NCBI RefSeq assembly: GCF_029338195.1
Contig: NZ_CP119781.1
Coordinates: 124,001-188,000, forward strand
Source: Haloarcula litorea
GTDB taxonomy: Archaea > Halobacteriota > Halobacteria > Halobacteriales > Haloarculaceae
Reading direction: 5' to 3'
DNA: 64,000 bases
A program made the position numbers and the translations under genes. Positions 1 through 64,000 of the stretch are shown here, piece after piece. The notes below the pieces were generated by a model. That model searched no databases. It saw nothing but the letters and a program-made list of their open reading frames with translations, and was not told the DNA's origin. Position 1 is the first letter of the stretch; each line of letters starts with the position of its first letter.

Positions 1-701
1 ATACGTGGCAAACGGATCCATCGGGAGATCGAACGACTGCCGAGTTCAGCAGCTTCGAGGAAGTCGTTGAGTTCATTCGCCATCCCGCACGGAACGACCC
101 GCTCGGTCGAAGCGAATTCGCACTCGCTGACCCAGAAGTCTTGGAGCAACCGGATCCACGCCCCGACGCTGTCTACTACGCACTCGATCACTGGGAGCGA
201 CCGTGGGTCCTCCTCGTCGATATCGACGCCAAGGAGATCGCTCGAAAACGAGCCGCGGATGCCGTCTCGGACGACGTCGATGATCGAGATGACGAGGCGC
301 TTCTTGACGCCGCCGGCATCCTCGACGCCGAGCCAATCGGGTATCCGTACGCCTTCGAAGACGTCGACCAAGCCATCGAGTACGGGTTCGAGGTGCGAGA
401 CATCTTTGAGGACGATTTCGACGCCGAGGAGACGATGGTCGTGTACAGCGGGCAGGGTGTCCACGTCTACCTCCTCGATACGGACACGGCGCACCGGTAC
501 GACGAGCAGAGCCGTGAGGTGTTGAACGACCTCCTCCTCGAGACGTACGACATCCCGATCGACCCCGTCGTGACGGCCGACCGCCGGCGCGTCGCCCGCC
601 TGCCCTACTCGCTGCACGCCGACGTCTGTAGCATCGTCCAGCCCATCGAGAGCCCGGCGTTCGACGTGCGGTCGGCCACACCCGAGGTGATCGACGAATG
701 A
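1..701 (+). CDS. DNA primase small-subunit-like protein, 5' end cut by window edge
   Basis: The reading frame is open from base 3 with no start codon before an internal TTG at 141, so the gene begins left of the window. The visible part holds a stretch reading VVYSGQGVHVYLLD and later RLPYSLHADV, which resemble the conserved core and the SLHxxV-type motif of archaeal/eukaryotic primase small subunits (PriS fold). It would synthesise RNA or DNA primers on a replicon-encoded replication machine. Its stop overlaps the next start by 4 nt (ATGA), so the two genes are translationally coupled. The catalytic Asp pair of PriS lies outside or is not obvious here, so activity cannot be judged. It could also be a primase-polymerase relative. 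Confidence 0.72.
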   Translation, partial: TWQTDPSGDRTTAEFSSFEEVVEFIRHPARNDPLGRSEFALADPEVLEQPDPRPDAVYYALDHWERPWVLLVDIDAKEIARKRAADAVSDDVDDRDDEALLDAAGILDAEPIGYPYAFEDVDQAIEYGFEVRDIFEDDFDAEETMVVYSGQGVHVYLLDTDTAHRYDEQSREVLNDLLLETYDIPIDPVVTADRRRVARLPYSLHADVCSIVQPIESPAFDVRSATPEVIDE

Positions 702-2221
702 GCCCCAGTACGCCCACTGACGACGAGGACGCAGCGTATCGGGTCGCAGCACTCCCGTTGGAGTACGGCAACACCCGCATCAATCAGCTGTTTACGCGTG
801 GCTACAACCGATACGTCGTCGAGGGTGAGGATCAGCCCGAGGACCTCGTGAACGATCTCGAGCGGTTCGGTACGGCGGCGTTCAAAGAGCAGGTTCGTGC
901 CGACGCCGCGAAGGAGCCGTTCGTCGACGAGCCCGGGACGCTCGCCGTGCTTGCAACGCTGAGTGCGATCTGTGTAAAGGAGCACCCGAAGTTCGAGCAC
1001 GCGTCGCCACGGAACATCCAGGTGCTCTACGACATCCGGGAGCTGTACGTCAACAACCTCGCCTCCCTCATCCGTGCTCGCGGTGATGGGGCGCTCCAGC
1101 AGGACATCGCCGACGTGCTGTACAGCAAGGAACCCGGCGAGGATGGGCCGCATCCCGGCCGGGTCTGTACGGGCATCACAGAGATGCCGGAGTTCGGGGA
1201 AGGCCTCTACCTCGAAATCCCGATGGCCGCAGCGTCACGCAAATGTCTCGTTCGGGAGGACCAGGGGTCGACGGGGAGTGACGATGGCGGGGAGATACTG
1301 ACGCGAGTGAAAGACAACAAGCTGTACGTCCCGGTCGGTGATTTCGACAGCAAGTATCGGGACTACGCCGAGCGGGCGTTCAAGAAGCTCCTGCGGGTGC
1401 AAGAAGACGGGCTCTCCGACGACCAGCTGACGTGGTTGACCACGAACCAGTCGGCGATCACGGAACGGATCGACCGCTTTCTCGAAACCGGTCATCACGA
1501 GCGTATCTGGCGGAACTGGGACCGTGGGGAACGAACGATCCGAGTGCTTCGTCGGGCGCTGAGTGACGCCCCTGACGACGTCGCCCAGAAAGGAGAGTTC
1601 CATTCGGCGAAAGAGCTCTATCGAGCGGTGGAAGCGTACGAGACCGAGGACGACTGGGAATCATCCGTGACGGATTGGATATCGAGTCCGAGCAGTCTCG
1701 CGAAGACGCTAGCCGACCACGAGTCCCACTCGGCCGTCACCATCGACCGCGATGGGCGCGTCAATACGTACCGAATCGGGCGAGCCGGGACTGGTGCCGA
1801 ACAGATCGAGGTGCGGGAGATTGAGGATCTCTTCGAACTCCCCTGTATGGCGAATATGGAGGAGCGGTTACACGAGAAGAAGCCCGTACGGAAGGACCTC
1901 TACAACTTTGCGCGGATGGTGATGTGGCTCCCCCAGTATCAGGACAGCAGCCTCGGCGAGATCGTCGCAGACCTCAAGGATGTCTTCTCTCGGTGGCCGT
2001 GGTACGACGAACAGGAGACCGAGTACCAGGTTCGATACGAGTTCTCGAACACGATCGACGGCGACACGCCGTTGCCGATGAACTGCGATAACGACGATCT
2101 GCAGCGCTACTGCATCGGCCAGGACCAGTGTCCCTACTCCATTTGGGGCAGCCTCCCGTTCCCGGACGAGATGTACGATCAGGTTGAGGAGGAATCCGCT
2201 GGGCCTACTGAGCAATTCTAA
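698..2221 (+). CDS. primase-associated protein (possible large-subunit analogue)
   Basis: A 507-residue protein coupled by a 4-nt overlap to the primase-like gene. The start ATG at 698 is the only one that fits the overlap. No well-known enzymatic motif is visible. The C-terminal segment (about residues 450-495) carries three cysteines, in MNCDNDDLQRYC and IGQDQCPYSIWG. This recalls the Cys-rich C-terminal region of archaeal primase large subunits, but the spacing is not canonical. The pairing with a primase small-subunit-like gene suggests the two act as a heterodimer in plasmid replication. This is inferred from context; an iron-sulfur or zinc site is possible but not shown. Confidence 0.6.
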   Translation: MSPSTPTDDEDAAYRVAALPLEYGNTRINQLFTRGYNRYVVEGEDQPEDLVNDLERFGTAAFKEQVRADAAKEPFVDEPGTLAVLATLSAICVKEHPKFEHASPRNIQVLYDIRELYVNNLASLIRARGDGALQQDIADVLYSKEPGEDGPHPGRVCTGITEMPEFGEGLYLEIPMAAASRKCLVREDQGSTGSDDGGEILTRVKDNKLYVPVGDFDSKYRDYAERAFKKLLRVQEDGLSDDQLTWLTTNQSAITERIDRFLETGHHERIWRNWDRGERTIRVLRRALSDAPDDVAQKGEFHSAKELYRAVEAYETEDDWESSVTDWISSPSSLAKTLADHESHSAVTIDRDGRVNTYRIGRAGTGAEQIEVREIEDLFELPCMANMEERLHEKKPVRKDLYNFARMVMWLPQYQDSSLGEIVADLKDVFSRWPWYDEQETEYQVRYEFSNTIDGDTPLPMNCDNDDLQRYCIGQDQCPYSIWGSLPFPDEMYDQVEEESAGPTEQF

Positions 2222-2287
2222 TTCATAGGCTTCCCTCGGGACTCTGATAACTGTGGTACAGCCTATTGCCAGACCCTTCTGGTTCCC

Positions 2288-2498
2288 CGTCGAGCAATTT
2301 CAGTGGCTAACACGACCATAATCGAGTGAATCGGGGTATTTCAGGATTCGAGGCACTGAGTTGAGGAACTTCGAGCGATCCAGAGTGGGTAGAGCAGCGA
2401 CCCAAAGAAATCCAGATGTGCGCGATATTACCGTCGTCACCCAGTCGTCGAGCAATTTTAGAACTGGCAGAATTAATCCCGAACTCGTCGAGGTATTT
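2288..2498 (+). repeat. three direct repeats CGTCGAGCAATTT-like
   Basis: CGTCGAGCAATTT occurs exactly at 2288-2300 and 2446-2458, and a variant CGTCGAGGTATTT at 2486-2498. The last two copies start 40 nt apart. They lie only in this intergenic stretch, and the function is unknown. Confidence 0.55.
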
Positions 2499-2504
2499 TC
2501 TACC

Positions 2505-2545
2505 GCCTCAAATCAGCCCGACGGAGTTCTTCTGCGATTTGAGGC
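2505..2545. repeat. inverted repeat, 10-bp arms
   Basis: GCCTCAAATC at 2505-2514 pairs perfectly with GATTTGAGGC at 2536-2545 across a 21-nt spacer. It could be a protein-binding site or a hairpin. Confidence 0.6.
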
Positions 2546-2558
2546 CGTCATAGCGTCT

Positions 2559-2600
2559 TGCATATCGCGGATTTCGTCCAAAGAAAGAGGCGATATGCAG
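2559..2600. repeat. inverted repeat, 10-bp arms
   Basis: TGCATATCGC at 2559-2568 pairs perfectly with GCGATATGCA at 2591-2600 across a 22-nt spacer. It has the same geometry as the inverted repeat 54 nt upstream, although the arm sequence differs. Confidence 0.6.
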
Positions 2601-2710
2601 TGTGCGAAGGCCGCCGGCTCTCTCAGGCCGAGGGACCGTCATCCAGAGTTTGGATTCAGAAATGTATCAGATTTAACGCATAGTTTCAGCGGGTGTGTTC
2701 AGGTGGAGTC

Positions 2711-2740
2711 TGTTGCCCCCGCGAGGGGGTGGCGGGGCGC
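2711..2740 (+). promoter_or_regulatory. covarying leader hairpin, copy 1
   Basis: GCCCC (2715-2719) pairs with GGGGC (2734-2738) around a loop containing GAGGGGGTGG. The start codon of the next gene follows 24 nt later. The T-run seen in other copies is only TGTTG here. It is a member of the leader family described in the findings. Confidence 0.6.
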
Positions 2741-2761
2741 ATCAGGTGCCCCCGATAGACG

Positions 2762-3202
2762 ATGGCTTCGGAACGACGCAGCAAGACACGAGCAGCGCAT
2801 CAAGCGGCAAGTACCCCAGACGACCAGGCACCGTGGGCGGACCTCGAGATGACGGTTCCGACCGACCGGGGTCACGCGTCAGTCGTCGCCCTCGTGGAGT
2901 GTACTCTCGTCGAACTCACGCACGAAGCCGTGGGCGCCGTCTTCGTCTCCCGGCAGGTCGGACGGTCGTCGCGGACGCAGTACGTCGCCGGCGACGACAT
3001 CGGCGAGCAGTTTCAGAAGCGGCACTTCGACGACCGGCTGGGCCGGCACGAGACCACCGTCCCTCGCCGAACCGTTCGCGACGAGCTCATCACTCAGCTC
3101 ACGCGGTCGGCATCAACGACGGCGGAGCGGTCAGGTGAAGAAGCAGCCAGCGAGCCAGATACCTTCGTCGTGAAGCCAGTTCGAGAACTCCGAACGCCGT
3201 AG
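2762..3202 (+). CDS. conserved-looking haloarchaeal protein, function unknown
   Basis: A 146-residue acidic protein with no recognised motif, membrane segment or cysteine pair. The middle part (residues about 28-110) alternates hydrophobic strand-like segments (VVALVECTLVEL, AVGAVFVSRQ) with charged loops, suggesting a small globular alpha/beta fold. The last 30 residues look disordered. It begins 24 nt behind a leader hairpin and ends 10 nt before an inverted-repeat element, so it is probably a single-gene transcription unit. Start ATG 2762 is chosen because it is the first in frame and lies at the usual distance from the hairpin. Confidence 0.6.
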   Translation: MASERRSKTRAAHQAASTPDDQAPWADLEMTVPTDRGHASVVALVECTLVELTHEAVGAVFVSRQVGRSSRTQYVAGDDIGEQFQKRHFDDRLGRHETTVPRRTVRDELITQLTRSASTTAERSGEEAASEPDTFVVKPVRELRTP

Positions 3203-3211
3203 CGGCTAGAT

Positions 3212-3253
3212 TTAACCAACATTCCGAACCGATACCGACACACTGTTGGTTAA
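3212..3253. repeat. TTAACCAACA inverted repeat, copy 1
   Basis: TTAACCAACA at 3212-3221 and TGTTGGTTAA at 3244-3253 are separated by 22 nt. It is one of seven copies in the window and is located between a stop codon and the nuclease-like gene. Confidence 0.8.
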
Positions 3254-3384
3254 CGTTGAAGGTGGGTCCACTCCCTCGCCCCCACCCACCGCCCTATACC
3301 CCGAGTGAGTGTATCCTGGCGGCCGGTCCGCTCGAACGGCAGTCCCGACGGGTTTTATCGGGCCGCTGTTCGTCGAGAGCGAGT

Positions 3385-3930
3385 ATGGTCGTCGTCGAGG
3401 AGGTCACCAAACTGAGCGAGCGCCGCACCCAAACCTCGTCCGAGGCGTTTCCGGATGAGTCGCTGGCGTCGATTCAGACGGCCGTCGAAGCCGTTCCGAC
3501 AAGCGTTTTCGACGGCTCGACGAAACACACGGAGGTCGGCGGGTTCGATGCTACAATCGCCGATGAGCTCTCGCAGTACGAGTACGAGGGGGACGCCGCC
3601 GGCGGCTACAACCCGAACTGCAAACTCTGGTCGCATCAGGGGTTTAACTACAGCGTCGACCTCTACGACGCCGACGCTCGCATCGCCATCGAGGTTGAGA
3701 AAAGCGAGCGGAAGAACGTCAGCGACGACCTCCTCAAGTTCCAGAAAGGGTACCGCACCCAGAAGGATGGCCGGCCGAAAATCGAGTTCGGCTGTCTGGT
3801 GGTGCCGGTGAACTACCTTGGCCGGCATAACCTCTACCAGCACAGTCTGACGAAGCTCGACTTCATGAAGGGCGTCTTGTTCATCGACGATGTCGCCGTC
3901 ATCGGCTATCGCGACCCCCGACCGGACTGA
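3385..3930 (+). CDS. PD-(D/E)XK-type nuclease-like protein (BglII/BstYI-like restriction endonuclease fold)
   Basis: A 181-residue protein. The segment VDLYDADARIAIEVEKSERK (about residues 94-113) has the D-x(n)-E-x-E-K arrangement of the PD-(D/E)XK nuclease core, with a hydrophobic strand leading into the E-x-E-K. It is followed by a helix (DDLLKFQKG) and a second strand (EFGCLVVPVNYL), as in type II restriction endonucleases such as BglII/BstYI. No methyltransferase partner lies beside it, so a stand-alone nuclease role in defence or replicon competition is more likely than classical restriction-modification. The ATG at 3385 is preferred to an upstream in-frame GTG because the upstream 43 codons are proline/arginine-rich and poorly protein-like. 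A TTTTAT box lies about 30 nt upstream. Confidence 0.65.
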   Translation: MVVVEEVTKLSERRTQTSSEAFPDESLASIQTAVEAVPTSVFDGSTKHTEVGGFDATIADELSQYEYEGDAAGGYNPNCKLWSHQGFNYSVDLYDADARIAIEVEKSERKNVSDDLLKFQKGYRTQKDGRPKIEFGCLVVPVNYLGRHNLYQHSLTKLDFMKGVLFIDDVAVIGYRDPRPD

Positions 3931-3946
3931 CGCTTCTCGCGCAGAC

Positions 3947-3976
3947 TATTTATCGGCGCCGGGAGGCGTGCAGCGC
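3947..3976 (+). promoter_or_regulatory. covarying leader hairpin, copy 2
   Basis: A T-rich box, TATTTAT, is followed by a GC stem (GCGC near 3956 with GCGC near 3973) and a GGGAGGCGTGC loop. The start codon of the next gene is 28 nt downstream. This copy is one of the weaker matches to the family. Confidence 0.5.
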
Positions 3977-4003
3977 GCGACAGTGTGCGCGCCGTGACTC
4001 ACC

Positions 4004-4294
4004 ATGCCTGGTCCCGATCCTCACGACGACACGAGTCGTGACTACGAACAGTTCGAAAAAGCACAGCTCGCCCAGGACCGCGACGCCGCCGGCGTCGACA
4101 CGGCGGACATCGACGACGCGACGGCCCAACGGCTGGTCAACGACCTCGTCGACGCGGAGGTCGTCACTCCGGTTCCCGAGGACCACGTTCTGGTTCACGA
4201 GCCGAGCGGCGCCGCATTCGACTCTTCGACGCAGCTGGCCGTCTTCCACCGTGGCTGGACGGCCGGCCGCGACGCCGACGCGGAGGGAGAGTGA
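4004..4294 (+). CDS. small acidic protein, unknown function
   Basis: A 96-residue, very acidic protein without cysteines or membrane segments. The N-terminal 30 residues are charged and probably unstructured. The remainder contains two predicted helices (TAQRLVNDLVDAEVV) and a short strand segment (HVLVHEP). It stands 28 nt behind a leader hairpin, and its TGA overlaps the ATG of the next gene (TGATG), so the two are co-translated. The partner is a zinc-finger protein, which suggests a small complex. There is no family recognition, and the function is not assigned. Confidence 0.6.
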   Translation: MPGPDPHDDTSRDYEQFEKAQLAQDRDAAGVDTADIDDATAQRLVNDLVDAEVVTPVPEDHVLVHEPSGAAFDSSTQLAVFHRGWTAGRDADAEGE

Positions 4295-4620
4295 TGCAGC
4301 AAACGCTCGTCGGCTGTGCGTTCTGCGACGCTCCGCCCGGTACCGAGACTGGCGAAGCCCACACCTGGGGACAGGACGAACGGGTCACCCACCCGATCTG
4401 CGTCGACTGTGCGATTCAGACGGAGCCGAATCCCGAGGAGCGCGATCACGTCGCCTGTGACGGCTGTGGCCTGGTCGTCGACACGCTTGCGGCGCTCACC
4501 CGGTTCCGGGTGGAACTCGGGCACCTCGAAGGACCGTTGCAGCTGTGCGCCCGCTGTAGTCCGGGCGGGCTCGCGACGTACTGGACGCGCGACCTGGAGG
4601 AGCATATGGTTGAGCAGTAG
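4294..4620 (+). CDS. multi-zinc-finger small protein
   Basis: A 108-residue protein with four cysteine pairs: CAFC near the N-terminus, CVDC around residue 37, CDGC around 55 and CARC around 87. This is enough for two zinc-ribbon-like sites. Such small treble-clef/ribbon proteins are common on haloarchaeal plasmids and probably bind nucleic acid or a protein partner; the actual role is unknown. The ATG at 4294 overlaps the upstream stop as TGATG, and a GTG immediately before it (4291) is an equally legal start. There is no hairpin leader of its own, consistent with being second in an operon. Confidence 0.65.
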   Translation: MQQTLVGCAFCDAPPGTETGEAHTWGQDERVTHPICVDCAIQTEPNPEERDHVACDGCGLVVDTLAALTRFRVELGHLEGPLQLCARCSPGGLATYWTRDLEEHMVEQ

Positions 4621-4704
4621 TTAGCTTCTCACCCGATAGCCCCGCGCACCATCACGTTGAAATACGCCGATACACCTAATACACTCACCGACAAAGAAAT
4701 ACAT

Positions 4705-5070
4705 ATGCCCATCGACATCGAGACCTTCGAAGCCTCCCCCGAGGATCACCTCCAGCGCTCCGGGGAGACGAACGCGGACCGCGTGATGCGCTTCCTCGCT
4801 GCGCACCCTGACCAGGCGTTCACGCAGAGCGAGATTCGCGACGCAACTGACGTCAAAGCAGGGAGCATCAGTGTCGTCCTCTCCCGCCTCGAAGACCGAG
4901 GGCTCGTCCGGCACAAGGGCAATTACTGGGCGCTCGGTGAGGTCGATGATGTCGCCGCGTACGCCAGCATGCTCGAGAGTACGCGAGCGGCCAACGACCG
5001 TTTCGGTGAAGAGGACATAGACGAATGGTTGGAGCACGCTGTCGACGACGAGGACGAGGCGACTGAATGA
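4705..5070 (+). CDS. winged-helix antitoxin/regulator paired with MazF-like toxin
   Basis: A 121-residue protein. Residues about 25-85 form a MarR/IclR-like winged helix: AHPDQAFTQSEIRDATDVKAGSISVVLSRLEDRGLVRHKGNYW is a typical HTH-plus-wing pattern. The tail is acidic and would neutralise a nucleic-acid-binding toxin. It overlaps the downstream MazF/PemK-like gene by 4 nt (ATGA), the usual architecture of type II toxin-antitoxin pairs. A typical MazE partner is an AbrB-fold protein, so a winged-helix partner is unusual. The ATG at 4705 (MPIDIETFE) is chosen over a GC-poor upstream extension. It is likely autoregulatory, as antitoxins usually are. Confidence 0.75.
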   Translation: MPIDIETFEASPEDHLQRSGETNADRVMRFLAAHPDQAFTQSEIRDATDVKAGSISVVLSRLEDRGLVRHKGNYWALGEVDDVAAYASMLESTRAANDRFGEEDIDEWLEHAVDDEDEATE

Positions 5071-5408
5071 GCTATCAGCGTGGGGATGTCGTCTGGGGAC
5101 CTGACCCGTTCAAGTCGGGAGAGAACCCTCGTCCGTGGCTGATTCTCAACAACGACACGCATCCATTCGGTGACGAGGAGTATATGACGGTCACACTCAC
5201 GACGACACCCCACGACGAGGGGATTCCCCTCGACGACACCGACTGGGTCGAGGGCGGGATGCCTCGGCAGAGTTACGCCTCGCCGTGGGCCATCGCGTCG
5301 CCGAAGCACGCCGCGATTGTTCGACGCCAGGGCCGCCTCGAGGAGTCGTTCGTCCAGACCGTCGTCGACGCACTCGAAGCGTATCTCGAATCACCGACCG
5401 AGGACTGA
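5067..5408 (+). CDS. MazF/PemK-like toxin
   Basis: A 113-residue protein beginning MSYQRGDVVWGPDPF, then RPWLILNN. This is the G-D-[IV]-V...P...RP-x-[LIV] signature of the CcdB/PemK/MazF barrel. In that family the toxin is a ribosome-independent, sequence-specific mRNA endoribonuclease. The loop containing the first Gly-Asp and the later acidic residues match the family, but the catalytic Arg/Thr pair cannot be pinned down by eye. It is translated together with the upstream winged-helix protein through ATGA. As part of a replicon backbone it would act in plasmid maintenance or phage response. Confidence 0.78.
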   Translation: MSYQRGDVVWGPDPFKSGENPRPWLILNNDTHPFGDEEYMTVTLTTTPHDEGIPLDDTDWVEGGMPRQSYASPWAIASPKHAAIVRRQGRLEESFVQTVVDALEAYLESPTED

Positions 5409-5422
5409 CCGATCACACGACC

Positions 5423-5728
5423 GTGTACGACGTCCAAGAACGAACTGGCAATTCCGCGCATCCATCTGTCGACAGGGTTTGTGAGCGGCTGCTCGACCGT
5501 GCGGCTACTCCGCGAACGGATCACCCGGATGCACATCTCGATGAAACGATGGCCACGGTTGTCGATCGATACGGGGACGCAGTCGTCCAGGCGGTCATCC
5601 GTCGGATCCTCGTCGACGGCGTCCCGTTTCGGACGGCTGCTGCAGATCACGATGTGGCGGCACTGGATGGTGTTCGGATCGGAACTGTCGCAACACAGGT
5701 TCTCCGTGAACTGAACACGGACTCGTAG
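5423..5728 (+). CDS. hypothetical protein, possibly helical
   Basis: About 101 residues from a GTG at 5423 (VYDVQERTGN), or 59 residues from the internal ATG at 5550. The C-terminal half (DRYGDAVVQAVIRRILVDGVPFRTAAADHDVAALDGVRIGTVATQVLREL) looks like a compact helical domain. There is no known motif. It lies 14 nt behind the MazF-like gene and might be a third member of the toxin-antitoxin operon. A structured non-coding stretch follows. Confidence 0.45.
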   Translation: MYDVQERTGNSAHPSVDRVCERLLDRAATPRTDHPDAHLDETMATVVDRYGDAVVQAVIRRILVDGVPFRTAAADHDVAALDGVRIGTVATQVLRELNTDS

Positions 5729-6138
5729 GCGTCTTTGAAAGCCCTCGGCCGCTCGACGTCCCGCGACCGCCGCTGCGCGCCTCGTGCCTGCGGTGCTTGC
5801 GGGGTCGGGGGACGATCGAGACGGCCTCGCCCTTTCTGAGTCCGCCAGGACTGTAGATGGCCCACCGAGCGACCTAGCCGGCTGGACAGGTGCGTACGTG
5901 ACGGCCCGCCCCGCTCGCCGCTGCCGCCCTCCGCGTCGCTCGCGACCGACCATTCCGGGCGTGCGGGCGCTCTCCGCACCGCCCGCGCCCGTTCCGGGCT
6001 ATAATGAATCTGGTCTCGACGCCAGCGGGTAAGCGCGAGGGGTTGCGCGGCGTGGCTGCTCACCCCCCACGCTTACTCCGCTGGCCGCTCGCTCCGGGCG
6101 GGTCGGCGCGCGGTGCTGGTTGGGGTCACCTCATGCAG

Positions 6139-6194
6139 GCGCGCTCTCGCTCGCGCCCGGTAGGGCGCTCGCGAAGGCGCGAGCGAGAGCGCGC
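6139..6194 (+). repeat. 19-bp perfect inverted repeat (hairpin)
   Basis: GCGCGCTCTCGCTCGCGCC at 6139-6157 is the exact reverse complement of 6176-6194, with an 18-nt loop. It is the strongest hairpin seen in the window and lies 99 nt before the start of the OB-fold gene. Confidence 0.8.
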
Positions 6195-6226
6195 AGATGG
6201 TTCTGTCGGTCGTTGTCGTCGGAAAA

Positions 6227-6291
6227 CCGCGATGTAGTAGCATCGCGGTGTCGGCGCGTGAGCGCCTTCAGTGGTACCTTGGTGTGATACC
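6227..6291 (+). promoter_or_regulatory. tandem small hairpins in the leader of the OB-fold gene
   Basis: Three consecutive hairpins follow the 19-bp stem. They are CCGCGATG/CATCGCGG (6227-6234 with 6241-6248), GGCGC/GCGCC (6253-6257 with 6262-6266) and GGTA/TACC (6273-6276 with 6288-6291), the last ending one base before the ATG at 6293. The final stem would hide the start region and suggests translational or termination control of an abundant single-strand-binding protein. Confidence 0.55.
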
Positions 6292-6292
6292 A

Positions 6293-7159
6293 ATGTCTAG
6301 TAACAACGCAAGCGGAAAGGTCGTTTCGGTCGATGAACAGGCATTCGAGAAAGCGGGCGGTCAGACGATCGATGAAGACGGCTTCCCGGTCGTCGACGAG
6401 ACGCCGGAGTTCGAGGCGGCGGTCGAGCAGGAGACGCAGGCGAAGGTGGATGCGAACCACCCGGACGGGATCGCGGACACGAGCGAAGACCGGATTCACG
6501 GCGTCACCCTCGAACAGGAAGAGCGCATTCGGGCGCGGGAAGCCGAACTGGAGCGCATCAGTGCCCAGGCCGAGCTGGGAACGCAGGAGGGCCGGGAACA
6601 GCGCACGCGAGAAGTCGTCAGCGAGCTGTGTGGCCGTGACGAACCGGCGCCGGCGGAGCGCACGGATCCCCGTGAGAAGCTGACGCAAGACGTACTCGCG
6701 AAGGTGAACAAGCAGGCGATGCGGATCAGCGACGAAGTGAAAGGCGGCTGGTCGAGAGCGGTCGTCGCGAAGCAGCTGGCCGAGAAGGTGGCACGCGGTC
6801 GGGACGTCACGAAGGCGGTGCTGGAGACCCTCGAGGAACTGAAGGCAGCGCCGGGGGCGATCGTGCCCATCGCGGACGTGCCGGACGTCCCGGTCGGTGA
6901 AGTGACGGTCGAAGGAACAATCGAGACCCTCTGGGAGCCTTCCTCCTCAAGCATCCAGCAAGTCGGGCTGATAGCGGATGATAGCGGGAAAATCAAGTTC
7001 ACCTGCTGGGAGAAATCCGGGCAGACAGTGGTGCGTGAAGGTCAAAAGGTGCGGTTCCGGGCAGCAGCCAAGAACTGGTACGAAGGTCGGTGTTCAATCG
7101 CGCTGACCGGGTGGTCCCGGATTGAGTTCCCGGAGCGCGGTCGGTGGTGGGAAGAATAG
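6293..7159 (+). CDS. OB-fold single-stranded DNA-binding protein (RPA-like)
   Basis: A 288-residue protein. Residues about 1-95 are acidic and charged; 95-185 are helical. Residues about 200-285 form an OB fold, with strands in the pattern VGEVTVEGTIETLWEPSSSSIQQVGLIADDSGKIKFTCW and VVREGQKVRFRAAAKNWYEGRCSIAL. This is typical of haloarchaeal RPA/SSB relatives annotated simply as DNA-binding proteins. It would coat single-stranded DNA during replication or repair of the replicon. The ATG at 6293 is preferred to an upstream GTG frame because the upstream codons cover the hairpin leader. No zinc finger is visible, unlike chromosomal RPA1/RPA3. Confidence 0.75.
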   Translation: MSSNNASGKVVSVDEQAFEKAGGQTIDEDGFPVVDETPEFEAAVEQETQAKVDANHPDGIADTSEDRIHGVTLEQEERIRAREAELERISAQAELGTQEGREQRTREVVSELCGRDEPAPAERTDPREKLTQDVLAKVNKQAMRISDEVKGGWSRAVVAKQLAEKVARGRDVTKAVLETLEELKAAPGAIVPIADVPDVPVGEVTVEGTIETLWEPSSSSIQQVGLIADDSGKIKFTCWEKSGQTVVREGQKVRFRAAAKNWYEGRCSIALTGWSRIEFPERGRWWEE

Positions 7160-7176
7160 CCAGTCGGGGCGATCCT

Positions 7177-7190
7177 CTTTTTTTGCTGTG
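7177..7190 (+). terminator. T-run terminator
   Basis: CCTCTTTTTTTGC 18-30 nt after the OB-fold stop gives a run of seven T, the usual archaeal intrinsic termination signal. Confidence 0.55.
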
Positions 7191-7397
7191 TGCCGGACCG
7201 GCCCAGACCCCGCCGCCCCACCCTCCGCTCCGTGCTCGCTTCGCTGCGCGCGCAGCCACGACCGGTCATTGAACGAAAACGAAGTGATGTAGTCTACCTT
7301 TTTAGTGCGAATATCGAAAAAGGGACTTTGAAGCCGGTACCGTATTCTAACCCAAATTAATTACTCCGGAGGACCTCCGAGGCGATTACACCAAGGT

Positions 7398-8237
7398 ATG
7401 TCTATAGGATTCACTCGCCGTCTCGTCGAACTCTTGTGGTTTGGACGGCAATCAGCCGTCATTGCTCAGACATTAGTTGCAACAGTTCCTATCATTATCA
7501 CACTCCTCCTCGGTCAACAGCCAGTCTTCTTCCCTTCCTACACAACCTATCAGTTGACTATTCTTCTTGTAGTGGCGGTAAGCGTTACTGTGTCTATCAA
7601 TTTCTGGCTCTTGTCCAGGGCAGGAGCGAGTACGTATTCCCCACTCCTACATTCCCCCAACTATATTCTCAAATCAGTAGTTCTCAATCTTCTTGTCGGG
7701 TGTGTGATTGTATATATCGGATATCTTCTCTTGATATATCCAAAGACAGAGCTTATCATCCCCACGAATGATGACCTCTTGGCGGGGGGTATACTGTCAT
7801 CGATATATTCAGTCCTGTTGGCTGGTGCAAATGCCACAGCTTCCTTATCAAGGACGGACAAAAACAGGAAGAAAAATTTGATTGACAGATTTCTCTCGGA
7901 GTGTCAAAAGCTACAGTCCTCAGCAAAGGGGGCAATCGAAGCAGACACCGACGCTATCGACGGGGCCGTACTCTCACTCAAAACTGAGTTCTCTAACGAG
8001 CCTATGCATGATGCCTTGGAAGTTGAGCAACGTCTTAATGAGTGGTATGAGGAATTTCAGAAGTATAACACAGGCGGCCAACGAAAAATGGTTGGTGCGG
8101 ATGTTGGTTCGGTTACTGAAATGAACGAAAAGTGGGAGACACTCAGTGAACAATATCAGTTTGTGAGGAAGCAATTAAGTGACATGCAGACCTCGGCCTT
8201 TAACAGCGTCACAAATGGCCAACAGAGCAACGATTGA
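7398..8237 (+). CDS. four-TM membrane protein, first gene of SMC-linked operon
   Basis: A 279-residue protein with four clear hydrophobic segments, at residues about 20-42, 51-74, 88-113 and 125-150, followed by a hydrophilic cytosolic tail of about 130 residues rich in helices. It lacks a cleavable signal and known enzymatic motifs. The DNA is clearly AT-richer than its neighbours and uses codons with A/T third bases, a sign of recent transfer. A GGAGGACCTCC palindrome lies 20 nt upstream of the ATG. It is the head of a four-gene block with overlapping junctions ending in an SMC-like ATPase. By analogy with defence operons, the membrane protein could be the effector that damages the membrane on activation; this is inference only. 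Confidence 0.7.
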   Translation: MSIGFTRRLVELLWFGRQSAVIAQTLVATVPIIITLLLGQQPVFFPSYTTYQLTILLVVAVSVTVSINFWLLSRAGASTYSPLLHSPNYILKSVVLNLLVGCVIVYIGYLLLIYPKTELIIPTNDDLLAGGILSSIYSVLLAGANATASLSRTDKNRKKNLIDRFLSECQKLQSSAKGAIEADTDAIDGAVLSLKTEFSNEPMHDALEVEQRLNEWYEEFQKYNTGGQRKMVGADVGSVTEMNEKWETLSEQYQFVRKQLSDMQTSAFNSVTNGQQSND

Positions 8238-8769
8238 CCCTGTCGAGGAAGGCGAAACTGTCGAATTTCATCCGGAAGGAGTTGCTCTGTTCACGCCGAA
8301 TAGTTCGTGCTATGGGATGTCGCTTTCCGAGATCGTGAATGAGGTACAACCACACGTTACCAATTACGGAGATAGTGTGATTCTTGAGCCTCATGCTGGG
8401 TGTCTCTCTCAAGCTATTGAAGGAGGAATTGATGACCACCGTCTTCTATACGAGAACAGCATCTGGCTGATCGACTGTGACTGTGTAGTTGAACAAGACT
8501 TATTCTCGGACTTCAAGTACCTCATACGCACGTTTCCGTGGGAAGGGAATGTCATAATCTGGGTGGACTCTCAGATTCACGATTTAACCGATGCCGATGA
8601 GACCGAACTTGAGACCTTCTCAACTAAGCCAGACATTGTCTATAGTGAGCAACGCCTACTCACTAAGGTTGAAGACTACTTGGAGTACAGCGCTAACCCC
8701 ACCTTTGGCTGTGGGAGCATCATCGAGTGGAGGAATGAAGTTCATCGAATCCAGAACAGCCTAGGATAA
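8215..8769 (+). CDS. unknown protein of SMC-linked operon
   Basis: A 184-residue protein starting at the ATG at 8215 (MANRATIDPV), overlapping the upstream gene by 23 nt. An earlier in-frame ATG at 8179 would add 12 unlikely residues. It has two hydrophobic strand-like stretches (GDSVILEPHAG; NSIWLIDCDCVVEQDLF, later GNVIIWVDSQ), suggesting an alpha/beta fold with Asp-rich strand ends. The IWLIDCDC and VIIWVDSQ pattern is reminiscent of nucleotide-binding or PIN/Toprim-like folds, but no diagnostic motif could be confirmed. Cysteines at four positions do not form a zinc pattern. It is coupled to the next gene (stop TAA 8767-8769 overlaps ATG 8769). Confidence 0.65.
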   Translation: MANRATIDPVEEGETVEFHPEGVALFTPNSSCYGMSLSEIVNEVQPHVTNYGDSVILEPHAGCLSQAIEGGIDDHRLLYENSIWLIDCDCVVEQDLFSDFKYLIRTFPWEGNVIIWVDSQIHDLTDADETELETFSTKPDIVYSEQRLLTKVEDYLEYSANPTFGCGSIIEWRNEVHRIQNSLG

Positions 8770-9692
8770 TGTCACGAAACTGGAGAGCCCCCGAACGAGT
8801 GGGCGAGCAACTCGGTCTCTCAGGCGACGATCTCTCCAGCTTCTTGTCCATTATTCGCGAGGTCCATCAGGAGCAACGAAACGCAGACTCATATGATCTC
8901 AGCAATGATTATTTTGAGTTTCTCAACAGCGAGGTCTTCTCTCATCATCGTGTGGTCGGATATCTTCAAGAAAAAGATATTGCGGAAGAGACGATAGCCA
9001 CGTTTCGGGAGGGCGCCGTTGATATTGAAGGTGCGTTCGACTCCTCGTATAAACTCAAGTACAGGCTTGACCAGATCGTGGACTTCGTACTTCTCATTAA
9101 ATTGGTTCGGGATTACCTCGATTACACGGGGAACGACAGTCTGGAGCCAAGCAACCGTCTTCATTATTTGGTGTACCTCACGAACAACGAGCTAAAGGAA
9201 ACACCAGTCCATTCCGCCCGCCACCAACGGACAGACCTTGGCTCGTTGGAGTTCACGGGTTATCGGTACACATTCCGCAAAAAAGAGGACGGACTACACT
9301 CGACACGGCTCTCTCGTGACAAGGACAGGCTACTAGCTTGGACGTTGTTTGAACAAAAAGTGAGCAATGAGTACGACCCAAATCAGTACACGCCATTCGA
9401 ACTCCAGTTGGGGAGTTCTGGGGAGATGATTACAATGAGGTATAATTCAAAATTCGATGGGCTGAGGAAGGCAGAGAGTGACCTACTTCGAGAATGGGTC
9501 ATCAGTCAAAGAGACATCATAGAGCGTTTCGGGGATATGCCAATCGATGAACTAAAAGACCATGTCACAAGCATTAATGAGTTTTCTACGACCCCGAATG
9601 GTCGCGTGCTACTGACTGGACGTCCTCGGTTCTTCGATCCTGAAGAGGGGGATATACTCAGTACTATTGCAGGGGGGATGCAAATTGCCTGA
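8769..9692 (+). CDS. unknown 307-residue protein of SMC-linked operon
   Basis: A 307-residue, largely helical, charged protein with no recognised motif. The N-terminal region (1-130) is helical with a short hydrophobic segment (DQIVDFVLLIKLVRDYL). The C-terminal third contains a possible winged-helix or kleisin-like end (MPIDELKDHVTSINEF...GRVLLTGRPRFF). In SMC-type complexes the gene just upstream of the ATPase often encodes the non-SMC bridging subunit, and the position here fits that role. It overlaps the ATPase gene by 8 to 26 nt depending on the start chosen downstream. The DNA is AT-rich like the rest of the cassette. Confidence 0.65.
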   Translation: MSRNWRAPERVGEQLGLSGDDLSSFLSIIREVHQEQRNADSYDLSNDYFEFLNSEVFSHHRVVGYLQEKDIAEETIATFREGAVDIEGAFDSSYKLKYRLDQIVDFVLLIKLVRDYLDYTGNDSLEPSNRLHYLVYLTNNELKETPVHSARHQRTDLGSLEFTGYRYTFRKKEDGLHSTRLSRDKDRLLAWTLFEQKVSNEYDPNQYTPFELQLGSSGEMITMRYNSKFDGLRKAESDLLREWVISQRDIIERFGDMPIDELKDHVTSINEFSTTPNGRVLLTGRPRFFDPEEGDILSTIAGGMQIA

Positions 9693-11838
9693 ATTGAATC
9701 CTATTGAAGAAATTGAGTCCCGTCTTGAGGATGAAGAATCACTGGACGAGGAGCAGGTAGACGAGTTTCTGGACTTTGTCTCCGAACACTACTCTGAACT
9801 CTCATACGGACCGAGATCGGTGAAGCTGCGAAGTTTGTCAGCCCAATCATTCCAGAACATTTCAAGCAGATCTGTCTATTTCGGTGGAGAGAGTAAAATC
9901 ATCCATGGGTTGAATTCGCAAGGGAAGACTAGTTTCATAAATGCGATACAGTTCAACCTCCTTGGACTCCCAGATGACAAGCAGGCCCACCGAATGACGG
10001 AGTTGATTCGAGATGGGGCCGACGAATTGTATACGCGCGGAGAGTGGGTTACCAACACCTCGTCATTCCTGATAGACAGGAGCATGACGAGGCGAGGTCG
10101 AGGCGGGGGGCTGTATGACTATGATGAGCCTACTATCACAGAAACGTCGGGGGAAGATGTAGTTCCTCCTGAAGAGCGTGATGTTCCTCAGGATAGACAT
10201 AACCAGCCGAGTGAGGTTTTCGAGCGAATAGGCATCTTGCCGTTCGTGAACCGAGGATACGAAGTCTATGAATTGATGTCACTGTATTTCCTGATGCCAC
10301 ACGACTTCCTCCACTTCCTCAATTGGTCGAAAGCACCTGAAGTGATTGACATCAGTTTCGGAATCTATCTTACAAACGTACTAAATGCAATCGAGAATTG
10401 GCGGGAACAGGAAGCCGATATCTCTAATGAAATGGCGGAGGCCCCGAGCCAAATTGAGCAATTGGAACATGAGTTAGAAGACGCTCGGGAGAGACTAACT
10501 ACGTTTCAGCGTCAGAGAGAACAGCTGGAGAATCAAATAGCAAGCAAGACCGAACGTCTTGAATCGCTCAAACAAGGCTCAAATGCCGAAGAGCGGCTGA
10601 ACGAACTGCGGTCACGTATTGGCGTCTTACAGTCTAAACGTGCCGACTTGAAGACGCAGCGGGCAGAAAAAGTCTCGGAGCTGGGGGAAACTGAGCGTAA
10701 GATCCAGCGATACGAAGACTCCGAGCTGATTGACGATATCGGAGATATCGGTGAAGAACTTCGCTCACTGATGACTGTACCAGACCGATGCCCTGTCTGT
10801 ACGAATACAGTGGACGGTACGCAGCGTGAGCGCCTTCTGCGAGACCAGCAATGCCCTCTTTGCGATAAGGATGTTGATGATGAACTCATTCGTGTCGAAA
10901 AGGAGCATCAACCAGACGGTTCAGTATTCGACAGACGAGAAGAGCAGCGTGAGGAACTGGAGGAGTTAGAGGCACAGAGAGACGATCTTGAATACGAGAT
11001 TGAGCAGCTAGAACAGCAGATCCAATCCACAGAAGAAGAAATTGAGGAGGTGAGGGAAGATATTGAGGAGCAGGACTTCGAGGACGTGATTCAGCAAAGA
11101 GAGACACTAGAGCAAGAAATCCGAGATCTCCGCGAAGAAGCGGCTAGTACCGAGGTTGATATCGAATCAACTGAGAATGACATAGAACGACTGGAATACG
11201 AACTCCGTGCCAACCACCATCTAGCCGACCTCTTGGAAGAGCGTAGAGAATTGGACGAAGCGCTGGAAACGTTACACGGCATCGTGTATAGAGTGAGGAA
11301 AGACCAGCGAAGGGAACTCAAAGCAAGGCTCCGTGAGGAGATGGAAGAAGAGATTCTGCCTAAGTTTGAGCGTGGGACTTTCGCCGAAGCGAGGGGCGTC
11401 ACCTTTGATTCAGAAAACAACTTCCATTTCACGCTTCACTCTCCGGAACAACAGTTCAAATCTAATAGAGCAGAGCGTGAAACTGCTGAAGCAACGCTCC
11501 ACTCATTACTCTTCCACTCGGCGGTACTGAACCTTCTCACAGAAGAGTCGAATGCACCGGCGATTCGGATGCTGACAATTGATTCTCCCATGACGAATGA
11601 CATGGATGAGAACAATCGCCACGACGTGACTAACCTGCTTACGAGCCTCCCCGAATATCTGGACGAGTACCAGATAATCATATCTATGGCCGAGTCGGAT
11701 TCGTCCCTCATGAGAAGGCTCGAACAGAGCCGCATCTCAATGAAGGAGTTCAGCAAAGCGGGGGAAGGCGACCGTGAGGAATCCGAGAGTATGGGAAGTG
11801 ATGAAGAGAATTCTGCGGGCAGTGGGGTGGCTACCTAA
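9667..11838 (+). CDS. SMC/Rad50-like ATPase with zinc hook
   Basis: 723 residues from a TTG at 9667. An alternative TTG at 9685 has a G-rich stretch (9672-9677) at ribosome-binding distance. The Walker A GLNSQGKTS is at residues 81-89, and a coiled coil covers about 255-365. Two CxxC motifs (CPVC 375-378, CPLC 396-399) form a zinc-hook-like turn, and a second coiled coil covers about 420-560. The Walker B region, MLTIDSPM, is around 635-642. The residue after the Walker B Asp is Ser rather than Glu, as in several defence-associated Rad50-like ATPases, so hydrolysis may be altered. The ABC signature is not canonical. It probably senses DNA ends or invading DNA and drives the membrane and unknown partners upstream. 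The organisation recalls Lamassu- or Wadjet-like loci but does not match them by gene content. Confidence 0.8.
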   Translation: MQGGCKLPELNPIEEIESRLEDEESLDEEQVDEFLDFVSEHYSELSYGPRSVKLRSLSAQSFQNISSRSVYFGGESKIIHGLNSQGKTSFINAIQFNLLGLPDDKQAHRMTELIRDGADELYTRGEWVTNTSSFLIDRSMTRRGRGGGLYDYDEPTITETSGEDVVPPEERDVPQDRHNQPSEVFERIGILPFVNRGYEVYELMSLYFLMPHDFLHFLNWSKAPEVIDISFGIYLTNVLNAIENWREQEADISNEMAEAPSQIEQLEHELEDARERLTTFQRQREQLENQIASKTERLESLKQGSNAEERLNELRSRIGVLQSKRADLKTQRAEKVSELGETERKIQRYEDSELIDDIGDIGEELRSLMTVPDRCPVCTNTVDGTQRERLLRDQQCPLCDKDVDDELIRVEKEHQPDGSVFDRREEQREELEELEAQRDDLEYEIEQLEQQIQSTEEEIEEVREDIEEQDFEDVIQQRETLEQEIRDLREEAASTEVDIESTENDIERLEYELRANHHLADLLEERRELDEALETLHGIVYRVRKDQRRELKARLREEMEEEILPKFERGTFAEARGVTFDSENNFHFTLHSPEQQFKSNRAERETAEATLHSLLFHSAVLNLLTEESNAPAIRMLTIDSPMTNDMDENNRHDVTNLLTSLPEYLDEYQIIISMAESDSSLMRRLEQSRISMKEFSKAGEGDREESESMGSDEENSAGSGVAT

Positions 11839-11998
11839 TATTCAAGATACGGATGTGTCGGTAAAGTGTCTCTAAGACTGCAAAAGACGAAGCGAAGATG
11901 GCCTGAATGATTCGATAAGTGAACTGCGCGACGACGAACATAAAGTAAAGTGTAGTAATCGCTGTGCCTGGATGATCTAGTTCACACACTCGACTAGC
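11839..11998. other. AT-rich intergenic tail of the SMC cassette
   Basis: About 160 nt without a gene. The composition remains AT-rich to about 11995, then switches to the GC-rich leader of the TFB gene. The right border of the inserted cassette is therefore near 11.99 kb. No inverted terminal repeat was seen. Confidence 0.4.
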
Positions 11999-11999
11999 G

Positions 12000-12027
12000 T
12001 TTATTGCCCCCTCAATGGGTGAGGGGC
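12000..12027 (+). promoter_or_regulatory. covarying leader hairpin, copy 3
   Basis: TTTATT is followed by GCCCC (12006-12010) pairing with GGGGC (12023-12027) around the 12-nt loop CTCAATGGGTGA. The TFB start is 39 nt downstream. Confidence 0.7.
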
Positions 12028-12065
12028 TCGCTGTACTGGCGGGTTCCCGAAACACGGTGAGAACG

Positions 12066-12992
12066 ATGGCAACTAGAGACATCTACGAGAGCGGATTCGA
12101 CGAAGACGTCCGAACGGAGTCGAGCGCGAACCAATGTCCCGAGTGTGACGGCCGGGTCACCACGAACACGGTCGAAACGGTCTGCGAGGACTGTGGCCTG
12201 GTCATCGACGAACAGCGCATCGATCACGGGCCGGAGTGGCGGGCGTACGACGACGAGAAGCGCGAGCGAACGGGTGCTCCACTCACTGCGGCCCGCCACG
12301 ATCGCGGCCTGTCGACGGAGATCGGTCGCGGTACCGACGCGAAAGGGAACGAACTCTCGGGGCAGAAGCGACGGCGACTCGCGCGGATGCGCCGTGAGCA
12401 GACCCGGGGGCGCTGGCGGTCGAAAGCGGAACGAAATCTCGCCCACGGACTGGGCGAGGTGCGTCGGTTGGCGAGTGCGCTCGAACTCTCTGATTCGGTC
12501 CGCGACCAGGCGTGTCAGCTCTTCCGGAGCGCTCAGAACGAGGATCTGCTTCGGGGCAGATCCATCGAGGCCATCGCCGCGGCCAGCGTCTACGGAGCCT
12601 GCCGGTGCAACGGCCTCTCGCGGTTGGTGGGCGAGGTCAGTGAGATGGCCCGCGTCGCGGAGTCTCGAGTCACGAACGCGTACAAAACGCTGAACGAAGA
12701 GCTGGGCCTCCCCGCTGAACCCGTCTCCCCCAGCATGTTCGTGCCGCGCCTCGCCTCGGATCTCGAGTGCGCGGACGAGATCCGACAGCGGGCCCGAGCC
12801 CTCGCGGAACAGGCCGAGGAGCGCGGCGTCACGACGGGCGTCCATCCGGCCGGGTTCGCAGCGGCCTGCCTCTACAAGGCCGGTCGCGAAGAGGGGCGAT
12901 GGTTGACGCAATCCGAGGCCGCGGACGTGGCGAACGCCTCGAAGGCGACCGTCCGGGCACACCGGGATACGTTGGAGGAACAGGTCGCCTGA
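12066..12992 (+). CDS. tfb: transcription initiation factor TFB (TFIIB homologue)
   Basis: A 308-residue protein. The N-terminal zinc ribbon, CPECDGRVTTNTVETVCEDC (about residues 24-43), is followed by a linker containing the B-finger region (DHGPEWRAYDDEKRERTGAPLT). Two cyclin-like repeats cover about 110-205 and 210-305. It recruits RNA polymerase to TBP-bound promoters via the BRE. Haloarchaea carry many TFBs with different promoter preferences; a plasmid-encoded copy can switch a specific gene set. The ATG at 12066 is chosen because the frame upstream crosses the leader hairpin. It heads the block of hairpin-led orphan genes. The length is normal and no motif is missing. Confidence 0.92.
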   Translation: MATRDIYESGFDEDVRTESSANQCPECDGRVTTNTVETVCEDCGLVIDEQRIDHGPEWRAYDDEKRERTGAPLTAARHDRGLSTEIGRGTDAKGNELSGQKRRRLARMRREQTRGRWRSKAERNLAHGLGEVRRLASALELSDSVRDQACQLFRSAQNEDLLRGRSIEAIAAASVYGACRCNGLSRLVGEVSEMARVAESRVTNAYKTLNEELGLPAEPVSPSMFVPRLASDLECADEIRQRARALAEQAEERGVTTGVHPAGFAAACLYKAGREEGRWLTQSEAADVANASKATVRAHRDTLEEQVA

Positions 12993-13100
12993 GGCAGCCT
13001 ACTGTTTCTCCGTCTGTATTGCATATCGTTCGACCCACGCTACGATTTAAACACGAAGACGAGCGAAGTTCTCTGTAGACTACTCTGTAAGCTAACCCAC

Positions 13101-14330
13101 CTAAAGAGGCGGACTTTCACCATGGACTCCCGCTCTAACCGAATCTGGTACGGGTTTGACCCCGTTCGCGTTCAGCATCCCGGTGTTCAAGCGCACGCCT
13201 ACGGGTGCGCCTCCTTCGCCGCCAGTTTGGTTGCGAAGGAGTCGATAGCCGATGTTCTTCGCTGCGTTGTAGTCCGCGTGGTTCTCGTATCCACAGGACT
13301 GACAGCGGAAGGTGTCCTGCGACGGGCGGTTGTCCTCGTGGGTGAACCCACACGACGAGCACCGTCGGGACGTGTTCTTCGGGTTTACCTGCTTAACCTG
13401 AATCCCGCGTCCCTCGGCCTTGTACGAGACGTAGTCGTACAGACGATTGAATGCCCACTCATGGAACTGGCGGGCGTCGGGCATCCGATCGCGGATATCC
13501 GTCAGGTCCTCGAAGGCGATAACCGTACAACCACTCTCGCTCGCTTCAGCGAGGATGTCGTTCGCGATACGGTGAAGATACTGCTCGAAGCGCCCCGTCT
13601 CCTTGCGTCCGACCGCTTGGACGTTCTCGTGGGCCCACCGCGAACCACACTCCTGCAGCGATTTGCGGCGCTGGACGTACTCCGTTCGCCAGTGGTTGAG
13701 TTCGTCGGCAGACCAGAACGCGCCAGTCGAGGTGACGGCGATGTTCTCGATCCCGAGGTCCACACCGAGAACCGTTCCGTTCTCGGCCGGTTTGGGATCG
13801 TCCACGTCCGCCTTTGTTCGGACGTGGAGGTAGAAGTCACCACGGCGATAGTGGAGTGTCGCGCCTGTCGTCTCCCATCGTTCAGAACGCAGGTACTTCG
13901 AGTGGGGCGTGTCACGAGTCTTGTCGGGCAAGACGTACTCGGCGGTGACACGCCCATCGACGGTAGACAACACGGCGTGGTCGTCATGGAACGTGGCGTT
14001 GCGCTGGTTGTATTCGCAGAACGGCGAGGAGAACGTCGGAATCGAAGCGTACTCGCCGTTCTTCCACTCGGCGACGACGCTCTTAAGCGCGTCAACAGCA
14101 CGGTTACGAGCCGATTGGACGTGGTTGCTGTGGAGTCGCGTCTGCTCGCGAACCTCGTCATAGGTCATCTCATGCAGGACGGACGAACGGGTTTCAGCCC
14201 ATTCGCCGTCCCACGCAGCGTCCACGACGTAATTGGCCGCCCACAGGAACTCGTCAATCGTCTCGTGAAGCAAGTCCGCCTGCTCGTCGGTCACCTCAAG
14301 TTTGACCGGGACAGTTCGACGGACCTCCAT
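13101..14330 (-). CDS. tnpB: TnpB (IS200/IS605-type OrfB), RNA-guided nuclease
   Basis: 409 residues from the ATG at 14330. It has a RuvC-like nuclease with D191 in VLGVDLG, E274 in FEDLTDIR and D353 in ADYNAAKNI. The zinc ribbon CSSC...CQSC (324-327 and 343-346) lies before the last Asp, as in active TnpB proteins. No TnpA recombinase is adjacent, so the element is of the IS1341 type, moved in trans if at all. The guide (omega) RNA would derive from the 3' end, near 13.08-13.15 kb. It sits between the TFB gene and a zinc-ribbon protein, and may have displaced the leader of the latter. All catalytic residues are present. Confidence 0.9.
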
Positions 14331-14474
14331 ACAGCTCACAACTCGATCTATGCTTAAATGTATTAATATAGTCCGGTGGAGAATGGAGCCTTCCACCGAC
14401 AACGGCAGTAGCGTAGGCAAGCGAACACACTCCTTCTCTCAGCTGCGGGGATCGGTTTCCAGAGGGTTGTATCT

Positions 14475-15371
14475 ATGAACGGTCGTTACTCCGACTTTGA
14501 GGAACTACGGCCGACCGGCGAGGCGTCCCACATTCCGGACACGAGGCTGGACGACGGCTGTGAGGGTGCCCCCCGGCGGCAACGCGTCGCGACGAGCTCT
14601 GGTGGCTACCCCGATGCGCCGACGGTAACCGACGGCGAGTGCCGGTCCTGTGGGGCGTCAGTCCCAGACGGCCAGACGAAATGCCGGTTCTGTCTCTCTA
14701 ACCATCTCGGAAGTGACGCCACTAGCACGAACGAGGCAGCGTCGACGACGTGCCTCGGCATCGTCCACCTGGTCGTCGAGTCGACCACGTTCTACGGCGC
14801 CGTGGCGAAGGGCGGCGCGGCGGCGAACCTCCTCTCCGCTAACGAGGCGGAGCCGGCCGTCGACGACTATACGCTCATCTACGATCTCGACGAGGCGCCG
14901 GCGCGCCAGCTGGCCGAGCAATGGCCCTCACTCCCCGACGCGGTACAGGTGTCGTCAGCGGAGGGAGAGCGGCTTCTCAGTGCCGCCCGTGACCGGACTG
15001 GGTGGCACGGGCAGGAAGCGCCGGAGCGTCAGGAGCAGGCCACGACGCGGCTCTACGACCAGCGTGGGGACGGCATCCGCGACGCGTCGCGTCTCGACGC
15101 GGTCCTCGACGACGCCGTCGACGCGGTGTGGCTGGTTCCAGCGATAGCGCTGACCGAATCCGCCGGCGAAGCTGGGGCTGATCGGCAGGCGTCGTCGGTA
15201 CCGACGTCGCAGGAACTCGACTGTGAAACCTGTGGACGGGGGACCGACCATCGGTTCAAGACCCGCGAGTCGGTCCCGGATGCGGCGTGGACGGGCCAAC
15301 CGATCTGGGAGTGCCGGGTGTGTGGCTCGGGTCGCTACGGGCCGAGTCCATCGACGCACCGTTCGTCTTAA
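14475..15371 (+). CDS. zinc-ribbon protein of plasmid orphan block
   Basis: A 298-residue protein with two zinc-binding regions. CRSCGASVPDGQTKCRFC lies at about residues 56-73, and a C-terminal CETC...CRVC pair at about 250-283. Between them is an alpha/beta-looking domain (CLGIVHLVVESTTFYGAVAKGG; DYTLIYDLDEAPARQL; AVDAVWLVPAIALTES). The function is unknown, and no catalytic motif stands out. Unlike its neighbours it lacks a recognisable leader hairpin, perhaps because of the TnpB element just upstream. Its stop codon overlaps the left arm of inverted-repeat copy 2. Confidence 0.65.
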   Translation: MNGRYSDFEELRPTGEASHIPDTRLDDGCEGAPRRQRVATSSGGYPDAPTVTDGECRSCGASVPDGQTKCRFCLSNHLGSDATSTNEAASTTCLGIVHLVVESTTFYGAVAKGGAAANLLSANEAEPAVDDYTLIYDLDEAPARQLAEQWPSLPDAVQVSSAEGERLLSAARDRTGWHGQEAPERQEQATTRLYDQRGDGIRDASRLDAVLDDAVDAVWLVPAIALTESAGEAGADRQASSVPTSQELDCETCGRGTDHRFKTRESVPDAAWTGQPIWECRVCGSGRYGPSPSTHRSS

Positions 15372-15408
15372 CCAACAAAATGGCTATATGATTCTCAATG
15401 TTGGTTAA
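15368..15408. repeat. TTAACCAACA inverted repeat, copy 2
   Basis: TTAACCAACA (15368-15377) and TGTTGGTTAA (15399-15408) have a 21-nt spacer. The left arm overlaps the stop codon of the upstream zinc-ribbon gene. Confidence 0.85.
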
Positions 15409-15448
15409 TAGGCGCACTCAGTTCCACAGCTACCCGCAGCCGGAGAGG

Positions 15449-15477
15449 TTTCTCTGCGCCGTGAATCGGCGAGGCGC
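15449..15477 (+). promoter_or_regulatory. covarying leader hairpin, copy 4
   Basis: TTTCTCT is followed by GCGCC (15456-15460) pairing with GGCGC (15473-15477) around the 12-nt loop GTGAATCGGCGA. The start codon is only 6 nt downstream. Confidence 0.6.
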
Positions 15478-15482
15478 TTCAA

Positions 15483-15671
15483 ATGGACCCACGCAACACA
15501 CCCGGATATCGACTGCATCGCTCACTCACCAATCTCAAGCGCATCGAGACGGCCGGACTCGACGACGCAGATCAGGAGCGGATCGAGGCAGCGAGAGCTC
15601 TCCTGCAGGACGTGAGTCTGCTCACCCAACCGCAACACAGCGGGGACGCCGATACACAGATCGAGTCCTGA
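15483..15671 (+). CDS. small helical protein, unknown function
   Basis: A 62-residue protein, MDPRNTPGYRLHRSLTNLKRIETAGL and onward, with two predicted helices separated by a turn and an acidic tail. It has no cysteines. It follows inverted-repeat copy 2 and a leader hairpin, so it is an independently controlled unit. The start ATG at 15483 is 6 nt behind the hairpin. The small size and strong promoter context fit a regulator or antitoxin-like protein, but nothing in the sequence proves that. Confidence 0.55.
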   Translation: MDPRNTPGYRLHRSLTNLKRIETAGLDDADQERIEAARALLQDVSLLTQPQHSGDADTQIES

Positions 15672-15715
15672 TCGACGTCGCAGGCCGGAATTCGGGTATC
15701 TCGTTCCAGAGGCTG

Positions 15716-15744
15716 TTTATTGCCCCCCAGAAGGGGTGCGGGGG
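15716..15744 (+). promoter_or_regulatory. covarying leader hairpin, copy 5
   Basis: TTTATT is followed by CCCCC (15723-15727) pairing with GGGGG (15740-15744), with the 12-nt loop CAGAAGGGGTGC. It precedes the interrupted gene that starts at 15766. Confidence 0.7.
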
Positions 15745-15826
15745 AGAGAACCCCGAGGCCAACAGATGACCCACCTCACTGAACAATTCCATATTACCGA
15801 AAAGTAACAACGAAGGTGAATCACAA

Positions 15827-17089
15827 ATGGACGACACGCTACGACGTACGGTACGAATCAAACTCGACGTACCCAGAGAACATCGTGGCGATCTCCATCA
15901 GACCAAGACTCAATTCCTCCACTGCGCTAACCGAACGAGCGAGTGGGCGTGGCGGTACGACGACGACTGTATCACCAGCAAGAGCAGGGCCGAAGAGGCC
16001 CTGTATGACGAGTTGAGGGAGGAAACCGAGCTCACCGCTAACCTCGTTCAGAAAGGTATTCGTCGCGCTATCACAGCCGTCAGGGCCGGCGTCGAGAAAT
16101 TGACGCAGGGCAAGAAGACCAGCCAACCAAAGTTCGACTCGTGGAGCATCGTGTACGACAAACGCTCCGCGACGTTCAACGACGACCACGCTACCCTCTC
16201 GACGCCGAACGGAAGAGTCACCGCCGAATACGTTCTCCCACCTGAAAATCAGCGAGAGAACACGCCGTTCGGACGGTACTACGAGAGTGACAACTGGAAT
16301 ACGTCAAGTGCCACGCTCCAATATGACGAGAACGAGGACACGTTCTACCTGCAAGTTACGCTGAAAAATCCCGATTATGGGAGTGACGGACCGGAACGCC
16401 AAGAAAGCGAGTCATGTGATGATCTCCCCGAGAACGGAGTGGTTCTCGGCGTGGACTTGAACGTGACTGGCGCGTTCGTCGTCACCTCCACAGGCGAGTT
16501 CATTGGCAGTGCAGACTTCCTCACCCACAAGCGCGACCAATACGAGCAACGCCGCGGCTGCCTACAACAGACGGGTACTCGATCGGCCCACCTCACGATT
16601 CAATCTATTGGTAGTCAGTTCAGCGAGTGGTCATTAAACTGGCTCCACAACCAGGCCAACGACCTCATCGAGGAAGCCGGTGATGCGGATGTAGACGGGA
16701 TTATTTTCGAGGACCTCACTCACATCCGCGAGAACATTGCGAACGGGAGCAAGTTCCAGCAGTGGGCCTACGCGAAGTTCGTGGAACTCGTTGAGTACAA
16801 GGTCGAATCTACTGATTTGTTCGTCGATTTCGTGAACCCAGCGTACACGAGCCAACGTTGCTCATATTGTGGGTGTACCCACGAGGATAATCGCGACGAC
16901 AAGCAGTTCGAGTGCCGGTCATGTGGGTATGAGGTGAACGCTGATTACAACGCGGCGAAGAACATTGCAAACCGATACTGCAAGTATATCCATCGCGGGC
17001 AGAAGTCTCGCGGTGGATGGGCCACCAGTCAACTGGCCCTGAAGTCAGGGATGCTGAACGTGAATGGTGAATACACGCCTTCCGCCTAG
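15827..17089 (+). CDS. tnpB: TnpB (IS200/IS605-type OrfB), second copy
   Basis: A 420-residue protein. The RuvC residues are D210 in VVLGVDLNVTG, E295 in IIFEDLTHIR and the Asp of [11 protein letters not shown]. The zinc ribbon is CSYC...CRSC. It is clearly a different lineage from the copy at 13.1 kb (sequence identity looks low outside the motifs). No TnpA is adjacent. A GC hairpin at about 17119-17139, TCTCTGGG pairing with CCCGGAGA, lies just after the stop and is likely the right-end/guide-RNA structure. The element splits a hairpin-led orphan gene. The catalytic residues are intact, so it is possibly functional as an RNA-guided nuclease. Confidence 0.9.
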   Translation: MDDTLRRTVRIKLDVPREHRGDLHQTKTQFLHCANRTSEWAWRYDDDCITSKSRAEEALYDELREETELTANLVQKGIRRAITAVRAGVEKLTQGKKTSQPKFDSWSIVYDKRSATFNDDHATLSTPNGRVTAEYVLPPENQRENTPFGRYYESDNWNTSSATLQYDENEDTFYLQVTLKNPDYGSDGPERQESESCDDLPENGVVLGVDLNVTGAFVVTSTGEFIGSADFLTHKRDQYEQRRGCLQQTGTRSAHLTIQSIGSQFSEWSLNWLHNQANDLIEEAGDADVDGIIFEDLTHIRENIANGSKFQQWAYAKFVELVEYKVESTDLFVDFVNPAYTSQRCSYCGCTHEDNRDDKQFECRSCGYEVNADYNAAKNIANRYCKYIHRGQKSRGGWATSQLALKSGMLNVNGEYTPSA

Positions 17090-17118
17090 CGCGGATAGAG
17101 CGGGAGTCCACTGACAAG

Positions 17119-17139
17119 TCTCTGGGCTTGACCCGGAGA
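17119..17139 (+). other. right-end hairpin of TnpB element
   Basis: TCTCTGGG-CTTGA-CCCGGAGA lies about 30 nt after the TnpB stop. It is the expected position for the right-end hairpin and omega-RNA 3' part of IS605-type elements. Confidence 0.5.
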
Positions 17140-17246
17140 CGGTTGACGAAGTGCCGCTTTCCCATACTGCCAAACCAGTACGTCGTTCGCGACGGCGAAG
17201 TCCTCCACGCGGACCTCAGTTCCCCCGCCCCGATCGACGAGTAGCG

Positions 17247-17274
17247 TTGTTCGTCCCCCGGAAGGGGTGCGGGG
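17247..17274 (+). promoter_or_regulatory. covarying leader hairpin, copy 6
   Basis: TTGTTCG is followed by CCCC (17255-17258) pairing with GGGG (17271-17274) around the 12-nt loop CGGAAGGGGTGC. The start codon is 38 nt downstream. Confidence 0.65.
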
Positions 17275-17311
17275 CGATCCAGTCGCGGTCGCCCCGTGAG
17301 GTGATTGCTCG

Positions 17312-17974
17312 ATGGGACATCGCGCACTCGTTGCGTATGAACGCACAGACGGACAGTACACGCTCCACTACAGCCATTGGGGTGCAGCGAACCTGAAGCT
17401 CAAGCACCGAATCTCGGCTGAGTCGCCGTTCGGTGGCGACGACGCCGACTCCAAGTGGGCGAAACAGCTGCTGGCTGAACTGGTCGATGGCCTCGAGGCA
17501 GATGCGGTCGACGGCTATCTCGCCGACGAGGATCGACCGTCGACGGTCGTCGAGCCGAAGCCCCGCGCCACCGGGCTCACCCTCGACGAGATCGTCGCTG
17601 ACCATCTCGACTACCTCCACCACGAGGCGTTCTTCGTGGTGTCGACGACGTTCGAAGTGACCGCCTATCGGACGCTGTGGTTCGGGCTCCAGTACGAGTC
17701 GGAGACAGTCGAACAGGGGGAGACGGTCGGGAATGGCGCGCTCGCGACCGTTTGGTGGCACGACGGCGAGCCGGTCGGTGACGGCCACCTGCAGGGACAG
17801 TTCGCGGCCCTCAAAGACGTCGTCGGCGATATGCTCGACAAGGGCGTCTTCACGCCGTCGACGGCGAGGCAGTACCTGAAACGGAAACTCGCCGAGCGAG
17901 TCGGAGACCGACAGGAGCTGCTCATTCCGACCGGAGAATCACCCTTCGAAAAGGCGAGTCTGAACCACTTATAG
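17312..17974 (+). CDS. haloarchaeal orphan protein beginning MGHRALVAYER (DUF6735-like)
   Basis: A 220-residue protein. The N-terminus, MGHRALVAYERTDGQYTLHYSHWGA, is typical of a haloarchaea-specific family that I recall as DUF6735; the number should be treated as tentative. The domain alternates strands and helices: VVSTTFEVTAYRTLWFGLQY, then ALATVWWHDGEPVGDG. The C-terminus is basic and helical (ARQYLKRKLAERV). It has no cysteines and no membrane segment. It is led by its own hairpin leader. The stop lies 2 nt before the left end of the transposase-less unit at 17977, so the unit inserted just behind this gene. Confidence 0.65.
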   Translation: MGHRALVAYERTDGQYTLHYSHWGAANLKLKHRISAESPFGGDDADSKWAKQLLAELVDGLEADAVDGYLADEDRPSTVVEPKPRATGLTLDEIVADHLDYLHHEAFFVVSTTFEVTAYRTLWFGLQYESETVEQGETVGNGALATVWWHDGEPVGDGHLQGQFAALKDVVGDMLDKGVFTPSTARQYLKRKLAERVGDRQELLIPTGESPFEKASLNHL

Positions 17975-18040
17975 TTGGCTCTGTTGAAATCCTTAGCCGC
18001 TGATAGTTTGCTGAGGGCCTGCTGCATACAGCGCGCGTAT

Positions 18041-18076
18041 CTTGAAACCGTTCGTTGTCGAACGCCCGTTTTCAAG
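18041..18076 (+). repeat. inverted repeat upstream of hydrolase gene
   Basis: CTTGAAA (18041-18047) and TTTCAAG (18070-18076) enclose a tighter CGTTCG-TTGT-CGAACG stem (18049-18064). It lies about 60 nt before the hydrolase start and is a hairpin or operator. Confidence 0.5.
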
Positions 18077-18134
18077 GACTATTATTGCAAAAACGTAACA
18101 CCATCGGACAGCGTATGGATACAGTTGAGGAATC

Positions 18135-18932
18135 ATGGAGATCGTCATCTCAGCAGACGGCACGCCCATTGCCTACGAACGAACCGGCAGCGGCCCGCCC
18201 CTCGTTCTTGTGCACGGGAGCGCCGATCTCCACACGTTCTGGGATTTGGCCGGGGCCCGTTCTGCCTTCGCGGAAGACTGTACGGTGTATGCGATGGACC
18301 GGCGTGGACGGGGTGAGAGTGGTGACGCTGCCGAGTACACACTAGAACGAGAGGCCGAGGACGTGGCAGCAGTCGTTAATGCGATAGACGAACCAGTAAC
18401 GTTGCTTGGTCATTCCAGTGGAGCGCTTTTCTCTCTGGAGGCAGCCCTGCACACCGACAATTTGCGCAAACTCATCCTGAACGAACCTCCCGTAGCGGTC
18501 GGTGATCACGAACTCAACGTTGAAGAGACCGTCACTGAAATGAGAAGGTTACTGGAAGACGGTGAGCGCGAGCAGGCGCTCGTTCTGTTCCTGCAAGAAG
18601 TCGCCCAGCTCGCGCCGGAGGAACTCGACGCGGCTCGCTCGGCATCAATCTGGAAGGAGATGGTGAATGCTGCCAATACATTGCCCCGCGAGTTGCAAGC
18701 GATCGCTGAGTACGAGTTTGATGCTGCCCGGTTTGTAGAAATGACCACGCCGACCTTGGTGTTATCCGGCGGTGAAAGCCCGCCGTTCTACAAAGATGCA
18801 ACGGAAGTGGTCACCGGCGCGCTTCCAAACAGCCGACTCGTTACCTTCGACGGGCACGCCCACGAACCCATGAACACCGCACCGGACCGCTTCGTTGACG
18901 AGGTACTCGCATTCGTCCGTGAATCAAACTAG
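18135..18932 (+). CDS. alpha/beta hydrolase
   Basis: A 265-residue single-domain protein. It has the oxyanion-hole HGSAD segment (about residue 28), the nucleophile elbow GHSSGA (about 94-99) with Ser as nucleophile, an acid after a strand reading TLVLSGGESPPF, and the catalytic His in DGHAHEPM near the end. The length is typical of esterases, lactonases and haloperoxidase-like enzymes; the substrate is not predictable. It lies inside the IS6-like bounded unit, so it is cargo. The ATG at 18135 is the first start giving the canonical MEIVISADGTPIAYE beginning. Confidence 0.88.
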   Translation: MEIVISADGTPIAYERTGSGPPLVLVHGSADLHTFWDLAGARSAFAEDCTVYAMDRRGRGESGDAAEYTLEREAEDVAAVVNAIDEPVTLLGHSSGALFSLEAALHTDNLRKLILNEPPVAVGDHELNVEETVTEMRRLLEDGEREQALVLFLQEVAQLAPEELDAARSASIWKEMVNAANTLPRELQAIAEYEFDAARFVEMTTPTLVLSGGESPPFYKDATEVVTGALPNSRLVTFDGHAHEPMNTAPDRFVDEVLAFVRESN

Positions 18933-18971
18933 CCGGGCCACAACCGGTCTCCGATCCATTTTCCGGCGGAG

Positions 18972-19481
18972 TTATTGTGACGAGCTGGCGTCAGCAACGA
19001 GAGGATCGCCGACGATCTCGATCCCGTACTGTTCGAGCTGCTCGATAACGCGGTTCATCTGTGCTTCCACCTCTGAATCATCTGGAATCGTCCATGTGTC
19101 GGCTGGGCTCCCGACCGACGCCCAGAGCTGTTCGAGGCCGGGTTCGTGGACGAACATAAGCCACCGCGTTTCTTCTTCAGTGAGGTAGCTGTGTGGCCGT
19201 CCGTGAGGTGCAAAGACTGTCGAGCCATTCGTCGCGGTGAAGCGCTCGCCATCAACTTCGAACGTCACTGTCCCGTCGATGATGTACCACATCTCATCAT
19301 CAGATTGGTGTACGTGCATCGGCGGCGACTGTCCCGCAGGGACGTGCTCTTCGATCATCGAGAACGAGCCGTTGGTATTCTCCGCTGTGGCCTTCAGGAC
19401 GGTGAGCGACCCGAGAGACCAGTACGCATCACCTTCTTGGGAGTCGAGCATCCACGCTTGCGGTTGTTCGTCCGTGTCCAT
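18972..19481 (-). CDS. cupin-domain protein
   Basis: 169 residues from the ATG at 19481 (MDTDEQPQAW); a start at 19502 would add seven residues. The cupin motif 1, PPMHVHQSDDEMWYIIDG, has the His-x-His...Glu metal ligands, and motif 2, FAPHGRPHSY, supplies the last His. Small cupins of this kind bind a metal and act as dioxygenases, isomerases or sensors. The substrate is unknown. It is convergent with the alpha/beta hydrolase inside the same mobile unit and may act in the same detoxification step; that link is inference. Confidence 0.82.
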   Translation of the reverse strand: MDTDEQPQAWMLDSQEGDAYWSLGSLTVLKATAENTNGSFSMIEEHVPAGQSPPMHVHQSDDEMWYIIDGTVTFEVDGERFTATNGSTVFAPHGRPHSYLTEEETRWLMFVHEPGLEQLWASVGSPADTWTIPDDSEVEAQMNRVIEQLEQYGIEIVGDPLVADASSSQ

Positions 19482-19624
19482 GCGTCCATTACGTCTCCTC
19501 ATAGTATAAGCGGCTAAGGTGGCTATTGCTGAATACCAGCCTCTATATTCAGCACGCTACATCTATCCGGTCCTGAGGGTTTCAACAGAGCCTACTAGTT
19601 CGATCTGCTTCGTGGCAACTGCTG

Positions 19625-19653
19625 TTTTTCAGGGGTCGGAATGGGTGAGCCCC
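19625..19653 (+). promoter_or_regulatory. covarying leader hairpin, copy 7 (stem strands swapped)
   Basis: TTTTTC is followed by GGGG (19632-19635) pairing with CCCC (19650-19653). The loop keeps GGAATGGGTGA. Compared with other copies the G and C strands are exchanged, direct evidence that pairing, not sequence, is conserved. Confidence 0.72.
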
Positions 19654-19672
19654 GCCATAGGCTCGTGATTCG

Positions 19673-20089
19673 ATGACCTCAGAGGACGACCCGTTTCACG
19701 ACTGCGAGTTGGGTCCCGAGGCAATCCTCGGGACACGCACCTTCGAAGGCGTCCTGTTCACCGACAAGACGGAAACCCCGGTAAACGTGCTCACCGGCGA
19801 GACGCCCGCACATTCGCAGGCCACTGTCGAGGAAGCGAAGGCGTTCGCTGCGAGTATCGACACGGAGACGCCCCAGATCGCGCTCCCCGCATCCGTCGAG
19901 TCGCAGATCGAAACACAGAGCAAGCCCTACACGGCGGCCGCATTCTTCCACTTCAAGGCGACTGGCTCGCTCGAACGCCACCGCGCCTACCACGCCGCCT
20001 ATGAGGCGGATGCGTTCGCGGTCGACTTCGAGGCAGATTACGCGTCGGGCGACCTGACCATCACTGTCGAACGAGCGGACGAAGCCTAA
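19673..20089 (+). CDS. orphan protein, unknown function
   Basis: A 138-residue acidic protein starting 20 nt after a leader hairpin. It has no recognised motif. The middle contains a helix pair (TVEEAKAFAASIDTET) and the C-terminal half an alpha/beta pattern (YTAAAFFHFKATGSLERHRAYHAAYEADAFAVDFEADYASGDLTITVERA). The C-terminus looks like two antiparallel strands. It has a single cysteine and no membrane segment. It is part of the tandem array of hairpin-led genes from 17.3 to 25.1 kb. Confidence 0.6.
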   Translation: MTSEDDPFHDCELGPEAILGTRTFEGVLFTDKTETPVNVLTGETPAHSQATVEEAKAFAASIDTETPQIALPASVESQIETQSKPYTAAAFFHFKATGSLERHRAYHAAYEADAFAVDFEADYASGDLTITVERADEA

Positions 20090-20111
20090 GAATCCGCCGT
20101 CACGAGGAGAG

Positions 20112-20142
20112 TTTTTCGAGCGCCGGCGATGGGTGCCGGCGC
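20112..20142 (+). promoter_or_regulatory. covarying leader hairpin, copy 8
   Basis: TTTTTC is followed by GCGCCGGC (20120-20127) pairing perfectly with GCCGGCGC (20135-20142), with loop GATGGGT. It is an eight-pair stem unlike the C/G runs elsewhere, but the loop is conserved. Confidence 0.75.
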
Positions 20143-20193
20143 AGCTGGAGCGAGCAACGATTCCCGGTGCGTCGGCGTTTCGAGGTGTTCGAG

Positions 20194-20685
20194 ATGCATA
20201 TGGTGATTTACGCTCTGGTAGAGGCATCGGCGCACGACGACGCGCTGGCCACCGGAAAGTCAGTGTTCGACCGCTTGGTCGGCGCGGACCCACACGCCGG
20301 CGCCGTCTTCGATTACTATGTGACCTTCGGCGAGGAGGACACGTCCGTTGCGGGGAAGGCACGATGGGGGGAGTTGCCGACGGCAGCCCCCGTCGACTCC
20401 GATGACGGCCAGGACCTGCTCGAGCGTGGCTGGGAGGCGACGAAGGAGGAATTCGAGCGTAATCTCGACCGGGTGAAGGAGGCCATCGACGAGCTCTCCG
20501 ACGAGGAGATCATGCGCGACGAGGACCTCGCCCGGCACGCCTTCCACCAGGTCGGTGCGTACGACGGCCCGACGGTCTTCCTGTACACCGAACACGGAAC
20601 CGGCATTCGTCACCGTGGACAACTGGATCGACTCCTCGAGGAGAGTGAGGAGCTCTGGATCGTGCCCGCTGACGTCCACTTCTAA
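20194..20685 (+). CDS. orphan protein, unknown function
   Basis: 163 residues from the ATG at 20194 (MHMVIYALVEASAHDDAL); a GTG at 20167 would add nine residues and sit 25 nt from the hairpin, so either start is possible. It opens with a hydrophobic strand, has a long charged helix (WEATKEEFERNLDRVKEAIDELSDEEIMRD) and closes with LDRLLEESEELWIVPADVHF. It has no cysteine or catalytic signature. The stop is 2 nt before the next gene, which therefore belongs to the same transcript. Confidence 0.62.
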   Translation: MHMVIYALVEASAHDDALATGKSVFDRLVGADPHAGAVFDYYVTFGEEDTSVAGKARWGELPTAAPVDSDDGQDLLERGWEATKEEFERNLDRVKEAIDELSDEEIMRDEDLARHAFHQVGAYDGPTVFLYTEHGTGIRHRGQLDRLLEESEELWIVPADVHF

Positions 20686-20687
20686 GA

Positions 20688-21053
20688 ATGTCCCGTATCA
20701 CCAACTGGCGACGCGAGAGCTGCTCGCCGACGCTCGCGTATCGGAACACCGAGACCGGTGCGCGAGCCGTCCTGCATCGAGCCCCGGATTCCTACCGGTA
20801 CAAGTGGCGCGGAGCAATCATCGTCGACGGCTACCCGGTCTGGTCGCGGGGATACGAGACGAAGGACGCGACGTCATTCCGTGACGAACTCCGGGAGCGG
20901 CCCGCGCCGGACCTCAGCTGTCCGGAATGTCCGAACAACGACGTTTGCGTCGGCGAGAAGGCGGCAGACGGGGCGAAAGTTCAGCGGTGGTACGACTGCC
21001 CCAACTGTGGGTACGAAGCCCCCTCACGTATCATCTACGGCGCCGAACGGTGA
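20688..21053 (+). CDS. zinc-ribbon orphan protein
   Basis: A 121-residue protein. The N-terminal half is a beta-rich domain (YRYKWRGAIIVDGYPVWSRGYETKD). The C-terminal zinc ribbon is CPEC...CPNC (about residues 78-107), plus one extra Cys in CVGE. It starts 2 nt after the upstream stop and has no hairpin of its own, so it is second in a bicistronic unit. It is probably a nucleic-acid- or protein-binding adaptor; there is no closer assignment. Confidence 0.62.
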   Translation: MSRITNWRRESCSPTLAYRNTETGARAVLHRAPDSYRYKWRGAIIVDGYPVWSRGYETKDATSFRDELRERPAPDLSCPECPNNDVCVGEKAADGAKVQRWYDCPNCGYEAPSRIIYGAER

Positions 21054-21074
21054 GTGGGTGAGCGCTGGGCGCTG

Positions 21075-21105
21075 TTTTTCGGCCGGGCACGAGGTGGTGG
21101 CCCGG
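21075..21105 (+). promoter_or_regulatory. covarying leader hairpin, copy 9
   Basis: TTTTTC is followed by CCGGGC (21083-21088) pairing with GCCCGG (21100-21105), with loop ACGAGGTGGTG. The start codon is 22 nt downstream. Confidence 0.72.
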
Positions 21106-21126
21106 GACAACCGGGTGAGTCAACCA

Positions 21127-21522
21127 ATGAGTCTCGAAGTACTTGACCGCCACAGCGAAGCACTGTTCGAGTTCCTCTGGTGTCCCGTCTGCGGGCAGGA
21201 GGTCTTCACTCACATTCCGTTCGAAGGTGTGTTCTGCAAGAACTGCAACACACAGGTCGAACTCCAAGAGTCCCGAGAGACACGCGGCTACGAGGAGGCC
21301 GTCCTCGCCTGCTTCGATTCGACCACGACCTGGAACCTCCACGTCGACGAGAAGCTCCGTCGCGACCTACCCGATGGGTCGGCACGGGTGAAGATCCTCG
21401 GCGCACCGGGTGCCTACAAGGTCGACTGGTGGAGTCCGGAGCCGGGTGAGGACTGGCAGCCGGTCGAACAAGGCGAGTTCGACGATGTCGACGAACCAGC
21501 CGATATCTCCCATCTCGCGTAG
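21127..21522 (+). CDS. zinc-ribbon orphan protein (MSLEVLDRHSEALFEFLWCPVCG)
   Basis: A 131-residue protein with an N-terminal zinc ribbon, CPVC (about residues 19-22) and CKNC (about 37-40). It is followed by a strand-rich region with conserved-looking EEAVLACFDSTTTWNLHVDEKLR and an acidic tail. I recognise this as a recurrent haloarchaeal plasmid protein but do not know a function. The ATG at 21127 is 22 nt behind its leader hairpin, the common spacing in this block, which supports that start over longer frames. Confidence 0.66.
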   Translation: MSLEVLDRHSEALFEFLWCPVCGQEVFTHIPFEGVFCKNCNTQVELQESRETRGYEEAVLACFDSTTTWNLHVDEKLRRDLPDGSARVKILGAPGAYKVDWWSPEPGEDWQPVEQGEFDDVDEPADISHLA

Positions 21523-21544
21523 GGGAAAGCAGTCCCTGTGGCTG

Positions 21545-21572
21545 TTTTTCACCCCCTGAGGGGTGCGGGGGT
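21545..21572 (+). promoter_or_regulatory. covarying leader hairpin, copy 10
   Basis: TTTTTC is followed by ACCCCC (21551-21556) pairing with GGGGGT (21567-21572), with the 10-nt loop TGAGGGGTGC. Confidence 0.75.
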
Positions 21573-21601
21573 GCTCGAACGAGTAGCTCCCGAACAGACC
21601 G

Positions 21602-22003
21602 ATGAGTAGACCTAGCGACACACACTCGATTGAACAGACACACCCAGCGAGCGACTGCGACATCGCCTACGTCGGGTATCGGCAGAGCGGGCAGGCTATC
21701 GTCGAGAAACGTCCCGGTCAAGAACGGCTCACGCCAGAGCGGAGTCTCGAACTGGCGAACCACAGTCCCTCGGGATTCGAATGGGGATATGGTGGTAGTG
21801 GTCCGGCACAACTCGCGCTCGCACTCCTCCTCGATTACACGGATGACGAAGCGGTCGCCCTCGACCACTACCAAGAGTTCAAAACCGAGGTCGTGAGCCA
21901 ACTGGACTGCGCAGGGTCTGCTGGAAGCTGGCGACTCACCGGAGCCGAGATCGACGCAGTCCTTCGCGCAACACCCGGCGAGCCGGCCGCACCGTCCATC
22001 TAA
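21602..22003 (+). CDS. DUF6166-like protein
   Basis: A 133-residue protein. The core IAYVGYRQSGQAIVEKRP and then FEWGYGGSGPAQLALALLLDYTDDEAVALDHYQEFKTEVVSQL match what I recall of the DUF6166 family, found in bacteria, archaea and phages. The family has no known activity; the GYGGSGPAQLALALL stretch is its hallmark and sits near the middle. The first 20 residues are disordered. It is preceded by a leader hairpin (30 nt) and followed 23 nt later by another small gene. Confidence 0.72.
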   Translation: MSRPSDTHSIEQTHPASDCDIAYVGYRQSGQAIVEKRPGQERLTPERSLELANHSPSGFEWGYGGSGPAQLALALLLDYTDDEAVALDHYQEFKTEVVSQLDCAGSAGSWRLTGAEIDAVLRATPGEPAAPSI

Positions 22004-22026
22004 ATACCAATCACCGAAAGTAACCC

Positions 22027-22305
22027 ATGTCAGAACATACCCAACCATCTCGTGCAGATGATGAACCGGCTGAATCGAGCGAACAGACGACACGAACGGA
22101 GTACGTCGAACGCAGTGATGTCGGCGTCTCCCTCACAGTGAAGCTCAAACGTGGAACCGGTACCAGGGATCAGGACGAGGTAATCGCGAAAGCGAAAGGC
22201 AAGACCCTCGAAGACGCTCGCGAGGACATGGAGAATCTTCGGGAGTATATCCATGATCTCGCAGAGGATGCCCGCCAGATCCAACCCGAGGAAGAAGACG
22301 GGTAA
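22027..22305 (+). CDS. small acidic haloarchaeal protein
   Basis: A 92-residue protein. Residues 1-30 are disordered and acidic. Residues about 32-85 form a strand pair (VGVSLTVKLKRGTGTRDQDEVIAKAKGK) and a helix (LEDAREDMENLREYIHDLAEDARQI). This beta-beta-helix layout recurs in haloarchaeal proteins that accompany replication or plasmid genes. There is no catalytic motif. It is 23 nt behind the DUF6166-like gene without its own hairpin, so it is probably co-transcribed. Confidence 0.6.
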   Translation: MSEHTQPSRADDEPAESSEQTTRTEYVERSDVGVSLTVKLKRGTGTRDQDEVIAKAKGKTLEDAREDMENLREYIHDLAEDARQIQPEEEDG

Positions 22306-22317
22306 CGGCGAGGGCTG

Positions 22318-22348
22318 TTTTTTGTCGCCTCAGTAGTGGTGGAGGCGA
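22318..22348 (+). promoter_or_regulatory. covarying leader hairpin, copy 11
   Basis: TTTTTT is followed by TCGCCTC (22325-22331) pairing perfectly with GAGGCGA (22342-22348), with loop AGTAGTGGTG. The stem contains A-U and mixed pairs absent from other copies, strong covariation. The GTG start is 7 nt downstream. Confidence 0.78.
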
Positions 22349-22354
22349 TCATCA

Positions 22355-22576
22355 GTGAGCAATCCAGATAGTCAAACAACAGACGCAAGCGAGCTTTCGC
22401 CAGAACAGCGGCTCGAGCCCCCGAATACGCGACTCATCAACGCTGGTATCGCGACGATTCACGACATGGAGACACTCCGAGCCTGCGTCGCCTACGAGAA
22501 TGCTAACCAGAACCGGACGCATATTCTGCGACGCCTCGAGTGGAAGGCTAAGGAGCTCCGTGAGGACAAGGAGTAG
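22355..22576 (+). CDS. small helical protein, unknown function
   Basis: 73 residues from a GTG at 22355. After a 20-residue disordered start it is predicted helical: LINAGIATIHDMETLRACVAYENANQNRTHILRRLEWKAKELREDKE. The segment GIATIHDMETLRACVAYE resembles a small HhH/SAM-like helical hairpin, but this is not certain. It ends 10 nt before inverted-repeat copy 3 and is the last gene of its hairpin-led unit. Confidence 0.58.
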   Translation: MSNPDSQTTDASELSPEQRLEPPNTRLINAGIATIHDMETLRACVAYENANQNRTHILRRLEWKAKELREDKE

Positions 22577-22585
22577 ATCCCGGTC

Positions 22586-22626
22586 TTAACCAACAATCCA
22601 GAGTTGTATCACTAATTGTTGGTTAA
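22586..22626. repeat. TTAACCAACA inverted repeat, copy 3
   Basis: TTAACCAACA (22586-22595) and TGTTGGTTAA (22617-22626) have a 21-nt spacer. It is followed 16 nt later by the T-run of leader copy 12. Confidence 0.85.
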
Positions 22627-22642
22627 TATGATGTAGTCCCGG

Positions 22643-22671
22643 TTTTTCGAGCCCCTGAATGGGTGCGGGGC
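22643..22671 (+). promoter_or_regulatory. covarying leader hairpin, copy 12
   Basis: TTTTTC is followed by GCCCC (22651-22655) pairing with GGGGC (22667-22671), with the 11-nt loop TGAATGGGTGC. It leads to the ATG at 22700, 29 nt downstream. Confidence 0.75.
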
Positions 22672-22699
22672 GGCCAGCAGCGGCCTCGCAAGCCCAGTC

Positions 22700-23702
22700 A
22701 TGTCCCTTGATCTGAGTGCAACTTCCAACACGGCAAGTGAAATCTCTGCCGCCAGACAAGCCGACGTCGTGGCCTTCCTCCATCGAGCGCCGTTCACCCC
22801 TGGATGCCTATAAGGTCGGATTCCTACCCGGGTTCCGAGAGGACTGTGGATACCAGCAGACCCAGTATCAGGACCTGAATATCCCCGTCGGAATGCTCGA
22901 CAACGACTTCCGGAACCCCGATCTGGATCGATTCGTCGATCGGTTCTTCGAGTACGAACCTCAGGTCGGTGTCATCGGGGACGTCGACGAAATCGACGAC
23001 GTCGACGCCCACGTCGCTGCTGCTCGTGAGATCCAAGCGAGCTATCCAGAGGCCGAGCTCATCGTCGTTCCGAAGTCCCAAGCAGTAATCGACGCGATTC
23101 CCGAGACCCTCGTCCTCGGGTATTCACGGGGATACGCCGACCGCCTGGCCCACGAGTTCTCCGACCCTGCCGATTGGAGAGGGCGGCGCGTCCACATCCT
23201 CGGCGGGAGTCCGCCCAAACAGCTCGATGCCATTCGACAGCTGACCAGACCGACACTCACGGACGAGCCACCAGCCGACATCGTCGGCGTCGACTGGAAC
23301 GGGCTGCATCGCGGCGCGCAGTTCGGTGAGTTCTGGACGGCCGACGGCTGGGACGCCAGCGGTCGCGACGCCGACCACGTCACTGTCCGAAAGACGGTGC
23401 GCCACAGCCTCGCTCGCGTCCGTGAGTTTTGGAGGACCCACGGAATCTGGCCCGAAACGACACCGCGAGACGAGGGGCTCGACGTCGAGTACGAGGGCCC
23501 GAGTCCTGCCGATCTGGAGGACGCCGCCTGTACCGAGTGCGGGACGAACGTCTGGCGAACTCGCCGCGGCCCGTACGTCGCCGAGTACGATACCGGCGCA
23601 ATCTGTGGATACTGCAGTTACGAGTGCTACTTCAACCACCGTCACCGGAACAACCTGGAGGAGATCGTCGGCGAGCAGAGCGTCTACCTCCCGCCGACGT
23701 GA
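22700..23702 (+). pseudogene. queuine/archaeosine tRNA-ribosyltransferase-like protein (DUF6610-like), frameshifted
   Basis: The ATG at 22700, 29 nt behind its leader hairpin, starts MSLDLSATSNTASEISAARQ and runs to ADVVAFLHRAPFTP, then hits a stop at 22811. The frame shifted by one base continues from about 22802 as DAYKVGFLPGFREDC to the stop at 23702, so one extra base near 22799-22804 splits the gene. The body has TIM-barrel-like strands (VGVIGDVDEIDD, AELIVVPKS, VHILGGSPPKQ, ADIVGVDWNG), reminiscent of Tgt/DpdA enzymes that act on deazaguanines in tRNA or DNA. A C-terminal zinc motif, CTEC...CGYCSYEC, follows. A GTG at 22716 in the second frame is an alternative start but gives unconvincing N-terminal residues. 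Confidence 0.62.
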
Positions 23703-23714
23703 CTTCGCGACCTG

Positions 23715-23743
23715 TTTTTCGTGCCCCCCGAGAGGGCGAGGGC
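23715..23743 (+). promoter_or_regulatory. covarying leader hairpin, copy 13
   Basis: TTTTTC is followed by GCCC (23723-23726) pairing with GGGC (23740-23743), with a loop containing GAGAGGGCGA. The GTG start is 31 nt downstream. Confidence 0.65.
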
Positions 23744-23773
23744 TCCTTCGAAAGCTCTCAGAGGTGACTTCCA

Positions 23774-24121
23774 GTGAGTCAACAACAGAGTCCCGACAAC
23801 GTCTCGATCGACGAGATCCCGGTCGATATCGACAACACGCAATCAGCGGAGGTCGATTCCGCCGACGTGCCCGACGAAATCGAGTCCATCACCCGTGGGC
23901 TCGCCGGTGAGCAGCCGCCGACGAATCCCATAGTGGTTCTCAAAGCGGCCCGGTGGTGGTACATTCACGGCAAGGGTGGCACGGATCCCGCCTTCCAGTG
24001 GGCCATCGAGTGGGCGCGTCATCTTGCGACCGACACGCCCAGTGACGTCGAGCGATTCGACGAGTTCCTCGAGTACCTCGTCTCGGTTGGCTTTGCGGAC
24101 GAACGTCACGAGCTCCGCTGA
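23774..24121 (+). CDS. orphan protein, unknown function
   Basis: 115 residues from a GTG at 23774 (MSQQQSPDNVS). The first 50 residues are acidic and disordered; the rest is helical: NPIVVLKAARWWYIHGKGGTDPAFQWAIEWARHLATDTPSDVERFDEFLEYLVSVGFADE. The repeated tryptophans suggest a compact helical bundle. It has no cysteines. Leader hairpins lie on both sides of the gene, so it is its own unit. The function is not known. Confidence 0.6.
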   Translation: MSQQQSPDNVSIDEIPVDIDNTQSAEVDSADVPDEIESITRGLAGEQPPTNPIVVLKAARWWYIHGKGGTDPAFQWAIEWARHLATDTPSDVERFDEFLEYLVSVGFADERHELR

Positions 24122-24133
24122 CCGACAGAGCGG

Positions 24134-24162
24134 TTTTTTGAACGCCCCTGAGGGGTGCGGCG
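24134..24162 (+). promoter_or_regulatory. covarying leader hairpin, copy 14
   Basis: TTTTTTG is followed by CGCC (24143-24146) pairing with GGCG (24159-24162), with the 12-nt loop CCTGAGGGGTGC. It leads the ArdC-like gene. Confidence 0.7.
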
Positions 24163-24208
24163 CGGTCTGAGCAGACGCAGTTGCCGTGAACTCGATTCGG
24201 TGAACACA

Positions 24209-25135
24209 ATGGCTACGACTAGTGACTCGTCGGTCTCCTTCGACCAGACCGACACGCGATCAGACGAGATGAACAGCACTATCGAACAGTGGATCGACGA
24301 CCTCGTCGCCGGCGTCGACGACGCGCAGGCTAGCGCGGAGTTCCAGGAGTGGCTGGACGTCCAGAGTCGCTTCCACGACTACTCCTACCGGAACACGCTC
24401 CTCATCAAGCAGCAGTGCCCCGAGGCGACGCGCGTCGCGGGCTACCGAACGTGGCAGGAGGAGTTCGATCGGCACGTCCAGGAAGGGGAATCGGCCATCT
24501 GGATCTGGGCGCCGATCATCACCAAGCAGTGCCCGGAGTGCGAGAACTCGCCGAGCTACCACGAGGACAGCGACTGTGAGTACGACGAGACGCCGCCCGA
24601 GGAATGGTCGGAGGGGCTGGTCGGGTTCAAGCCCGCGCCGGTGTTCGACATCTCCCAGACCGAGGGCGAGCCGCTTCCTGACCTGGACACGGAAGCGACC
24701 GGCGACGCAGGCGACCTCGTCGAACAGTTGACTGCCGCCGCTGATGAGCTCGGCGTGACGGTGCGAATCGTTCCAGCCGAGGAGTGGACCCACGGCGAGG
24801 CGAAGGGCATCTGCGAGCAGCTGAGCCTCGTCGACGTCCAACCGCTCGTCGAGGTGCGTGATCGGGAGAACGAGGCCGACCTTGCGCGAACGCTGATCCA
24901 CGAGTACGCGCACGCCCTGCTCCACTTCGACGTCGACGACGACACCGAGCGGGCGAAACGCGAGGTCGAGGCCGAAGCCGTCGCGTACGTCGTCGGACGC
25001 TACTGCGGGCTCGACACGAGCGGATCGGCGTTCTACCTCGCTGCGTGGGAGTCGGACAATCCCGAGGTCGTTCGCGACCGACTCGGCCGGATTAGTCGGA
25101 CGGCAGAGGAGCTCATCGACGTCCTTGAAGACTAA
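24209..25135 (+). CDS. ArdC-like antirestriction protein (ssDNA-binding plus zincin metallopeptidase)
   Basis: A 308-residue protein. The N-terminal ArdC-type domain includes FQEWLDVQSRFHDYSYRNTLLIKQQCPEATRVAGYRTWQEEF. An insertion follows with CPEC and further Cys/His that may bind zinc. A C-terminal zincin domain carries HEYAH (HExxH) around residue 230 and a downstream Glu-rich helix, EVEAEAVAYVVGRYCG, that would supply the third ligand. ArdC proteins protect incoming plasmid DNA against restriction during conjugation, so the gene argues for mobility of the replicon. The ATG at 24209 gives the canonical start. A degenerate copy of its 3' third lies at 27.28-27.59 kb. Confidence 0.82.
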   Translation: MATTSDSSVSFDQTDTRSDEMNSTIEQWIDDLVAGVDDAQASAEFQEWLDVQSRFHDYSYRNTLLIKQQCPEATRVAGYRTWQEEFDRHVQEGESAIWIWAPIITKQCPECENSPSYHEDSDCEYDETPPEEWSEGLVGFKPAPVFDISQTEGEPLPDLDTEATGDAGDLVEQLTAAADELGVTVRIVPAEEWTHGEAKGICEQLSLVDVQPLVEVRDRENEADLARTLIHEYAHALLHFDVDDDTERAKREVEAEAVAYVVGRYCGLDTSGSAFYLAAWESDNPEVVRDRLGRISRTAEELIDVLED

Positions 25136-25151
25136 TTCTCACGCCAGTTAG

Positions 25152-25193
25152 TTAACCAACAGATAGCTACGATTCCGCCTTTTTGTTGGTTAA
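25152..25193. repeat. TTAACCAACA inverted repeat, copy 4
   Basis: TTAACCAACA (25152-25161) and TGTTGGTTAA (25184-25193) have a 22-nt spacer. It lies directly after the ArdC gene, at the left border of the sulfur island; no plus-strand gene follows. Confidence 0.85.
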
Positions 25194-25431
25194 GTCTATC
25201 AGACTCGCCTATAGTTATCAGTTGGTCGTCGATATTTTCGGGGCTGATCGAAAGTCCTGTACGCCGCAGTGAGGGTGAGAGAAGTAATTGACTCGGCCAT
25301 AACTGTTGGACGCCGTCACCTCACGAACCGAACGTCGCCGGAATCCGGAAACGGACCTCCACAACCCCCGGTGCACCGATGGTGGTCACTCCCGTCAGCC
25401 GGAGAGGACGACGACGGGAGAGCCGGTCCGG
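25194..25431. other. intergenic, nothing recognised
   Basis: About 240 nt between the inverted repeat and the convergent end of the persulfide dioxygenase-like gene. AT-rich at first, then GC-rich, without a believable gene or strong repeat. Confidence 0.4.
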
Positions 25432-26580
25432 TTACGCGGCACAGTTATTCGGTCCTAGTTCGAGTTCAGTCGCCTCGCTCTCGTCGTCGACAGTGTCTTT
25501 GCCCGTGTTGATGGCGATGACTGCCTCGTAGTTCGGGGGTTTCTCCGGGACGTCCTCGGTCAGACGCTCAACGAACGCGTCGCGGTCCAGTCCGAGAAAG
25601 TCGAGTTCGTTACGGAGGTCCCCGAGTCGGGCCTTAAGGGGATCCCCTGGTGAGCCGTTCTCGTAGCGACCATCGCTCGTGACGGTGAGGTGACCCGGCA
25701 GGATCGTCGTGTCGTCTGGAAGTTCGAGAATCGTCTCGTGGAGCGAGTCGTACAGCAGTTCCGCTCCTCGCGAGGCGTCGTCCTCACCGAACTGGAGTTC
25801 GGTCCGTCCAACGGAGTCAACGAACAACGTGTCGCCCGTCAACAGGAGTTCGCCGTCAACGAGGTAGTTCAGCATCTCGGAGGTGTGCCCGGGCGTGTGC
25901 AATGCCTCGATTTCGACCTCGCCGACCTCAATGGTCTCTCCATCCGATAGTGGTTCGTATTCGTACTGGACGCCACGCTCGCTGGCTGTGTCGCCGAGGT
26001 GGTAAGGCACGCCGATCTTGTCGGCGAGTACCGGGCTGCCAGAAATGTGGTCGGCGTGGACGTGCGTACCGAGTACACGAGTTATGGAGAGCCCGGCGTC
26101 CTGAGCGGCGACTTTGAACTGGTCGGTTTGGCGGCTCGCATCGACTACGACAGCCTCCTCCGCCTCCTTCGAGCCGACGACATAGCCGAGACAGCCCTTT
26201 GCTCGTCGCTGGACCTGCCGAACGATGAGATCGTCACTAGCCGTTTCGATGGGGACGGTCTCGTAGAGTTTGCTCCATGCCTCCATACCGCCAGTGACCG
26301 CGGAGACATCGTCGTAGCCGTACTCTTCGAGTTCGAATGCGAACGCCGTCGACGTTAGGCCCTTGCCACAGATGGCGACGACCGGCTGGCTGGCGTCCAG
26401 TTCGTTTACCCCGTTCAGTGGGTCTTCACTCAGTCCGTCGGCCGGGTCGTAGGGGACATTCTCTGCGTCGGGCACGTGCCAGGCCTCGAAGCTGTCTTCG
26501 GGGCGTGTGTCGATGAGTGTGAACCGTTCGTTCGCGTCGGTCTTCTCCGCGAGTTGTTCCGCGGTGATAGTTTTGACCAT
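25432..26580 (-). CDS. rhodanese-persulfide dioxygenase fusion (CstB/ETHE1-like)
   Basis: A 382-residue protein. The N-terminal rhodanese domain (about 1-105) has catalytic C71 in CGKGLTS. The metallo-beta-lactamase domain follows (about 115-330), with THVHADH (172-178), TPGHTSE and TGDTLFVDSVGR, which supply the mononuclear iron ligands of ETHE1-type persulfide dioxygenases. It would oxidise or transfer sulfane sulfur, giving sulfite or thiosulfate, in sulfide oxidation or detoxification. The C-terminus ends LELGPNNCAA, shared with the second fusion protein at 35-36 kb. The rhodanese domain is N-terminal, whereas in many PDO-rhodanese fusions it is C-terminal. It is transcribed alone, convergent to the ArdC gene. 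Confidence 0.88.
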   Translation of the reverse strand: MVKTITAEQLAEKTDANERFTLIDTRPEDSFEAWHVPDAENVPYDPADGLSEDPLNGVNELDASQPVVAICGKGLTSTAFAFELEEYGYDDVSAVTGGMEAWSKLYETVPIETASDDLIVRQVQRRAKGCLGYVVGSKEAEEAVVVDASRQTDQFKVAAQDAGLSITRVLGTHVHADHISGSPVLADKIGVPYHLGDTASERGVQYEYEPLSDGETIEVGEVEIEALHTPGHTSEMLNYLVDGELLLTGDTLFVDSVGRTELQFGEDDASRGAELLYDSLHETILELPDDTTILPGHLTVTSDGRYENGSPGDPLKARLGDLRNELDFLGLDRDAFVERLTEDVPEKPPNYEAVIAINTGKDTVDDESEATELELGPNNCAA

Positions 26581-26647
26581 TATTTCTGACCTGTGTCTGG
26601 GTTCCGCTTGTTACCCCTCCCCCGTACGCCGTCACTGCCTAGCGCGT

Positions 26648-26960
26648 TCAATTACGCCCTCCTTCGGGGAAAGTGTTCTTGCGCGGAATCGTGGCCGCCT
26701 CGCGGTACGCCTCGCCGGCCGTGTAGTCATCACTGCGCTGGATAAACGGATACAGCGCGTCTGCGGGCGTGTTCTGGGCCCAACAATCGTCGCCGGCGGT
26801 CTCGACCAGGCCCATCAGCTCGTCGTCAGCAGGCGAGTGTTCCGCGATATATTCGACGATGACGTCGACCGGTATCGTCGCGACCTCGACGTCCTGAAAC
26901 GGGACGCCGCAGTTGCTGAACTCACGCTGGAGTAGCCACGTCGAGAGCCAATTTTTAGCG
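26648..26960 (-). pseudogene. 3' remnant of an unknown gene
   Basis: On the minus strand a frame without a start codon reads CGVPFQDVEVATIPVDVI, VEYIAEHSPADDELMGLV, ETAGDDCWAQNTPADALY and PFIQRSDDYTAGEAYREA and ends at a TGA at 26648. An in-frame stop lies just upstream near 26975. The residue pattern is protein-like and acidic, so this is probably the C-terminal 100 residues of a gene whose 5' part was lost when the glutaredoxin gene arrived. The family is not recognised. Confidence 0.5.
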
Positions 26961-26983
26961 CGCTCGCCTCTATACTCTCAACG

Positions 26984-27244
26984 ATGCTCGAACTCTACCA
27001 GTCCGAAGGCTGTCCGCACTCCGGCAAGGTCCGCGAGAAGCTCTCCGAGCTCGGCGTCTCGTACGTCATCCACAACCCGCGGCTCCCTGGAGACCAAGGT
27101 GGCGACGTGACCAATGAACTCACACACGACGAGCTGGTGGCCGGCGGGAACGACCAAATTCCGTACCTCGTAGACATCGACCACGCTGTTACGGTGTACG
27201 GTAGCGACGACATCGTCAACCACCTCGAACAGCACTACCAGTAG
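26984..27244 (+). CDS. glutaredoxin-like protein
   Basis: An 86-residue single thioredoxin-fold domain. The redox motif is CPHS near the N-terminus (EGCPHSGKVREKL), a monothiol-like variant. The cis-Pro loop is QIPYLVDIDH, followed by the glutathione/thiol-binding GSDD. It would reduce or transfer thiols in the cytosol; haloarchaea use gamma-glutamylcysteine rather than glutathione. It lies at the edge of the sulfur island between two gene remnants and is the only intact gene of that stretch. Confidence 0.82.
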   Translation: MLELYQSEGCPHSGKVREKLSELGVSYVIHNPRLPGDQGGDVTNELTHDELVAGGNDQIPYLVDIDHAVTVYGSDDIVNHLEQHYQ

Positions 27245-27280
27245 CACCCTGGAACGGTGCTCCCGGCATCGAGCCGCTAA

Positions 27281-27590
27281 CTCGGCGTCCAACCGTTCGT
27301 CGAGGTGCGTGATCGTAAGAACGTTGCCGACCTTGGGCGGACGCGGATCCACGAGAACACGCACGCCCTGCTTTACTTCAGCGTTGTCGATGACACTGAG
27401 CGGTCGAACGCGACGCCGAGGCAGAGGCGTCTAGCAACGTCGTCGGTCGCTTTTACGCGCTCGACACCAAGTGAGTCAACGTTCTATCCTGCCGCGTAGG
27501 AGTCGGGTGATTCGGGGGTGGTTCGTGACCGTTTGAGGTGCTCAGTCGAACGCCAGAAGAACTCGTCGACGTCGTCGAAGGCTACTCATC
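27281..27590 (+). pseudogene. degenerate 3' fragment of an ArdC-like gene
   Basis: This stretch aligns base for base, with frameshifts and stops, to the last third of the ArdC gene at 24.83-25.13 kb, for example GTCCAACCG(T/C)TCGTCGAGG at its start. The HExxH codons remain (HENTH) but several stops interrupt the frame. It is a diverged second copy, not a fresh duplication, and marks an old recombination junction at the island border. Confidence 0.75.
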
Positions 27591-27656
27591 GCGTCCTTCG
27601 AATAAGGAACAGTAGTCATCACAAGAGGCGGATTTGGTTGGACGGTTGTCCTCAAA

Positions 27657-28001
27657 TTACTCCTCAAGTCGGCGACGACGCTCTTCGAATTCCTCCTCGG
27701 AGAGCTCTCCACGAGCGTACCGGGAACGTAGCGTCGACAGTGCAGTATCCGTATGAGTTTGCTCATTAGCCGGGGTACGCCCGTGTGTGTAAACCCCATA
27801 GCCAACAATGAGAAGCACACTCAGTAGAATGAGTGACCAGAGAAGTGGCCACCAGCCGAAGCCACCCATTCCGCCGCCCATTCCACCCATCCCACCGGAG
27901 TGACCACTGCCGGCCTGTGCTGTGGCGATCCCAGTAAATGCACTCACTAGGATGGAGCCAACAGTACCGCGAGCGATTGTGGTTGTTAATTTGGAGGTCA
28001 T
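27657..28001 (-). CDS. SHOCT-domain membrane/secreted protein
   Basis: A 114-residue protein. An N-terminal hydrophobic signal-like segment (TIARGTVGSILVSAFTGIATAQA) is followed by a Gly/Met-rich linker with repeated MGG, a transmembrane helix (WPLLWSLILLSVLLIVGYGVYTH) and a C-terminal SHOCT motif, LRSRYARGELSEEEFEERRRRLEE. SHOCT modules mediate oligomerisation in many small membrane proteins. Its start overlaps the thioredoxin reductase stop by 4 nt, so it is translated with the redox genes upstream. The Met-rich linker could bind copper, but that is speculative. Confidence 0.75.
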   Translation of the reverse strand: MTSKLTTTIARGTVGSILVSAFTGIATAQAGSGHSGGMGGMGGGMGGFGWWPLLWSLILLSVLLIVGYGVYTHGRTPANEQTHTDTALSTLRSRYARGELSEEEFEERRRRLEE

Positions 28002-29044
28002 GGTGCAGATTGTTCCGGACGGGATATCGCAGTAGCGGTCGATTCGCCTGCGTTATGGAGTGTCTCGAGGAACTCCTCGGCGTCAAGGGCAGCCATGCTC
28101 CCGGTGCCAGCGGAAGTGATCGCCTGTCGGTAGCGGGGATCAGCAACGTCGCCAGCAGCGAACACCCCATCGACGGCCGTCTGGGCTGTGGGCCGCCCAG
28201 CGTCGTCCGTCTGCGTGAAGACGTAGCCGCTCTCGTCCCGTTCGACGCCGGTGCCGTCGAGGAACTGCGTGTTCGGCGTGTGGCCGACGCCGTAGAACAC
28301 GCCGCCGACATCGACGGTCTCCCGTTCCACGTCGACTCCGGACTCGGCCTTCTCTCTGGGATAGCCCTCGGGATGGGACACGAGCGTGGCGCCGGTAACG
28401 CCCTCCGCTTGCGAGCCGTGGATAGCTTCGAGTTCCGTGTTCCAGCGGAACCGAATGTCGTCGTGTTCGCGAGCACGGTCGGCCATGATCTCGGACGCAC
28501 GCAGCTCCTCGCGGCGGTGAACGACCGTCACGGAGTCGGCGAACTTCGTGAGGAACAGCGCCTCCTCCATGGCGCTGTCGCCGCCACCGACGACGAGCAC
28601 GTCGTCGCCGCGGTGGAACGCGCCGTCACAGGTCGCACACGTCGACAGCCCGTGCCCCATCAGGTCGTCTTCGTTCTCGGCGCCGACCCAGCGCGCGCTC
28701 GCGCCGGTCGCGACGATCAGCGACCGCGTGTAGACCGTGTCGCCGGTCGACAGCGATAGCTCCAGCGGCTGGCCGTCCAGGTCCGCGTCCTCGATGCGAC
28801 CGTGTTCGAACTGCGCGCCGAACTGCTCGGCCTGCTCTTTGCCGCGCTGGACGAGGTCCACGCCGCCGACGCCGTCGGGGAAGCCAAGATAGTTCTCGAC
28901 GTCGGTCGTCAGCGTGAGCTGGCCGCCAGGCTCGTCGCCCTCGAGGACGAGGGGGTCGAGGTCGGCCCGCGCAGCGTAGACCGCCGCTGAAAGGCCGGCT
29001 ACTCCCGAGCCGGCGATAACGAGGTCGTGGATATCCTGAGTCAT
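27998..29044 (-). CDS. trxB: thioredoxin reductase
   Basis: A 348-residue flavoprotein. The FAD-binding GSGVAGLSAAVYAAR lies at the N-terminus, the redox-active CATC (STCATCDGAF) near the middle and the NAD(P)-binding GGGDSAMEEALFL just after it. The C-terminal FAD motif is GVFAAGDVADPRYRQAITSAGTG. It reduces the thioredoxin encoded immediately upstream (stop and start 1 nt apart). The operon is trx-trxB-SHOCT. The length, about 25 residues above bacterial TrxB, comes from a C-terminal extension. Confidence 0.93.
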   Translation of the reverse strand: MTQDIHDLVIAGSGVAGLSAAVYAARADLDPLVLEGDEPGGQLTLTTDVENYLGFPDGVGGVDLVQRGKEQAEQFGAQFEHGRIEDADLDGQPLELSLSTGDTVYTRSLIVATGASARWVGAENEDDLMGHGLSTCATCDGAFHRGDDVLVVGGGDSAMEEALFLTKFADSVTVVHRREELRASEIMADRAREHDDIRFRWNTELEAIHGSQAEGVTGATLVSHPEGYPREKAESGVDVERETVDVGGVFYGVGHTPNTQFLDGTGVERDESGYVFTQTDDAGRPTAQTAVDGVFAAGDVADPRYRQAITSAGTGSMAALDAEEFLETLHNAGESTATAISRPEQSAP

Positions 29045-29404
29045 TTACTCGGTGTAGGTCTCGATGAGCGTTCGGAGTTGGTCTTCGCCTTGGAGACCGA
29101 CAATTTCCTCGACCTGTTCACCATCGGCGAACAGGATCAGCGTGGGAACGCCCTGAACGCCGTAGGCAGCAGCGAGCTGCTGGTTGGCGTCGACGTCAAC
29201 CTTTGCGACGGTCGCGTCGGTATCGGCGGCGAGCGTCTCGACAGTCGGTTCGAGCATCTGGCACGGCCCACACCAGTCGGCGTAGAAGTCCGTGAGGACG
29301 ACGTCGTTCTCTGCGACGATGTCGTCGAGCTCGGACTGCCCGTCGACGTGGAGCGGTTCATTTGTGGACGCGGTGCCAGCGTCGGATGCAGTATCAGTTG
29401 CCAT
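29045..29404 (-). CDS. trxA: thioredoxin
   Basis: A 119-residue protein with the classical WCGPC (DFYADWCGPCQMLEP) and the cis-Pro loop GVPTLILFADG. The N-terminal 20 residues are a charged extension. The ATG at 29404 is preferred to the adjacent upstream ATG. It is first gene of the trx-trxB-SHOCT operon. A TAGTATTGTATATAT promoter element lies 47-60 nt upstream, a member of the AGTATTGTGC motif family of this island. Confidence 0.93.
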   Translation of the reverse strand: MATDTASDAGTASTNEPLHVDGQSELDDIVAENDVVLTDFYADWCGPCQMLEPTVETLAADTDATVAKVDVDANQQLAAAYGVQGVPTLILFADGEQVEEIVGLQGEDQLRTLIETYTE

Positions 29405-29450
29405 CACCAGTACGTATGCACCAGCGCTAATTAAGGGTTTTGGGAGATAT

Positions 29451-29460
29451 ATACAATACT
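29451..29460 (-). promoter_or_regulatory. AGTATTGT motif upstream of thioredoxin operon
   Basis: Read towards trxA it is AGTATTGTAT, about 47 nt before the start codon and just upstream of a TTAATTA TATA-like box. Confidence 0.55.
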
Positions 29461-29564
29461 ACCCAATACAGCCCATCACCCGAAATACCGATCGGAACCC
29501 GAGACCGCGCAAAATTCTGCTCCCGATGGGAGTCTTAGAACCAGAGATAGAGAGAAGTAGAGCG

Positions 29565-29957
29565 TTAGCTTTCGGCTGCAGGAGCCGCAGTTTCGGTTTG
29601 TTCGTACTTGGTTTCGAACTCCTGGATAAGCTGCCCCATCTTCGCGTACCAGTCGTTGAGCAGGCGCTGCATGTCATCGGCGATCTTGGAGGGGTCAGTC
29701 GGCGAGTAGACGTGGTAGTAGCCACCCTGGTCGTAGTTGATCTGGTCTTTCTCGATGAAACCGGTCTGCAGCAGCCGTTGGACGGCACGGTAGGCCGTTG
29801 AGCGCTCACGATCGACTGCGTCGGCGATCTCGTCGACGGTCAGCGGTTCTTCGGCCTCGACGAGCGCCTGGAAGCACTCCTTGTCGAGCTCTTTTAGGCC
29901 GTGGAAGCACTCCAGCAGCCCCTCGCACTCCATGTCACTGCGGAGTTGTTCAGACAT
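29565..29957 (-). CDS. TrmB-like winged-helix regulator, copy 1
   Basis: A 130-residue protein. The HTH region LTVDEIADAVDRERSTAYRAVQRLLQTGFIEKDQINYDQGGYYHVY (about 40-88) is a TrmB/MarR-type winged helix. The C-terminal helix, MQRLLNDWYAKMGQLIQEFETKYEQ, would dimerise. The N-terminal CEGLLECFHGLKELDKECF holds three cysteines (Cys at about 11, 17 and 28) that could sense thiol or sulfur state. A paralogue with the same layout lies at 46.45-46.87 kb. It probably controls the surrounding sulfur genes through the AGTATTGTGC motif; that link is inference. Confidence 0.8.
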   Translation of the reverse strand: MSEQLRSDMECEGLLECFHGLKELDKECFQALVEAEEPLTVDEIADAVDRERSTAYRAVQRLLQTGFIEKDQINYDQGGYYHVYSPTDPSKIADDMQRLLNDWYAKMGQLIQEFETKYEQTETAAPAAES

Positions 29958-30020
29958 CGAATCTGGCATTAGTATCACTGAGTCGTAGGGGCTGTGCGGT
30001 TATAAGATTTTTGTATGGAT

Positions 30021-30035
30021 TGCACAATTTCGTGC
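30021..30035. promoter_or_regulatory. GCACAATTTCGTGC palindromic site upstream of regulator copy 1
   Basis: GCAC and GTGC flank AATTTC, overlapping a variant of the island motif, 64-78 nt before the regulator start. It is a possible autoregulatory site. Confidence 0.4.
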
Positions 30036-30078
30036 TATAGTGGACTGAGAACCGATGATGAGACTCCGCGGCAGAGAG

Positions 30079-31074
30079 TTACGTCGCCGAAAGCCGGCAC
30101 CAGAAGCCAGTGTTGTCGTCGCGAAGCTCGCACACCGCAGCCAACAGGATCGCACCACTCACGACGACGGTCGCGCCGAAGATGAGCACGATACTCACGG
30201 TGTTGAGTACGCCGATGTCTAAGGCGGTGCCGACGCGTTTGGCGGCGACAGCGACGCTACCTGCGAGTAGCATCGTCGCGAAGTACCCCTTAATGTCGTC
30301 CTCGTCGACGAGGTTCGAGACGCCCGCGCCGATGCGCGCACCGAGCGCGCTGCCGGCGAGCAACGTCGCCACGACGGGAATCGCGACGAACCCGTCCCGG
30401 GCGTAGACGAACGCGCCGAAAGCACCCGAAATCGTGATTTGGAGGATGTCCGTCCCGACGGCGATGGCAGCCGGTACGCCCAGCCCGTACATCATCGCGG
30501 GCATCAGCAAGAAGCCCCCGCCGACGCCTAGGAGCCCGGAGAGGATACCGACGACCAGTCCGATGCCGAAGATGATACTCGCCGACACACGGACGTCACC
30601 GCGGAGCGTCACCATCGGCGGGATTTCCAGTGCCTGCACGCGCTCTGAGAGGTCGACGCTCGTCGAGGACGTCCCCGTAGCGCGGGCGTCGCGCAGCGTG
30701 AACAGGCCAACTGTTGCGAGCAGGCCGACGTACGCGACGCTGATGACGAGGTCGGCGTTGCCTGCCGCGTGGAGGGCGTCGACGACGCGCTTGCCGGCTT
30801 CGATGCCGAGCGTCATCGCGACGGTCGTGATGACTGCGAGTTTGTAGTCGACGTGGCCGTGGTCCCGGTGGCGGAGCGCGCCGATGACGCTCGTCCCGAA
30901 CACGAACGCGAGCCCGCTACCGACGGCGACCCGCGACGGGTAGCCCATCACGAGGAGGGCGGGCGTGACAAGGAACGACCCGCCCATCCCGAAGAATCCG
31001 AACAGGATACCGATGAGCAGCCCGAATCCGACAAAGAAGCCAACGAGCAGCAGACTCATCCCAAGCAGTTCCAC
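30079..31074 (-). CDS. TauE/SafE-family sulfite/sulfur-compound exporter
   Basis: A 331-residue protein with about eight transmembrane segments and the duplicated TauE signature: GILFGFFGMGGSFLVTPALLV in the first half and GILSGLLGVGGGFLLMPAMMY in the second. These transporters export sulfite, sulfoacetate or related anions. In a persulfide oxidation island, export of the sulfite product is the likely role. It starts with GTG at 31074, 3 nt after the stop of the 49-residue membrane protein gene, so the two form one operon. Confidence 0.88.
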   Translation of the reverse strand: MELLGMSLLLVGFFVGFGLLIGILFGFFGMGGSFLVTPALLVMGYPSRVAVGSGLAFVFGTSVIGALRHRDHGHVDYKLAVITTVAMTLGIEAGKRVVDALHAAGNADLVISVAYVGLLATVGLFTLRDARATGTSSTSVDLSERVQALEIPPMVTLRGDVRVSASIIFGIGLVVGILSGLLGVGGGFLLMPAMMYGLGVPAAIAVGTDILQITISGAFGAFVYARDGFVAIPVVATLLAGSALGARIGAGVSNLVDEDDIKGYFATMLLAGSVAVAAKRVGTALDIGVLNTVSIVLIFGATVVVSGAILLAAVCELRDDNTGFWCRLSAT

Positions 31075-31077
31075 AGC

Positions 31078-31227
31078 TTACTCACCTCCGAGCGCTCGCT
31101 TCACGTTCGGACCGAGCGCCTTCGTAACGACGCCGTAGCCGACGTGGAGGACCATCGCTTCGAGCAACACGGCGCCGATCAGTCCAGCTGCTTGTACGGT
31201 CGAAGGGAGCGACAGCGTGTCGATCAT
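31078..31227 (-). CDS. 49-residue membrane protein coupled to TauE
   Basis: A short gene, ATG at 31227 and TAA at 31078-31080, encoding MIDTLSLPSTVQAAGLIGAV and continuing through a single hydrophobic helix (LLEAMVLHVGYGVV) to a basic end. Its stop is 3 nt before the TauE start, and the AGTATTGTGC motif stands about 100 nt upstream. Small single-TM proteins next to TauE occur in haloarchaea (I recall a DUF7512-type family). It is probably an accessory subunit of the exporter. Confidence 0.65.
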   Translation of the reverse strand: MIDTLSLPSTVQAAGLIGAVLLEAMVLHVGYGVVTKALGPNVKRALGGE

Positions 31228-31325
31228 CTCCGCGCCCCACCTCCTCGAGACAGATTTGTGCGAATCATACTTTTCTGCACATTCACCCGTAGCCGACAGC
31301 GTGTATTAACGCTTTTGGGACGACT

Positions 31326-31335
31326 GCACAATACT
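31326..31335 (-). promoter_or_regulatory. AGTATTGTGC motif upstream of the TauE operon
   Basis: Exact AGTATTGTGC on the minus strand, about 20 nt upstream of a GTTAATAC TATA-like box. Confidence 0.6.
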
Positions 31336-31457
31336 ATTTCCGGTAGTGCTCCATAACTTATCGATGCAACACGAGTAGGTAAACAGCAAAGTGAGGGTGC
31401 GGAGGAAATCGTAGATACCGTCGAAAGAGAGGGAGAGAGCTTTCGACAGTTCAGTTA

Positions 31458-32721
31458 TCAATCGGATGCCGCAGGCGCGGGTGGCTCGTGAGTACCGAAC
31501 TCGGGATGGGTCTCCTCCATCCAGAGATACACCACAGCGCCGGACACGAACATCAGACCAGCGGTCAGATAAAACGCGGCTTCAACGTTCACGAACTCCA
31601 TCGAGAATCCGATCAGGACCGCGCCGACGGCGTAGCCGGAGTCCCGCCACATCCGGTAGACGCCCACCCGCCGAGCGCCACGTCGGATGGGCTGCGTCGC
31701 TCGGGACCGTCATTAGGTTGGGGTACAGCAGCGCCATCCCTAGACCGGAGACGCCAGCCAGCACGGCCCACGGGAGGTAACTATCGACGAGCACCATCCC
31801 GAGGACGCCTGCGCCTGCGAGGAACATCCCGGCGATGACGGGCGGGCGGCGACCGATGCGGTCCGCGAGCCCGCCGGTCGCAATCTGGAGGAAGTACATC
31901 GCGCTGTGGACCCCGACGATGACCCCGACCGCTGCGATACCGAGCCCTTGGCTCACTAAATAAAGCGGGACGGCAATCCAGAACAGCGTGTCGACGAAGT
32001 TCTCGATGTGGCCGGCCTGCGCCGCTGCGAACAGCGTCCGGTCGCCGTACGTCGCGCGCTTCAGCACCTCATTGAACGGGAGGTTCGCGTCGTGATGGTC
32101 GTCGTCACCCTCGACCTGCGCATACTGAACGGTTTCCTTAATCAGGAAGATCGAAATGAGGAACGCCAGCACGACGACGACGCCGAGGAAGTAGAACGGT
32201 TCAGGCCGTAGACTCCACTGGCCGGCGATGACGCCCGTGACCCAAGCGCCGACGGCGACGCCAGTGTAGCCGAACGCCTCGTCGATGCCGACCGCAAGAC
32301 CGCGCTGGTCGGGACTTGCGAGGTCGATCTTCGCGTTGATCGCCATACTCCAGGTCAACGCCTGGTTGATTCCCAGCAAAATGTTCCCCACCGTGATCCA
32401 ACCCCAGCTCGGGGCGAAGATGAGAATAATCGGTAGAGGAAGCGCTGTTGCCCACCCAGCGATGAGGACGGGTTTGCGACCGTACTCCTCACCCCACTTG
32501 CCGGCGTAGAGATTGAGGATCGACTTCACGACGCCAAAGGACACGACGAAGGAGCCGATCACGAGGAACGACTCGACGCCGAGGACGTCCTCCCCCAGCA
32601 CGGGTACGACGGTCCGTTCGGAGCCGATTGTCAGCCCAGTCGCGAAGACGAGCAGGACGTGCAGCGAGAACTGCCCGAGGTGTTCGCGGATTCCTTGTTC
32701 GAGTTCAGTTGTCGTAATCAT
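31458..32721 (-). pseudogene. MFS transporter, frameshifted near its 3' end
   Basis: The first frame (32721 down to about 31670) encodes twelve-TM major-facilitator sequence, including the loop motif GKWGEEYGRKPVL and the repeat GGLADRIGRRPP. At DAAHPTWRSA the frame turns into arginine-rich nonsense. The next frame continues with VGVYRMWRDSGYAVGAVLIGF to a stop at 31458. One extra base in the C-run at 31667-31669 explains the break. If corrected it gives a full-length MFS protein of about 420 residues, perhaps exporting a sulfur compound. It could be a real mutation or an assembly error. Confidence 0.8.
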
Positions 32722-32753
32722 TGGTTCTTGAGTTCAGTAGGTTCATTTGTGGG

Positions 32754-33929
32754 TTACAGTAGGAGGAACGCAGTGCCGTACGCGAGCGCGAACGAGAGGA
32801 GGAACGACCCTGCCCACGCCCCAACTGTCAGGAGAATTTTTCTGGCATCCACAGCTTCCCGACCACCAACGGCGGCACCGCTTCCGATGATGGCGCTGAC
32901 GACGATCTCGTTGAACGAGACCGGGACGCCAAGCAGCACTGCCAGCTGGGCGATCAAGAACGACGGCACGAGCGCCGAGATGGAACGCCGCGGGCCGAGC
33001 GACGAGTAGTCCTGGGCGAGCGACTTAATCATTCGCGGCGCTCCCGTCCACGAGCCGACAAGCATTCCAAGGCCGCCGCCGACGAGCACGGCGAACGTCG
33101 AAACCATCCCGACCTCGTCGAGCAGCGGCAACAACGGCCCGACGGCGAGCCCGACCTGGCTCCCGCCCGCGGAGAACGCCACGAGTGACCCGAGCGCCAG
33201 CAGCACCCTCCGCAGGCCGCCGCGTTCGTCACGGCTGACGTCCCACCAGACGACAGCCGCGACGGCTAGCGCTGCGAAGCCGGTAATACTGACTGCCGAG
33301 GTGAGCCCGTCAACTACGAGCACCTGCTGTCCGAAACCGCGGAGTGTTCCTGACGTGCCCCCCTCACCCAGGAAGCTGAACTGGACGTTCATAAGGACGG
33401 CTCCGACAAGGCCGGCGAGGACAGGAATGCTGTACCGCTCGGGGACATCGGGACGCGGGAGGAGGCTCGCGATTGTGAACGCGATACCACCACCGACGAA
33501 CGGCGTCAACATCCAGACGGCGGCGATCTGGCGGTACTTCGGCCAGACCGGCGTGCCACCGAGGGCGAGGCCGACACCGATGACGGCGCCGGTCACGGTG
33601 AACGCCGTCGCGATCGGATAGCCGGTCGTGATACCGACCGCCATCAGCCCCGCGCCCAACACGAGCACGAGGATGACGCCGGCGATCGGCAGGCTGATGC
33701 CGCCGACGAGGCCGCTCCCGATGGCTTCCGAGACGTTCCCTCCCTGCGTGACGGCGCCGGCGAAGCCGAACATGCCGACGAGGAACGCAGCCCGCATCGT
33801 CCCGATGGCGTTCGCGCCGACAGCAGGGGCGTACGGTGTTGCGCCGCTCGAGCCGGCGCCGATGACCCACGCCATGAACAGGCTGGCGAGCGCTGCACCG
33901 ACGAAGAGGGCGATGAGAGCGGGGTCCAT
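32754..33929 (-). CDS. PiT-family-like inorganic anion permease
   Basis: A 391-residue, about ten-TM protein. The two internal repeats typical of PiT transporters are visible: GANAIGTMRAAFLVGMFGFAGAVTQGG near the N-terminus and FSAGGSQVGLAVGPLLP with SWTGAPRMIKSLAQDYSSLGPRRSIS in the second half. The canonical GANDVANA is changed to GANAIGT and the second to SAGGSQVG, so the substrate may be sulfate or thiosulfate (CysP-like) rather than phosphate. It stands between MFS and YeeE/YedE genes on the same strand, consistent with sulfur-anion transport. Confidence 0.78.
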   Translation of the reverse strand: MDPALIALFVGAALASLFMAWVIGAGSSGATPYAPAVGANAIGTMRAAFLVGMFGFAGAVTQGGNVSEAIGSGLVGGISLPIAGVILVLVLGAGLMAVGITTGYPIATAFTVTGAVIGVGLALGGTPVWPKYRQIAAVWMLTPFVGGGIAFTIASLLPRPDVPERYSIPVLAGLVGAVLMNVQFSFLGEGGTSGTLRGFGQQVLVVDGLTSAVSITGFAALAVAAVVWWDVSRDERGGLRRVLLALGSLVAFSAGGSQVGLAVGPLLPLLDEVGMVSTFAVLVGGGLGMLVGSWTGAPRMIKSLAQDYSSLGPRRSISALVPSFLIAQLAVLLGVPVSFNEIVVSAIIGSGAAVGGREAVDARKILLTVGAWAGSFLLSFALAYGTAFLLL

Positions 33930-33938
33930 AGAAGTGAG

Positions 33939-34397
33939 TTAGTCTGCGCCCGTTACGGCGGTGTCACGTGCCTGGCTGCGGCTCCGCCAGTAGCCCTGGG
34001 CGTACGCGCCGAGGAACATCCCGGCGAGCGCCCAGAGAATCGTGATGTTGCCGACACCGAGGCTTGCGTACGCGGCGCCCGGACAGATGCCGGACAGCCC
34101 CCAGCCGACACCGAAGACGGCGCCGCCGACCAGGACGTTCCGGTCGAACGGTTTCAGGCGCCGCTCGTAGGGGTCACCTGTAAGGGGTGCGGCATCCCGG
34201 ATCCGTGGCAGCAGCGCGAACGCGACCCCGGAGACGATAGCGGCCCCGAACATCACGAACGGGAGGCCGAAATCGTCGAACTGGAGGAAGTTCAGCACAA
34301 CCTCTGGCCGCGCCATGTGGCTGAACCCGAGCCCGAACCCGAACACGATGCCGCCGACGAAGATCAACGGCTTGAACAGCGGATGGCGGTCACTCAT
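33939..34397 (-). CDS. YeeE/YedE-family sulfur transporter, second half
   Basis: 152 residues from the ATG at 34397. It has four hydrophobic segments with the family signatures GFGLGFSHMARPEVVLNFL and GVGWGLSGICPGAA. The Cys in GICPGA is the conserved thiosulfate-relaying residue of YeeE proteins. It is a half-size protein whose partner half is encoded immediately upstream with a 4-nt overlap. Together they would form one thiosulfate or sulfane-sulfur importer. Confidence 0.88.
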   Translation of the reverse strand: MSDRHPLFKPLIFVGGIVFGFGLGFSHMARPEVVLNFLQFDDFGLPFVMFGAAIVSGVAFALLPRIRDAAPLTGDPYERRLKPFDRNVLVGGAVFGVGWGLSGICPGAAYASLGVGNITILWALAGMFLGAYAQGYWRSRSQARDTAVTGAD

Positions 34398-34951
34398 GGG
34401 CTCACCCCCAGCGCGGCGACGACCTGTGCGGTCCCGATGGCGACGGTCAGGAACGTCACCACCCCGATCAGCGACGTCTTCGAGGCCGAACCGACGCCAC
34501 AGACGCCGTGCCCGGACGTACAGCCCTTGCCGATTCGGGTTCCGATGCCGACCAAGATGCCGCCGAGGAACAGCCGCCACGGCTGCACCTCTGTCATCCA
34601 GAGCGTCACCCCGGCAACCTCGTACAGCTGGCCGGTCGTCCCGGGTTCGTACAGCGAACTCGTGACCAGTCCGGACTGGAACGTCGCCGCGAACGCCAGC
34701 CCGCCGAGGATGATGCCGGCCGTGAACACGACCCGCCAGTCACGCGAGCCGACGTACTGCTGGAAGCGGGACTGGTCGGACACGTACGACAGCGTCGACT
34801 CCAGGAACGTACTCGCCCCGGCTGGGATACCCGTCCCGATGTAAATCAGAACGGTGCCGAGCCCGACGAGCAGTCCGCCGACGGCGTACCGACTAATCCC
34901 GTTCGGGAACAGGTCGGCGGCCGTCTGGAGCAGTACTGGATCAGTGACCAT
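34394..34951 (-). CDS. YeeE/YedE-family sulfur transporter, first half
   Basis: A 185-residue protein with five predicted TM segments and the hallmark GIGTRIGKGCTSGHGVCGVG (G-x-G-C-T-S-G-H-G-x-C-G), the conserved-cysteine motif of YeeE/YedE. Its stop overlaps the second half by 4 nt (34394-34397). The start ATG is at 34951, 8 nt after the stop of the persulfide dioxygenase-like gene, so all three are one operon: imported sulfur feeding the dioxygenase. Confidence 0.9.
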   Translation of the reverse strand: MVTDPVLLQTAADLFPNGISRYAVGGLLVGLGTVLIYIGTGIPAGASTFLESTLSYVSDQSRFQQYVGSRDWRVVFTAGIILGGLAFAATFQSGLVTSSLYEPGTTGQLYEVAGVTLWMTEVQPWRLFLGGILVGIGTRIGKGCTSGHGVCGVGSASKTSLIGVVTFLTVAIGTAQVVAALGVSP

Positions 34952-34959
34952 CGGCGTCG

Positions 34960-36153
34960 TTAGTCACCCGCGAGCGAGTCTTGGCTGGCTGCGCAGTTGT
35001 TCGGCCCGAGTTCGAGCGTGAACGCTTCCTCGTCATCGACGGCGTTCTGTCCGAGGTTCGTCGCGATGATGTCCTCGTAGTTGGCCGGCCGCGGTGGCAT
35101 GTCCGAGAGGATCAGCTCGACGAACTCTTCCTCGTCCATCGTGAGCGCGTCCATCTCGTCGACGAGCTCGCCGATGGGGGCGGTGTAGGTGCCGTCGGCA
35201 GCGGGCTCGGCGGCGTCGCTGAAGTGGGCCCCGCCGACGAGCGTGTCGTCGGGCAGGGAGAGGACGCGCTCCTGCAGTGACTCGTAGAGCATGCTCGCGG
35301 CCTCGGGGGCGCCGTCGTCACCCTCCTCGAGGTCCGGGCGGGCGACGCTCTCGACGAACAGCCCGTCGCCGGTCGCGAGCAGGCTGTCGTCGACGAGGTA
35401 GGAGGTCATCCCGGTCGTGTGGCCGGGCGTGTAGACCGCCTCGATGGTCGCGTCGCCGACCGTGAAGGTGTCGCCGTCCGCGGCCGTGGTCAGTTCGTCC
35501 GCGTACGTGACGCCACGGTCGACGGCGGCCTCGGGGATGACGCCCTCGACGCCCTCCGCGTCCAGATTCCGCACGCCCGAGATGTGGTCGGCGTGAACGT
35601 GCGTGTCCAGCGCGTACTGCAGGTCGACGCCGAGGTCGTCGGCGTCGTCGAGGTAGCGGTCGGTGAACGCCCGCAGCGGGTCGATAATCGCGGCTTCGCC
35701 GTCGTCGTAGAGGAGGTAGCCGAGACAGCCCGAGGAGGGGCGCTGGTACTGGAGGAGCGTGCCGGCGCCGTCGTAGCGCTCTACCTCGACGGCCTCGTAG
35801 ATACTCGCCCAGCCGTTCATCCCGTCCTCGAGGTGGTTCACGTCGTAGCCGCGCTCGGCGAGCGTGCCCGCGACGAACTCGCTGGCGCCGCCCTTCGCAC
35901 ACAGGACGGTCACTTCGCGGTCGTCGGGGATCTGCTCGAGGACGTCCTCGTCGATGTCGTCCTCAAGGAACTCGAAGTACGGGATGTTGATCGACGTGAC
36001 GTTTTCGCCGTCGATACGCCACTCCTCGTAGTCTGATTGCATGCGCGCGTCGAGGAGTGTGACGTCCTCGCCGGCGTCGATACGATCCTTCAGCGTCTCC
36101 GGGTCGACGGTTTCGACATCGGCATCCGGAGTCGGGAAGTCATCGGCGTTCAT
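34960..36153 (-). CDS. rhodanese-persulfide dioxygenase fusion, second copy
   Basis: A 397-residue protein, paralogous to the fusion at 25.4-26.6 kb. The rhodanese domain covers 1-120, with C85 in VLCAKGGAS. The MBL domain has THVHADH (184-190), TPGHTTG and TGDGLFVESVARPD. The C-terminal tail LELGPNNCAASQDSLAGD again holds the NNCAA motif. It heads an operon with the two YeeE/YedE halves. The AGTATTGTGT motif is 62-71 nt upstream of the start. The two copies are clearly diverged, so they may act on different sulfane carriers. Confidence 0.88.
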   Translation of the reverse strand: MNADDFPTPDADVETVDPETLKDRIDAGEDVTLLDARMQSDYEEWRIDGENVTSINIPYFEFLEDDIDEDVLEQIPDDREVTVLCAKGGASEFVAGTLAERGYDVNHLEDGMNGWASIYEAVEVERYDGAGTLLQYQRPSSGCLGYLLYDDGEAAIIDPLRAFTDRYLDDADDLGVDLQYALDTHVHADHISGVRNLDAEGVEGVIPEAAVDRGVTYADELTTAADGDTFTVGDATIEAVYTPGHTTGMTSYLVDDSLLATGDGLFVESVARPDLEEGDDGAPEAASMLYESLQERVLSLPDDTLVGGAHFSDAAEPAADGTYTAPIGELVDEMDALTMDEEEFVELILSDMPPRPANYEDIIATNLGQNAVDDEEAFTLELGPNNCAASQDSLAGD

Positions 36154-36214
36154 GTTGTGCAGTCGTTTCTACTGGGTGGACGTACAAAAGCATTTGCATA
36201 GAAGTTCCCCAACT

Positions 36215-36224
36215 ACACAATACT
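36215..36224 (-). promoter_or_regulatory. AGTATTGTGT motif upstream of the second fusion operon
   Basis: AGTATTGTGT on the minus strand, 62-71 nt before the start codon at 36153. It shares the 249-nt divergent region with the tusA operon. Confidence 0.55.
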
Positions 36225-36357
36225 GACCCGAGGTATAGACGGCCTGTTTTCCCTCAACCGCCCGGAATAAGGCATATAGGCCGAAATGTAGAGGGCCTCC
36301 CGCTATCGGGTTGTTGGAGTATTCCCAAGAACCGACAATCTTTTACTTGGGTGGAGG

Positions 36358-36366
36358 GTATTGTGC
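36358..36366 (+). promoter_or_regulatory. GTATTGTGC motif upstream of tusA-dsrE operon
   Basis: GTATTGTGC on the plus strand, 37-45 nt before the tusA start. It lies downstream of a CTTTTACTT TATA-like box, so the site overlaps the likely transcription start, unlike the other copies. Confidence 0.55.
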
Positions 36367-36402
36367 GATAGCTCCAATACAGACAAACGGAGCAGATAAC
36401 CA

Positions 36403-36648
36403 ATGAGTGCTGAATTCGACATTACGGAGACGCTAGACGTGAAAGGTGCATCGTGTCCCATGCCAGTGGTGAAAGCGAAGTCGGCCATCGACGAGCTCTC
36501 GGAGGGTGAAGTCCTCGAAGTGCTGGCGACCGACCCCGGAAGCATGAGCGACATCGACGGCTGGGCGGCCGGAACCGAGGGCGTCGAGCTCGTCGAGCAG
36601 GAGGAGGGCGACGACGTGTACAAACACTACGTCCGCAAGACGGAGTAA
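36403..36648 (+). CDS. tusA: TusA-family sulfur carrier
   Basis: An 81-residue protein with the TusA signature CPMPVVKAKSAI, whose Cys carries persulfide, followed by the usual EVLATDPGSMSDIDGWAAG. TusA passes sulfane sulfur between rhodaneses, DsrE proteins and acceptors in the cytosol. It is the first of three plus-strand genes, with 2 nt to the dsrE-like gene. A second TusA is at 40.9-41.2 kb. Confidence 0.92.
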   Translation: MSAEFDITETLDVKGASCPMPVVKAKSAIDELSEGEVLEVLATDPGSMSDIDGWAAGTEGVELVEQEEGDDVYKHYVRKTE

Positions 36649-36650
36649 CG

Positions 36651-37223
36651 ATGAGTACGGACACACCCGACGCGCCGGCCGACGACGCGCCCTCGCGTGC
36701 GGAACTGGCCGCGCGCGTCGACGAACTTGAGGACGCGCTCGCCGAAGCCACGAGCGAGGACGAAGGCAAGAAGATGAGCATCATCGCGACGAAGGGCACG
36801 CTGGACATGGCGTACCCGCCGCTCATCCTCGCTAGCACCGCGGCCGCGTTCGGCTACGAGGTGACCGTCTTCCACACGTTCTGGGGGCTGGACATCCTCC
36901 ACGAGGAGCGCTCGAAGAACCTCAAACTCAGCTCCGTCGGCAACCCCAACATGCCTGTCCCGAACGCCGTCGCGGCACTCCCGGGCATGGACCGCGTGAC
37001 GACGAAGATGATGGAGAAGAAGATCTCGGACAACGACACCGCCACCATCGAGGAGCTCATCGAGACGAGCCTCGACATGGGCGTCGAGTTCCAGGCCTGT
37101 CAGATGACCATCGACCTCATGGACTACGACGAGGACGACTTCTACGACGGTGTCACCACGGGCGTCGGCGCGGCGACCGCCCTCCAAGACATGGCCGACG
37201 CCGACATCCAGCTCCTCGTCTAA
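36651..37223 (+). CDS. DsrE/DsrF/DrsH-like sulfurtransferase
   Basis: A 190-residue protein. An N-terminal coiled extension (SRAELAARVDELEDALAEATSEDEGKKM) precedes a DsrE-fold domain: MSIIATKGTLDMAYPPLILASTAAAFGYEVTVFHTFWGLDIL, then MGVEFQACQMTIDLMDYDEDDF with the conserved Cys in ACQMT. It is the usual persulfide partner of TusA. The gene is 2 nt behind tusA and 6 nt before a HalOD1 gene, so a single transcript is almost certain. Confidence 0.9.
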   Translation: MSTDTPDAPADDAPSRAELAARVDELEDALAEATSEDEGKKMSIIATKGTLDMAYPPLILASTAAAFGYEVTVFHTFWGLDILHEERSKNLKLSSVGNPNMPVPNAVAALPGMDRVTTKMMEKKISDNDTATIEELIETSLDMGVEFQACQMTIDLMDYDEDDFYDGVTTGVGAATALQDMADADIQLLV

Positions 37224-37229
37224 ACTCAG

Positions 37230-37451
37230 ATGAACAAACTCGAGAATCCGATTCCCCAGATTGTCGATGCCGTCGCGGAGGCAGAGGGCGTCGAGCCAGT
37301 CACACTCGATCCGCCGCTAGCCGAGGTCGTCGATCCGGATGCGCTCGAAACGTTGGTCGAGGATTCAACGGCGTCTGACCTCGAAGTTCGATTCGCGTAT
37401 CGAGGTCACGACATCGTCGTCGACAACAGTGGTCGCGTGCAGGTCGACTGA
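37230..37451 (+). CDS. HalOD1-type small output domain protein
   Basis: A 73-residue protein. IPQIVDAVAEAEGVEPVTLDPPLAEVVDPDALETLVE and the closing strands LEVRFAYRGHDIVVDNSGRVQV match the HalOD1 module, a haloarchaeal domain often fused to or next to signalling proteins, with unknown partner. It is third gene of the tusA-dsrE transcript, an unexpected coupling of a signalling-type domain to sulfur relay. Confidence 0.8.
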   Translation: MNKLENPIPQIVDAVAEAEGVEPVTLDPPLAEVVDPDALETLVEDSTASDLEVRFAYRGHDIVVDNSGRVQVD

Positions 37452-37576
37452 AGCAGACAGAATTTCTTTTCGATAGCGGAATCCCCCCGACGGCCACTCC
37501 AGGAGCGCCATCCGAGTTCAACGAGTAGACGCGGAGGGAGTGTCGTAGCGGGAGGCAGCGGAGAACAGCGGTCGCG

Positions 37577-38695
37577 TCAGGTCCACTCCATTTCGAGTGC
37601 GTCCAGCAGCCGCTCGAGCTCAGCGTGAGTGTTGACCCCGTGGACCGACGCGCGGACAGCGTCCGGCGTCGGCAGGTCGCGAACCACGATTCCCTCCGAC
37701 GCGAGTCGGTCGACCGTCGCTTCGGGGTCGTCCACGTCGATTGTCACGAGTCCCGACTCGGGGTCTGCAGGACTGAGAAGCCGGTCGTCGGGAACCCCAT
37801 CGGCCAGCCGACCGGCCAATTCCTGGATTCGGGCAGCGATACGGTCGACTCCAACTTCGTCGATCGCCTCGATGGCTTCCGCTAGGGCGACGTGTGGAGC
37901 CGGGTTCGCCGAGCCGACCTCGAATCGGCGGGCGCCAGCTGCGAACTCGTAGGGGTCTGCAGTCGGCGTCTCGACGCTTCGGTATCCAACTGTGGTGGGT
38001 AGGAGGGAGTCAGCAGCTGTCCGGTCGACGTAGAGGAAGCCGCCGCCCCACAGTCCCAGCAGCCACTTGTGACCGGCCGCCGCGACGGCGTCCGCACCCC
38101 ACTCGCCGACGTCCATCGGGAGCTGTCCAGGCACCTGGACAGCGTCGACGAGCGTGAACGCACCAGCCTCGTGAGCGATGTCGACGAGGTCGGCGACGGG
38201 CAACTGGGTGCCGTGCGTCCACGTCACCGCGCTGAAACAGGCTAGGCGCGCGTCCTCGACTACCTCGGCGAAGGCGTCGAGGTCGACGCGACCGTTCTCT
38301 GTCTCGACGACGCGAACCTCGACACCCTCCTGTTCTAGGCGTTGCCACGGGAGCGTCCCGGCCGGGTGTTCGAGGTCGGTTCGAACGACGGTGTCACCGG
38401 GCTCCCAGTCGATGGCGGTCGCGACAGCGTTGATGCCCGCAGTCGTGCTCTCCGTGAGCGCGATCTCGTCGTCGTCCGCACCGACGAAGGTGGCGACGCG
38501 CTCCCGCACGCGGTCGTAGGCCTCGAACGCCACCTCGTAGGGGTCGTTTCGCGTGCTCGTCTCGTACTCGTGTGACCGTACGAACTCGTCAGCAGCCTCG
38601 ACAACGTACCGTGGACTCGGCCCGTGAGCGCCGAAATTCAGGTAGACGTCCTCGTGCAGCGCGGGCGTGTCGGCGCGAAGTTCTCTCGGGTTCAT
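37577..38695 (-). CDS. class V aminotransferase / cysteine desulfurase-like
   Basis: A 372-residue PLP enzyme. The segments STTAGINAVATAIDW, FSAVTWTHGTQLPVADL (substrate region) and VDAVQVPGQLPMDV lead to the PLP-lysine AAGHKWLLGLWGGGFLYV. The C-terminus is the usual small domain. It is related to SufS/CsdA and isopenicillin N epimerase-like enzymes. No clear active-site Cys loop is present, so desulfurase activity is uncertain. It shares the strand with the thioredoxin gene 15 nt upstream of it, in line with sulfur-amino-acid metabolism. Confidence 0.85.
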   Translation of the reverse strand: MNPRELRADTPALHEDVYLNFGAHGPSPRYVVEAADEFVRSHEYETSTRNDPYEVAFEAYDRVRERVATFVGADDDEIALTESTTAGINAVATAIDWEPGDTVVRTDLEHPAGTLPWQRLEQEGVEVRVVETENGRVDLDAFAEVVEDARLACFSAVTWTHGTQLPVADLVDIAHEAGAFTLVDAVQVPGQLPMDVGEWGADAVAAAGHKWLLGLWGGGFLYVDRTAADSLLPTTVGYRSVETPTADPYEFAAGARRFEVGSANPAPHVALAEAIEAIDEVGVDRIAARIQELAGRLADGVPDDRLLSPADPESGLVTIDVDDPEATVDRLASEGIVVRDLPTPDAVRASVHGVNTHAELERLLDALEMEWT

Positions 38696-38710
38696 CTCGT
38701 TGTCGGTGAG

Positions 38711-39049
38711 TTAGTCCCGATACCGGGCAATCAGGTCGCGGAGCGTCTGTTCGTTCTGGCCGCCGCGAAGCTGTTTCACCGGTTTCCCGTCGGCGAAGAG
38801 GACGAACGTGGGCGTGCTCTGGGCACCGAACTCGATCGCCGTCTCGAGGTTCGACTCGATGTCGATCGTCAGCACCGTCGCGTCAGTGTCTTCCGCGAGG
38901 GCTTCGAGAACCGGCTTCATCCGCTTGCAGGTGCCACACCACTCCGTGTAGAACTCCACGAGCGCGACGCTACTGTCTTCGACGACCGTTTCGAGGTCGT
39001 CGTCATCAAGCGAAACCACGCGGTCCGTCTTCGCTGTCTGCGTTGCCAT
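38711..39049 (-). CDS. thioredoxin
   Basis: A 112-residue thioredoxin with WCGTC (EFYTEWCGTCKRMKP) in place of WCGPC, and cis-Pro STPTFVLFADG. The Thr for Pro substitution raises or shifts the redox potential in known thioredoxins. It precedes the aminotransferase on one transcript. The promoter has GTATTGTATTGTGTGG about 44-58 nt upstream and a CTATTAAAC box. Confidence 0.9.
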   Translation of the reverse strand: MATQTAKTDRVVSLDDDDLETVVEDSSVALVEFYTEWCGTCKRMKPVLEALAEDTDATVLTIDIESNLETAIEFGAQSTPTFVLFADGKPVKQLRGGQNEQTLRDLIARYRD

Positions 39050-39092
39050 TACCAGCCTCTACGCACCCGGTGTTTAATAGTCTTGGGCCTGC

Positions 39093-39107
39093 CACACAAT
39101 ACAATAC
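39093..39107 (-). promoter_or_regulatory. GTATTGTATTGTGTG motif upstream of thioredoxin
   Basis: On the minus strand GTATTGTATTGTGTG shows the motif with a duplicated GTATT step, about 15 nt upstream of a CTATTAAAC TATA-like box. Confidence 0.55.
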
Positions 39108-39165
39108 GGTACGGTCACTCCCCGTCTACATCGACCGGGAAAGTGGCCCGCCTCGGAGAGAGCGG

Positions 39166-39791
39166 TTAGTGTGACTTCTCCGTGGATTGCGCACGGCCGA
39201 GCGCGCCTGCAAGCGCCAGCAAATAGCCCAACCCGTACTGAACATCCGGATCACGTAATCCGCGAAGCAGACCAACGGCCCCGACCTGCTCGGGGGAGCT
39301 CTGCTCCGCCTCACCGACACTCTCCAGCAGCGTTTGGATGCCATCACGAGTATCGTCGTCAGCGGCCGTCTGCGCGACCTCGCCGACCGCAGCACCGGTA
39401 CCGGCCATGACGTGACCATCTCGTCGTCGAGCGCCGCGGTCGCCAACGACCCTACCTCCGCGAGTTCGGCCAGGTCGTCGAGCGTTCCGCTTTGCTGGAG
39501 CGCGAGCAACGTATCAAGGGCCTCCCGCAGGTCGTCGCCGTTCTCCCCGACCGTTTCGGCCAGCGCCACGGTCTCGTCGGTCGCCAGCCCGTCCGCAGAC
39601 TCTGCCAGTGTCGATCCCGTGGCCGAGAGCTCGCGGACCATCTCGTCGTCGAGCGCGCTCTCGCCCAGCGAGAGCACGTCCAGTAGCTCGTTGACGGCGT
39701 CGAGGTGCTCCACGAACTCGGCGACCGCCTCGGGGTTCTGCTCGATCGCCGCTTCGAGGTCGGTCGGCGCGGTAGCCTGGTTCTCGGACAT
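39166..39791 (-). pseudogene. DUF1641-like protein, frameshifted
   Basis: The first frame from the ATG at 39791 reads MSENQATAPTDLEAAIEQNP through LSLGESALDDEMVRELSATG to AALDDEMV. A shift near 39408-39417 then leads to MAGTGAAVGEVAQTA and PEQVGAVGLLRGLRDPDVQYGLGYLLALAG. The LRGLRDPDVQYGLGYLLALAG end is the DUF1641 hallmark, seen next to FAD oxidoreductases in many archaea and bacteria. The protein has an internal repeat (ALDDEMV occurs twice). One base is missing or added; the intact product would be about 208 residues. It lies 2 nt behind the quinone oxidoreductase gene. Confidence 0.75.
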
Positions 39792-39793
39792 GG

Positions 39794-40939
39794 TCAGAGC
39801 AGTCCCCGCGCGGTGAGCCAGTAGGACTCGTTGTACGCCAGTTTCGACCAGTGGAGCTTCTCCGAGGGCGGCGCCGGCGACGGCGGATTCTCGTAGTCGA
39901 ACTCGACGAACGACGCCGCGTCCATCCCCGTCTCGATGAAGCACAGCGTCTTCCCGTCGTAGGTCGCGGTCGCCGGGCGGCCGCGAATCCCGCTGGCGAG
40001 GCGCTGCCCGACGACGCCGGCCTGGTAGTGGGCGACGCTGCCCGCGTTCGGGACGCCGGTGTCGGCGGTGTCGCCGAGCGCGTAGACGTTGTCGGCAGCT
40101 TCTGCTTCGAGCGTGTGCTTGTCGACGTCGACCCAGCCGTCGTCGCCGAGCCCAGCCTCTTCGATCAGGTCGATGCCGCCGTGGGGTGGAATCGTCACGA
40201 GGAGGTCGTAGTCGAGTTCGGTCCCCTCCATCGACGTGATGGTCTCCGCGTCGGGGTCGACCGACTCGGCGTTGAAGAACGTCTCCACCTGGATGTCCCG
40301 TTCCTCCATGATGGGGCGGGCCCACTCGGCGATGTGAGGGTTGCCGTGGACGCGTTGGATCGGATACGTATACGTGATATCGACATCCTCGCGGAGGCCG
40401 CGCTCGCGGAGCCAGTCGTCGGCCATGAAGACGAATTCGAGTGGTGCCGCCGGACACATGTGGGGCGTCCCGATGACGCTCAACACGAGGTCACCCTCGG
40501 TGAACTCCAACAGTTCGTCGCGCAAGTCGGTCGCGCCCGACTCGCTGTAGTAGTTGTGACCGCCCTCCGTGAGGCCCGGAATCTGGTCGGGCTCCAACGT
40601 CGAGCCGGTCGCCAGCACGAGGTAGTCGTAGCTGACTGGTGGGGCACTCCCGTGGAACTGGAGCCGCTGGGCCTCGGTGTCGATGTCGGACACGCGGTCG
40701 ATCCGGAGATCGATTGCGTCGTCGACGAGGTCGTCGAGCGGGCGACGGCCGTCGTCGGGTTCGCGCTGGCCGAACGGCACGTACAGCCAGACCGGCTTAT
40801 AGACGTGGTCGGGGTCGTCGTTGACGAGCGTGACTCGGACGTCACCGGCGTCGAGTTCGGGTTCGAGTCGGTCGGCGAGGTCGTTCGCGAGGACGGTGCC
40901 GCCGGTCCCGCCGCCGACGATAACGACGTGTTCAGTCAT
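39794..40939 (-). CDS. sqr: sulfide:quinone oxidoreductase-family flavoprotein
   Basis: A 381-residue protein. The N-terminal FAD motif is VVIVGGGTGGTVLANDLADRL, followed by YKPVWLYVPFGQRE typical of SQR/FCSD flavoproteins. A Cys lies in GTPHMCPAAPLEFVF and another near the C-terminus in TLCFIETGMD, the positions of the redox-active pair. NVYALGDTADTGVPNAG is the second FAD motif. The C-terminal segment with bulky aromatic residues would touch the membrane. It oxidises sulfide to sulfane sulfur with electrons to quinone. The start overlaps the tusA stop by 4 nt. The order is tusA-sqr-DUF1641. Confidence 0.9.
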   Translation of the reverse strand: MTEHVVIVGGGTGGTVLANDLADRLEPELDAGDVRVTLVNDDPDHVYKPVWLYVPFGQREPDDGRRPLDDLVDDAIDLRIDRVSDIDTEAQRLQFHGSAPPVSYDYLVLATGSTLEPDQIPGLTEGGHNYYSESGATDLRDELLEFTEGDLVLSVIGTPHMCPAAPLEFVFMADDWLRERGLREDVDITYTYPIQRVHGNPHIAEWARPIMEERDIQVETFFNAESVDPDAETITSMEGTELDYDLLVTIPPHGGIDLIEEAGLGDDGWVDVDKHTLEAEAADNVYALGDTADTGVPNAGSVAHYQAGVVGQRLASGIRGRPATATYDGKTLCFIETGMDAASFVEFDYENPPSPAPPSEKLHWSKLAYNESYWLTARGLL

Positions 40940-41172
40940 GCTTTCTCCACGTAGAACTCGTTGTGGTCGTCGAGCTCTTCGACCGCGAGTAGCTCGTTGC
41001 CGGCTTCCTCGGCCCACTCGGGGACGTCGGTGAGCGACTGGTCGTTGTCGCTCAGCAGTCGGATCACGTCCCCGGACTCGGCGCTCCGAATCTTTCCGAT
41101 GAGGTCCATCAACGGGCCGGGGCATGCTGCGCCTCTGGCATCGACGGTGTCGTCAGGCTCGATGTCAGTCAT
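40936..41172 (-). CDS. tusA: TusA-family sulfur carrier, second copy
   Basis: A 78-residue protein with the signature CPGPLMDLIGKIRSAESGDVIRLLSDNDQSLTDVPEWAEEAG; the carrier Cys is in AACPGP. It is first gene of the tusA-sqr-DUF1641 operon and is coupled to sqr by a 4-nt overlap, so it probably accepts the sulfane produced by SQR. The promoter contains GCACACAATACT directly upstream of a TAATATAGG box, 39-50 nt from the start. Confidence 0.92.
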   Translation of the reverse strand: MTDIEPDDTVDARGAACPGPLMDLIGKIRSAESGDVIRLLSDNDQSLTDVPEWAEEAGNELLAVEELDDHNEFYVEKA

Positions 41173-41210
41173 AGAGAGCTCACAGGCGGCAGTTGGAACT
41201 GTCCTATATT

Positions 41211-41222
41211 AGTATTGTGTGC
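41211..41222 (-). promoter_or_regulatory. GCACACAATACT motif upstream of tusA-sqr operon
   Basis: The motif is in reverse orientation relative to the gene (GCACACAATACT towards tusA) and abuts the TATA-like TAATATAGG. Confidence 0.55.
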
Positions 41223-41300
41223 GAGTTCCAAGTTCCTGAAAATCTGTAGGCCTGGAATGAGCGACCGAGAGGTAATATTGAAATCGTAGAGGAGGAGCGT

Positions 41301-41894
41301 TCACCGCTCGAACACGAGCGCGTAGTGGTACGGCGGCAACTCGACCTGCCGGTCGAGCGTGAACGCTGCGGCCGGAAGCACGGCTTCTTCAGTTTCTCTC
41401 GGCGTCATCCGAAGTTTCGTCGGAGGTCCGCGGGGTTCGGTTCCGACAGTCGTCGTTTCACGTGGGCGGTCATGCCAGTTGACGATGATCAGGCTTCCGC
41501 CAGGTTCGATCACCCGGAACGCCTGCTCGACCAACCCCGACTGGTCGTCGACGCCGTGGAACGTGTTTGCCACGACGAGCGTGCTGACTGAGTCGGGGAG
41601 GACCCCAGTCAGGTTCCGGGCGTCACCGTGAGTCGGAACGACGTTCTCGATGTCCTGCTGCTCAGCGAGATCATCGAGTTCACCGAGCAGTGACGCATCA
41701 AGGTCGATAGCGTAAACAGGCTCAGGGTCGGCAATTCGGGCAGCTGGAAGGGCAAAGTAGCCGCTTCCACAGCCGACTTCGGCGACCGACTCGCCGGATT
41801 CGACGCCGAGTTCCCGGAGCGTCGCGCCGGGTGTCGGCCAGAGTTTGCTCCACCAGTCCCAGTCGGGTTGGCCGGTGTTCTGGAAGCGCTCCAT
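41301..41894 (-). CDS. class I SAM-dependent methyltransferase
   Basis: A 197-residue protein with the SAM-binding motif VAEVGCGSGYFALPAARI, acidic loop AIDLDASLLGELDDLA, THGDARNL and a post-motif strand LVVANTFHGVDD. The substrate is unknown. In haloarchaea such enzymes often lie beside small DUF2892-type membrane proteins and sulfur genes, as here (2 nt from the next gene upstream). A thiol or metal/metalloid methylation role is possible but not shown. Confidence 0.85.
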   Translation of the reverse strand: MERFQNTGQPDWDWWSKLWPTPGATLRELGVESGESVAEVGCGSGYFALPAARIADPEPVYAIDLDASLLGELDDLAEQQDIENVVPTHGDARNLTGVLPDSVSTLVVANTFHGVDDQSGLVEQAFRVIEPGGSLIIVNWHDRPRETTTVGTEPRGPPTKLRMTPRETEEAVLPAAAFTLDRQVELPPYHYALVFER

Positions 41895-41896
41895 CC

Positions 41897-42115
41897 CTAG
41901 CGGGACCCCGACGTATCCACTCCCAGCAGGCGATATAGGAGGCAGACTCGAACGAGGCCAGTCCCGGCGAGAACGAGACCCAGCAGGGCCAGGACTGTGC
42001 CAACCACCGTCCCAACTCCAAGCAGCCCTCCGAGTGAGGCCACTCCGACAGCCGCCAAACCCAGCCCGCCACCGATCCGGATTCGGCTGTCTGCCGCACC
42101 AATATTGTTCTTCAT
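41897..42115 (-). CDS. DUF2892/YgaP-like small membrane protein
   Basis: A 72-residue protein, MKNNIGAADSRIRIGGGLGL, with two hydrophobic helices separated by a Gly turn and a basic end. MKxNxGxxDRxIRxxxG is the DUF2892 signature, the same domain that anchors the rhodanese YgaP in membranes. It is probably a membrane anchor for a sulfur-relay protein. It shares a transcript with the methyltransferase. Confidence 0.8.
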   Translation of the reverse strand: MKNNIGAADSRIRIGGGLGLAAVGVASLGGLLGVGTVVGTVLALLGLVLAGTGLVRVCLLYRLLGVDTSGSR

Positions 42116-42208
42116 ACCCACAAATACACTATGCTATTACCTAAGTGTTTCCCGACGGCTTCCCCTCACCGCCCAAGCAATCCGGTACAACCGTGCCTGG
42201 AGGGGTTA

Positions 42209-43310
42209 CTACCCGAGCTGGGACTGCCACCGTATTGGTAGCTGAGCGTAGACGACGGCGTTGTCGACGAGGACGTCGACCGGAACGTACTCATCCGGCG
42301 CGTGAACAGTGTCGGTTCCGAGCGCGAACTCTACGGTCGGGATGCCCGCATTCCGGAGTTTCTTGGCGTCACCACCACCCGTAGCGCTCCGCCGGAAGAC
42401 GTGATCACCTGTGGCCTCCTCCGCAGTCGACGCGACGGCTTCGACGAGTGGGCTGGCGGGTGCTTCAGCCGTACCGACGCTCCAGGAGACGTCGGCGATT
42501 GTGATACCTTCGCAGTCGGCGACGCACTCCCGAATCTCCGCGAGCACATCGGGCGTGTGGACACCTGCGGTCAGTCGCACGTCAACTTCGGCGTGCGCAG
42601 ACTGCGGGACGGTGTTTATCGCGTCCCCGCCCTCGAGGACGCCGAGATTGATCGAGGGGTACCAGAACAGCTCTCGGGCGGCGGCCTCACCCATCGAGGG
42701 GGCGTAGTATTCGACTGACTCCTCGACGATCGGAGCCACGTCAGCGTCGATCTCGAGTCGCTGGGTGCCAAACCGTTCGCGCATCGTCCCGACGGCGTCG
42801 TAGAGCCGATCGATGGCATTGACGCCGAGTATTGGGCGGGAGCCGTGGGCCCCCCCACCGCTGGCTTCGAGCGTCAGCCAAATGCTGCCCCGGTCCGCGA
42901 TTGTGACTGAGTGGCGACCTTCCTCGCAGGTCGGCTCGCCAATCACGCATGCGTCAGCGTCGAGCTCACCAGCGTTCAGTAACGCTGGCAAGCCGGCGTC
43001 ACCACCCACTTCCTCGTCACTCACGAACGCGAATTGGAGGTCGACAGGTGGCTCAGTGTCGGTGGCCATTAAATAGCAGTGTATGGTCAGACTCACCCGG
43101 TAGTCGAACGAGCAGATTCGGCTTTGCTGGACCGACTGCAAAACGCTCTACTTCGACCGGAAGCGGGTCGAGGAATTGTTCGATTCTGTCGACGATTTCG
43201 CGCGTGTCGCCGGGCGGGTTCGACGTCTCAACCGCGAGAAGGTCGAGGGCGAGCGCGACCAGTTCCTCTCGGTGGGCTCGCACGTACTCGGTAGGAGTGT
43301 CATTACTCAT
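42209..43310 (-). pseudogene. M20-family peptidase (ArgE/DapE) with internal deletion
   Basis: The 5' part (43310-43067) reads MSNDTPTEYVRAHREELVAL to TLLFNGH, the strand leading to the first metal ligand. The 3' part (from about 43068) resumes in another frame with ATDTEPPVDLQFAFVSDEEVGGDAGL through EFALGTDTVHAPDEYVPVDVL. In intact M20 enzymes about 60-75 residues (GHxDVVP...GRGxxDMKGG) lie between; they are missing. The metal site is thus destroyed. The junction sits on GGCCACC, suggesting a microhomology deletion. Confidence 0.82.
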
Positions 43311-43440
43311 TCAGGAGCGGGTTTGCTGTCGAGCGGTCCTGCCACCGAGAGCGGCGAGAGCCAGTGATGGCCAAGCGTCAGTGCAGAAGCCTGGTTTCCG
43401 TCCCGTATCCCGGCCGTTACCAAGTTCGCCACAAACGACG

Positions 43441-43704
43441 TCATGTTCGTATCGCGCAGCTTTGGTCGGTATCACCAGAAGAGTAAAGCCAATACAAGGC
43501 GCCAATCACGCCAGCTGTTAGCGCAGTCACGACGATTCTGACGAGCCCACCACCGAGTGCAGCCGCCGTTCCCCCGGCAGCCGCGGCACCAGCCGTCGGC
43601 GCCGCGAAGAGACAGCAGAGACTCAACGCGCCGCCAACACCGAGTAGTCGCCACGGCGGCGTCGACGCATCCTCCGAACTCGCCTCCGTGTCCGAACCAG
43701 TCAT
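43441..43704 (-). CDS. two-TM small membrane protein
   Basis: An 87-residue protein. A polar N-terminus is followed by a hydrophobic stretch, LLGVGGALSLCCLFAAPTAGAAAAGGTAAAL, with a Cys-Cys pair, and a second helix, IVVTALTAGVIGALYWLY. The Cys pair inside the membrane and Gly/Ala-rich turn resemble mercury/thiol transport-like small proteins (MerT/MerC-type), but the similarity is weak. It overlaps the next gene upstream by 4 nt and is the last of a four-gene membrane/DsbA set. Confidence 0.6.
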   Translation of the reverse strand: MTGSDTEASSEDASTPPWRLLGVGGALSLCCLFAAPTAGAAAAGGTAAALGGGLVRIVVTALTAGVIGALYWLYSSGDTDQSCAIRT

Positions 43705-43771
43705 CGATTAGTCCCTTGTTCGCCTGATTGGCCCAAGTGCGTTTGGGTCGTCACGACCGTCGGTCGCACTG

Positions 43772-44183
43772 TCAGCACACCTCGCAACGCCGGCGCTGGT
43801 AGACCAAGAGCGCGGCGAAGCACGCAACGCTCACGACACCGAGGATTGGGCGGATCGGGTCGAAGTACGTCGAGCGCCGACGAGCTGAACAGCGCGAGCA
43901 ACACGGCGTTACAGATCGGACAGCCGAACGCCAGGAATCCGCCGATGATTCCACCGGCAGCGAATCGATCGCCAATTGGCTTCTCGGCTAGCGAGCGCTG
44001 GTAGACGAACGCGCCGGCGAAGGCAGCGGTCGCGACGAGGAACAGGTAGTCCGCCGGGGTCCGAGAGACCATCCGCACGTAGACCGGGTTCGGCAGCAGG
44101 CCGGTCACCGCCCCGAACAGGACAAACACTCCGATGCTCACGCCGACACTCCGGAGCAGACGCGGGCGCGGCAGCGCCGTCAT
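43772..44183 (-). pseudogene. membrane protein with GCPIC motif, frameshifted
   Basis: From the ATG at 44183 (MTALPRPRLLRS) the frame encodes three TM segments and GGFLAFGCPICNAVLLALFSSSAL, then turns into Arg/Pro-rich residues. The neighbouring frame carries on with YFDPIRPILGVVSVACFAALLVYQRRRCEVC to a stop at 43772. One extra base near 43865-43880 accounts for it. The intact protein would be a four-TM protein of about 136 residues with CPIC in the membrane and CEVC at the C-terminus, a layout suited to thiol-disulfide relay. It overlaps the upstream gene by 4 nt. Confidence 0.68.
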
Positions 44184-44734
44184 GCACGCCCACCTCCGTC
44201 GAGCGAACACGTTTGTGGGTCGCCTGCGCGACCGAGGAAGAAGAGGAGTAGGGCGATTCCGCCGAGTCGAAGGAGGTTGCCGTCGAACGGCAGCGCCGCC
44301 ATCGCACCGACGAAGCCCAGTGCGCCGAGCACGCCCGCACCACAGCTCGCACAGCCGGCGGCGAGCAGTCCGGGGAGTACGCCGACAATCGTCGACACAC
44401 TCCGGCGACGTGCGCGCTGGACCAGCGCGAGCGCGTTGGTTACCGCGACACCGGTCAGGACGGCGTACGTGGCGACTAGCGCGAGCCCAAGGTAGCCGGT
44501 AGTCAGATACACTTCGCGCGTGAGCGCCGTAACCGCGTAGCCGACATCGGTCAGGTCGGTCGTAAGCACCTGAACCGAGAACTGGGGGAATGAGCTCAAC
44601 ACCAAGACGACGTACGTGGCGAGTGTCACAACGGCGGTAGATAGCAACCGGGCGTCCGACGTGAGCGGATAGCCGAGCGCGTCGCGGAGGTCGCGAGTCC
44701 AGTCGCGACTCGTGGCGGTGCGGTTCCCGGTCAC
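44180..44734 (-). CDS. polytopic membrane protein with GCASCGAG motif
   Basis: A 184-residue protein with about five hydrophobic helices and the motif LLAAGCASCGAGVLGALGFVGAMAALPF, whose Cys-x-x-Cys lies at a membrane helix start. It has no clear homologue by eye. The neighbouring genes (a DsbA-like secreted protein, and a second membrane CxxC protein) suggest a membrane partner for extracytoplasmic disulfide exchange. Overlaps of 4 nt lie on both sides. Confidence 0.68.
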   Translation of the reverse strand: MTGNRTATSRDWTRDLRDALGYPLTSDARLLSTAVVTLATYVVLVLSSFPQFSVQVLTTDLTDVGYAVTALTREVYLTTGYLGLALVATYAVLTGVAVTNALALVQRARRRSVSTIVGVLPGLLAAGCASCGAGVLGALGFVGAMAALPFDGNLLRLGGIALLLFFLGRAGDPQTCSLDGGGRA

Positions 44735-45468
44735 GCCTCCATCACCTTCTCGATCGCCTCGGCGAAATTCTCGTAGGGGTGGGCGCCGACGAGCTTTCCA
44801 GCCGCCCCGGAGTCACGGTTGTAGAGTACGAACCCGGGCGTCCCCTGGATTCTCGACTCCCGGGCCACGCCGACGTTCGGCTCGATTCGCTCCCGGATCG
44901 ACACGCCGCGTTCCTCACGGCAGGTCTCGACCGCGGACAGGTCAACGCCAGCTGTCTGTTCGGTGACCGCCGCGAACGTTTCGTCGTCGGCCCAATCCGT
45001 GCCGGACTCTGGCTGTTCGGCGAAGACCGCCGCGTGCCAGTTCCAGAACGCGTCCGGGTCGCTGTCGGCGACCTGCGACCACACGCAACGCCCCCAGACC
45101 GCCGCTGGCGTGGAGTATTCTCCGATGTTCGGGTAGGGCAGCACGGCCAGGCGCGCGTCGCCGGTGTCGAGGTGCTCTCGGCCGAGTTCTGGGAGTGTCT
45201 CCGTCTCGAACTGCTTGCAGAACGGGCACAGATAGTCCGTCCAGTAGTAGATGTCTATCGGCGCGTCGCGTTCACCGGCGATGGGGCGGCCGTCGAGGTC
45301 GACGTCGAATCCGGTCGTCCCGGAACCAGCGTGCGTGGTGTCGGGGACGTAGTGCTGTCCGCTCGCACCAGATCGTGATCCCATGTAGGCGACACCACTA
45401 CCGAACGCGAGCACCGCGCCGCCGGCGATGAGTGCTCTCCGCCGAGTGATATTGCCCTCTTCGTCCAT
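44731..45468 (-). CDS. DsbA-like thiol-disulfide oxidoreductase, Tat-exported
   Basis: A 245-residue protein. The N-terminus, NITRRRALIAGGAVLAFGSGVAYMG, is a twin-arginine signal. The redox motif is CPFC in YWTDYLCPFCKQFE, followed by a helical insertion (AVWGRCVWSQVADSD) and the cis-Pro loop QGTPGFVLYN. It folds or oxidises extracytoplasmic thiols. It is first gene of the membrane cysteine set. An AGGTATTGTATATAG element lies only 5-14 nt upstream of the ATG, consistent with a TATA/motif overlap and a very short leader or an internal start. Confidence 0.88.
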   Translation of the reverse strand: MDEEGNITRRRALIAGGAVLAFGSGVAYMGSRSGASGQHYVPDTTHAGSGTTGFDVDLDGRPIAGERDAPIDIYYWTDYLCPFCKQFETETLPELGREHLDTGDARLAVLPYPNIGEYSTPAAVWGRCVWSQVADSDPDAFWNWHAAVFAEQPESGTDWADDETFAAVTEQTAGVDLSAVETCREERGVSIRERIEPNVGVARESRIQGTPGFVLYNRDSGAAGKLVGAHPYENFAEAIEKVMEA

Positions 45469-45472
45469 CTAT

Positions 45473-45482
45473 ATACAATACC
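45473..45482 (-). promoter_or_regulatory. GGTATTGTAT motif upstream of dsbA-like gene
   Basis: GGTATTGTATATAG on the minus strand, 5-14 nt before the start codon. It is the closest copy to a start codon among the island motifs. Confidence 0.4.
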
Positions 45483-45546
45483 ACTTCGCATCGGCTGATA
45501 GACGTTGTGGTCCTAATAGAATTCCAAGACCTCCCTCTATGGGCAC

Positions 45547-45945
45547 CTAGACCGCGTTTTCGACTGTCTCAATTATCGAATACGGATCATGTGTGTCATC
45601 ATTCCGTACCACGACAACGAGCCCGGTCGTCTCCTCGACTGGTACGGTGATGGTGACCAGTGTATCGTACACGCGGACGGTCGCATGCAGCGACTCTCCG
45701 TGGTACTCCTCGTAGACTGCAGTGCCGATCGCCTCCAGCTGAATGTGCTCCAGAATCGCCCGGATATCCGACGCTGCGTACTGTGAGGACGCCGCCTCGT
45801 CTCGGTACAGGACATCGTACTCGCCATCCTCGTAGGACGCCAGGCCGGCCAGCGTCTCACCGAGATCAGCCTTCAGTGTCGATTCGAGGGATTCAGCGAT
45901 ATCCCCCAGTGAGCGGTTATCCGCGTCAGTAGGCTCATCGGTCAT
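45547..45945 (-). CDS. conserved haloarchaeal protein, unknown function
   Basis: 132 residues from the ATG at 45945 (MTDEPTDADN). After an acidic start, LASYEDGEYDVLYRDEAASSQYAASDIRAILEHIQLEAIGTAVYEEYHGESLHATVRVYDTLVTITVPVEETTGLVVVV suggests an alpha/beta fold that recurs widely in haloarchaea (I recall a DUF7522-type family, number uncertain). It is not an enzyme by any visible motif. It stands 7 nt from the broken thioredoxin gene on the same strand. Confidence 0.6.
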   Translation of the reverse strand: MTDEPTDADNRSLGDIAESLESTLKADLGETLAGLASYEDGEYDVLYRDEAASSQYAASDIRAILEHIQLEAIGTAVYEEYHGESLHATVRVYDTLVTITVPVEETTGLVVVVRNDDTHDPYSIIETVENAV

Positions 45946-45952
45946 CGTTGGT

Positions 45953-46365
45953 TCACGCGTGCGCTTCAATCACGGAGCGAAGCTGCGCTTCGTCCTGCAT
46001 TCCGACGAGTCGTTCCGCCGGCTGGCCGTCAGCGAACAGGACGAGGGTCGGAACCCCCTGGACACCGTACTCTGCGGCGAGTTGCTGATTTGCGTCGATG
46101 TCGATCTTCGCTACGGTCGCATCGGTCTCGGCCGCGATCGTTTCGACGATTGGTTCGAGCATCTGGCACGGACCACACCAATCGGCATAGAAGTCGGCAG
46201 CACGAGACCGTACTCGGCGACAGTTTCTGACAGCTCGGCGCCGCCGTCGATATGGATCGGTTCGGACGGGCTCTTCGAGGTGGACGCCTCAGAACCGCCC
46301 GTTTCAGCCTTGTTTCGAAGCTCCGCCAGTTTCTGTCGACGGATCTCCTCGATATCTTCAGCCAT
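45953..46365 (-). pseudogene. thioredoxin, frameshifted
   Basis: From the ATG at 46365 (MAEDIEEIRRQKLAEL) the frame runs to AELSETVAEYGLVLP and then leaves the thioredoxin pattern. In the next frame DFYADWCGPCQMLEPIVETI to AQLRSVIEAHA completes a normal thioredoxin, stop at 45953. One base is missing in the stretch 46196-46200. The active site WCGPC is intact. It closely resembles the thioredoxin at 29.0-29.4 kb. An AGTATTGTGC motif lies 47-56 nt upstream. Confidence 0.82.
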
Positions 46366-46411
46366 TAGGTGTCCGTTTGAACCGCGCCGCCTCATTTATT
46401 TTGTATAACTC

Positions 46412-46421
46412 GCACAATACT
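46412..46421 (-). promoter_or_regulatory. AGTATTGTGC motif upstream of broken thioredoxin
   Basis: Exact AGTATTGTGC on the minus strand, upstream of a TTATACAAAATAAAT box. Confidence 0.6.
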
Positions 46422-46449
46422 GCCCCAGTGCGGGTTTGAACGATAGGGG

Positions 46450-46869
46450 TCAGAGACAGGACTCAATCGGCTCCTTCTCGCGATCCTCCAAGTCCCGGCT
46501 GTACCGGTCTTCGAACTCCTGAATAAGCTGTCCGATGGCCGCATACCAATCGTTGAGCAATCGCTGCATGTCGTGTGCAACTTCCTCGGATGTCCGCGAA
46601 CGATACACGTAGTAGTACCCTCCGTGCTCGTAGTTTACTTGCTCCTGAACTACCACGCCGGCCTCAAGGAGTCGAGATATCGAACGATACGCAGTCGAAC
46701 GTTCACAATCCATTCGATCTGCGACGTCGTCGACGGTAAGACCCTCCTCTGCCTGTTGTAGCAGCTGAAAGACCACCTGATCCCGCTCGTTGAGTCCGTG
46801 AATGCAGCCCAGGAGGTCAAGGCACCCCAGATCGCGCTCGAGGTCCTCACGCACTGACGTGGCCACCAT
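46450..46869 (-). CDS. TrmB-like winged-helix regulator, copy 2
   Basis: A 139-residue protein, the same architecture as the regulator at 29.6-30.0 kb. An N-terminal CLDLLGCIHGLNERDQVVFQLLQ segment with two Cys is followed by the HTH LTVDDVADRMDCERSTAYRSISRLLEAGVVVQEQVNYEHGGYYYVY. The dimerisation helix is MQRLLNDWYAAIGQLIQEFEDRY. The recognition segment ERSTAYR is identical in both, so they probably bind the same DNA motif. The Cys in DCERSTAYR is next to the recognition helix and may sense persulfide. A TAGTATTGTAG-like site lies 47-55 nt upstream. Confidence 0.8.
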   Translation of the reverse strand: MVATSVREDLERDLGCLDLLGCIHGLNERDQVVFQLLQQAEEGLTVDDVADRMDCERSTAYRSISRLLEAGVVVQEQVNYEHGGYYYVYRSRTSEEVAHDMQRLLNDWYAAIGQLIQEFEDRYSRDLEDREKEPIESCL

Positions 46870-46915
46870 ATCTAAAAATAGGAAGACAGAGACGATTAAA
46901 GCTGTTCCCGAATAC

Positions 46916-46924
46916 TACAATACT
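46916..46924 (-). promoter_or_regulatory. AGTATTGTA motif upstream of regulator copy 2
   Basis: AGTATTGTA on the minus strand between the regulator and the divergent DUF302 gene. It is a candidate autoregulatory site. Confidence 0.45.
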
Positions 46925-47028
46925 CCGATAGCCGATCAGATACTGGAGCCACTCTTTCCCATGGAAATCCGCTTTCGCGAAAGAAGACCCGAAGAGACTT
47001 TGTCCTGAAGACCCAAGATAGTACACGA

Positions 47029-47469
47029 ATGGCACTCCCAATCGACCCAAGCCAGATCGACCCTGCGGACATCGGTGAAGAACAGGTAACTCTCGAAATG
47101 AGCCACGATGAAGCGATCGAACACGTCCGCGAGGTGTTCACGGACGCGGGTTTCGGCATCCCCGTCGAGTTCTCGCCCTCCGAGATGCTCAACGAGAAGG
47201 TCGACGCCGGCCGCGACCCCTACTACGTGCTGGGGGCGTGCAACCCCGAAGTCGCCGACCGCGCGCTGGACGCAACCGACAACCAACTCGGTGCACTGAT
47301 GCCGTGCAACGTCGTCGTTTGGGAAGAAGAACCGGGCAAGCAGGTCGTCTATCACGTCTCCATCATGCGCATCGCCCGCCTCATCGGGATAGCGTCCGAC
47401 GACGACGAGATGGCAGACATCGTCGCCGACACCGGCGAACTCGTCGACGAGGCGTTCGCGAACCTCTAA
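47029..47469 (+). CDS. DUF302-domain protein
   Basis: A 146-residue protein. SHDEAIEHVREVFTDAGFGIPVEFSPSEMLNEKVDAGRDPYYVLGACNPEVADRALDATDNQLGALMPCNVVVWEE is the DUF302 core (cytosolic, beta-alpha-beta), including the ACNP and PCNVVV cysteines. DUF302 proteins accompany sulfur and thiosulfate genes in many prokaryotes; the exact role is unknown, possibly sulfane or metal handling. It is 1 nt before the methyltransferase gene, so it is bicistronic. Confidence 0.88.
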   Translation: MALPIDPSQIDPADIGEEQVTLEMSHDEAIEHVREVFTDAGFGIPVEFSPSEMLNEKVDAGRDPYYVLGACNPEVADRALDATDNQLGALMPCNVVVWEEEPGKQVVYHVSIMRIARLIGIASDDDEMADIVADTGELVDEAFANL

Positions 47470-47470
47470 G

Positions 47471-48031
47471 ATGGGACATCACACGTTCGACGCCGACCGC
47501 GCTGACAAACTCGAAGAGGCACAGCGACGGTACCGGTCCCTCTCCGCGGAGGAACTCCTCTGGGCGCTCTCTCCAGATGGAGACGAAACGGTCGCAGATC
47601 TGGGCAGCGGGACCGGGTTCTACACCGACGACGTCGCACCGACTGTCGACCACGTGTACGCCGTCGACATTCAGGATGCGATGCACGACTACTACCGGGA
47701 GAAAGGCGTCCCCGAGAACGTCGACCTCGTGACGAGTGGCGTGGACGACCTCCCACTCGATTCCGACAGTCTCGACGCGGCGTTCTCGACGATGACCTAC
47801 CACGAGTTCGCGAACGAACAGGCGTTGAGCGAACTCAGTCGCGTGCTCGCCTCACAGGGGACGCTCGTTATCGTGGACTGGGCAGCTTCCGGAAGTGGGT
47901 CTCACGGCCCACCCGTTGACGAGCGGTATTCCGCCACCGAGACGGCGAACGCGCTCCGCCAGCATGGATTCACAGTCGAATTCGAAGCGCTCCGGCCAGA
48001 AACGTTTCTGGTAACGGCATCAGCCGAATAA
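47471..48031 (+). CDS. class I SAM-dependent methyltransferase, second copy
   Basis: A 186-residue protein with motif I VADLGSGTGFYTDDVA, the acidic end AVDIQDAMHDYYREKG, TSGVDDLPLDSDSLDAAFSTMTYHEF and the closing strand TLVIVDWAASGSG. Its layout is like that of the enzyme at 41.3-41.9 kb. The substrate is unknown. It is coupled to the DUF302 gene. It ends the sulfur island on this side; the following genes are signal transduction. Confidence 0.85.
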   Translation: MGHHTFDADRADKLEEAQRRYRSLSAEELLWALSPDGDETVADLGSGTGFYTDDVAPTVDHVYAVDIQDAMHDYYREKGVPENVDLVTSGVDDLPLDSDSLDAAFSTMTYHEFANEQALSELSRVLASQGTLVIVDWAASGSGSHGPPVDERYSATETANALRQHGFTVEFEALRPETFLVTASAE

Positions 48032-48170
48032 GTGAAAGAACACCCGAACGGCACGTGAGCACCAGATTGACCTGTAGCGGCGGAGACGTGGCTGAGAATC
48101 ATCCTCTCCGGTGTGAAGGGCCGGTCGCGGACTCGAACGAACTCAGAAGACCATTATCAGTTGCATACGA

Positions 48171-50333
48171 ATGGAGAATATGACCGGTGACGTTGGAGTC
48201 CATCTGGACTCGACGCTATTCCTAGATTCACAACCCATCGAGATACTACACATCGAGGACGACCCAAGCTTCGCTGATCTTGTCGCGACCTTCCTCGAGC
48301 GCGAGCAAGACGCGTTTACCGTTCGCACCGAGACCGACCCCCGTGACGCACTTGCGATTCTCGAAGCAGATACCTGTTCAGTGGACTGTATCGTGAGCGA
48401 TTATGATATGCCGGGTTTGGACGGTTTGGCCGTCTTAGAACGAGTGAGGGAGACCCACCCTGAAATTCCGTTTATCCTCTTTACCGGGAAAGGAAGCGAG
48501 GAGATAGCCAGCGAAGCCATCACAGCCGGTGTCACCGACTATCTCCAGAAAGCCGGCGGCACGGAACAGTACAGCGTTCTCGCCAACCGCATCCAGAACG
48601 CGGTCGGTGGGTATCGGGCTGAACGATACAACCGTGGTCTTGAAGCCATCGAGACCGCCCAAGACGGGATCAGCATTCTCAACGAAGACGGCTACATCGA
48701 GTACGCGAACACCGCCTGTGCAGAGATACTCGGCTACACCCGTGAGGAGCTCATCGGTCTCCACTGGGAGACGTTCTATCACGACGACGATATCGATGCC
48801 GTCTACGACGTACTCCTCCCAGAAGCACGCGACGGCCGCTGGCACGGAACCACGACGTTCGTCCGAAAGAACGGGAGCGAACTCGACATCGAACATACCC
48901 TCTCGTACACAGAGGACGGCTCACTCATCTGCACGCTCAGTCCACAGGCAACGGTTGACGCCGGCGAGTCAAAGCTGTCTGCAAAAGAGCAAGCGATGGA
49001 CGAAGCGCCCATCGGAATTCTCCTAACCGACCCTCACCAGGAGGATAATCCGATCATCTACGCAAACGACGAATTCACCGACCTGACCGGCTACGGGAAA
49101 CGAGAGATAATCGGCCGGAACTGCCGATTTCTCCAAGGCGAAGCGACTGAAGACGAACCTGTCCAAACCCTCCGGACTGCGATCGACAGTCGGGAATCGG
49201 CGACCGTCGAGTTACGAAACTACCGGAAAGATGGAACTGAGTTCTGGAACCGCGTCCGTGTCGCCCCGCTGTTCGACGACGATGGAGAGTTGGATCTCTT
49301 TGTCGGGTTCCAAGATGACGTCACGGACCGCAAACAGTACGAACAGCAGTTACAGTCCCATAGCGCACGACTAGAGGCGCTGTTTGAGCATTCGCCGGAT
49401 ATGTTTGCAGTCCACGACATCGACGGTGTGATTCGGGATGTTAACCAGCGGCTGTGTGACGAACTCGGCTATACCGAATCAGAACTTCTGGGACGGAAGG
49501 TCTGGGACATCGATCCAACAGCCGACCCGGAGCGAGCGTCATCGTTCTGGAAGAAACTCCCACCGAATACTCCACACCGATTTGAAGGCCAACTCGAGCG
49601 CAAAGACGGGTCGGCGTTCCCCATCGAGGTCCATCTCATCCGGCTCAATTTGGAGGGGAAAGACCGATTCGTGGCGATGGACCGCGACATCAGCGACCAG
49701 AAGCGACGCGAACGCGAACTCGTCCAACAGAACGAGCGGCTTGACCGGTTCACGAGTGTCGTGAGCCACGACTTGCGCAACCCGCTGCAAGTCGCGGAGG
49801 GACGTCTCGAGTTACTGCGTGAGGACTGCGACAGCGATCACATCGACGATATCGACCATGCGCTGGACCGGATGGATTCACTCATCGAGGACTTGCTGAC
49901 ACTCGCTCAAACTGGCGAGGAAGCGATGACACTTGAGTCCATCCAGTTATCGAATCTTGTTGAAACCATCTGGGAGACAGTATCTGCTACTGATGCGATA
50001 TTAAGGGTTGAAACCGAACGGACCGTCGAGGCCGACCGCGATCAACTCCGGCAGCTCCTAACTAACCTCCTTCGGAACTCGGTCGAGCACGGCGGGCCAG
50101 CCGTGACAGTAACAGTCGGAGACACAGCGAACGGGTTCTATGTCGCCGACGACGGAGCCGGCCTTCCTGAGGCCGCGGGAGAAGACGTGTTTGACGCTGG
50201 ATATACGACAGCCGACAACGGGACAGGGTTCGGCCTCAGCATCGTCGAGGAAGTCGCTAGCAGGCACGGCTGGACAGTCACAGCCTCTAACGGCGCTTGC
50301 GGGGGTGCGCGGTTCGAGATTTCAACCGAGTGA
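48171..50333 (+). CDS. hybrid histidine kinase with receiver, LOV and PAS domains
   Basis: A 720-residue protein. A receiver domain covers about 22-140, with phospho-acceptor D77 in VSDYDMPG. PAS 1 covers about 155-262. PAS 2 (about 275-390) is a LOV domain with GRNCRFLQG, C318 as the flavin-adduct cysteine, and Q381 in VGFQDD. PAS 3 covers about 400-515. HisKA has H533 in VVSHDLRNPLQV, and HATPase has an N-box reading NLLRNSVEHGG and G-boxes DDGAGLPEAA and GTGFGLSI. It is predicted as a soluble blue-light-sensing kinase. The receiver sits at the N-terminus, the common haloarchaeal arrangement. No cognate regulator is adjacent. It is full length. Confidence 0.9.
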   Translation: MENMTGDVGVHLDSTLFLDSQPIEILHIEDDPSFADLVATFLEREQDAFTVRTETDPRDALAILEADTCSVDCIVSDYDMPGLDGLAVLERVRETHPEIPFILFTGKGSEEIASEAITAGVTDYLQKAGGTEQYSVLANRIQNAVGGYRAERYNRGLEAIETAQDGISILNEDGYIEYANTACAEILGYTREELIGLHWETFYHDDDIDAVYDVLLPEARDGRWHGTTTFVRKNGSELDIEHTLSYTEDGSLICTLSPQATVDAGESKLSAKEQAMDEAPIGILLTDPHQEDNPIIYANDEFTDLTGYGKREIIGRNCRFLQGEATEDEPVQTLRTAIDSRESATVELRNYRKDGTEFWNRVRVAPLFDDDGELDLFVGFQDDVTDRKQYEQQLQSHSARLEALFEHSPDMFAVHDIDGVIRDVNQRLCDELGYTESELLGRKVWDIDPTADPERASSFWKKLPPNTPHRFEGQLERKDGSAFPIEVHLIRLNLEGKDRFVAMDRDISDQKRRERELVQQNERLDRFTSVVSHDLRNPLQVAEGRLELLREDCDSDHIDDIDHALDRMDSLIEDLLTLAQTGEEAMTLESIQLSNLVETIWETVSATDAILRVETERTVEADRDQLRQLLTNLLRNSVEHGGPAVTVTVGDTANGFYVADDGAGLPEAAGEDVFDAGYTTADNGTGFGLSIVEEVASRHGWTVTASNGACGGARFEISTE

Positions 50334-50425
50334 AAACCAGACCGTACTCGGCGTAACCTCGGCTTTCAGAAGTTCCTCAAGAAGCCCTATAGTTATATGT
50401 CATTCGCCGGTACAGATATGTTTAT

Positions 50426-51391
50426 ATGCCACCCATGCGCCGCCGGTTCCTCGGACAGATAGGCCGCGCTGGCGGGGTGGCCGTTACCGGCATACTCAGT
50501 GGGTGCGCCAAGAGTGAACAACCCGAATCAGAATCAGTAACCGTTCGGATCGGGTCGAAGCCGTTCACTGAGCAGAAGATTCTCAGCTACCTCGCCTACG
50601 AACGGCTACGGAGAATCGATTGGATTCGTGCCGTCGATGAAATCGGGGCAGGAAACTCGCTATCGAACTGGGAGGCAACAGCATCGGGGGATCAACACCT
50701 GTACTGGGAGTACACGGGTACGGCATGGCTGCAGCTCCCGCCTCGCCACGATAGACGGATCACCGACCCCGAGTCACTCTTTGAGCGGGTCCAAGCGGAC
50801 GCTGATTCCCAGCGACTCCAGTTGGCTGACCCGGCACCGTTCTCGAACGAGTACGTCATCGCTGCCGACGCTCGATGGGCGGAACAGACCGAGATTTCGA
50901 CCATCAGCGATTTGGCAGCCCATATCCGAAACGGTGGTGATACGCCTGGTGTCGCCGTCAACGAGGAATTCTTTCATCGGCAGGACGGATGGCGTGGACT
51001 CGCTTCATATTATGAAATCGAGACTGCGAACGGCGAGCCAATCCAGACCGAACCGTTCATTGTCACGTCGATCGGGCTGACGTACGAACTACTCGAACAG
51101 GGTCGCGTGCAGATTACGAGTGGTTTTGCGACTGATCCGCAGCTCAACCGGTCGACAGTTACAGTCCTCGAGGACGACCGCGACTACTTCCTCCCCTACC
51201 AACCGGCCCCGACAGCGTATGCTCCGCTCATCGACGAACATCCGGAGGTATTCGAGATTCTCTCCCCTGTTGGTTCAGCACTCGATAAGTCGATAATGCG
51301 GAACCTCAACAGCCGGGTCCTCCTCGATGGAGAGCATCCGTTCGCGGTCGCAACACAGTTTTTAGAGGGCGAGGTGCTCGACGATGCGTAG
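50426..51391 (+). CDS. ProX/OpuAC-like substrate-binding lipoprotein
   Basis: A 321-residue protein. The N-terminus RRRFLGQIGRAGGVAVTGILSGCA combines a twin-arginine signal and a lipobox (LSGC), so it is exported and lipid-anchored. The mature part, VTVRIGSKPFTEQKILSYLAYERL and YWEYTGTAWLQLP, matches periplasmic quaternary-amine (glycine betaine/choline) binding proteins of ABC importers. No permease or ATPase is adjacent. Instead the gene overlaps a receptor kinase-type gene by 8 nt, so it probably delivers ligand to a sensor rather than a transporter. An ATG at 50435 is an alternative start. Confidence 0.8.
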   Translation: MPPMRRRFLGQIGRAGGVAVTGILSGCAKSEQPESESVTVRIGSKPFTEQKILSYLAYERLRRIDWIRAVDEIGAGNSLSNWEATASGDQHLYWEYTGTAWLQLPPRHDRRITDPESLFERVQADADSQRLQLADPAPFSNEYVIAADARWAEQTEISTISDLAAHIRNGGDTPGVAVNEEFFHRQDGWRGLASYYEIETANGEPIQTEPFIVTSIGLTYELLEQGRVQITSGFATDPQLNRSTVTVLEDDRDYFLPYQPAPTAYAPLIDEHPEVFEILSPVGSALDKSIMRNLNSRVLLDGEHPFAVATQFLEGEVLDDA

Positions 51392-53216
51392 ATACCTGTC
51401 CTCCCTCCCCGTTCTGGGAACGATCATCGCTGTTGTGCGGTCGTCGTTCCGACGGAAACTTACTACGGCGCTCCTCGTCGTCTTCCTAATCATCAGTATC
51501 GGCACAGTCGGACTATATGTACAGGTGGGGGGATTGTTGGAGGACAACGTCGAACAGTCGATGACCGCGGCTGCCGAGACCGAAGCGGACGAATTGCGAG
51601 AATGGTGTGGCAAGAACCGACTCGTCGCTCAGCTCCTCTCCGAACATCCGGTCTTCGAGGATGGCGACCACACCGAGGTTCGGGAGTATTTACAGGCACA
51701 GCAAGGGGACAGATCTGATACCGAGATCGTTCGGGCATACGTAATTGATCGGCGGAATCAGACTGTTTCGGTCAGTTCAGATGGAGAAATGGGGGACAAC
51801 CCATCGAAGAACTCGGCTGGACTGAACGGTTCGCCTTCCAGGATTTCGATGACGTGCAGGTGACTGACCCGTATGCAGTACAAAACGAGACGGTTATCGG
51901 GTTTATTTCCCCAATTCGTCGGACCCCGGAGCAGTTACTTGTCGTCGAAATCGACACCGCGACTATCTTCGATCGCTTCGAACATCCCGTCGACGGCGGC
52001 TTTACGCGAGTGGTCAATTCCAACGGGACGGTCGTGTTCAGTGATGATGCAGCCGCGACGCTCACCCAATACCGCGATGGAAATCGTCGTGCACCGGCAG
52101 TCAGCAGTGGCCTGCGGGGGGACTCTGGGTTTACCGAATCACCAGCCTACGAGACCCAGCCTGAGACAGAGGGAGAGTACGTCGCAGCGTATGCTGCGGT
52201 TCCGAACACCGACTGGGTCGTCATCGAACACGCACCAGCCAGTGAAGCGTACGTCATAACCCAGCAAGCCCTTCGATGGATCGGTGGAATTGCAGCGTTC
52301 ACTCTGCTTGCGCTCGTGGGTGTCGTCGGCGTTCTCGGCCGAGATGTGACCGGCGCGCTCTCTCGGCTAACCGACCGGGCAGAGCAGATCGAAGATGGTC
52401 AGTACGACGTGGAGTTCGATACCGACCGGCCGGACGAGTTCGGCGACCTCAACCGGACGATAGCCTCGACACGGGATGCCCTCCAGCAGCGCATCGAGGA
52501 GATCCGCGAAACACAGACTGAGCTTGAAGCATCGAATGCGAGTCTCGAAGAGCGGTCCGAGATGGTGAACGTGCTGAATCGCATCCTCCGTCACAACGTT
52601 CGGAACGAGGTGAACGTCATCACTGGACGAGCTGAATTGGCTGCGTCTCGCATCGACGACGAGGCGGCCCAAGCAGATTTAGAGGCTGTGCAGAATGCTG
52701 CGTGGGAACTCAGTACGATTTCGTCACGCACACAGCGCATCAAACAGCTGCTCGCCGAAGAGAACGCCGAGCCAGAACCCGTTGATTTGGACGATGTAGC
52801 CTCGAAGTTATCGGGGGTTGATGCCGACACCCGTGCGCAGATGTCGAATTCAACGGTGAGACAAACGACAGAGCTATCCAAGCGACACAGACGTTCCCGA
52901 CCGCAGTCGCAGATGTTGTCCACCAGATCGCGACGCACATGAAAGGGAAGTTCACGTGGATGTTACGGTCACCGTTACTGACGCTGGAACAGATGAGGAG
53001 AGGATTGTTCTCCGAATCGATGACGATGCCGACGGACTCCCCGAATTAGATGTTCAAGCTGTCAACGCAGGCGAGGAGAGCCCGCTCAATCACGCGGAGG
53101 GGCTGGCGCTCTGGTGTCTCGAATGGACAGTGACGAAATCTGGTGGGGAACTACATGTCGCTCCCGAGGATACGACTCTCAAAATCAAGCTCCCTACTGC
53201 TTCAACCGGCCCGTAG
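51384..53216 (+). pseudogene. membrane receptor histidine kinase, multiply frameshifted
   Basis: Frame 1 (51384 on) has a TM helix, LTTALLVVFLIISIGTVGLYVQV, and an extracellular sensor start. After the G-run at 51789-51793 the sequence continues in another frame with PIEELGWTERFAFQDFDDVQV and onward, including a second TM (GIAAFTLLALVGVVGVLG), HAMP, and HisKA-like NRILRHNVRNEVNVITGRAEL. Two further shifts, near 52850 and 52948, separate the HATPase remains (VDVTVTVTDAGTDEERIVL to a stop at 53216). At least three frame changes make loss of function likely. The extracellular domain would have sensed ligand from the ProX-like protein. Confidence 0.78.
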
Positions 53217-53299
53217 ACAGCTATTCGCTATTTTTACTTATTGCTCACAGCGACTATCGGAGTACTAGTTCCTGTATCTCTTGATGGGTGATCCAAGAG

Positions 53300-53341
53300 T
53301 TAACCAACACCTCTGCGTTTGAGGGGGAGTATGTTGGTTAA
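53300..53341. repeat. TTAACCAACA inverted repeat, copy 5
   Basis: TTAACCAACA (53300-53309) and TGTTGGTTAA (53332-53341) have a 22-nt spacer. The right arm abuts the T-run of leader copy 15. It marks the right border of the sulfur/signalling island. Confidence 0.85.
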
Positions 53342-53342
53342 G

Positions 53343-53373
53343 TTTTTCAGCGCCCGCGGAGGGGCGGAGGCGC
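53343..53373 (+). promoter_or_regulatory. covarying leader hairpin, copy 15
   Basis: TTTTTC is followed by GCGCC (53350-53354) pairing with GGCGC (53369-53373), with a loop containing GGAGGGGCGGA. The SWIM protein start is 21 nt downstream. It lies 29 kb from the other copies, showing the leader is not a local tandem duplication. Confidence 0.7.
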
Positions 53374-53393
53374 GTTCTGACCTCCGTCGAATA

Positions 53394-54218
53394 ATGACTG
53401 AACCCTATCTCACGACGGTCCTCGAGGAAGCCGAGCACGTCGCCGAGCAGCACGATCAGGTCGCCCGAACGACAGACAACCAAGCCCACGAGTACCTCCG
53501 ATACACCGTTCTTCGGGTGCTTGAAGGCGAGGCGGACCACCTCCCAGCAGACTGGATGCCGGTCGATGGCGTGACCGTCGGCTACGGGAGCGATGAAGCG
53601 ATGTTCAATAGCTGGGGCTCCAGCGAAGACTGGTGGGAGACCGTCCCGCCGCAGGAGGCGTGTACCCGCTTCCGGGTGTTCTTCCCGGACGACCACCAGA
53701 CGGTTCCCCGCGATATCGTCGACGTGATGGCCGCACTCGGTGCCTGGCGCGTCTGGACTGGGAGCGCAGCCGCGTGCGGCTCCTACGACCATCGCGAGCG
53801 CCGCGAGGTCCATTACCTCTGGCCGGAAGGCCATCCGGTCGAGGAAGTGCTCCACGAGCGGCTCAGTGGCCCTGCGGAAGCCGTCGCTCCCGACGGTGGC
53901 CGAACGGGCGATGTTCGCGACCGACTGGTCGTCGACGAGAACGCACAGTCGCAGGACGATCTCGAGCCCCGCACGAAGCGTGCCGTCGCCGAAGCGATGG
54001 ACGTCTCACTCCTCTCGAAAGGTGGCCGCTACGAGGTGCAGTCCGTGTCCGGCAACAGGTACGAAGTCGACGTCGTCGACGAATCGTGTACCTGTCCCGA
54101 CTGGCAGCAGCGTTCACCCGAAGGCGGCTGCAAACACCTGCGTCGCGTCGATCACGAGATCAAACGGGGCCGTGTTCCGCGTCCGGATGGCCGACTCCCA
54201 GCTGAGCTAGCGGAGTAA
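53394..54218 (+). CDS. SWIM zinc-finger protein
   Basis: 274 residues from the ATG at 53394 (MTEPYLTTVLEEA). The N-terminal half is a large alpha/beta region (TRFRVFFPDDHQTVPRDIVDVMAALGAWRVWTG). The C-terminal SWIM motif is SCTCPDWQQRSPEGGCKHLRRV (C-x-C-x(n)-C-x-H, around residue 240). SWIM domains bind DNA or proteins and occur in recombination, transposase and helicase-associated proteins. It carries the same leader hairpin and inverted repeat as the 12-25 kb block, so it belongs to that regulon. It is intact, with unknown partner. Confidence 0.8.
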   Translation: MTEPYLTTVLEEAEHVAEQHDQVARTTDNQAHEYLRYTVLRVLEGEADHLPADWMPVDGVTVGYGSDEAMFNSWGSSEDWWETVPPQEACTRFRVFFPDDHQTVPRDIVDVMAALGAWRVWTGSAAACGSYDHRERREVHYLWPEGHPVEEVLHERLSGPAEAVAPDGGRTGDVRDRLVVDENAQSQDDLEPRTKRAVAEAMDVSLLSKGGRYEVQSVSGNRYEVDVVDESCTCPDWQQRSPEGGCKHLRRVDHEIKRGRVPRPDGRLPAELAE

Positions 54219-54272
54219 CTACCCCGAACCAATGGTTACAACATGGGACAGTTGTAGGCGGGCGTTCCCGCG

Positions 54273-55031
54273 TTATAGACTGTACCGCTCGCCGTCCTCG
54301 GGAACGTGTACATCCTCTGTCTCTGCCCGCAGTTCCTCGCGCGACAGCAAGCAATGGTTGATCGCCTCCATGTGGACGACCACTATTTCGGCGTCAGTGG
54401 CCTCTCGGACAGCGTTGATGTCCTCGACCCCCATCGTGATGGGTTCGCCCTGATCGAACTGCGCTTCGCCGCCGTTGAGAACCACCAGATCGGGTTCGTA
54501 CTGGTCAAGTGTCTCCTCGACCGGTTCGTACCAGATCGTGTCCCCGGCGACATACACTGTCTCGTCGCCCTCGAAAACGAAGCCCGAGACCGGACCCATT
54601 CCCTCGGCGAGGTCGCCGTGCCCGTGCTGGCCCGGCGTCCGGTGGATTGTGACTCCCTCGAAGGTGGTTTCGTCGTCGACGGGGCGAACATCAGTGAAGC
54701 CCTCGTCAGTGAAGGCGTCGGCTTCCTCGGGCTGACAGAACAGCGGCACGTCGGCATCGAGTTCCTCTCTGGCCGCTTCGTCCCAGTGGTCGGGGTGGCG
54801 GTGCGTAACGACCACAGCGTCGTAGGTGAGATCAACGTCGGGCAGCGGAACAAGCGGATTCCGATCCTGATTCGCCGTGGTGAGGAACTCCGGAACTGCC
54901 GGGTTGTCTGTCACCGTCGGCATCTCGCCCTCCGGCGTGAACATCGGATCCACGAGGAACGTCGTGTCACCGACGTCCAGGAGGATAGTCGCGTTACGAA
55001 TCAGCTGAACACTCGCACCAGTCGTTGCCAT
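54273..55031 (-). CDS. metallo-beta-lactamase-fold hydrolase
   Basis: 252 residues from the ATG at 55031 (MATTGASVQLIRN). It has the metal motif THRHPDHWD, then HRTPGQHGHGD, VAGDTIWYEPV and a late His in VVVHMEAINHCLL. The layout is that of UlaG-like L-ascorbate lactonase/MBL proteins with the N-terminal strand ATILLDVGDTTFLVDPMF. The substrate is unknown. It lies 75 nt before the end of a Bat-type regulator on the same strand, which may control it. Confidence 0.85.
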   Translation of the reverse strand: MATTGASVQLIRNATILLDVGDTTFLVDPMFTPEGEMPTVTDNPAVPEFLTTANQDRNPLVPLPDVDLTYDAVVVTHRHPDHWDEAAREELDADVPLFCQPEEADAFTDEGFTDVRPVDDETTFEGVTIHRTPGQHGHGDLAEGMGPVSGFVFEGDETVYVAGDTIWYEPVEETLDQYEPDLVVLNGGEAQFDQGEPITMGVEDINAVREATDAEIVVVHMEAINHCLLSREELRAETEDVHVPEDGERYSL

Positions 55032-55106
55032 ACCCGGCCCTACGAGATTCTTAGGGATGGGATTTACTTCGACATATTCCAACCGTCGAAGAGTTCGACG
55101 TGCAGT

Positions 55107-55874
55107 TTACTGGATGAACTCGATGTCCTCGGGGTCGAGATCCACGTCGAGATCCACGTCGAGCGAATCGGCGGCGAACTGTTGTGCCAGCCACGCTTCC
55201 GCTCGGTTGAGACGGTACTGGAACGTCGACCGTGACACACCGACATCTTCAGCGATTTCCGCGACCGATTGCTGCCGTGGCTCTTCGTAGTACCCACGTT
55301 CGATTGCAGCTTCAAGCGCAGACTTCTGTTCGGGCGTGAGAGTTTGCTGGACGCGGCCGTCGTCGACCAAGCATGGCGGTGTACCGAGTCGTTCAACAGT
55401 CAGCGACAGCCCCTCTCGCAGGTTCGCTCGGACTTCCTCGTGAATTGCTGATACTGTCCCGTCGATAAGCATCCGCCACCGGTATTGGTCACCACGTCGC
55501 TCCGTGCGCATTATCAACCCCTCGCCGATGTGCTTCGCCGCGACCAAGGGAATCGACCGTGAACCATCACCTTCCCGCCGAAGCCAGTGAATCTTCCGTG
55601 ATTCCGCATTCGACGAGAGGATCGTGTATTCGTATTCGGTCACGGGTGCCTCACACATTCCGGTTGTGCCCGGAGAATCTGCGACGCGTTCCAGTGCGTC
55701 GTCGAACTCGTCGAGGACAGCAGCGGGGCCGACGATCTTCTCAATACCCCACACCGCCTCGTTGGTCGCACTGATCTCCATCGACCGGGCATACAGATCC
55801 GGGTTGTCGATGAAGAGATCCATCACCCCGTCAACCCCCTTCTCGTATTCGACTGTGAAGACGAATTCCCGCAT
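55107..55874 (-). CDS. Bat-type HTH transcription regulator
   Basis: 255 residues from the ATG at 55874 (MREFVFTVEYEKG). The N-terminal region is a sensor-like domain. The C-terminal segment, LTPEQKSALEAAIERGYYEEPRQQSVAEIAEDVGVSRSTFQYRLNRAEAWLAQQF, is the HTH_10 domain of the bacterio-opsin activator family, found only in haloarchaea. It probably regulates the MBL hydrolase gene downstream; the signal is unknown. An Asp-rich tail, DVDLDVDLDPEDIEFIQ, ends the protein. Confidence 0.88.
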   Translation of the reverse strand: MREFVFTVEYEKGVDGVMDLFIDNPDLYARSMEISATNEAVWGIEKIVGPAAVLDEFDDALERVADSPGTTGMCEAPVTEYEYTILSSNAESRKIHWLRREGDGSRSIPLVAAKHIGEGLIMRTERRGDQYRWRMLIDGTVSAIHEEVRANLREGLSLTVERLGTPPCLVDDGRVQQTLTPEQKSALEAAIERGYYEEPRQQSVAEIAEDVGVSRSTFQYRLNRAEAWLAQQFAADSLDVDLDVDLDPEDIEFIQ

Positions 55875-55985
55875 GATACCAGCCGTTCGGGCTTGCTGGA
55901 TAAAACCTGTTTGACGCAACCCGTGAATCATCTGTGACGACAGCCGCCATCAGGTGCCAATTTAAGTGACGATATTGTGAGGAAC

Positions 55986-56789
55986 CTACTCCACGGGACG
56001 GACTGTGTCGCCATCCCGACGGACCCGGTCGAACGTTGAGAGATACGCGATCCGGTCGTGAACCTCCTCGTCATCCAGCTCCAGTTCCGCGGCCAGTTCG
56101 TCGACGGTCATCGGTTCATCGAGTGCCTGGAGGACTTCGAGCCCCCGGTAGTACCTATTCGTGAGCTCTTGGACGCGGCCCTCGATCGGCGTGGTCACTC
56201 CGTACCGCTCCTCGAGTTCGACCAGGGCCTCGTTCGCGAACGTGGCGAACTGATCGTCACCCAGGCGTTCGATCTGGGCTTCGAGTTCATCCCGGACGAC
56301 GTCGTAATTGAGGCCGGCCTGCACGAGCATATTCATGTCCTCGATGTCGTCGTCGCGGCCTGCGATCGCCTTGAACAGGAAGATATCCTCGTTGCTGACT
56401 AGCCGGACCGTCAGTCGATCCGTGTCGAGGAACGGCTCGCTGCGCTCTTGCATGCTGTCGGTGAGCACGAGCTTGTTCGCGACCTGCTGGTTGAAGATGT
56501 CGAGGCGACACCCATCGTCGTTCTCGACGCAGCTCGTCGCCCCCAGCGCCCGGTAATCTGGGTCCAGCGATTGGACCTCCGCGTACCCGAGGTCCATCAG
56601 GACGGCCCACAGCTGACCGTACGCGTCGCCATCCGGGACGACTAGGTCGATGTCTTTCGTCGCCCCCTTGAGGTCGCGCAGCGACATCGCGCCACCACCG
56701 ATCAGGTAGACCGTGAGCGGTTCAGATAACCCATCCCCGATTCGCTGGAATTCGTTCTCGATGTACTCGCGTCCGAATGTTGGTCTCAT
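55986..56789 (-). CDS. DUF6036-like nucleotidyltransferase
   Basis: A 267-residue protein. VYLIGGGAMSLRDLKGATKDIDLVV (about residues 27-51) is the GG-[AS]-x(n)-D-[IL]-D-[LV] signature of minimal nucleotidyltransferases, with DID as the metal ligands. A second acidic residue lies in RLDIFNQQV. The C-terminal part has a winged-helix-like tail (MTVDELAAELELDDEEVHDRIAYL). Related enzymes act as toxins in AbiE-like and MNT/HEPN systems. The start overlaps the upstream HTH gene by 4 nt. It forms a two-gene module that may be toxin-antitoxin or a defence pair. Confidence 0.8.
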   Translation of the reverse strand: MRPTFGREYIENEFQRIGDGLSEPLTVYLIGGGAMSLRDLKGATKDIDLVVPDGDAYGQLWAVLMDLGYAEVQSLDPDYRALGATSCVENDDGCRLDIFNQQVANKLVLTDSMQERSEPFLDTDRLTVRLVSNEDIFLFKAIAGRDDDIEDMNMLVQAGLNYDVVRDELEAQIERLGDDQFATFANEALVELEERYGVTTPIEGRVQELTNRYYRGLEVLQALDEPMTVDELAAELELDDEEVHDRIAYLSTFDRVRRDGDTVRPVE

Positions 56790-57712
56790 TGTGGTAGTGG
56801 CACCTCGTAGTCAGCCGCCAGTTTCTGAAACTCGTCCCACTCCGGGAGCCGGTCATCGTCGACCTCGCCGTGCGTCTCGAGGTAGCGGAGCAAGGCGTCG
56901 ATTTCGGCTTCAAGGCCATACTTCGCCGCCTGCTCTCGGAGGGCCGCCTCGTCGACGTCGACGTGACTGAGCAGGAGGAGACAGTACGAGCGGTGACGGC
57001 TGCCGTCGTCGATCAGCAGCGTGTGACAACACAGCTCCGCCGGCGAAACTGCGTCAAGTTCCTCGGAGTAGACGTAGTAGCGGTGGCCGGTGAGCAGGAA
57101 CTGGAGGTCGAAGGCCGCGAATCGAGCGAGGCCGGTTTCGTGGAACCCCTCTGCGTCGATCTCCGTCTCGGCCTGGGCAAGGAATTCGTCGTAGTCCTCC
57201 CAGAGAATCGTGCCCTTCGGGGCAACGGCTTCGAGGCGCTGGCGATGTAGATGGTGTACGAGTTCACGGGCGAACTCGTGGAGACGGTCGAAGTCGGCGT
57301 TGAACTCGTAGTGGCCGTCGGCCGTCCCGACGAGCCCACGGTCGCGAAACCGCTTGAGGACCCGGTTGACCGTGTTGCGGTAGTTGTCGCTCCGGTCGGC
57401 GATCTCGGAGACGGTTCGCGGCTGGTCGAGGTAGTACAGCACTTCGAGTGTCTTCCCGGTCAGCAGCTCGGGGAAGTCGATATGGGAGTGCTGGCGGACG
57501 AGGTCGCGGTAGAGTTCGACGGCGCGAGCATCCGACGGAACGACTCGTTTTCGCCGCCCGTCGCGTTCCGTGTAGACGAGCCCCTTCTCGACGAGGTCAC
57601 CGACGGCGCGAGAGAGGTAACTCTCGCTGTGGTCGAGCTTCGTCGCGAGGTCGGAGATCGTGTCGCCGCGGTCGACTGTGGCGAGGACCTCGAGTTCGAT
57701 GCGCCGGAGCAC
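56786..57712 (-). CDS. MarR-like two-HTH regulator paired with nucleotidyltransferase
   Basis: A 308-residue protein with two winged helices. One at the N-terminus reads VLATVDRGDTISDLATKLDHSESYLSRAVGDLVEKGLVYTERDGRRKRVV. A second at about 85-140 reads LEVLYYLDQPRTVSEIADRSDNYRNTVNRVLKRFRDRGLV. The C-terminal half is a larger mixed domain (FDLQFLLTGHRYYVYSEEL). It lies upstream of, and overlaps, the nucleotidyltransferase gene, as AbiEi-type antitoxins do, and probably represses the operon. It is divergent from the small orphan gene at 57.85 kb with inverted-repeat copy 6 between them. Confidence 0.78.
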   Translation of the reverse strand: MLRRIELEVLATVDRGDTISDLATKLDHSESYLSRAVGDLVEKGLVYTERDGRRKRVVPSDARAVELYRDLVRQHSHIDFPELLTGKTLEVLYYLDQPRTVSEIADRSDNYRNTVNRVLKRFRDRGLVGTADGHYEFNADFDRLHEFARELVHHLHRQRLEAVAPKGTILWEDYDEFLAQAETEIDAEGFHETGLARFAAFDLQFLLTGHRYYVYSEELDAVSPAELCCHTLLIDDGSRHRSYCLLLLSHVDVDEAALREQAAKYGLEAEIDALLRYLETHGEVDDDRLPEWDEFQKLAADYEVPLPQ

Positions 57713-57795
57713 GGTGTAACATAGTAAGAAACTTGTATATAAAGAAGTTTCGAGTAGTGTTACATCCAGCAGGTGCGAGAACCCTCTCCACCGAC

Positions 57796-57836
57796 TTAAC
57801 CAACAAAGCTATGGATTCCCGGGACGTGTTGGTTAA
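57796..57836. repeat. TTAACCAACA inverted repeat, copy 6
   Basis: TTAACCAACA (57796-57805) and TGTTGGTTAA (57827-57836) have a 21-nt spacer. It is the only copy in a divergent promoter region and lies 15 nt before an ATG. Confidence 0.85.
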
Positions 57837-57850
57837 CACGAGAGTAGCCG

Positions 57851-58174
57851 ATGTCCTACGAACCCCCGACCCCACCGGCGAACCTCCCGACGGAGATCGT
57901 CAACACGCTCAACGAGTCAGACCCGGAGCAGCTCCGAGACGTTGCGACGTACGCTGAAGCCCTCGCCGAGCACAAGGAACGGAAAACTCGGCTCGAAGAA
58001 GAATCAGACGACGCCGACATCGAGGACCGTCCCGATGATCTCCCGGACGACGTCCCGACGAAGGCGACAATCACGATCAAGGAGATCAATGATAACCGGT
58101 ACTACTACTGGCAGTGGAGGGAAGTAGACAAAATCAAATCCAAGTATAAGGGGCCAGTCAATCCCGACGAGTAG
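57851..58174 (+). CDS. small haloarchaeal protein next to origin
   Basis: A 107-residue protein, MSYEPPTPPANLPTEIVNTLN. A helical middle (PEQLRDVATYAEALAEHKERKTRLEEE) is followed by an acidic loop and a C-terminal ATITIKEINDNRYYYWQWREVDKIKSKYKGPVNP rich in aromatics and lysines, probably binding nucleic acid. Proteins of this kind are widespread in haloarchaeal plasmids; the function is unknown. It lies 15 nt behind inverted-repeat copy 6 and immediately before the first ORB, so it belongs to the origin region. Confidence 0.68.
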   Translation: MSYEPPTPPANLPTEIVNTLNESDPEQLRDVATYAEALAEHKERKTRLEEESDDADIEDRPDDLPDDVPTKATITIKEINDNRYYYWQWREVDKIKSKYKGPVNPDE

Positions 58175-58205
58175 GAGGGTATCCGGCGAGGTTTCGAAGG
58201 GACTA

Positions 58206-58432
58206 CCCCCCGTGTGCGAGATGAATTGGCAGAAGGCATCGAGTCGGCACCCTCCGTGTGCAAGATGAATTGACTCTCATCGACGGACGCCCCGTGTGAG
58301 AGATGAATCGAATGATAGATCGCGGTGGACGACACCCCGTGTGCGAAGTGAAATCTTGCGTACCCTTGTCAGACAGTTCTAGTAAAATTGACTACTATTC
58401 CGTCGGAGCCACACCCCGTGTGCGAAATGAAT
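58206..58432 (+). repeat. ORB-like repeats, left cluster (five copies)
   Basis: Copies of CCCCGTGTGCGAGATGAA-like sequence lie at about 58206-58225, 58251-58270, 58290-58308, 58334-58353 and 58413-58432, all in the same orientation, on the 3' side of the Orc1/Cdc6 gene. Spacing is 40-45 nt, then 80. The G/C-rich block plus TGNGAGATGAA matches the origin-recognition-box style of haloarchaeal Orc/Cdc6 replicons. Confidence 0.85.
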
Positions 58433-58460
58433 CCGACGCCGGCGTCGAGGACTCTTCGAG

Positions 58461-59807
58461 TTAGTTACCCTCGAAGAAATCCTCTATCTGCGCGTTGACA
58501 ACGGACCGGATCAAATCTTCGTCGTGTTCCACTTCTTCGAGCCGAATATCGGCTTGAAGCGTCTCAGCGACTACTTCTGGGTCGTCGACAAAGGTGTACT
58601 CCTTGTGGACACCACTTCCGTAGCCTCGTCCTCGTTTCTCCGATGTGACGAAGTTGTAGGTCTCGGCCTCACTCATATATCGTAGGTAGGAGTCTCGTGA
58701 CTTCTCGTCGGAATCGAGGAGATCGGTGAGATACTGATATACGCGGTATGCAACCGTGCTAGGAACAGCGTTCAGGTTTCGTTTGGAGTGGACTGGGACG
58801 ATTGCAGTAGCGTACAGCGAGAGCTTCTTTTGCGTCGAGAGCCCCTGCATCTGGGTTAACGTCCGATCGCGTTCGGCTTCTTCCTGGGCGTCGCGAACGT
58901 GCTCTTCACGAATCGTGTCTTCGCCGGCTCGGTCCGCTATCTCACCGGCTTTCCTGAACAGATCAATTGCCTTGCGCGCATCACCGTGGTCTTGGGCGGC
59001 GAACGCGGCACTGAGGGGAATGATGCCGTCCTCTAGAACATCGTCTTGGTATGCATCACGACGTCGCTCGAGAATCGACTGCAACTGGTTCGCGTCGTAG
59101 TCGGGGAAGACAACATCCTGCGGATTGAATGAACTCTCGGCCCGACCGTCCAGATCTTCCATAAACCGGGGATCGTTCGTGAGCGCAGCGACGGAAACGT
59201 GCCCCTCGATGCGACCGAGCTGTGACGCTCGCGACAGCTGGTAGAGCAGTTTCGAATACGCCGGCTCATCGTTCGGATCTCGCTGCCGACCGACTAGAAG
59301 ATCGACCTCGTCGAGGATGATGATGACCGAGTCGAAATTGTTGCTCAGAATTTCGTAGAATCGATTCAGCTTCTGATCCGTCGAGATACCGCTCTGCGGT
59401 ATGCCGACATCGACGCCGGCTTCGTGCGCTGCATTTTTCGCCAAGCGATAGACAGCGCGGTCGTGCGATTTGATTGTCTGGCAGTTGATTTTGATGACGC
59501 CGAACCGGTCCCCTTGTGAGTTCGCGAGTTCAAGAACCTGCTGACAGACTGCGTTAATGATGAGCGATTTCCCAGTGCCCGACGGCCCGTAGAGAAGCAT
59601 ATTGGGCGGTCGGTTTCCTTGCAACGCCGGCCGAAGATAGGTGATGATGTCGTCCAGCTGGTCATCGCGACCGACAATCCGGTCCTCGTCGATGACAGCG
59701 TCGGGATCGAGCAACCCCTTATCCTGAAAAACAGAATTCTGAACGCCCTCCTGAAGACGGCCTTTGATAGATTGTGAGAGGGATTGTTGATCGTCGCCGT
59801 CAGCCAT
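58461..59807 (-). CDS. orc1/cdc6: Orc1/Cdc6 replication initiator
   Basis: A 448-residue AAA+ protein with Walker A GPSGTGKS (74-81), Walker B VIIILDEVDLL (about 161-171), sensor-1 region VAALTNDPRF, and an arginine/sensor-2 region with GDARKAIDLFRKAGEIA. The C-terminal winged helix (LDSDEKSRDSYLRYMSEAETYNFVTSEKRGRGYGSGVHKEYTFV) would touch the ORB repeats. It binds the repeats on both sides of its own gene and recruits the replicative helicase. The promoter lies in an AT-rich stretch at 59822-59845. A plasmid-specific initiator fits its unusual ORB sequence. Confidence 0.95.
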   Translation of the reverse strand: MADGDDQQSLSQSIKGRLQEGVQNSVFQDKGLLDPDAVIDEDRIVGRDDQLDDIITYLRPALQGNRPPNMLLYGPSGTGKSLIINAVCQQVLELANSQGDRFGVIKINCQTIKSHDRAVYRLAKNAAHEAGVDVGIPQSGISTDQKLNRFYEILSNNFDSVIIILDEVDLLVGRQRDPNDEPAYSKLLYQLSRASQLGRIEGHVSVAALTNDPRFMEDLDGRAESSFNPQDVVFPDYDANQLQSILERRRDAYQDDVLEDGIIPLSAAFAAQDHGDARKAIDLFRKAGEIADRAGEDTIREEHVRDAQEEAERDRTLTQMQGLSTQKKLSLYATAIVPVHSKRNLNAVPSTVAYRVYQYLTDLLDSDEKSRDSYLRYMSEAETYNFVTSEKRGRGYGSGVHKEYTFVDDPEVVAETLQADIRLEEVEHDEDLIRSVVNAQIEDFFEGN

Positions 59808-59819
59808 GTTTGCGGATTA

Positions 59820-59845
59820 GGTCGAGACTATAAATAAATATGGGT
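59820..59845. other. AT-rich stretch at the initiator promoter, candidate unwinding element
   Basis: ACTATAAATAAATATG is the most AT-rich run next to the ORBs and sits between the initiator start and the right ORB cluster. It probably serves as the cdc6 TATA region and may also serve as the melting site. Confidence 0.5.
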
Positions 59846-60153
59846 ACCGTGTGCGAGGTTAAATCAGCTGTATTCAGCCGATAGAGGCAGTTTCAAAGAG
59901 GGTGTGCGGTTAAGACCATGAACCGCGGGCGAAATCAATTGCTCGAAGAGACCCTCCGTGTGCGAAGTGAAATCAGGTACACGTCGAGGATAGCGACCGC
60001 CGTTTCGTCAGAGAAAGCAAGCGTCGATGGGCCTACCCCCCGTGTGCGAGATGAAACACTGGACGGAATTATGAGTCGAATGAGATCGACGAGGTCGGTG
60101 GGAGGCGGGACACTCACGGTAACCCGCCCCCACACCCCGTGTGCGAGATGAAT
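59846..60153 (+). repeat. ORB-like repeats, right cluster (four copies)
   Basis: Copies lie at about 59846-59865 (degenerate), 59952-59973, 60036-60056 and 60134-60153, in the same orientation as the left cluster. A further weak match (GGTGTGCGGTTAAG) is near 59900. Together with the left cluster they frame the initiator gene. Confidence 0.82.
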
Positions 60154-60480
60154 TTATCGAAGGGGTGTGGCCGGAGTAGCGCTGGCGATCACCCAATATC
60201 GGAGAGATAAGCCACGATCAGCCGAGATAACGGAGGAACAGGCCAGTAGACGTTCCGAATAACTCGCCGAAGAACACGGTCTTGTCACGAAACATACTGT
60301 TTCGTTTCGACCGACCTTAGGGCTACTACGGTTCCGATTGACAGAGTGGCTATGTAAAGGTTTCCCTGAAACATAGTCCTTCGTCAGTTGTGCCTTCTCG
60401 TCTTCTCTATCCCGTAAAATCGGTTAATACGGTACTTTCGACGCAGCTCTCCGTGATTACCCCCTCCCACCGTTCTCCGG
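60154..60480. other. non-coding origin flank
   Basis: About 330 nt with no gene. It is AT-richer than the surroundings and contains a 19-bp palindrome (60287-60305). It lies between the right ORB cluster and the reversed ORB, the expected place for origin melting. Confidence 0.5.
60287..60305. repeat. palindrome ACGAAACA-TAC-TGTTTCGT
   Basis: A perfect 8-bp inverted repeat with a 3-nt centre in the non-coding origin flank. It could be a binding site for a replication or partition regulator. Confidence 0.6.
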
Positions 60481-60481
60481 A

Positions 60482-60503
60482 TTTCATATCGCACACGGGG
60501 TGT
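60482..60503 (-). repeat. ORB-like repeat in reverse orientation
   Basis: Reads CACCCCGTGTGCGATATGAAA on the minus strand. It is the only ORB copy facing the opposite way, a common feature at the far edge of haloarchaeal origins where inverted ORBs flank the unwinding element. Confidence 0.78.
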
Positions 60504-60531
60504 GGGGGTTCACGACTCGTCTTTTCGGTGA

Positions 60532-60572
60532 TTAACCAACGTTCTCCGGCCAATCGCCTTTATGTTGGTTAA
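60532..60572. repeat. TTAACCAACA inverted repeat, copy 7
   Basis: TTAACCAACG (60532-60541, one mismatch) and TGTTGGTTAA (60563-60572) have a 21-nt spacer. The right arm overlaps the stop codon of the polymerase gene, so it lies at a 3' end, not at a promoter. Confidence 0.8.
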
Positions 60573-62734
60573 TTCTTTTTCGACTCCGTGAACGTTGTCA
60601 GCTCTGGCACCCGTGTCTCCGAGAGCGCCCGACGAATGTCTGACCGGGTCCAGTCTAATGGTGAGAGAACGCTCTCGACAGCTCTGATGAGTTCCGTCTC
60701 GTAGTGGTCCGGATCGTACATCTCGACTTCCTCGTGAGCCAATGCGACCCGCTCTCGCGAGGTCTTCCCATCGTCAACGACGACGTACTCGATGTCCTGT
60801 CCCGGATGGATGGCGAGGTTCTGGTCACGAGCGCGCTTCAGCGCCGCCACGTTCTGCGTGTTTTGGGTGTAGCCTTCGAGTGGTTTGGATACACGATTCC
60901 GTTCGACGAGCTGCTCAATCGGGACCTGACCAGCGTGTAGCTGGTCGATTGCATCCTGAAGACGTCCGAGCACCGCGTCCGGTGACCGAGTCGCATCGAA
61001 TCGATTGAGGCACTCTCGCTGAACTCTTTCGATGAAGGGTGGCGTTGAGCGCTGCCGCGCTTCGATCCCTCTCAGTTTGAACTCGTCGTCGCCGGCGACC
61101 TTCCCGAAGTACTTCGTCAACGCGCCGGCGTCGCTCTCGCGCTGCGGGACGAACGCCACCCAGTCGTAGTGGGCTTCGTGTTCGAGCCGAATCTCGACGC
61201 GTTCCGTGATCTCCGTTGCGAGGGTCTGGAGGTCCTCGCGGTCCTCGTCGTCGACGTCGGGATTCGGCGTCACCCAGATGGAGTCGACGATGCCGTGGAC
61301 GACGCGCCAGCCCCCGGTTTCCAGCCGCTGTTTCGCCGTCAGCAGAATCTCCCGAGCGAACGCGTTGATCGCCTCGTGGCACTCGATACGGCCGAACTTC
61401 GCGTTGCTGAACCCCTGATAGCCGAAGCAGGCGACGAGGATCCACTTCAGCGCTCCCGACCGTCCCTCGAGTTCCGCCAGCCGGTCCTCGTCGGGGTCGT
61501 CCCGTTCCTTCTCGCGACGGATGGCCGCCTTGATCTCGTCGCGAGCGTCGATGATCGGCTGTAGCACGTCGACGAGGTAGCCCCGGTCGTCGCAGATCGA
61601 GTACCCGAGGCCAGGGACGTCGTCGCGGCCGCTGTGGCAGTCACACCGGATGACGTCCGGCGAGACGTTCCGGGTACAGATGATGTTCGGATACAACGAG
61701 GAGAAGTCGAGTTCGTGGACGTTCTCGTGGAGGCCGACCTCGGGCGCGAAGATGAAGCCGCCGCGGTCGGCGTCGTGGAGCGTCCCCATCGGCTTGTAGA
61801 ACTCGTGGCGCCAGGAGTTCCACGGGACGAGGACGCCGCGGTCGTGGGCCTCACAGATCTGAATCGCCGTAAGGACGTTCCCGATTGACGCCCACGCGAG
61901 TTCCTGGACGGGCTTTTTCGAGCGCGACACGAGGTCGAGGACGCCGTCGAGGTTCGTTTCCCCGTAGAAGAACGTGTTCGACTCGTCGATGATCGCCCGG
62001 CCGGGCACGTTGTACCGTGCCGGCGAGTGACCGACGCGGCCGTAGCTCGAATACGTCGACCGGCTCGCGAGCTGCTGGTAGTCGACGCCCGGCCACCGAC
62101 TCAGCGAGAAGTCGTCGACGCCGGCGTCGGTCGCCATCTCGTACAGGGTCGGGACGATCTCGCTCGTTGAGATGACCAGGACATCCGGATTGTGAGCTTC
62201 GAGCGCCCCCTGGACGGCGGTCAGGATATCCGTCGGCGAGCCGGAGACGGCGTCGCCGGCGACGGACAGTTCCCCATAGATGTCGTTGCTCGTTTCGGTC
62301 ACCGGAACGCTGAGCCGGAGCGTCGACAGCTCGCTCGCCGGCGTCGGATCGGCGCCGGTCTCCAGACAGTACCGGAACTCTCGCGAAAAGTCCACGTTGA
62401 AACAGGCGAGATCCCCGACTGGATAGGCCGACAGCTGGCGCGCCTGCCGGGCGAGTGGAGTGACGCGATCGATGTGGGCAACGTCGACTGCGAGAACGGC
62501 CTCCTCGTCTCGTCGAAAGCCGGGGCGTCGCGCCACCAGTTCGGTCGCGACGACATCCGGGTGCTGGTCGTACACCGATTGGAGCGTCGTGAGGTCGATG
62601 TCGGTCTCGGAATCGCGAGCGGCGACGTAGAAACGCAGGGTATACTTGTCTCGTTCTGTTACGACGGCACCGTTGGTGGTCGCCTCCCACTCCAGGACGC
62701 GGCCGTCGTCCAGGAAGTCGATTGTGAACGGCAT
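60569..62734 (-). CDS. polB: family B DNA polymerase with altered catalytic motif C
   Basis: 721 residues from the ATG at 62734 (MPFTIDFLDDG). It has motif A ELDFSSLYPNII (D343), motif B-like KWILVACFGYQGFSNAKFG (about 430-448) and motif C HGIVDSIWV (480-488). In normal B polymerases motif C is YGDTDS; here the first Asp is Ile and only D484 remains, so polymerisation may be impaired. The exonuclease I motif (FDIE) is not visible in the N-terminal domain (TLRLSVPVTETSN occupies that place). A CDCHSGRDDVPGLGYSICDD insertion follows motif A. It resembles the second, plasmid-type PolB of haloarchaea. The gene converges on the origin, and its stop overlaps inverted-repeat copy 7. Confidence 0.88.
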   Translation of the reverse strand: MPFTIDFLDDGRVLEWEATTNGAVVTERDKYTLRFYVAARDSETDIDLTTLQSVYDQHPDVVATELVARRPGFRRDEEAVLAVDVAHIDRVTPLARQARQLSAYPVGDLACFNVDFSREFRYCLETGADPTPASELSTLRLSVPVTETSNDIYGELSVAGDAVSGSPTDILTAVQGALEAHNPDVLVISTSEIVPTLYEMATDAGVDDFSLSRWPGVDYQQLASRSTYSSYGRVGHSPARYNVPGRAIIDESNTFFYGETNLDGVLDLVSRSKKPVQELAWASIGNVLTAIQICEAHDRGVLVPWNSWRHEFYKPMGTLHDADRGGFIFAPEVGLHENVHELDFSSLYPNIICTRNVSPDVIRCDCHSGRDDVPGLGYSICDDRGYLVDVLQPIIDARDEIKAAIRREKERDDPDEDRLAELEGRSGALKWILVACFGYQGFSNAKFGRIECHEAINAFAREILLTAKQRLETGGWRVVHGIVDSIWVTPNPDVDDEDREDLQTLATEITERVEIRLEHEAHYDWVAFVPQRESDAGALTKYFGKVAGDDEFKLRGIEARQRSTPPFIERVQRECLNRFDATRSPDAVLGRLQDAIDQLHAGQVPIEQLVERNRVSKPLEGYTQNTQNVAALKRARDQNLAIHPGQDIEYVVVDDGKTSRERVALAHEEVEMYDPDHYETELIRAVESVLSPLDWTRSDIRRALSETRVPELTTFTESKKN

Positions 62735-62929
62735 TCCTGTAGAACAAATAGGTGGTATTCCGGATAACCGATGGCGTGTCACTTCCGGATTTCAGAGAAC
62801 GATGTTCTCTCTCGCAACCATCTCGGTCACGGCGACGACGGATGCTGGTCGTACACCGACTGGAGGATCGTAAGGTCGAGGTCGGCCTCTGGGGCGTGAG
62901 GGAAGACGTAGAAGCGTGGGGTGTATTGA
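62735..62929 (-). pseudogene. remnant of a second polB 5' region
   Basis: On the minus strand, about 62925 to 62834 reads YTPRFYVFPHAPEADLDLTI and LQSVYDQHP, then after a frameshift SVVAVTEMVARENIVL. This matches residues about 31-70 of the intact polymerase (YTLRFYVAARDSETDIDLTT, LQSVYDQHPDVVATELVARR). It is a diverged fragment of another polB gene whose remainder was removed where the TnpB element ends at about 62928. Confidence 0.75.
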
Positions 62930-62956
62930 CATCCTCCCACGGCTGAACCGTGGGAT
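62928..62956. other. right-end hairpin of TnpB element
   Basis: CCCACGG (62936-62942) and CCGTGGG (62948-62954) with loop CTGAA, inside TGACATCCTCCCACGGCTGA. It has the typical form of haloarchaeal IS200/IS605-type element ends and possibly the guide-RNA 3' hairpin. Confidence 0.65.
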
Positions 62957-62976
62957 TCCTCCGGTGAGGCTGTGGG

Positions 62977-64000
62977 CTATACCGTCCCCACGGAGGCAAA
63001 TTTCCCGTCGCCGGTACTCCGGTCTGTGCGCTCCTCGTTGGGACTGGCCCTCTCGGGAGAGCATGGTGACTCCGACCAAGTGTGGTCGTCCCACGTGAGG
63101 CGCACGGGCCGTGCCATCGACCCTGTCTCGAGTTCAGTGCCAGTCTCCCGTTCAAGAAACGTCCGTGAGGCGTCGAGATCAGCGTGGCTCTCGTGTCCAC
63201 ACGAACACCGAAACACGTCGCCATACCGCTCTGTCTCCACCTGCTCGCCACACTCGACACAGGTTGCCGTCGTGAACGCCTCTGACCGCTCTTCGACAAA
63301 GATTCCGTACTCCTCGGCAGTGTCTTTGAGACGGTCGACAAACGAGCGGTGTGCCCAGAACTGGTGGGTCTTCTCGTTGACTTCTGGGTGCCAGTGTGTC
63401 GAGAGCACGTCAGTGAGGTCGCCCACATACACCGTTGCTACGCCCTCATCATACAGCCGTTCGATCAGGTCACGACAGAGTGCTTCCTGCGCGTGGTCAC
63501 GGCGACGCGTTCGCTTACGGTACAGTCGGCGAATCCGCTGACTGCTGTACCGACCCTCGCGGAGTTTAGATTGTAGACGGGCGATCTCTTCGGTCGTCTC
63601 ACGGAAGTCAGCGAACAACTCGCGACCCTCGTAGAGGAACCGTTTGCCGGTCGTCGTCGTACAGGCGACGAAGTTGTTTGCGCCCACGTCCAAAGCAGCC
63701 GATTCGTCGGCTAGTGGTGAATCCCGTTGCGAATCTGGTACTGTGACGGGCTGAAAGGCTCTGAACGTGTCGCTCACTTCGTCGTACTGTATTTCCAACT
63801 GCCCTTTCTCGCCGTCCCACTTCGGGCTCCCAACAAGTTGCAGACGGAGTCGCTCGTAGTATCCGAGTCCGTACTTCTCTTTCAAGTCTTGCCCTACGGG
63901 GATCTCGACTCGACTCCGCTCGCCGAACTCAAGCGTGTACTGGTCGTTCCGGATAAACGTTCGCAGCTCACGTCCAGCGTCTTCGCTACCCCAGTAACCG
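62977..64000 (-). CDS. tnpB: TnpB (IS200/IS605-type OrfB), 5' end cut by window edge
   Basis: The frame is open to base 64000 without a start, so the N-terminus lies outside. The visible part has RuvC D in [16 protein letters not shown] replaced by D in [14 protein letters not shown], a zinc ribbon CVECGEQV...[18 protein letters not shown], and the last Asp in ADLDASR. The second catalytic Glu is therefore not obvious (GDLTD instead of FEDL), which may mean reduced or absent nuclease activity. The sequence is different from the other two copies. It has a short C-terminal tail and the hairpin right end at 62936. Confidence 0.85.

Follow-up and report, generated by a model that had tools for sequence, protein, structure and literature searches.

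The origin module and its surroundings

The locus is carried by a circular haloarchaeal plasmid of about 151 kb and was studied in a window of 64 kb, i.e. the whole stretch of DNA analysed, within which all positions are counted. The host contains a 3.3-Mb chromosome (C1), a co-resident 284-kb plasmid (C2) and the plasmid of the origin (C3). Because the head and the tail of the C3 contig match over 49.3 kb at 99.8% identity, C3 was read as a circle of 151,284 bp with an assembly overlap; a true duplication was rejected as the poorer reading, and palindrome copies within the redundant contig end were counted one time. The module consists, in this order, of a palindrome, a 107-aa ORF, ORB repeats, the orc1/cdc6 initiator gene (orc), further ORBs and the palindrome again (Table 1).

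Table 1. Features of the origin module, its neighbours and the palindrome copies (positions in the window)
Feature	Position	Strand	Remarks
Palindrome, dispersed copy	3212..3253	.	
Palindrome, dispersed copy	15368..15408	.	
Palindrome, dispersed copy	22586..22626	.	upstream of DUF6610 gene (22716-23702)
Palindrome, dispersed copy	25152..25193	.	between two convergent ORFs
Palindrome, dispersed copy	53300..53341	.	upstream of gene without Pfam or NCBIfam match
Winged-helix protein, HVO_2833-like C-terminus	56786..57712	-	divergent from small ORF across palindrome
Palindrome TTAACCAAC-N23-GTTGGTTAA, module left edge	57796..57836	.	right arm stops 14 nt before 107-aa ORF
Small ORF, 107 aa	57851..58174	+	proposed palindrome-binding regulator; no known family
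ORB 1	58208..58225	+	0 mismatches
ORB 2	58252..58269	+	2 mismatches
ORB 3	58290..58307	+	1 mismatch
ORB 4	58335..58352	+	2 mismatches
ORB 5	58414..58431	+	1 mismatch
orc1/cdc6 initiator gene, 448 aa	58461..59807	-	TIGR02928 E 3.2e-116; AAA, Cdc6_lid, Cdc6_C above cut-off
ORB 6, degenerate	59845..59862	+	4 mismatches; adjoins TATA-like stretch (about 59828-59842) before orc
Conserved element	59918..59941	+	alignment of 15 sequences; contains divergent ORB-like stretch 59921-59938
ORB 7	59954..59971	+	3 mismatches
ORB 8	60038..60055	+	0 mismatches
ORB 9	60135..60152	+	0 mismatches
Candidate unwinding region	60153..60482	.	mildly AT-rich (48.8% AT); between facing ORBs 9 and 10; function inferred
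ORB 10, inverted	60483..60500	-	1 mismatch
Palindrome TTAACCAAC-N23-GTTGGTTAA, module right edge	60532..60572	.	at polB 3' end
Family B DNA polymerase (polB)	60569..62782	-	adjoins origin module

A predicted Orc1/Cdc6 origin with ten ORBs

The ORB consensus CCCCGTGTGCGAGATGAA is matched nine times in the window at up to three mismatches, always inside 58208-60500, against a chance mean of 0.03, and none of 100 shuffles reached nine. The tenth ORB, at four mismatches, was picked up as a member of the repeat family. This agrees with the initial annotation, which had described ten ORB-like repeats, nine pointing one way and one inverted at the outer edge. The repeats end in CCCC, which corresponds to a G-string on the opposite strand. 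A search with the 16-base core at up to two mismatches produced 13 matches in the genome outside this contig, every one at exactly two, and the reversed pattern, used as a control on the whole genome, produced seven. The ORB-like stretch of the conserved element matches the consensus at 12 of 18 positions and the consensus variant GAAATGAA at 13 of 18; the element itself has no G-string. The palindrome announced amid the repeats is a perfect one, CGACGCCGGCGTCG, at 58434-58447. The AT-rich stretch announced with it proved to be weak: the 330 nt across which ORBs 9 and 10 face one another are richer in AT than the window (39.6%), but the most AT-rich 50-nt windows (64% AT) are found at 59825 and 58350, both beside orc.

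The layout was compared in 41 relatives whose orc is at least 80% identical. Downstream ORBs, and thus ORBs on both sides of orc, were observed in 40 of them, the remaining one (L094) ending at a contig edge. The sole inverted ORB is the first one within 1250 nt upstream of orc in 35 of the 41, and no inverted ORB was found downstream of orc in any.

Flanking ORBs are already in print. In the text of Wu et al. 2012 (PMC3528665), ten orc/cdc6 genes are named as examples; the ORBs on both sides of the initiator, put forward by the initial annotation as a specific trait, are indeed present but unremarkable. The origins described there resemble this one in that G-string ORBs occupy the intergenic regions next to an orc/cdc6 gene, in a family-specific ORB sequence and, for several genes, in both-sided ORBs; what sets the present locus apart is its ten ORBs, of which nine share a direction. 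The bracketing palindromes and the small ORF found no mention in the passages of that article consulted. A precedent for the five ORBs at 58208-58431 is provided by the oriC2-cdc6E/oriC2D origin of Haloarcula hispanica, located on the main chromosome rather than on a plasmid, where an ORB-rich region lies downstream of cdc6E; negative control, likely by titration, is reported for that origin, as is the incompatibility of a second copy (PMC3936714).

The stretch 58206-60503 is well supported by its sequence as an Orc1/Cdc6-dependent replication origin of known haloarchaeal kind, to which the ten-ORB layout, conserved across species in this orc clade, appears as an addition. Orc1 would recognise the ORBs and melt the duplex between ORBs 9 and 10, which face each other; ORB 6 at the orc promoter would allow it to limit its own expression, and the five ORBs past the 3' end of orc, possibly an initiator-titrating array, would restrain initiation by titrating Orc1. 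It is very unlikely that the cluster is only a titrating or relic locus, inactive as an origin. The weak AT-richness is compatible with such a locus, and Wu et al. report both a negatively acting ORB-rich region and a predicted origin unproven as functional (PMC3936714, PMC3528665). Against it, orc is full-length, ORBs face one another upstream, and the layout is conserved in the 41 relatives. Cdc6_C was matched six times across the genome; the two matches on this contig are copies of the single orc gene, and a further Cdc6-like gene of the same plasmid lies beyond the window.

It had also been proposed that the ORB sequence found here sets a replicon incompatibility type, which is plausible. 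The co-resident 284-kb plasmid repeats the module with a different ORB sequence and an Orc that is 51-52% identical, which fits this idea. The ORB type of the present plasmid is nevertheless common to orc loci in many genera, and would therefore characterise a broad group, not a single plasmid; loci with the second type of ORB numbered 21 of 39.

A palindrome bracketing the origin and dispersed over the plasmid

On both plasmids the origin is bracketed by a palindrome, TTAACCAAC-N23/24-GTTGGTTAA, whose two copies sit here just beyond the span 58206-60503 and are absent from the list of the initial annotation. Seven exact copies are present in the 64-kb window (chance 0.00); the ~151-kb plasmid has ten, C2 has two (one either side of orc) and C1 none. 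Judged from these sequences, the palindromes at the origin edges, together with a candidate cognate protein, are the new part of the locus, the origin itself being of known kind. The right-hand copy is no obvious operator of orc, since it is 725 nt away and a TATA-like box is found near the orc start. The gene downstream of the copy at 53300-53341 is reminiscent of SWIM zinc-finger proteins.

The arms were surveyed in 1.59 Mb, made up of the plasmid and 79 of 80 orc loci. Exact arms were found in 105 copies, followed by 5, 6 and 6 at one, two and three mismatches, and the reversed-arm control yielded none. When the gap was allowed to vary from 0 to 60, it was 22-25 in 104 of 108 exact arm pairs. 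According to the gene calls of this analysis, 102 of the 105 copies are outside genes, mostly upstream of gene starts at a distance that repeats within each gene family (mostly 10-17, 50-53 or 81-85 nt). Strain oddities were rejected as an explanation, since 200 of 292 genomes, in 60 of 77 genera, possess the palindrome. No mention of it was found in the open-licence PMC papers searched (texts without supplements): among the matches listed for TTAACCAAC none was on archaea by title, and TTAACCAAC or GTTGGTTAA combined with archaea retrieved no paper whose title concerned haloarchaeal plasmids.

As RNA, the arms are able to pair (two sequences folded, -10.5 kcal/mol), and the repeat could in principle be an RNA hairpin or the relic of a short mobile element. 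We give this hardly any credit: the arms (9-10 bp) are nearly invariant and the gap is nearly fixed, yet gap and flanks show little conserved sequence outside the small-ORF sites, a pattern to be expected of a protein dimer on DNA more than of a loop or of an inserted element.

The dispersed, mostly intergenic sites, plasmid-specific in this genome and bracketing the origin on both plasmids, are also what a plasmid centromere would offer, i.e. a partition site for which the 107-aa protein would act as adaptor, gene regulation being secondary. Global plasmid regulators of bacteria can double as partition proteins, as KorB of RK2 does. This prospect is rather doubtful, since the sites keep their family-specific distances to gene starts and the sole AAA_31 (ParA-type) match on the plasmid, at C3:75932-76444, and the palindrome closest to it are some 30 kb apart.

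Co-occurrence of the palindrome and the 107-aa protein

In the 292 genomes, the protein was scored as present at E <=1e-25. Both protein and palindrome were observed in 160 genomes, the palindrome only in 40, the protein only in one and neither in 91; p-values from Fisher tests of this co-occurrence overstate independence because plasmids share descent. The palindrome is thus present in 160 of the 161 genomes with a 107-aa-type ORF, the exception, G114, having no exact copy. All 117 genomes with at least six palindromes have the protein, and the 40 of 200 palindrome-bearing genomes without a strong protein copy have one to five palindromes each.

At the level of loci, a palindrome with at most one mismatch lies just upstream of 67 of the 79 small-ORF matches, usually at 14 nt. 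Thirty of the 79 were the best loci of the small-ORF search itself and one was C2; the fairer count, over loci drawn by orc, is 36 of 48. The other 12 of the 79 comprise six with a second type of palindrome, described below, and six true misses or fragments (L074, L080, L114 at 4070, L117 at 11358, L132 and L133). A remote relative (L104, 31%) has neither type, and at L077 a palindrome occurs at -774 while the small ORF was not found within the 21 kb retrieved.

The orc protein was rejected as the binder of the palindrome: nine loci with an orc 85-88% identical (L096, L097, L099-L103, L106 and L107) have neither palindrome nor small ORF in flanks of up to 10 kb (shorter for L097). Another conserved factor, from the host or the neighbouring winged-helix protein, might recognise the palindrome, the small ORF being merely one target. 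The winged-helix gene is indeed the divergent neighbour at 17 of the palindrome sites. Its presence adds no prediction of palindromes, however: genomes with this gene and without the small ORF have a mean of 0.55 palindromes (11 genomes), against 0.68 in the 120 genomes with neither, and the winged-helix protein was rejected as binder on this ground. As the arm sequence also varies with the subfamily of the small protein, recognition by another factor is unlikely.

A divergent subfamily with its own palindrome

This variation was observed with divergent paralogues of the small protein (about 37-50% identical). The six inspected are all directly preceded by TTACCCCAC-N21..23-GTGGGGTAA, a second palindrome of similar geometry with other arms. 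It was found in 32 of the 292 genomes (reversed control, 0), including every one of the 21 in which the divergent protein scored E <=1e-40; the other 11 of the 32 lack the protein at this threshold. Nine genomes have the divergent protein alone, with 0, 0, 4, 0, 0, 2, 1, 0 and 0 copies of the first type and 2-12 of the second.

Before the gene, 21 of 30 divergent-protein loci have the exact second palindrome; the arms are different ones in three (L234, L237, L242), the copy is damaged or halved in three more (L222, L235, L238), and two have no palindrome, L241 and L236, the latter truncated at its 5' end. At L240, a fragment of the divergent protein lies next to a gene of the first type, which has the first palindrome. 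The inverted repeat at the gene's own promoter changes together with the protein subfamily.

A proposed plasmid regulator

The 107-aa protein gave nothing significant against Pfam, NCBIfam, PHROGs or PDB sequences. The best NCBIfam match (E 0.031) is far under the cut-off of that family, and no Pfam family came below E 0.07; a ParB-family domain was not found by sequence. The predicted model is of moderate quality (pLDDT 76, pTM 0.42), with a three-stranded beta-sheet, and returned no fold match at Foldseek E <=0.001 or Z >=5. A small beta-sheet is also found in the arm-type DNA-binding domain of tyrosine integrases (PDB 3jtz, 3rmp), whose catalytic domain is missing here; the comparison is at noise level, far below significance (Foldseek E 2.1 and 1.5; Z 2.0 for 3jtz).

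The genomic evidence suggests that the palindrome is very probably bound by an uncharacterised small protein controlling plasmid genes in many haloarchaea. An Orc1 origin set within a larger module of palindromes and 107-aa regulator is probably the best joint explanation of the locus. The sequences themselves show the module, its conservation, the co-occurrence and the covariation of the operators, whereas DNA binding by this protein, the direction of regulation and any effect on replication are what we infer: an autoregulated plasmid regulator with covarying operators, most likely a dimer bound to TTAACCAAC-N23/24-GTTGGTTAA with the arms about three helical turns apart, would repress its own promoter and would control further plasmid genes via the dispersed copies. 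The copies bracketing the origin may place origin control under the protein, or insulate the origin from read-through.

Regulators of the KorB/KorA type of RK2 are autoregulated plasmid proteins with many dispersed operators over backbone genes, as proposed here. No sequence or clear structural relation to them was found; the present system is archaeal and, unlike theirs, has arms of 9-10 bp, a gap of 22-25 nt and an operator type that differs by subfamily.

The coordination of backbone genes, copy number and compatibility in haloarchaeal plasmids is, to our knowledge, poorly understood. A more tentative proposal, which we hold as conceivable but somewhat short of even chances, is that these plasmids are governed, through dispersed palindromes, by a family of ~105-130-aa regulators for which a three-stranded beta-sheet is predicted and no DNA-binding fold is recognised. 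The arm code (TTAACCAAC, TTACCCCAC, CTAACCAAC, CTAACCCAC) would have been rewritten repeatedly along with the protein and would serve, next to ORB/Orc, as another compatibility code; through the copies at the origin, the protein would hold replication back by looping or by pairing origins. How haloarchaeal plasmids achieve their coordination becomes open to direct test through a palindrome that 200 of 292 genomes possess and its very likely cognate protein, and small proteins with different arms permit swap experiments.

The second palindrome was also seen upstream of an ArdC-like gene (L184) and of a DUF6610 gene (L206), two examples; operator switching at shared target genes is hinted at.

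A replication origin of a known kind

The initial annotation described ten ORB-like repeats around an initiator gene, and this description holds. Nine matches at ≤3 mismatches, all lying within 58206-60503, were detected (0.03 expected by chance in the window), and the tenth, which carries 4 mismatches, was recovered as a member of the repeat family. Nine ORBs point in the same direction, the one at the right edge is inverted, and the gene between them is indeed orc1/cdc6. The AT-rich stretch is weak, with 48.8% AT between ORBs 9 and 10 versus 39.6%.

Relatives were collected by a scan with an alignment of two Orc proteins. Among the best 80 of 183 loci, 41 are ≥80% identical to the window Orc and the other 39 are around 50% identical. 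ORBs flank orc on both sides in 40 of the 41 close relatives, the exception (L094) being cut by a contig end. In 35 of the 41, the only inverted ORB is the first of those lying within 1250 nt upstream; among the other six, L075 and L077 carry an additional ORB beyond the inverted one, L085 has two inverted ORBs and L078, L086 and L094 have none. No inverted ORB was found downstream of orc in these 41 loci. The usual positions are about -700 (inverted), -356, -249, -165 and -56 before the gene, and about +33, +112, +157, +197 and +240 behind it. An alignment of the upstream region, comprising the window and 14 palindrome-bearing loci (three other loci were not included in the count), is conserved at the ORBs, at a TATA-like stretch next to ORB 6 and at one further element (Table). 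The best 18 bases of this element give 12 matches to the ORB consensus and 13 to the GAAATGAA variant; it resembles an ORB without the G-string.

A second ORB type, CCCCTCTATCGATGTGTT, is present in at least three copies (≤4 mismatches) in 21 of the 39 loci of about 50% Orc identity, the remaining 18 fitting neither of the two ORB sequences well. This second type also surrounds an Orc of 51-52% identity on the co-resident 284-kb plasmid (C2).

This origin is a further example of an already known kind of haloarchaeal origin. Passages of Wu et al. 2012 (PMC3528665) describe ORBs as family-specific and located on both sides. Passages of Wu et al. 2013 (PMC3936714) describe origins dependent on their own cdc6, an oriC2 restrained by the ORB-rich region behind cdc6E, likely by titration, and oriC2 plasmids incompatible with the wild type. 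By analogy, a comparable restraint by an ORB-rich region might operate at the window origin.

Coordinates of the features discussed
Feature	Position	Remark
orc1/cdc6	window 58461-59807 (-)	ORBs 1-5 behind, 6-10 before
Small ORF	window 57851-58174 (+)	107 aa
Conserved element	window 59918-59941	between ORBs 6 and 7; many columns invariant in 15 sequences
Self-repeat of contig C3	C3 1-49269 and 151265-200553	tail falls inside the window from 27265 on
TnpB/OrfB-like IS605 transposase genes	window 15827-17089 and 62977-63885	within the plasmid
Second Cdc6-like gene on the plasmid	L035:10371-11399	window coordinates ~71371-72399, beyond the window
Low-GC region	window 7001-12000	GC 47-51% vs ~60% in surroundings
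ChaoS9 palindrome	L180:4916-4959	exact
PHS2 small-ORF site	L181:16124-16243	right arm only

A widespread palindrome with a nearly fixed geometry

The window contains seven copies of the palindrome TTAACCAAC-N-GTTGGTTAA (0.00 expected by chance). Ten copies are found on the circular plasmid, two on C2 around its orc module and none on the 3.30-Mb chromosome (C1). It is present in 200 of the 292 genomes of the class set and in 60 of 77 genera; the control with reversed arms matches a single genome, G111. A further survey covered the plasmid together with 79 of the 80 orc loci; L135 was excluded since the surroundings listed for it duplicate those of L134. This set contains 105 copies with exact arms, merely 17 with 1-3 mismatches, and no match to the control. 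The gap is 23 (57 copies) or 24 nt (41 copies), rarely 21, 22 or 25. According to crude gene calls, by which about 74% of the surveyed DNA is coding, only 3 of the 105 sites lie inside genes; 46 are tandem, 42 divergent, 10 convergent and 4 at edges, the divergent class being inflated since 32 sites serve the small ORF, often divergent from a winged-helix gene. Apart from these 32, orc lies behind 21 sites (mostly at a distance of 664-751 nt), the winged-helix gene behind 17, a gene that we take to be SWIM-like behind 10 (at 50-53 nt), a DUF6610-like gene behind 4 (at 70-111 nt), polB behind 4 and many further genes behind one site each. The window member of the presumed SWIM-like group has no match in Pfam or NCBIfam.

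The small ORF accompanies the palindrome

Of 79 small-ORF matches, 67 are immediately preceded by the palindrome (≤1 mismatch), usually with 14 nt between its end and the start codon. The orc-drawn loci alone (both L134 and L135, repeats of each other, included) give 36 of 48, a fairer figure because 31 of the 79 matches are the best loci of the small-ORF search and C2. In the 292 genomes, with a cut of E ≤ 1e-25 picked after viewing the two-peaked E-values, 160 have both protein and palindrome, 40 the palindrome only, one (G114) the protein only and 91 neither; at 1e-5 these numbers become 182, 18, 34 and 58. At the stricter cut, the mean palindrome number is 9.9 in genomes encoding the protein and 0.66 in the others, and the protein is present in all 117 genomes with at least six palindromes. 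Once the small ORF is known, the winged-helix gene adds no prediction of palindromes. At ten loci where neither ORB sequence fits (L116, L123, L125, L128, L130, L131, L134, L139, L140 and L144), small ORF and palindrome are both present; on this basis palindrome type and ORB type seem to combine freely.

The small protein is encoded in 198 of 72,556 plasmid records. Among the 60 matches listed, all are haloarchaeal, and they are named hypothetical protein or the record or place is unannotated. Searches of open-licence papers found neither palindrome nor protein in print. In Halobacterium salinarum R1 (plasmid PHS2), other sequence stands in place of the left arm before the small ORF (Table).

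Covariation of site and protein

Weak matches of the small-protein search led to a divergent subfamily. A second palindrome, TTACCCCAC-N21..23-GTGGGGTAA, directly precedes all six divergent genes inspected; it was not found before the gene of a seventh, remote relative (L104, 31% identical). It is present in 32 of the 292 genomes, with a maximum of 12 copies in one genome, and the control gave none. These 32 include every one of the 21 genomes in which the divergent protein reaches E ≤ 1e-40; the other 11 lack the protein at that level. Exact copies precede the gene at 21 of 30 loci of this protein. Further relatives have other arms: CTAACCAAC in L242; CTAACCCAC in L234, with one copy in its own genome and none in 7 other genomes searched; and GTACCCCAC in L237, whose core TACCCCAC occurs four times in its own genome. 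These arms, changing in step with one protein in a similar geometry, provide strong comparative evidence that the small protein reads the palindrome site.

The predicted model of the protein has two helices at the N-terminus and a three-stranded antiparallel sheet. In its YYYWQWR stretch, Y, W, Q, W and R are invariant in 33 sequences. The helices would serve dimerisation and the sheet DNA contact, and the arm spacing of 32-33 bp places both half-sites on one face of the DNA helix. Predicted binding across its own promoter suggests that the protein autorepresses. An upstream origin palindrome was counted by eye at -689 to -778 in 13 of 22 small-ORF-positive loci of the orc clade with enough flank, divergent-subfamily loci not being counted. 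The least supported step of this mechanism is that the pair of palindromes on either side of the origin might insulate it or fold it into a loop.

Viral copies and plasmid setting

The only phage records with the small protein, among 50,697, are the two of ChaoS9 (50% identical), in which the palindrome ends one base before the annotated start of the small-protein gene. A parA and an integrase gene lie nearby. A viral contig of 55,145, equal in length to ChaoS9, carries three palindromes, and 60 viral-contig stretches contain the palindrome (L248-L307), with a protein relative in just one. Viruses may have taken over the plasmid operator or may imitate it.

Contig C3, of which the window covers positions 124001-188000, has 200,553 bases, and its first 49,269 bases and last 49.3 kb are 99.8% identical. 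The simplest reading of this end-to-end repeat is a circular plasmid of 151,284 bp left uncircularised by the assembly. The head copy of orc retains an open frame of merely 197 aa around Cdc6_C. The low-GC region is possibly a foreign insert. The second Cdc6-like gene adjoins an SRAP (SOS-response peptidase) gene and is preceded by a palindrome at a distance of about 178 nt; a Cdc6/Cdc18 gene likewise lies beside an SOS-response peptidase gene on pJ7-1 (L182).
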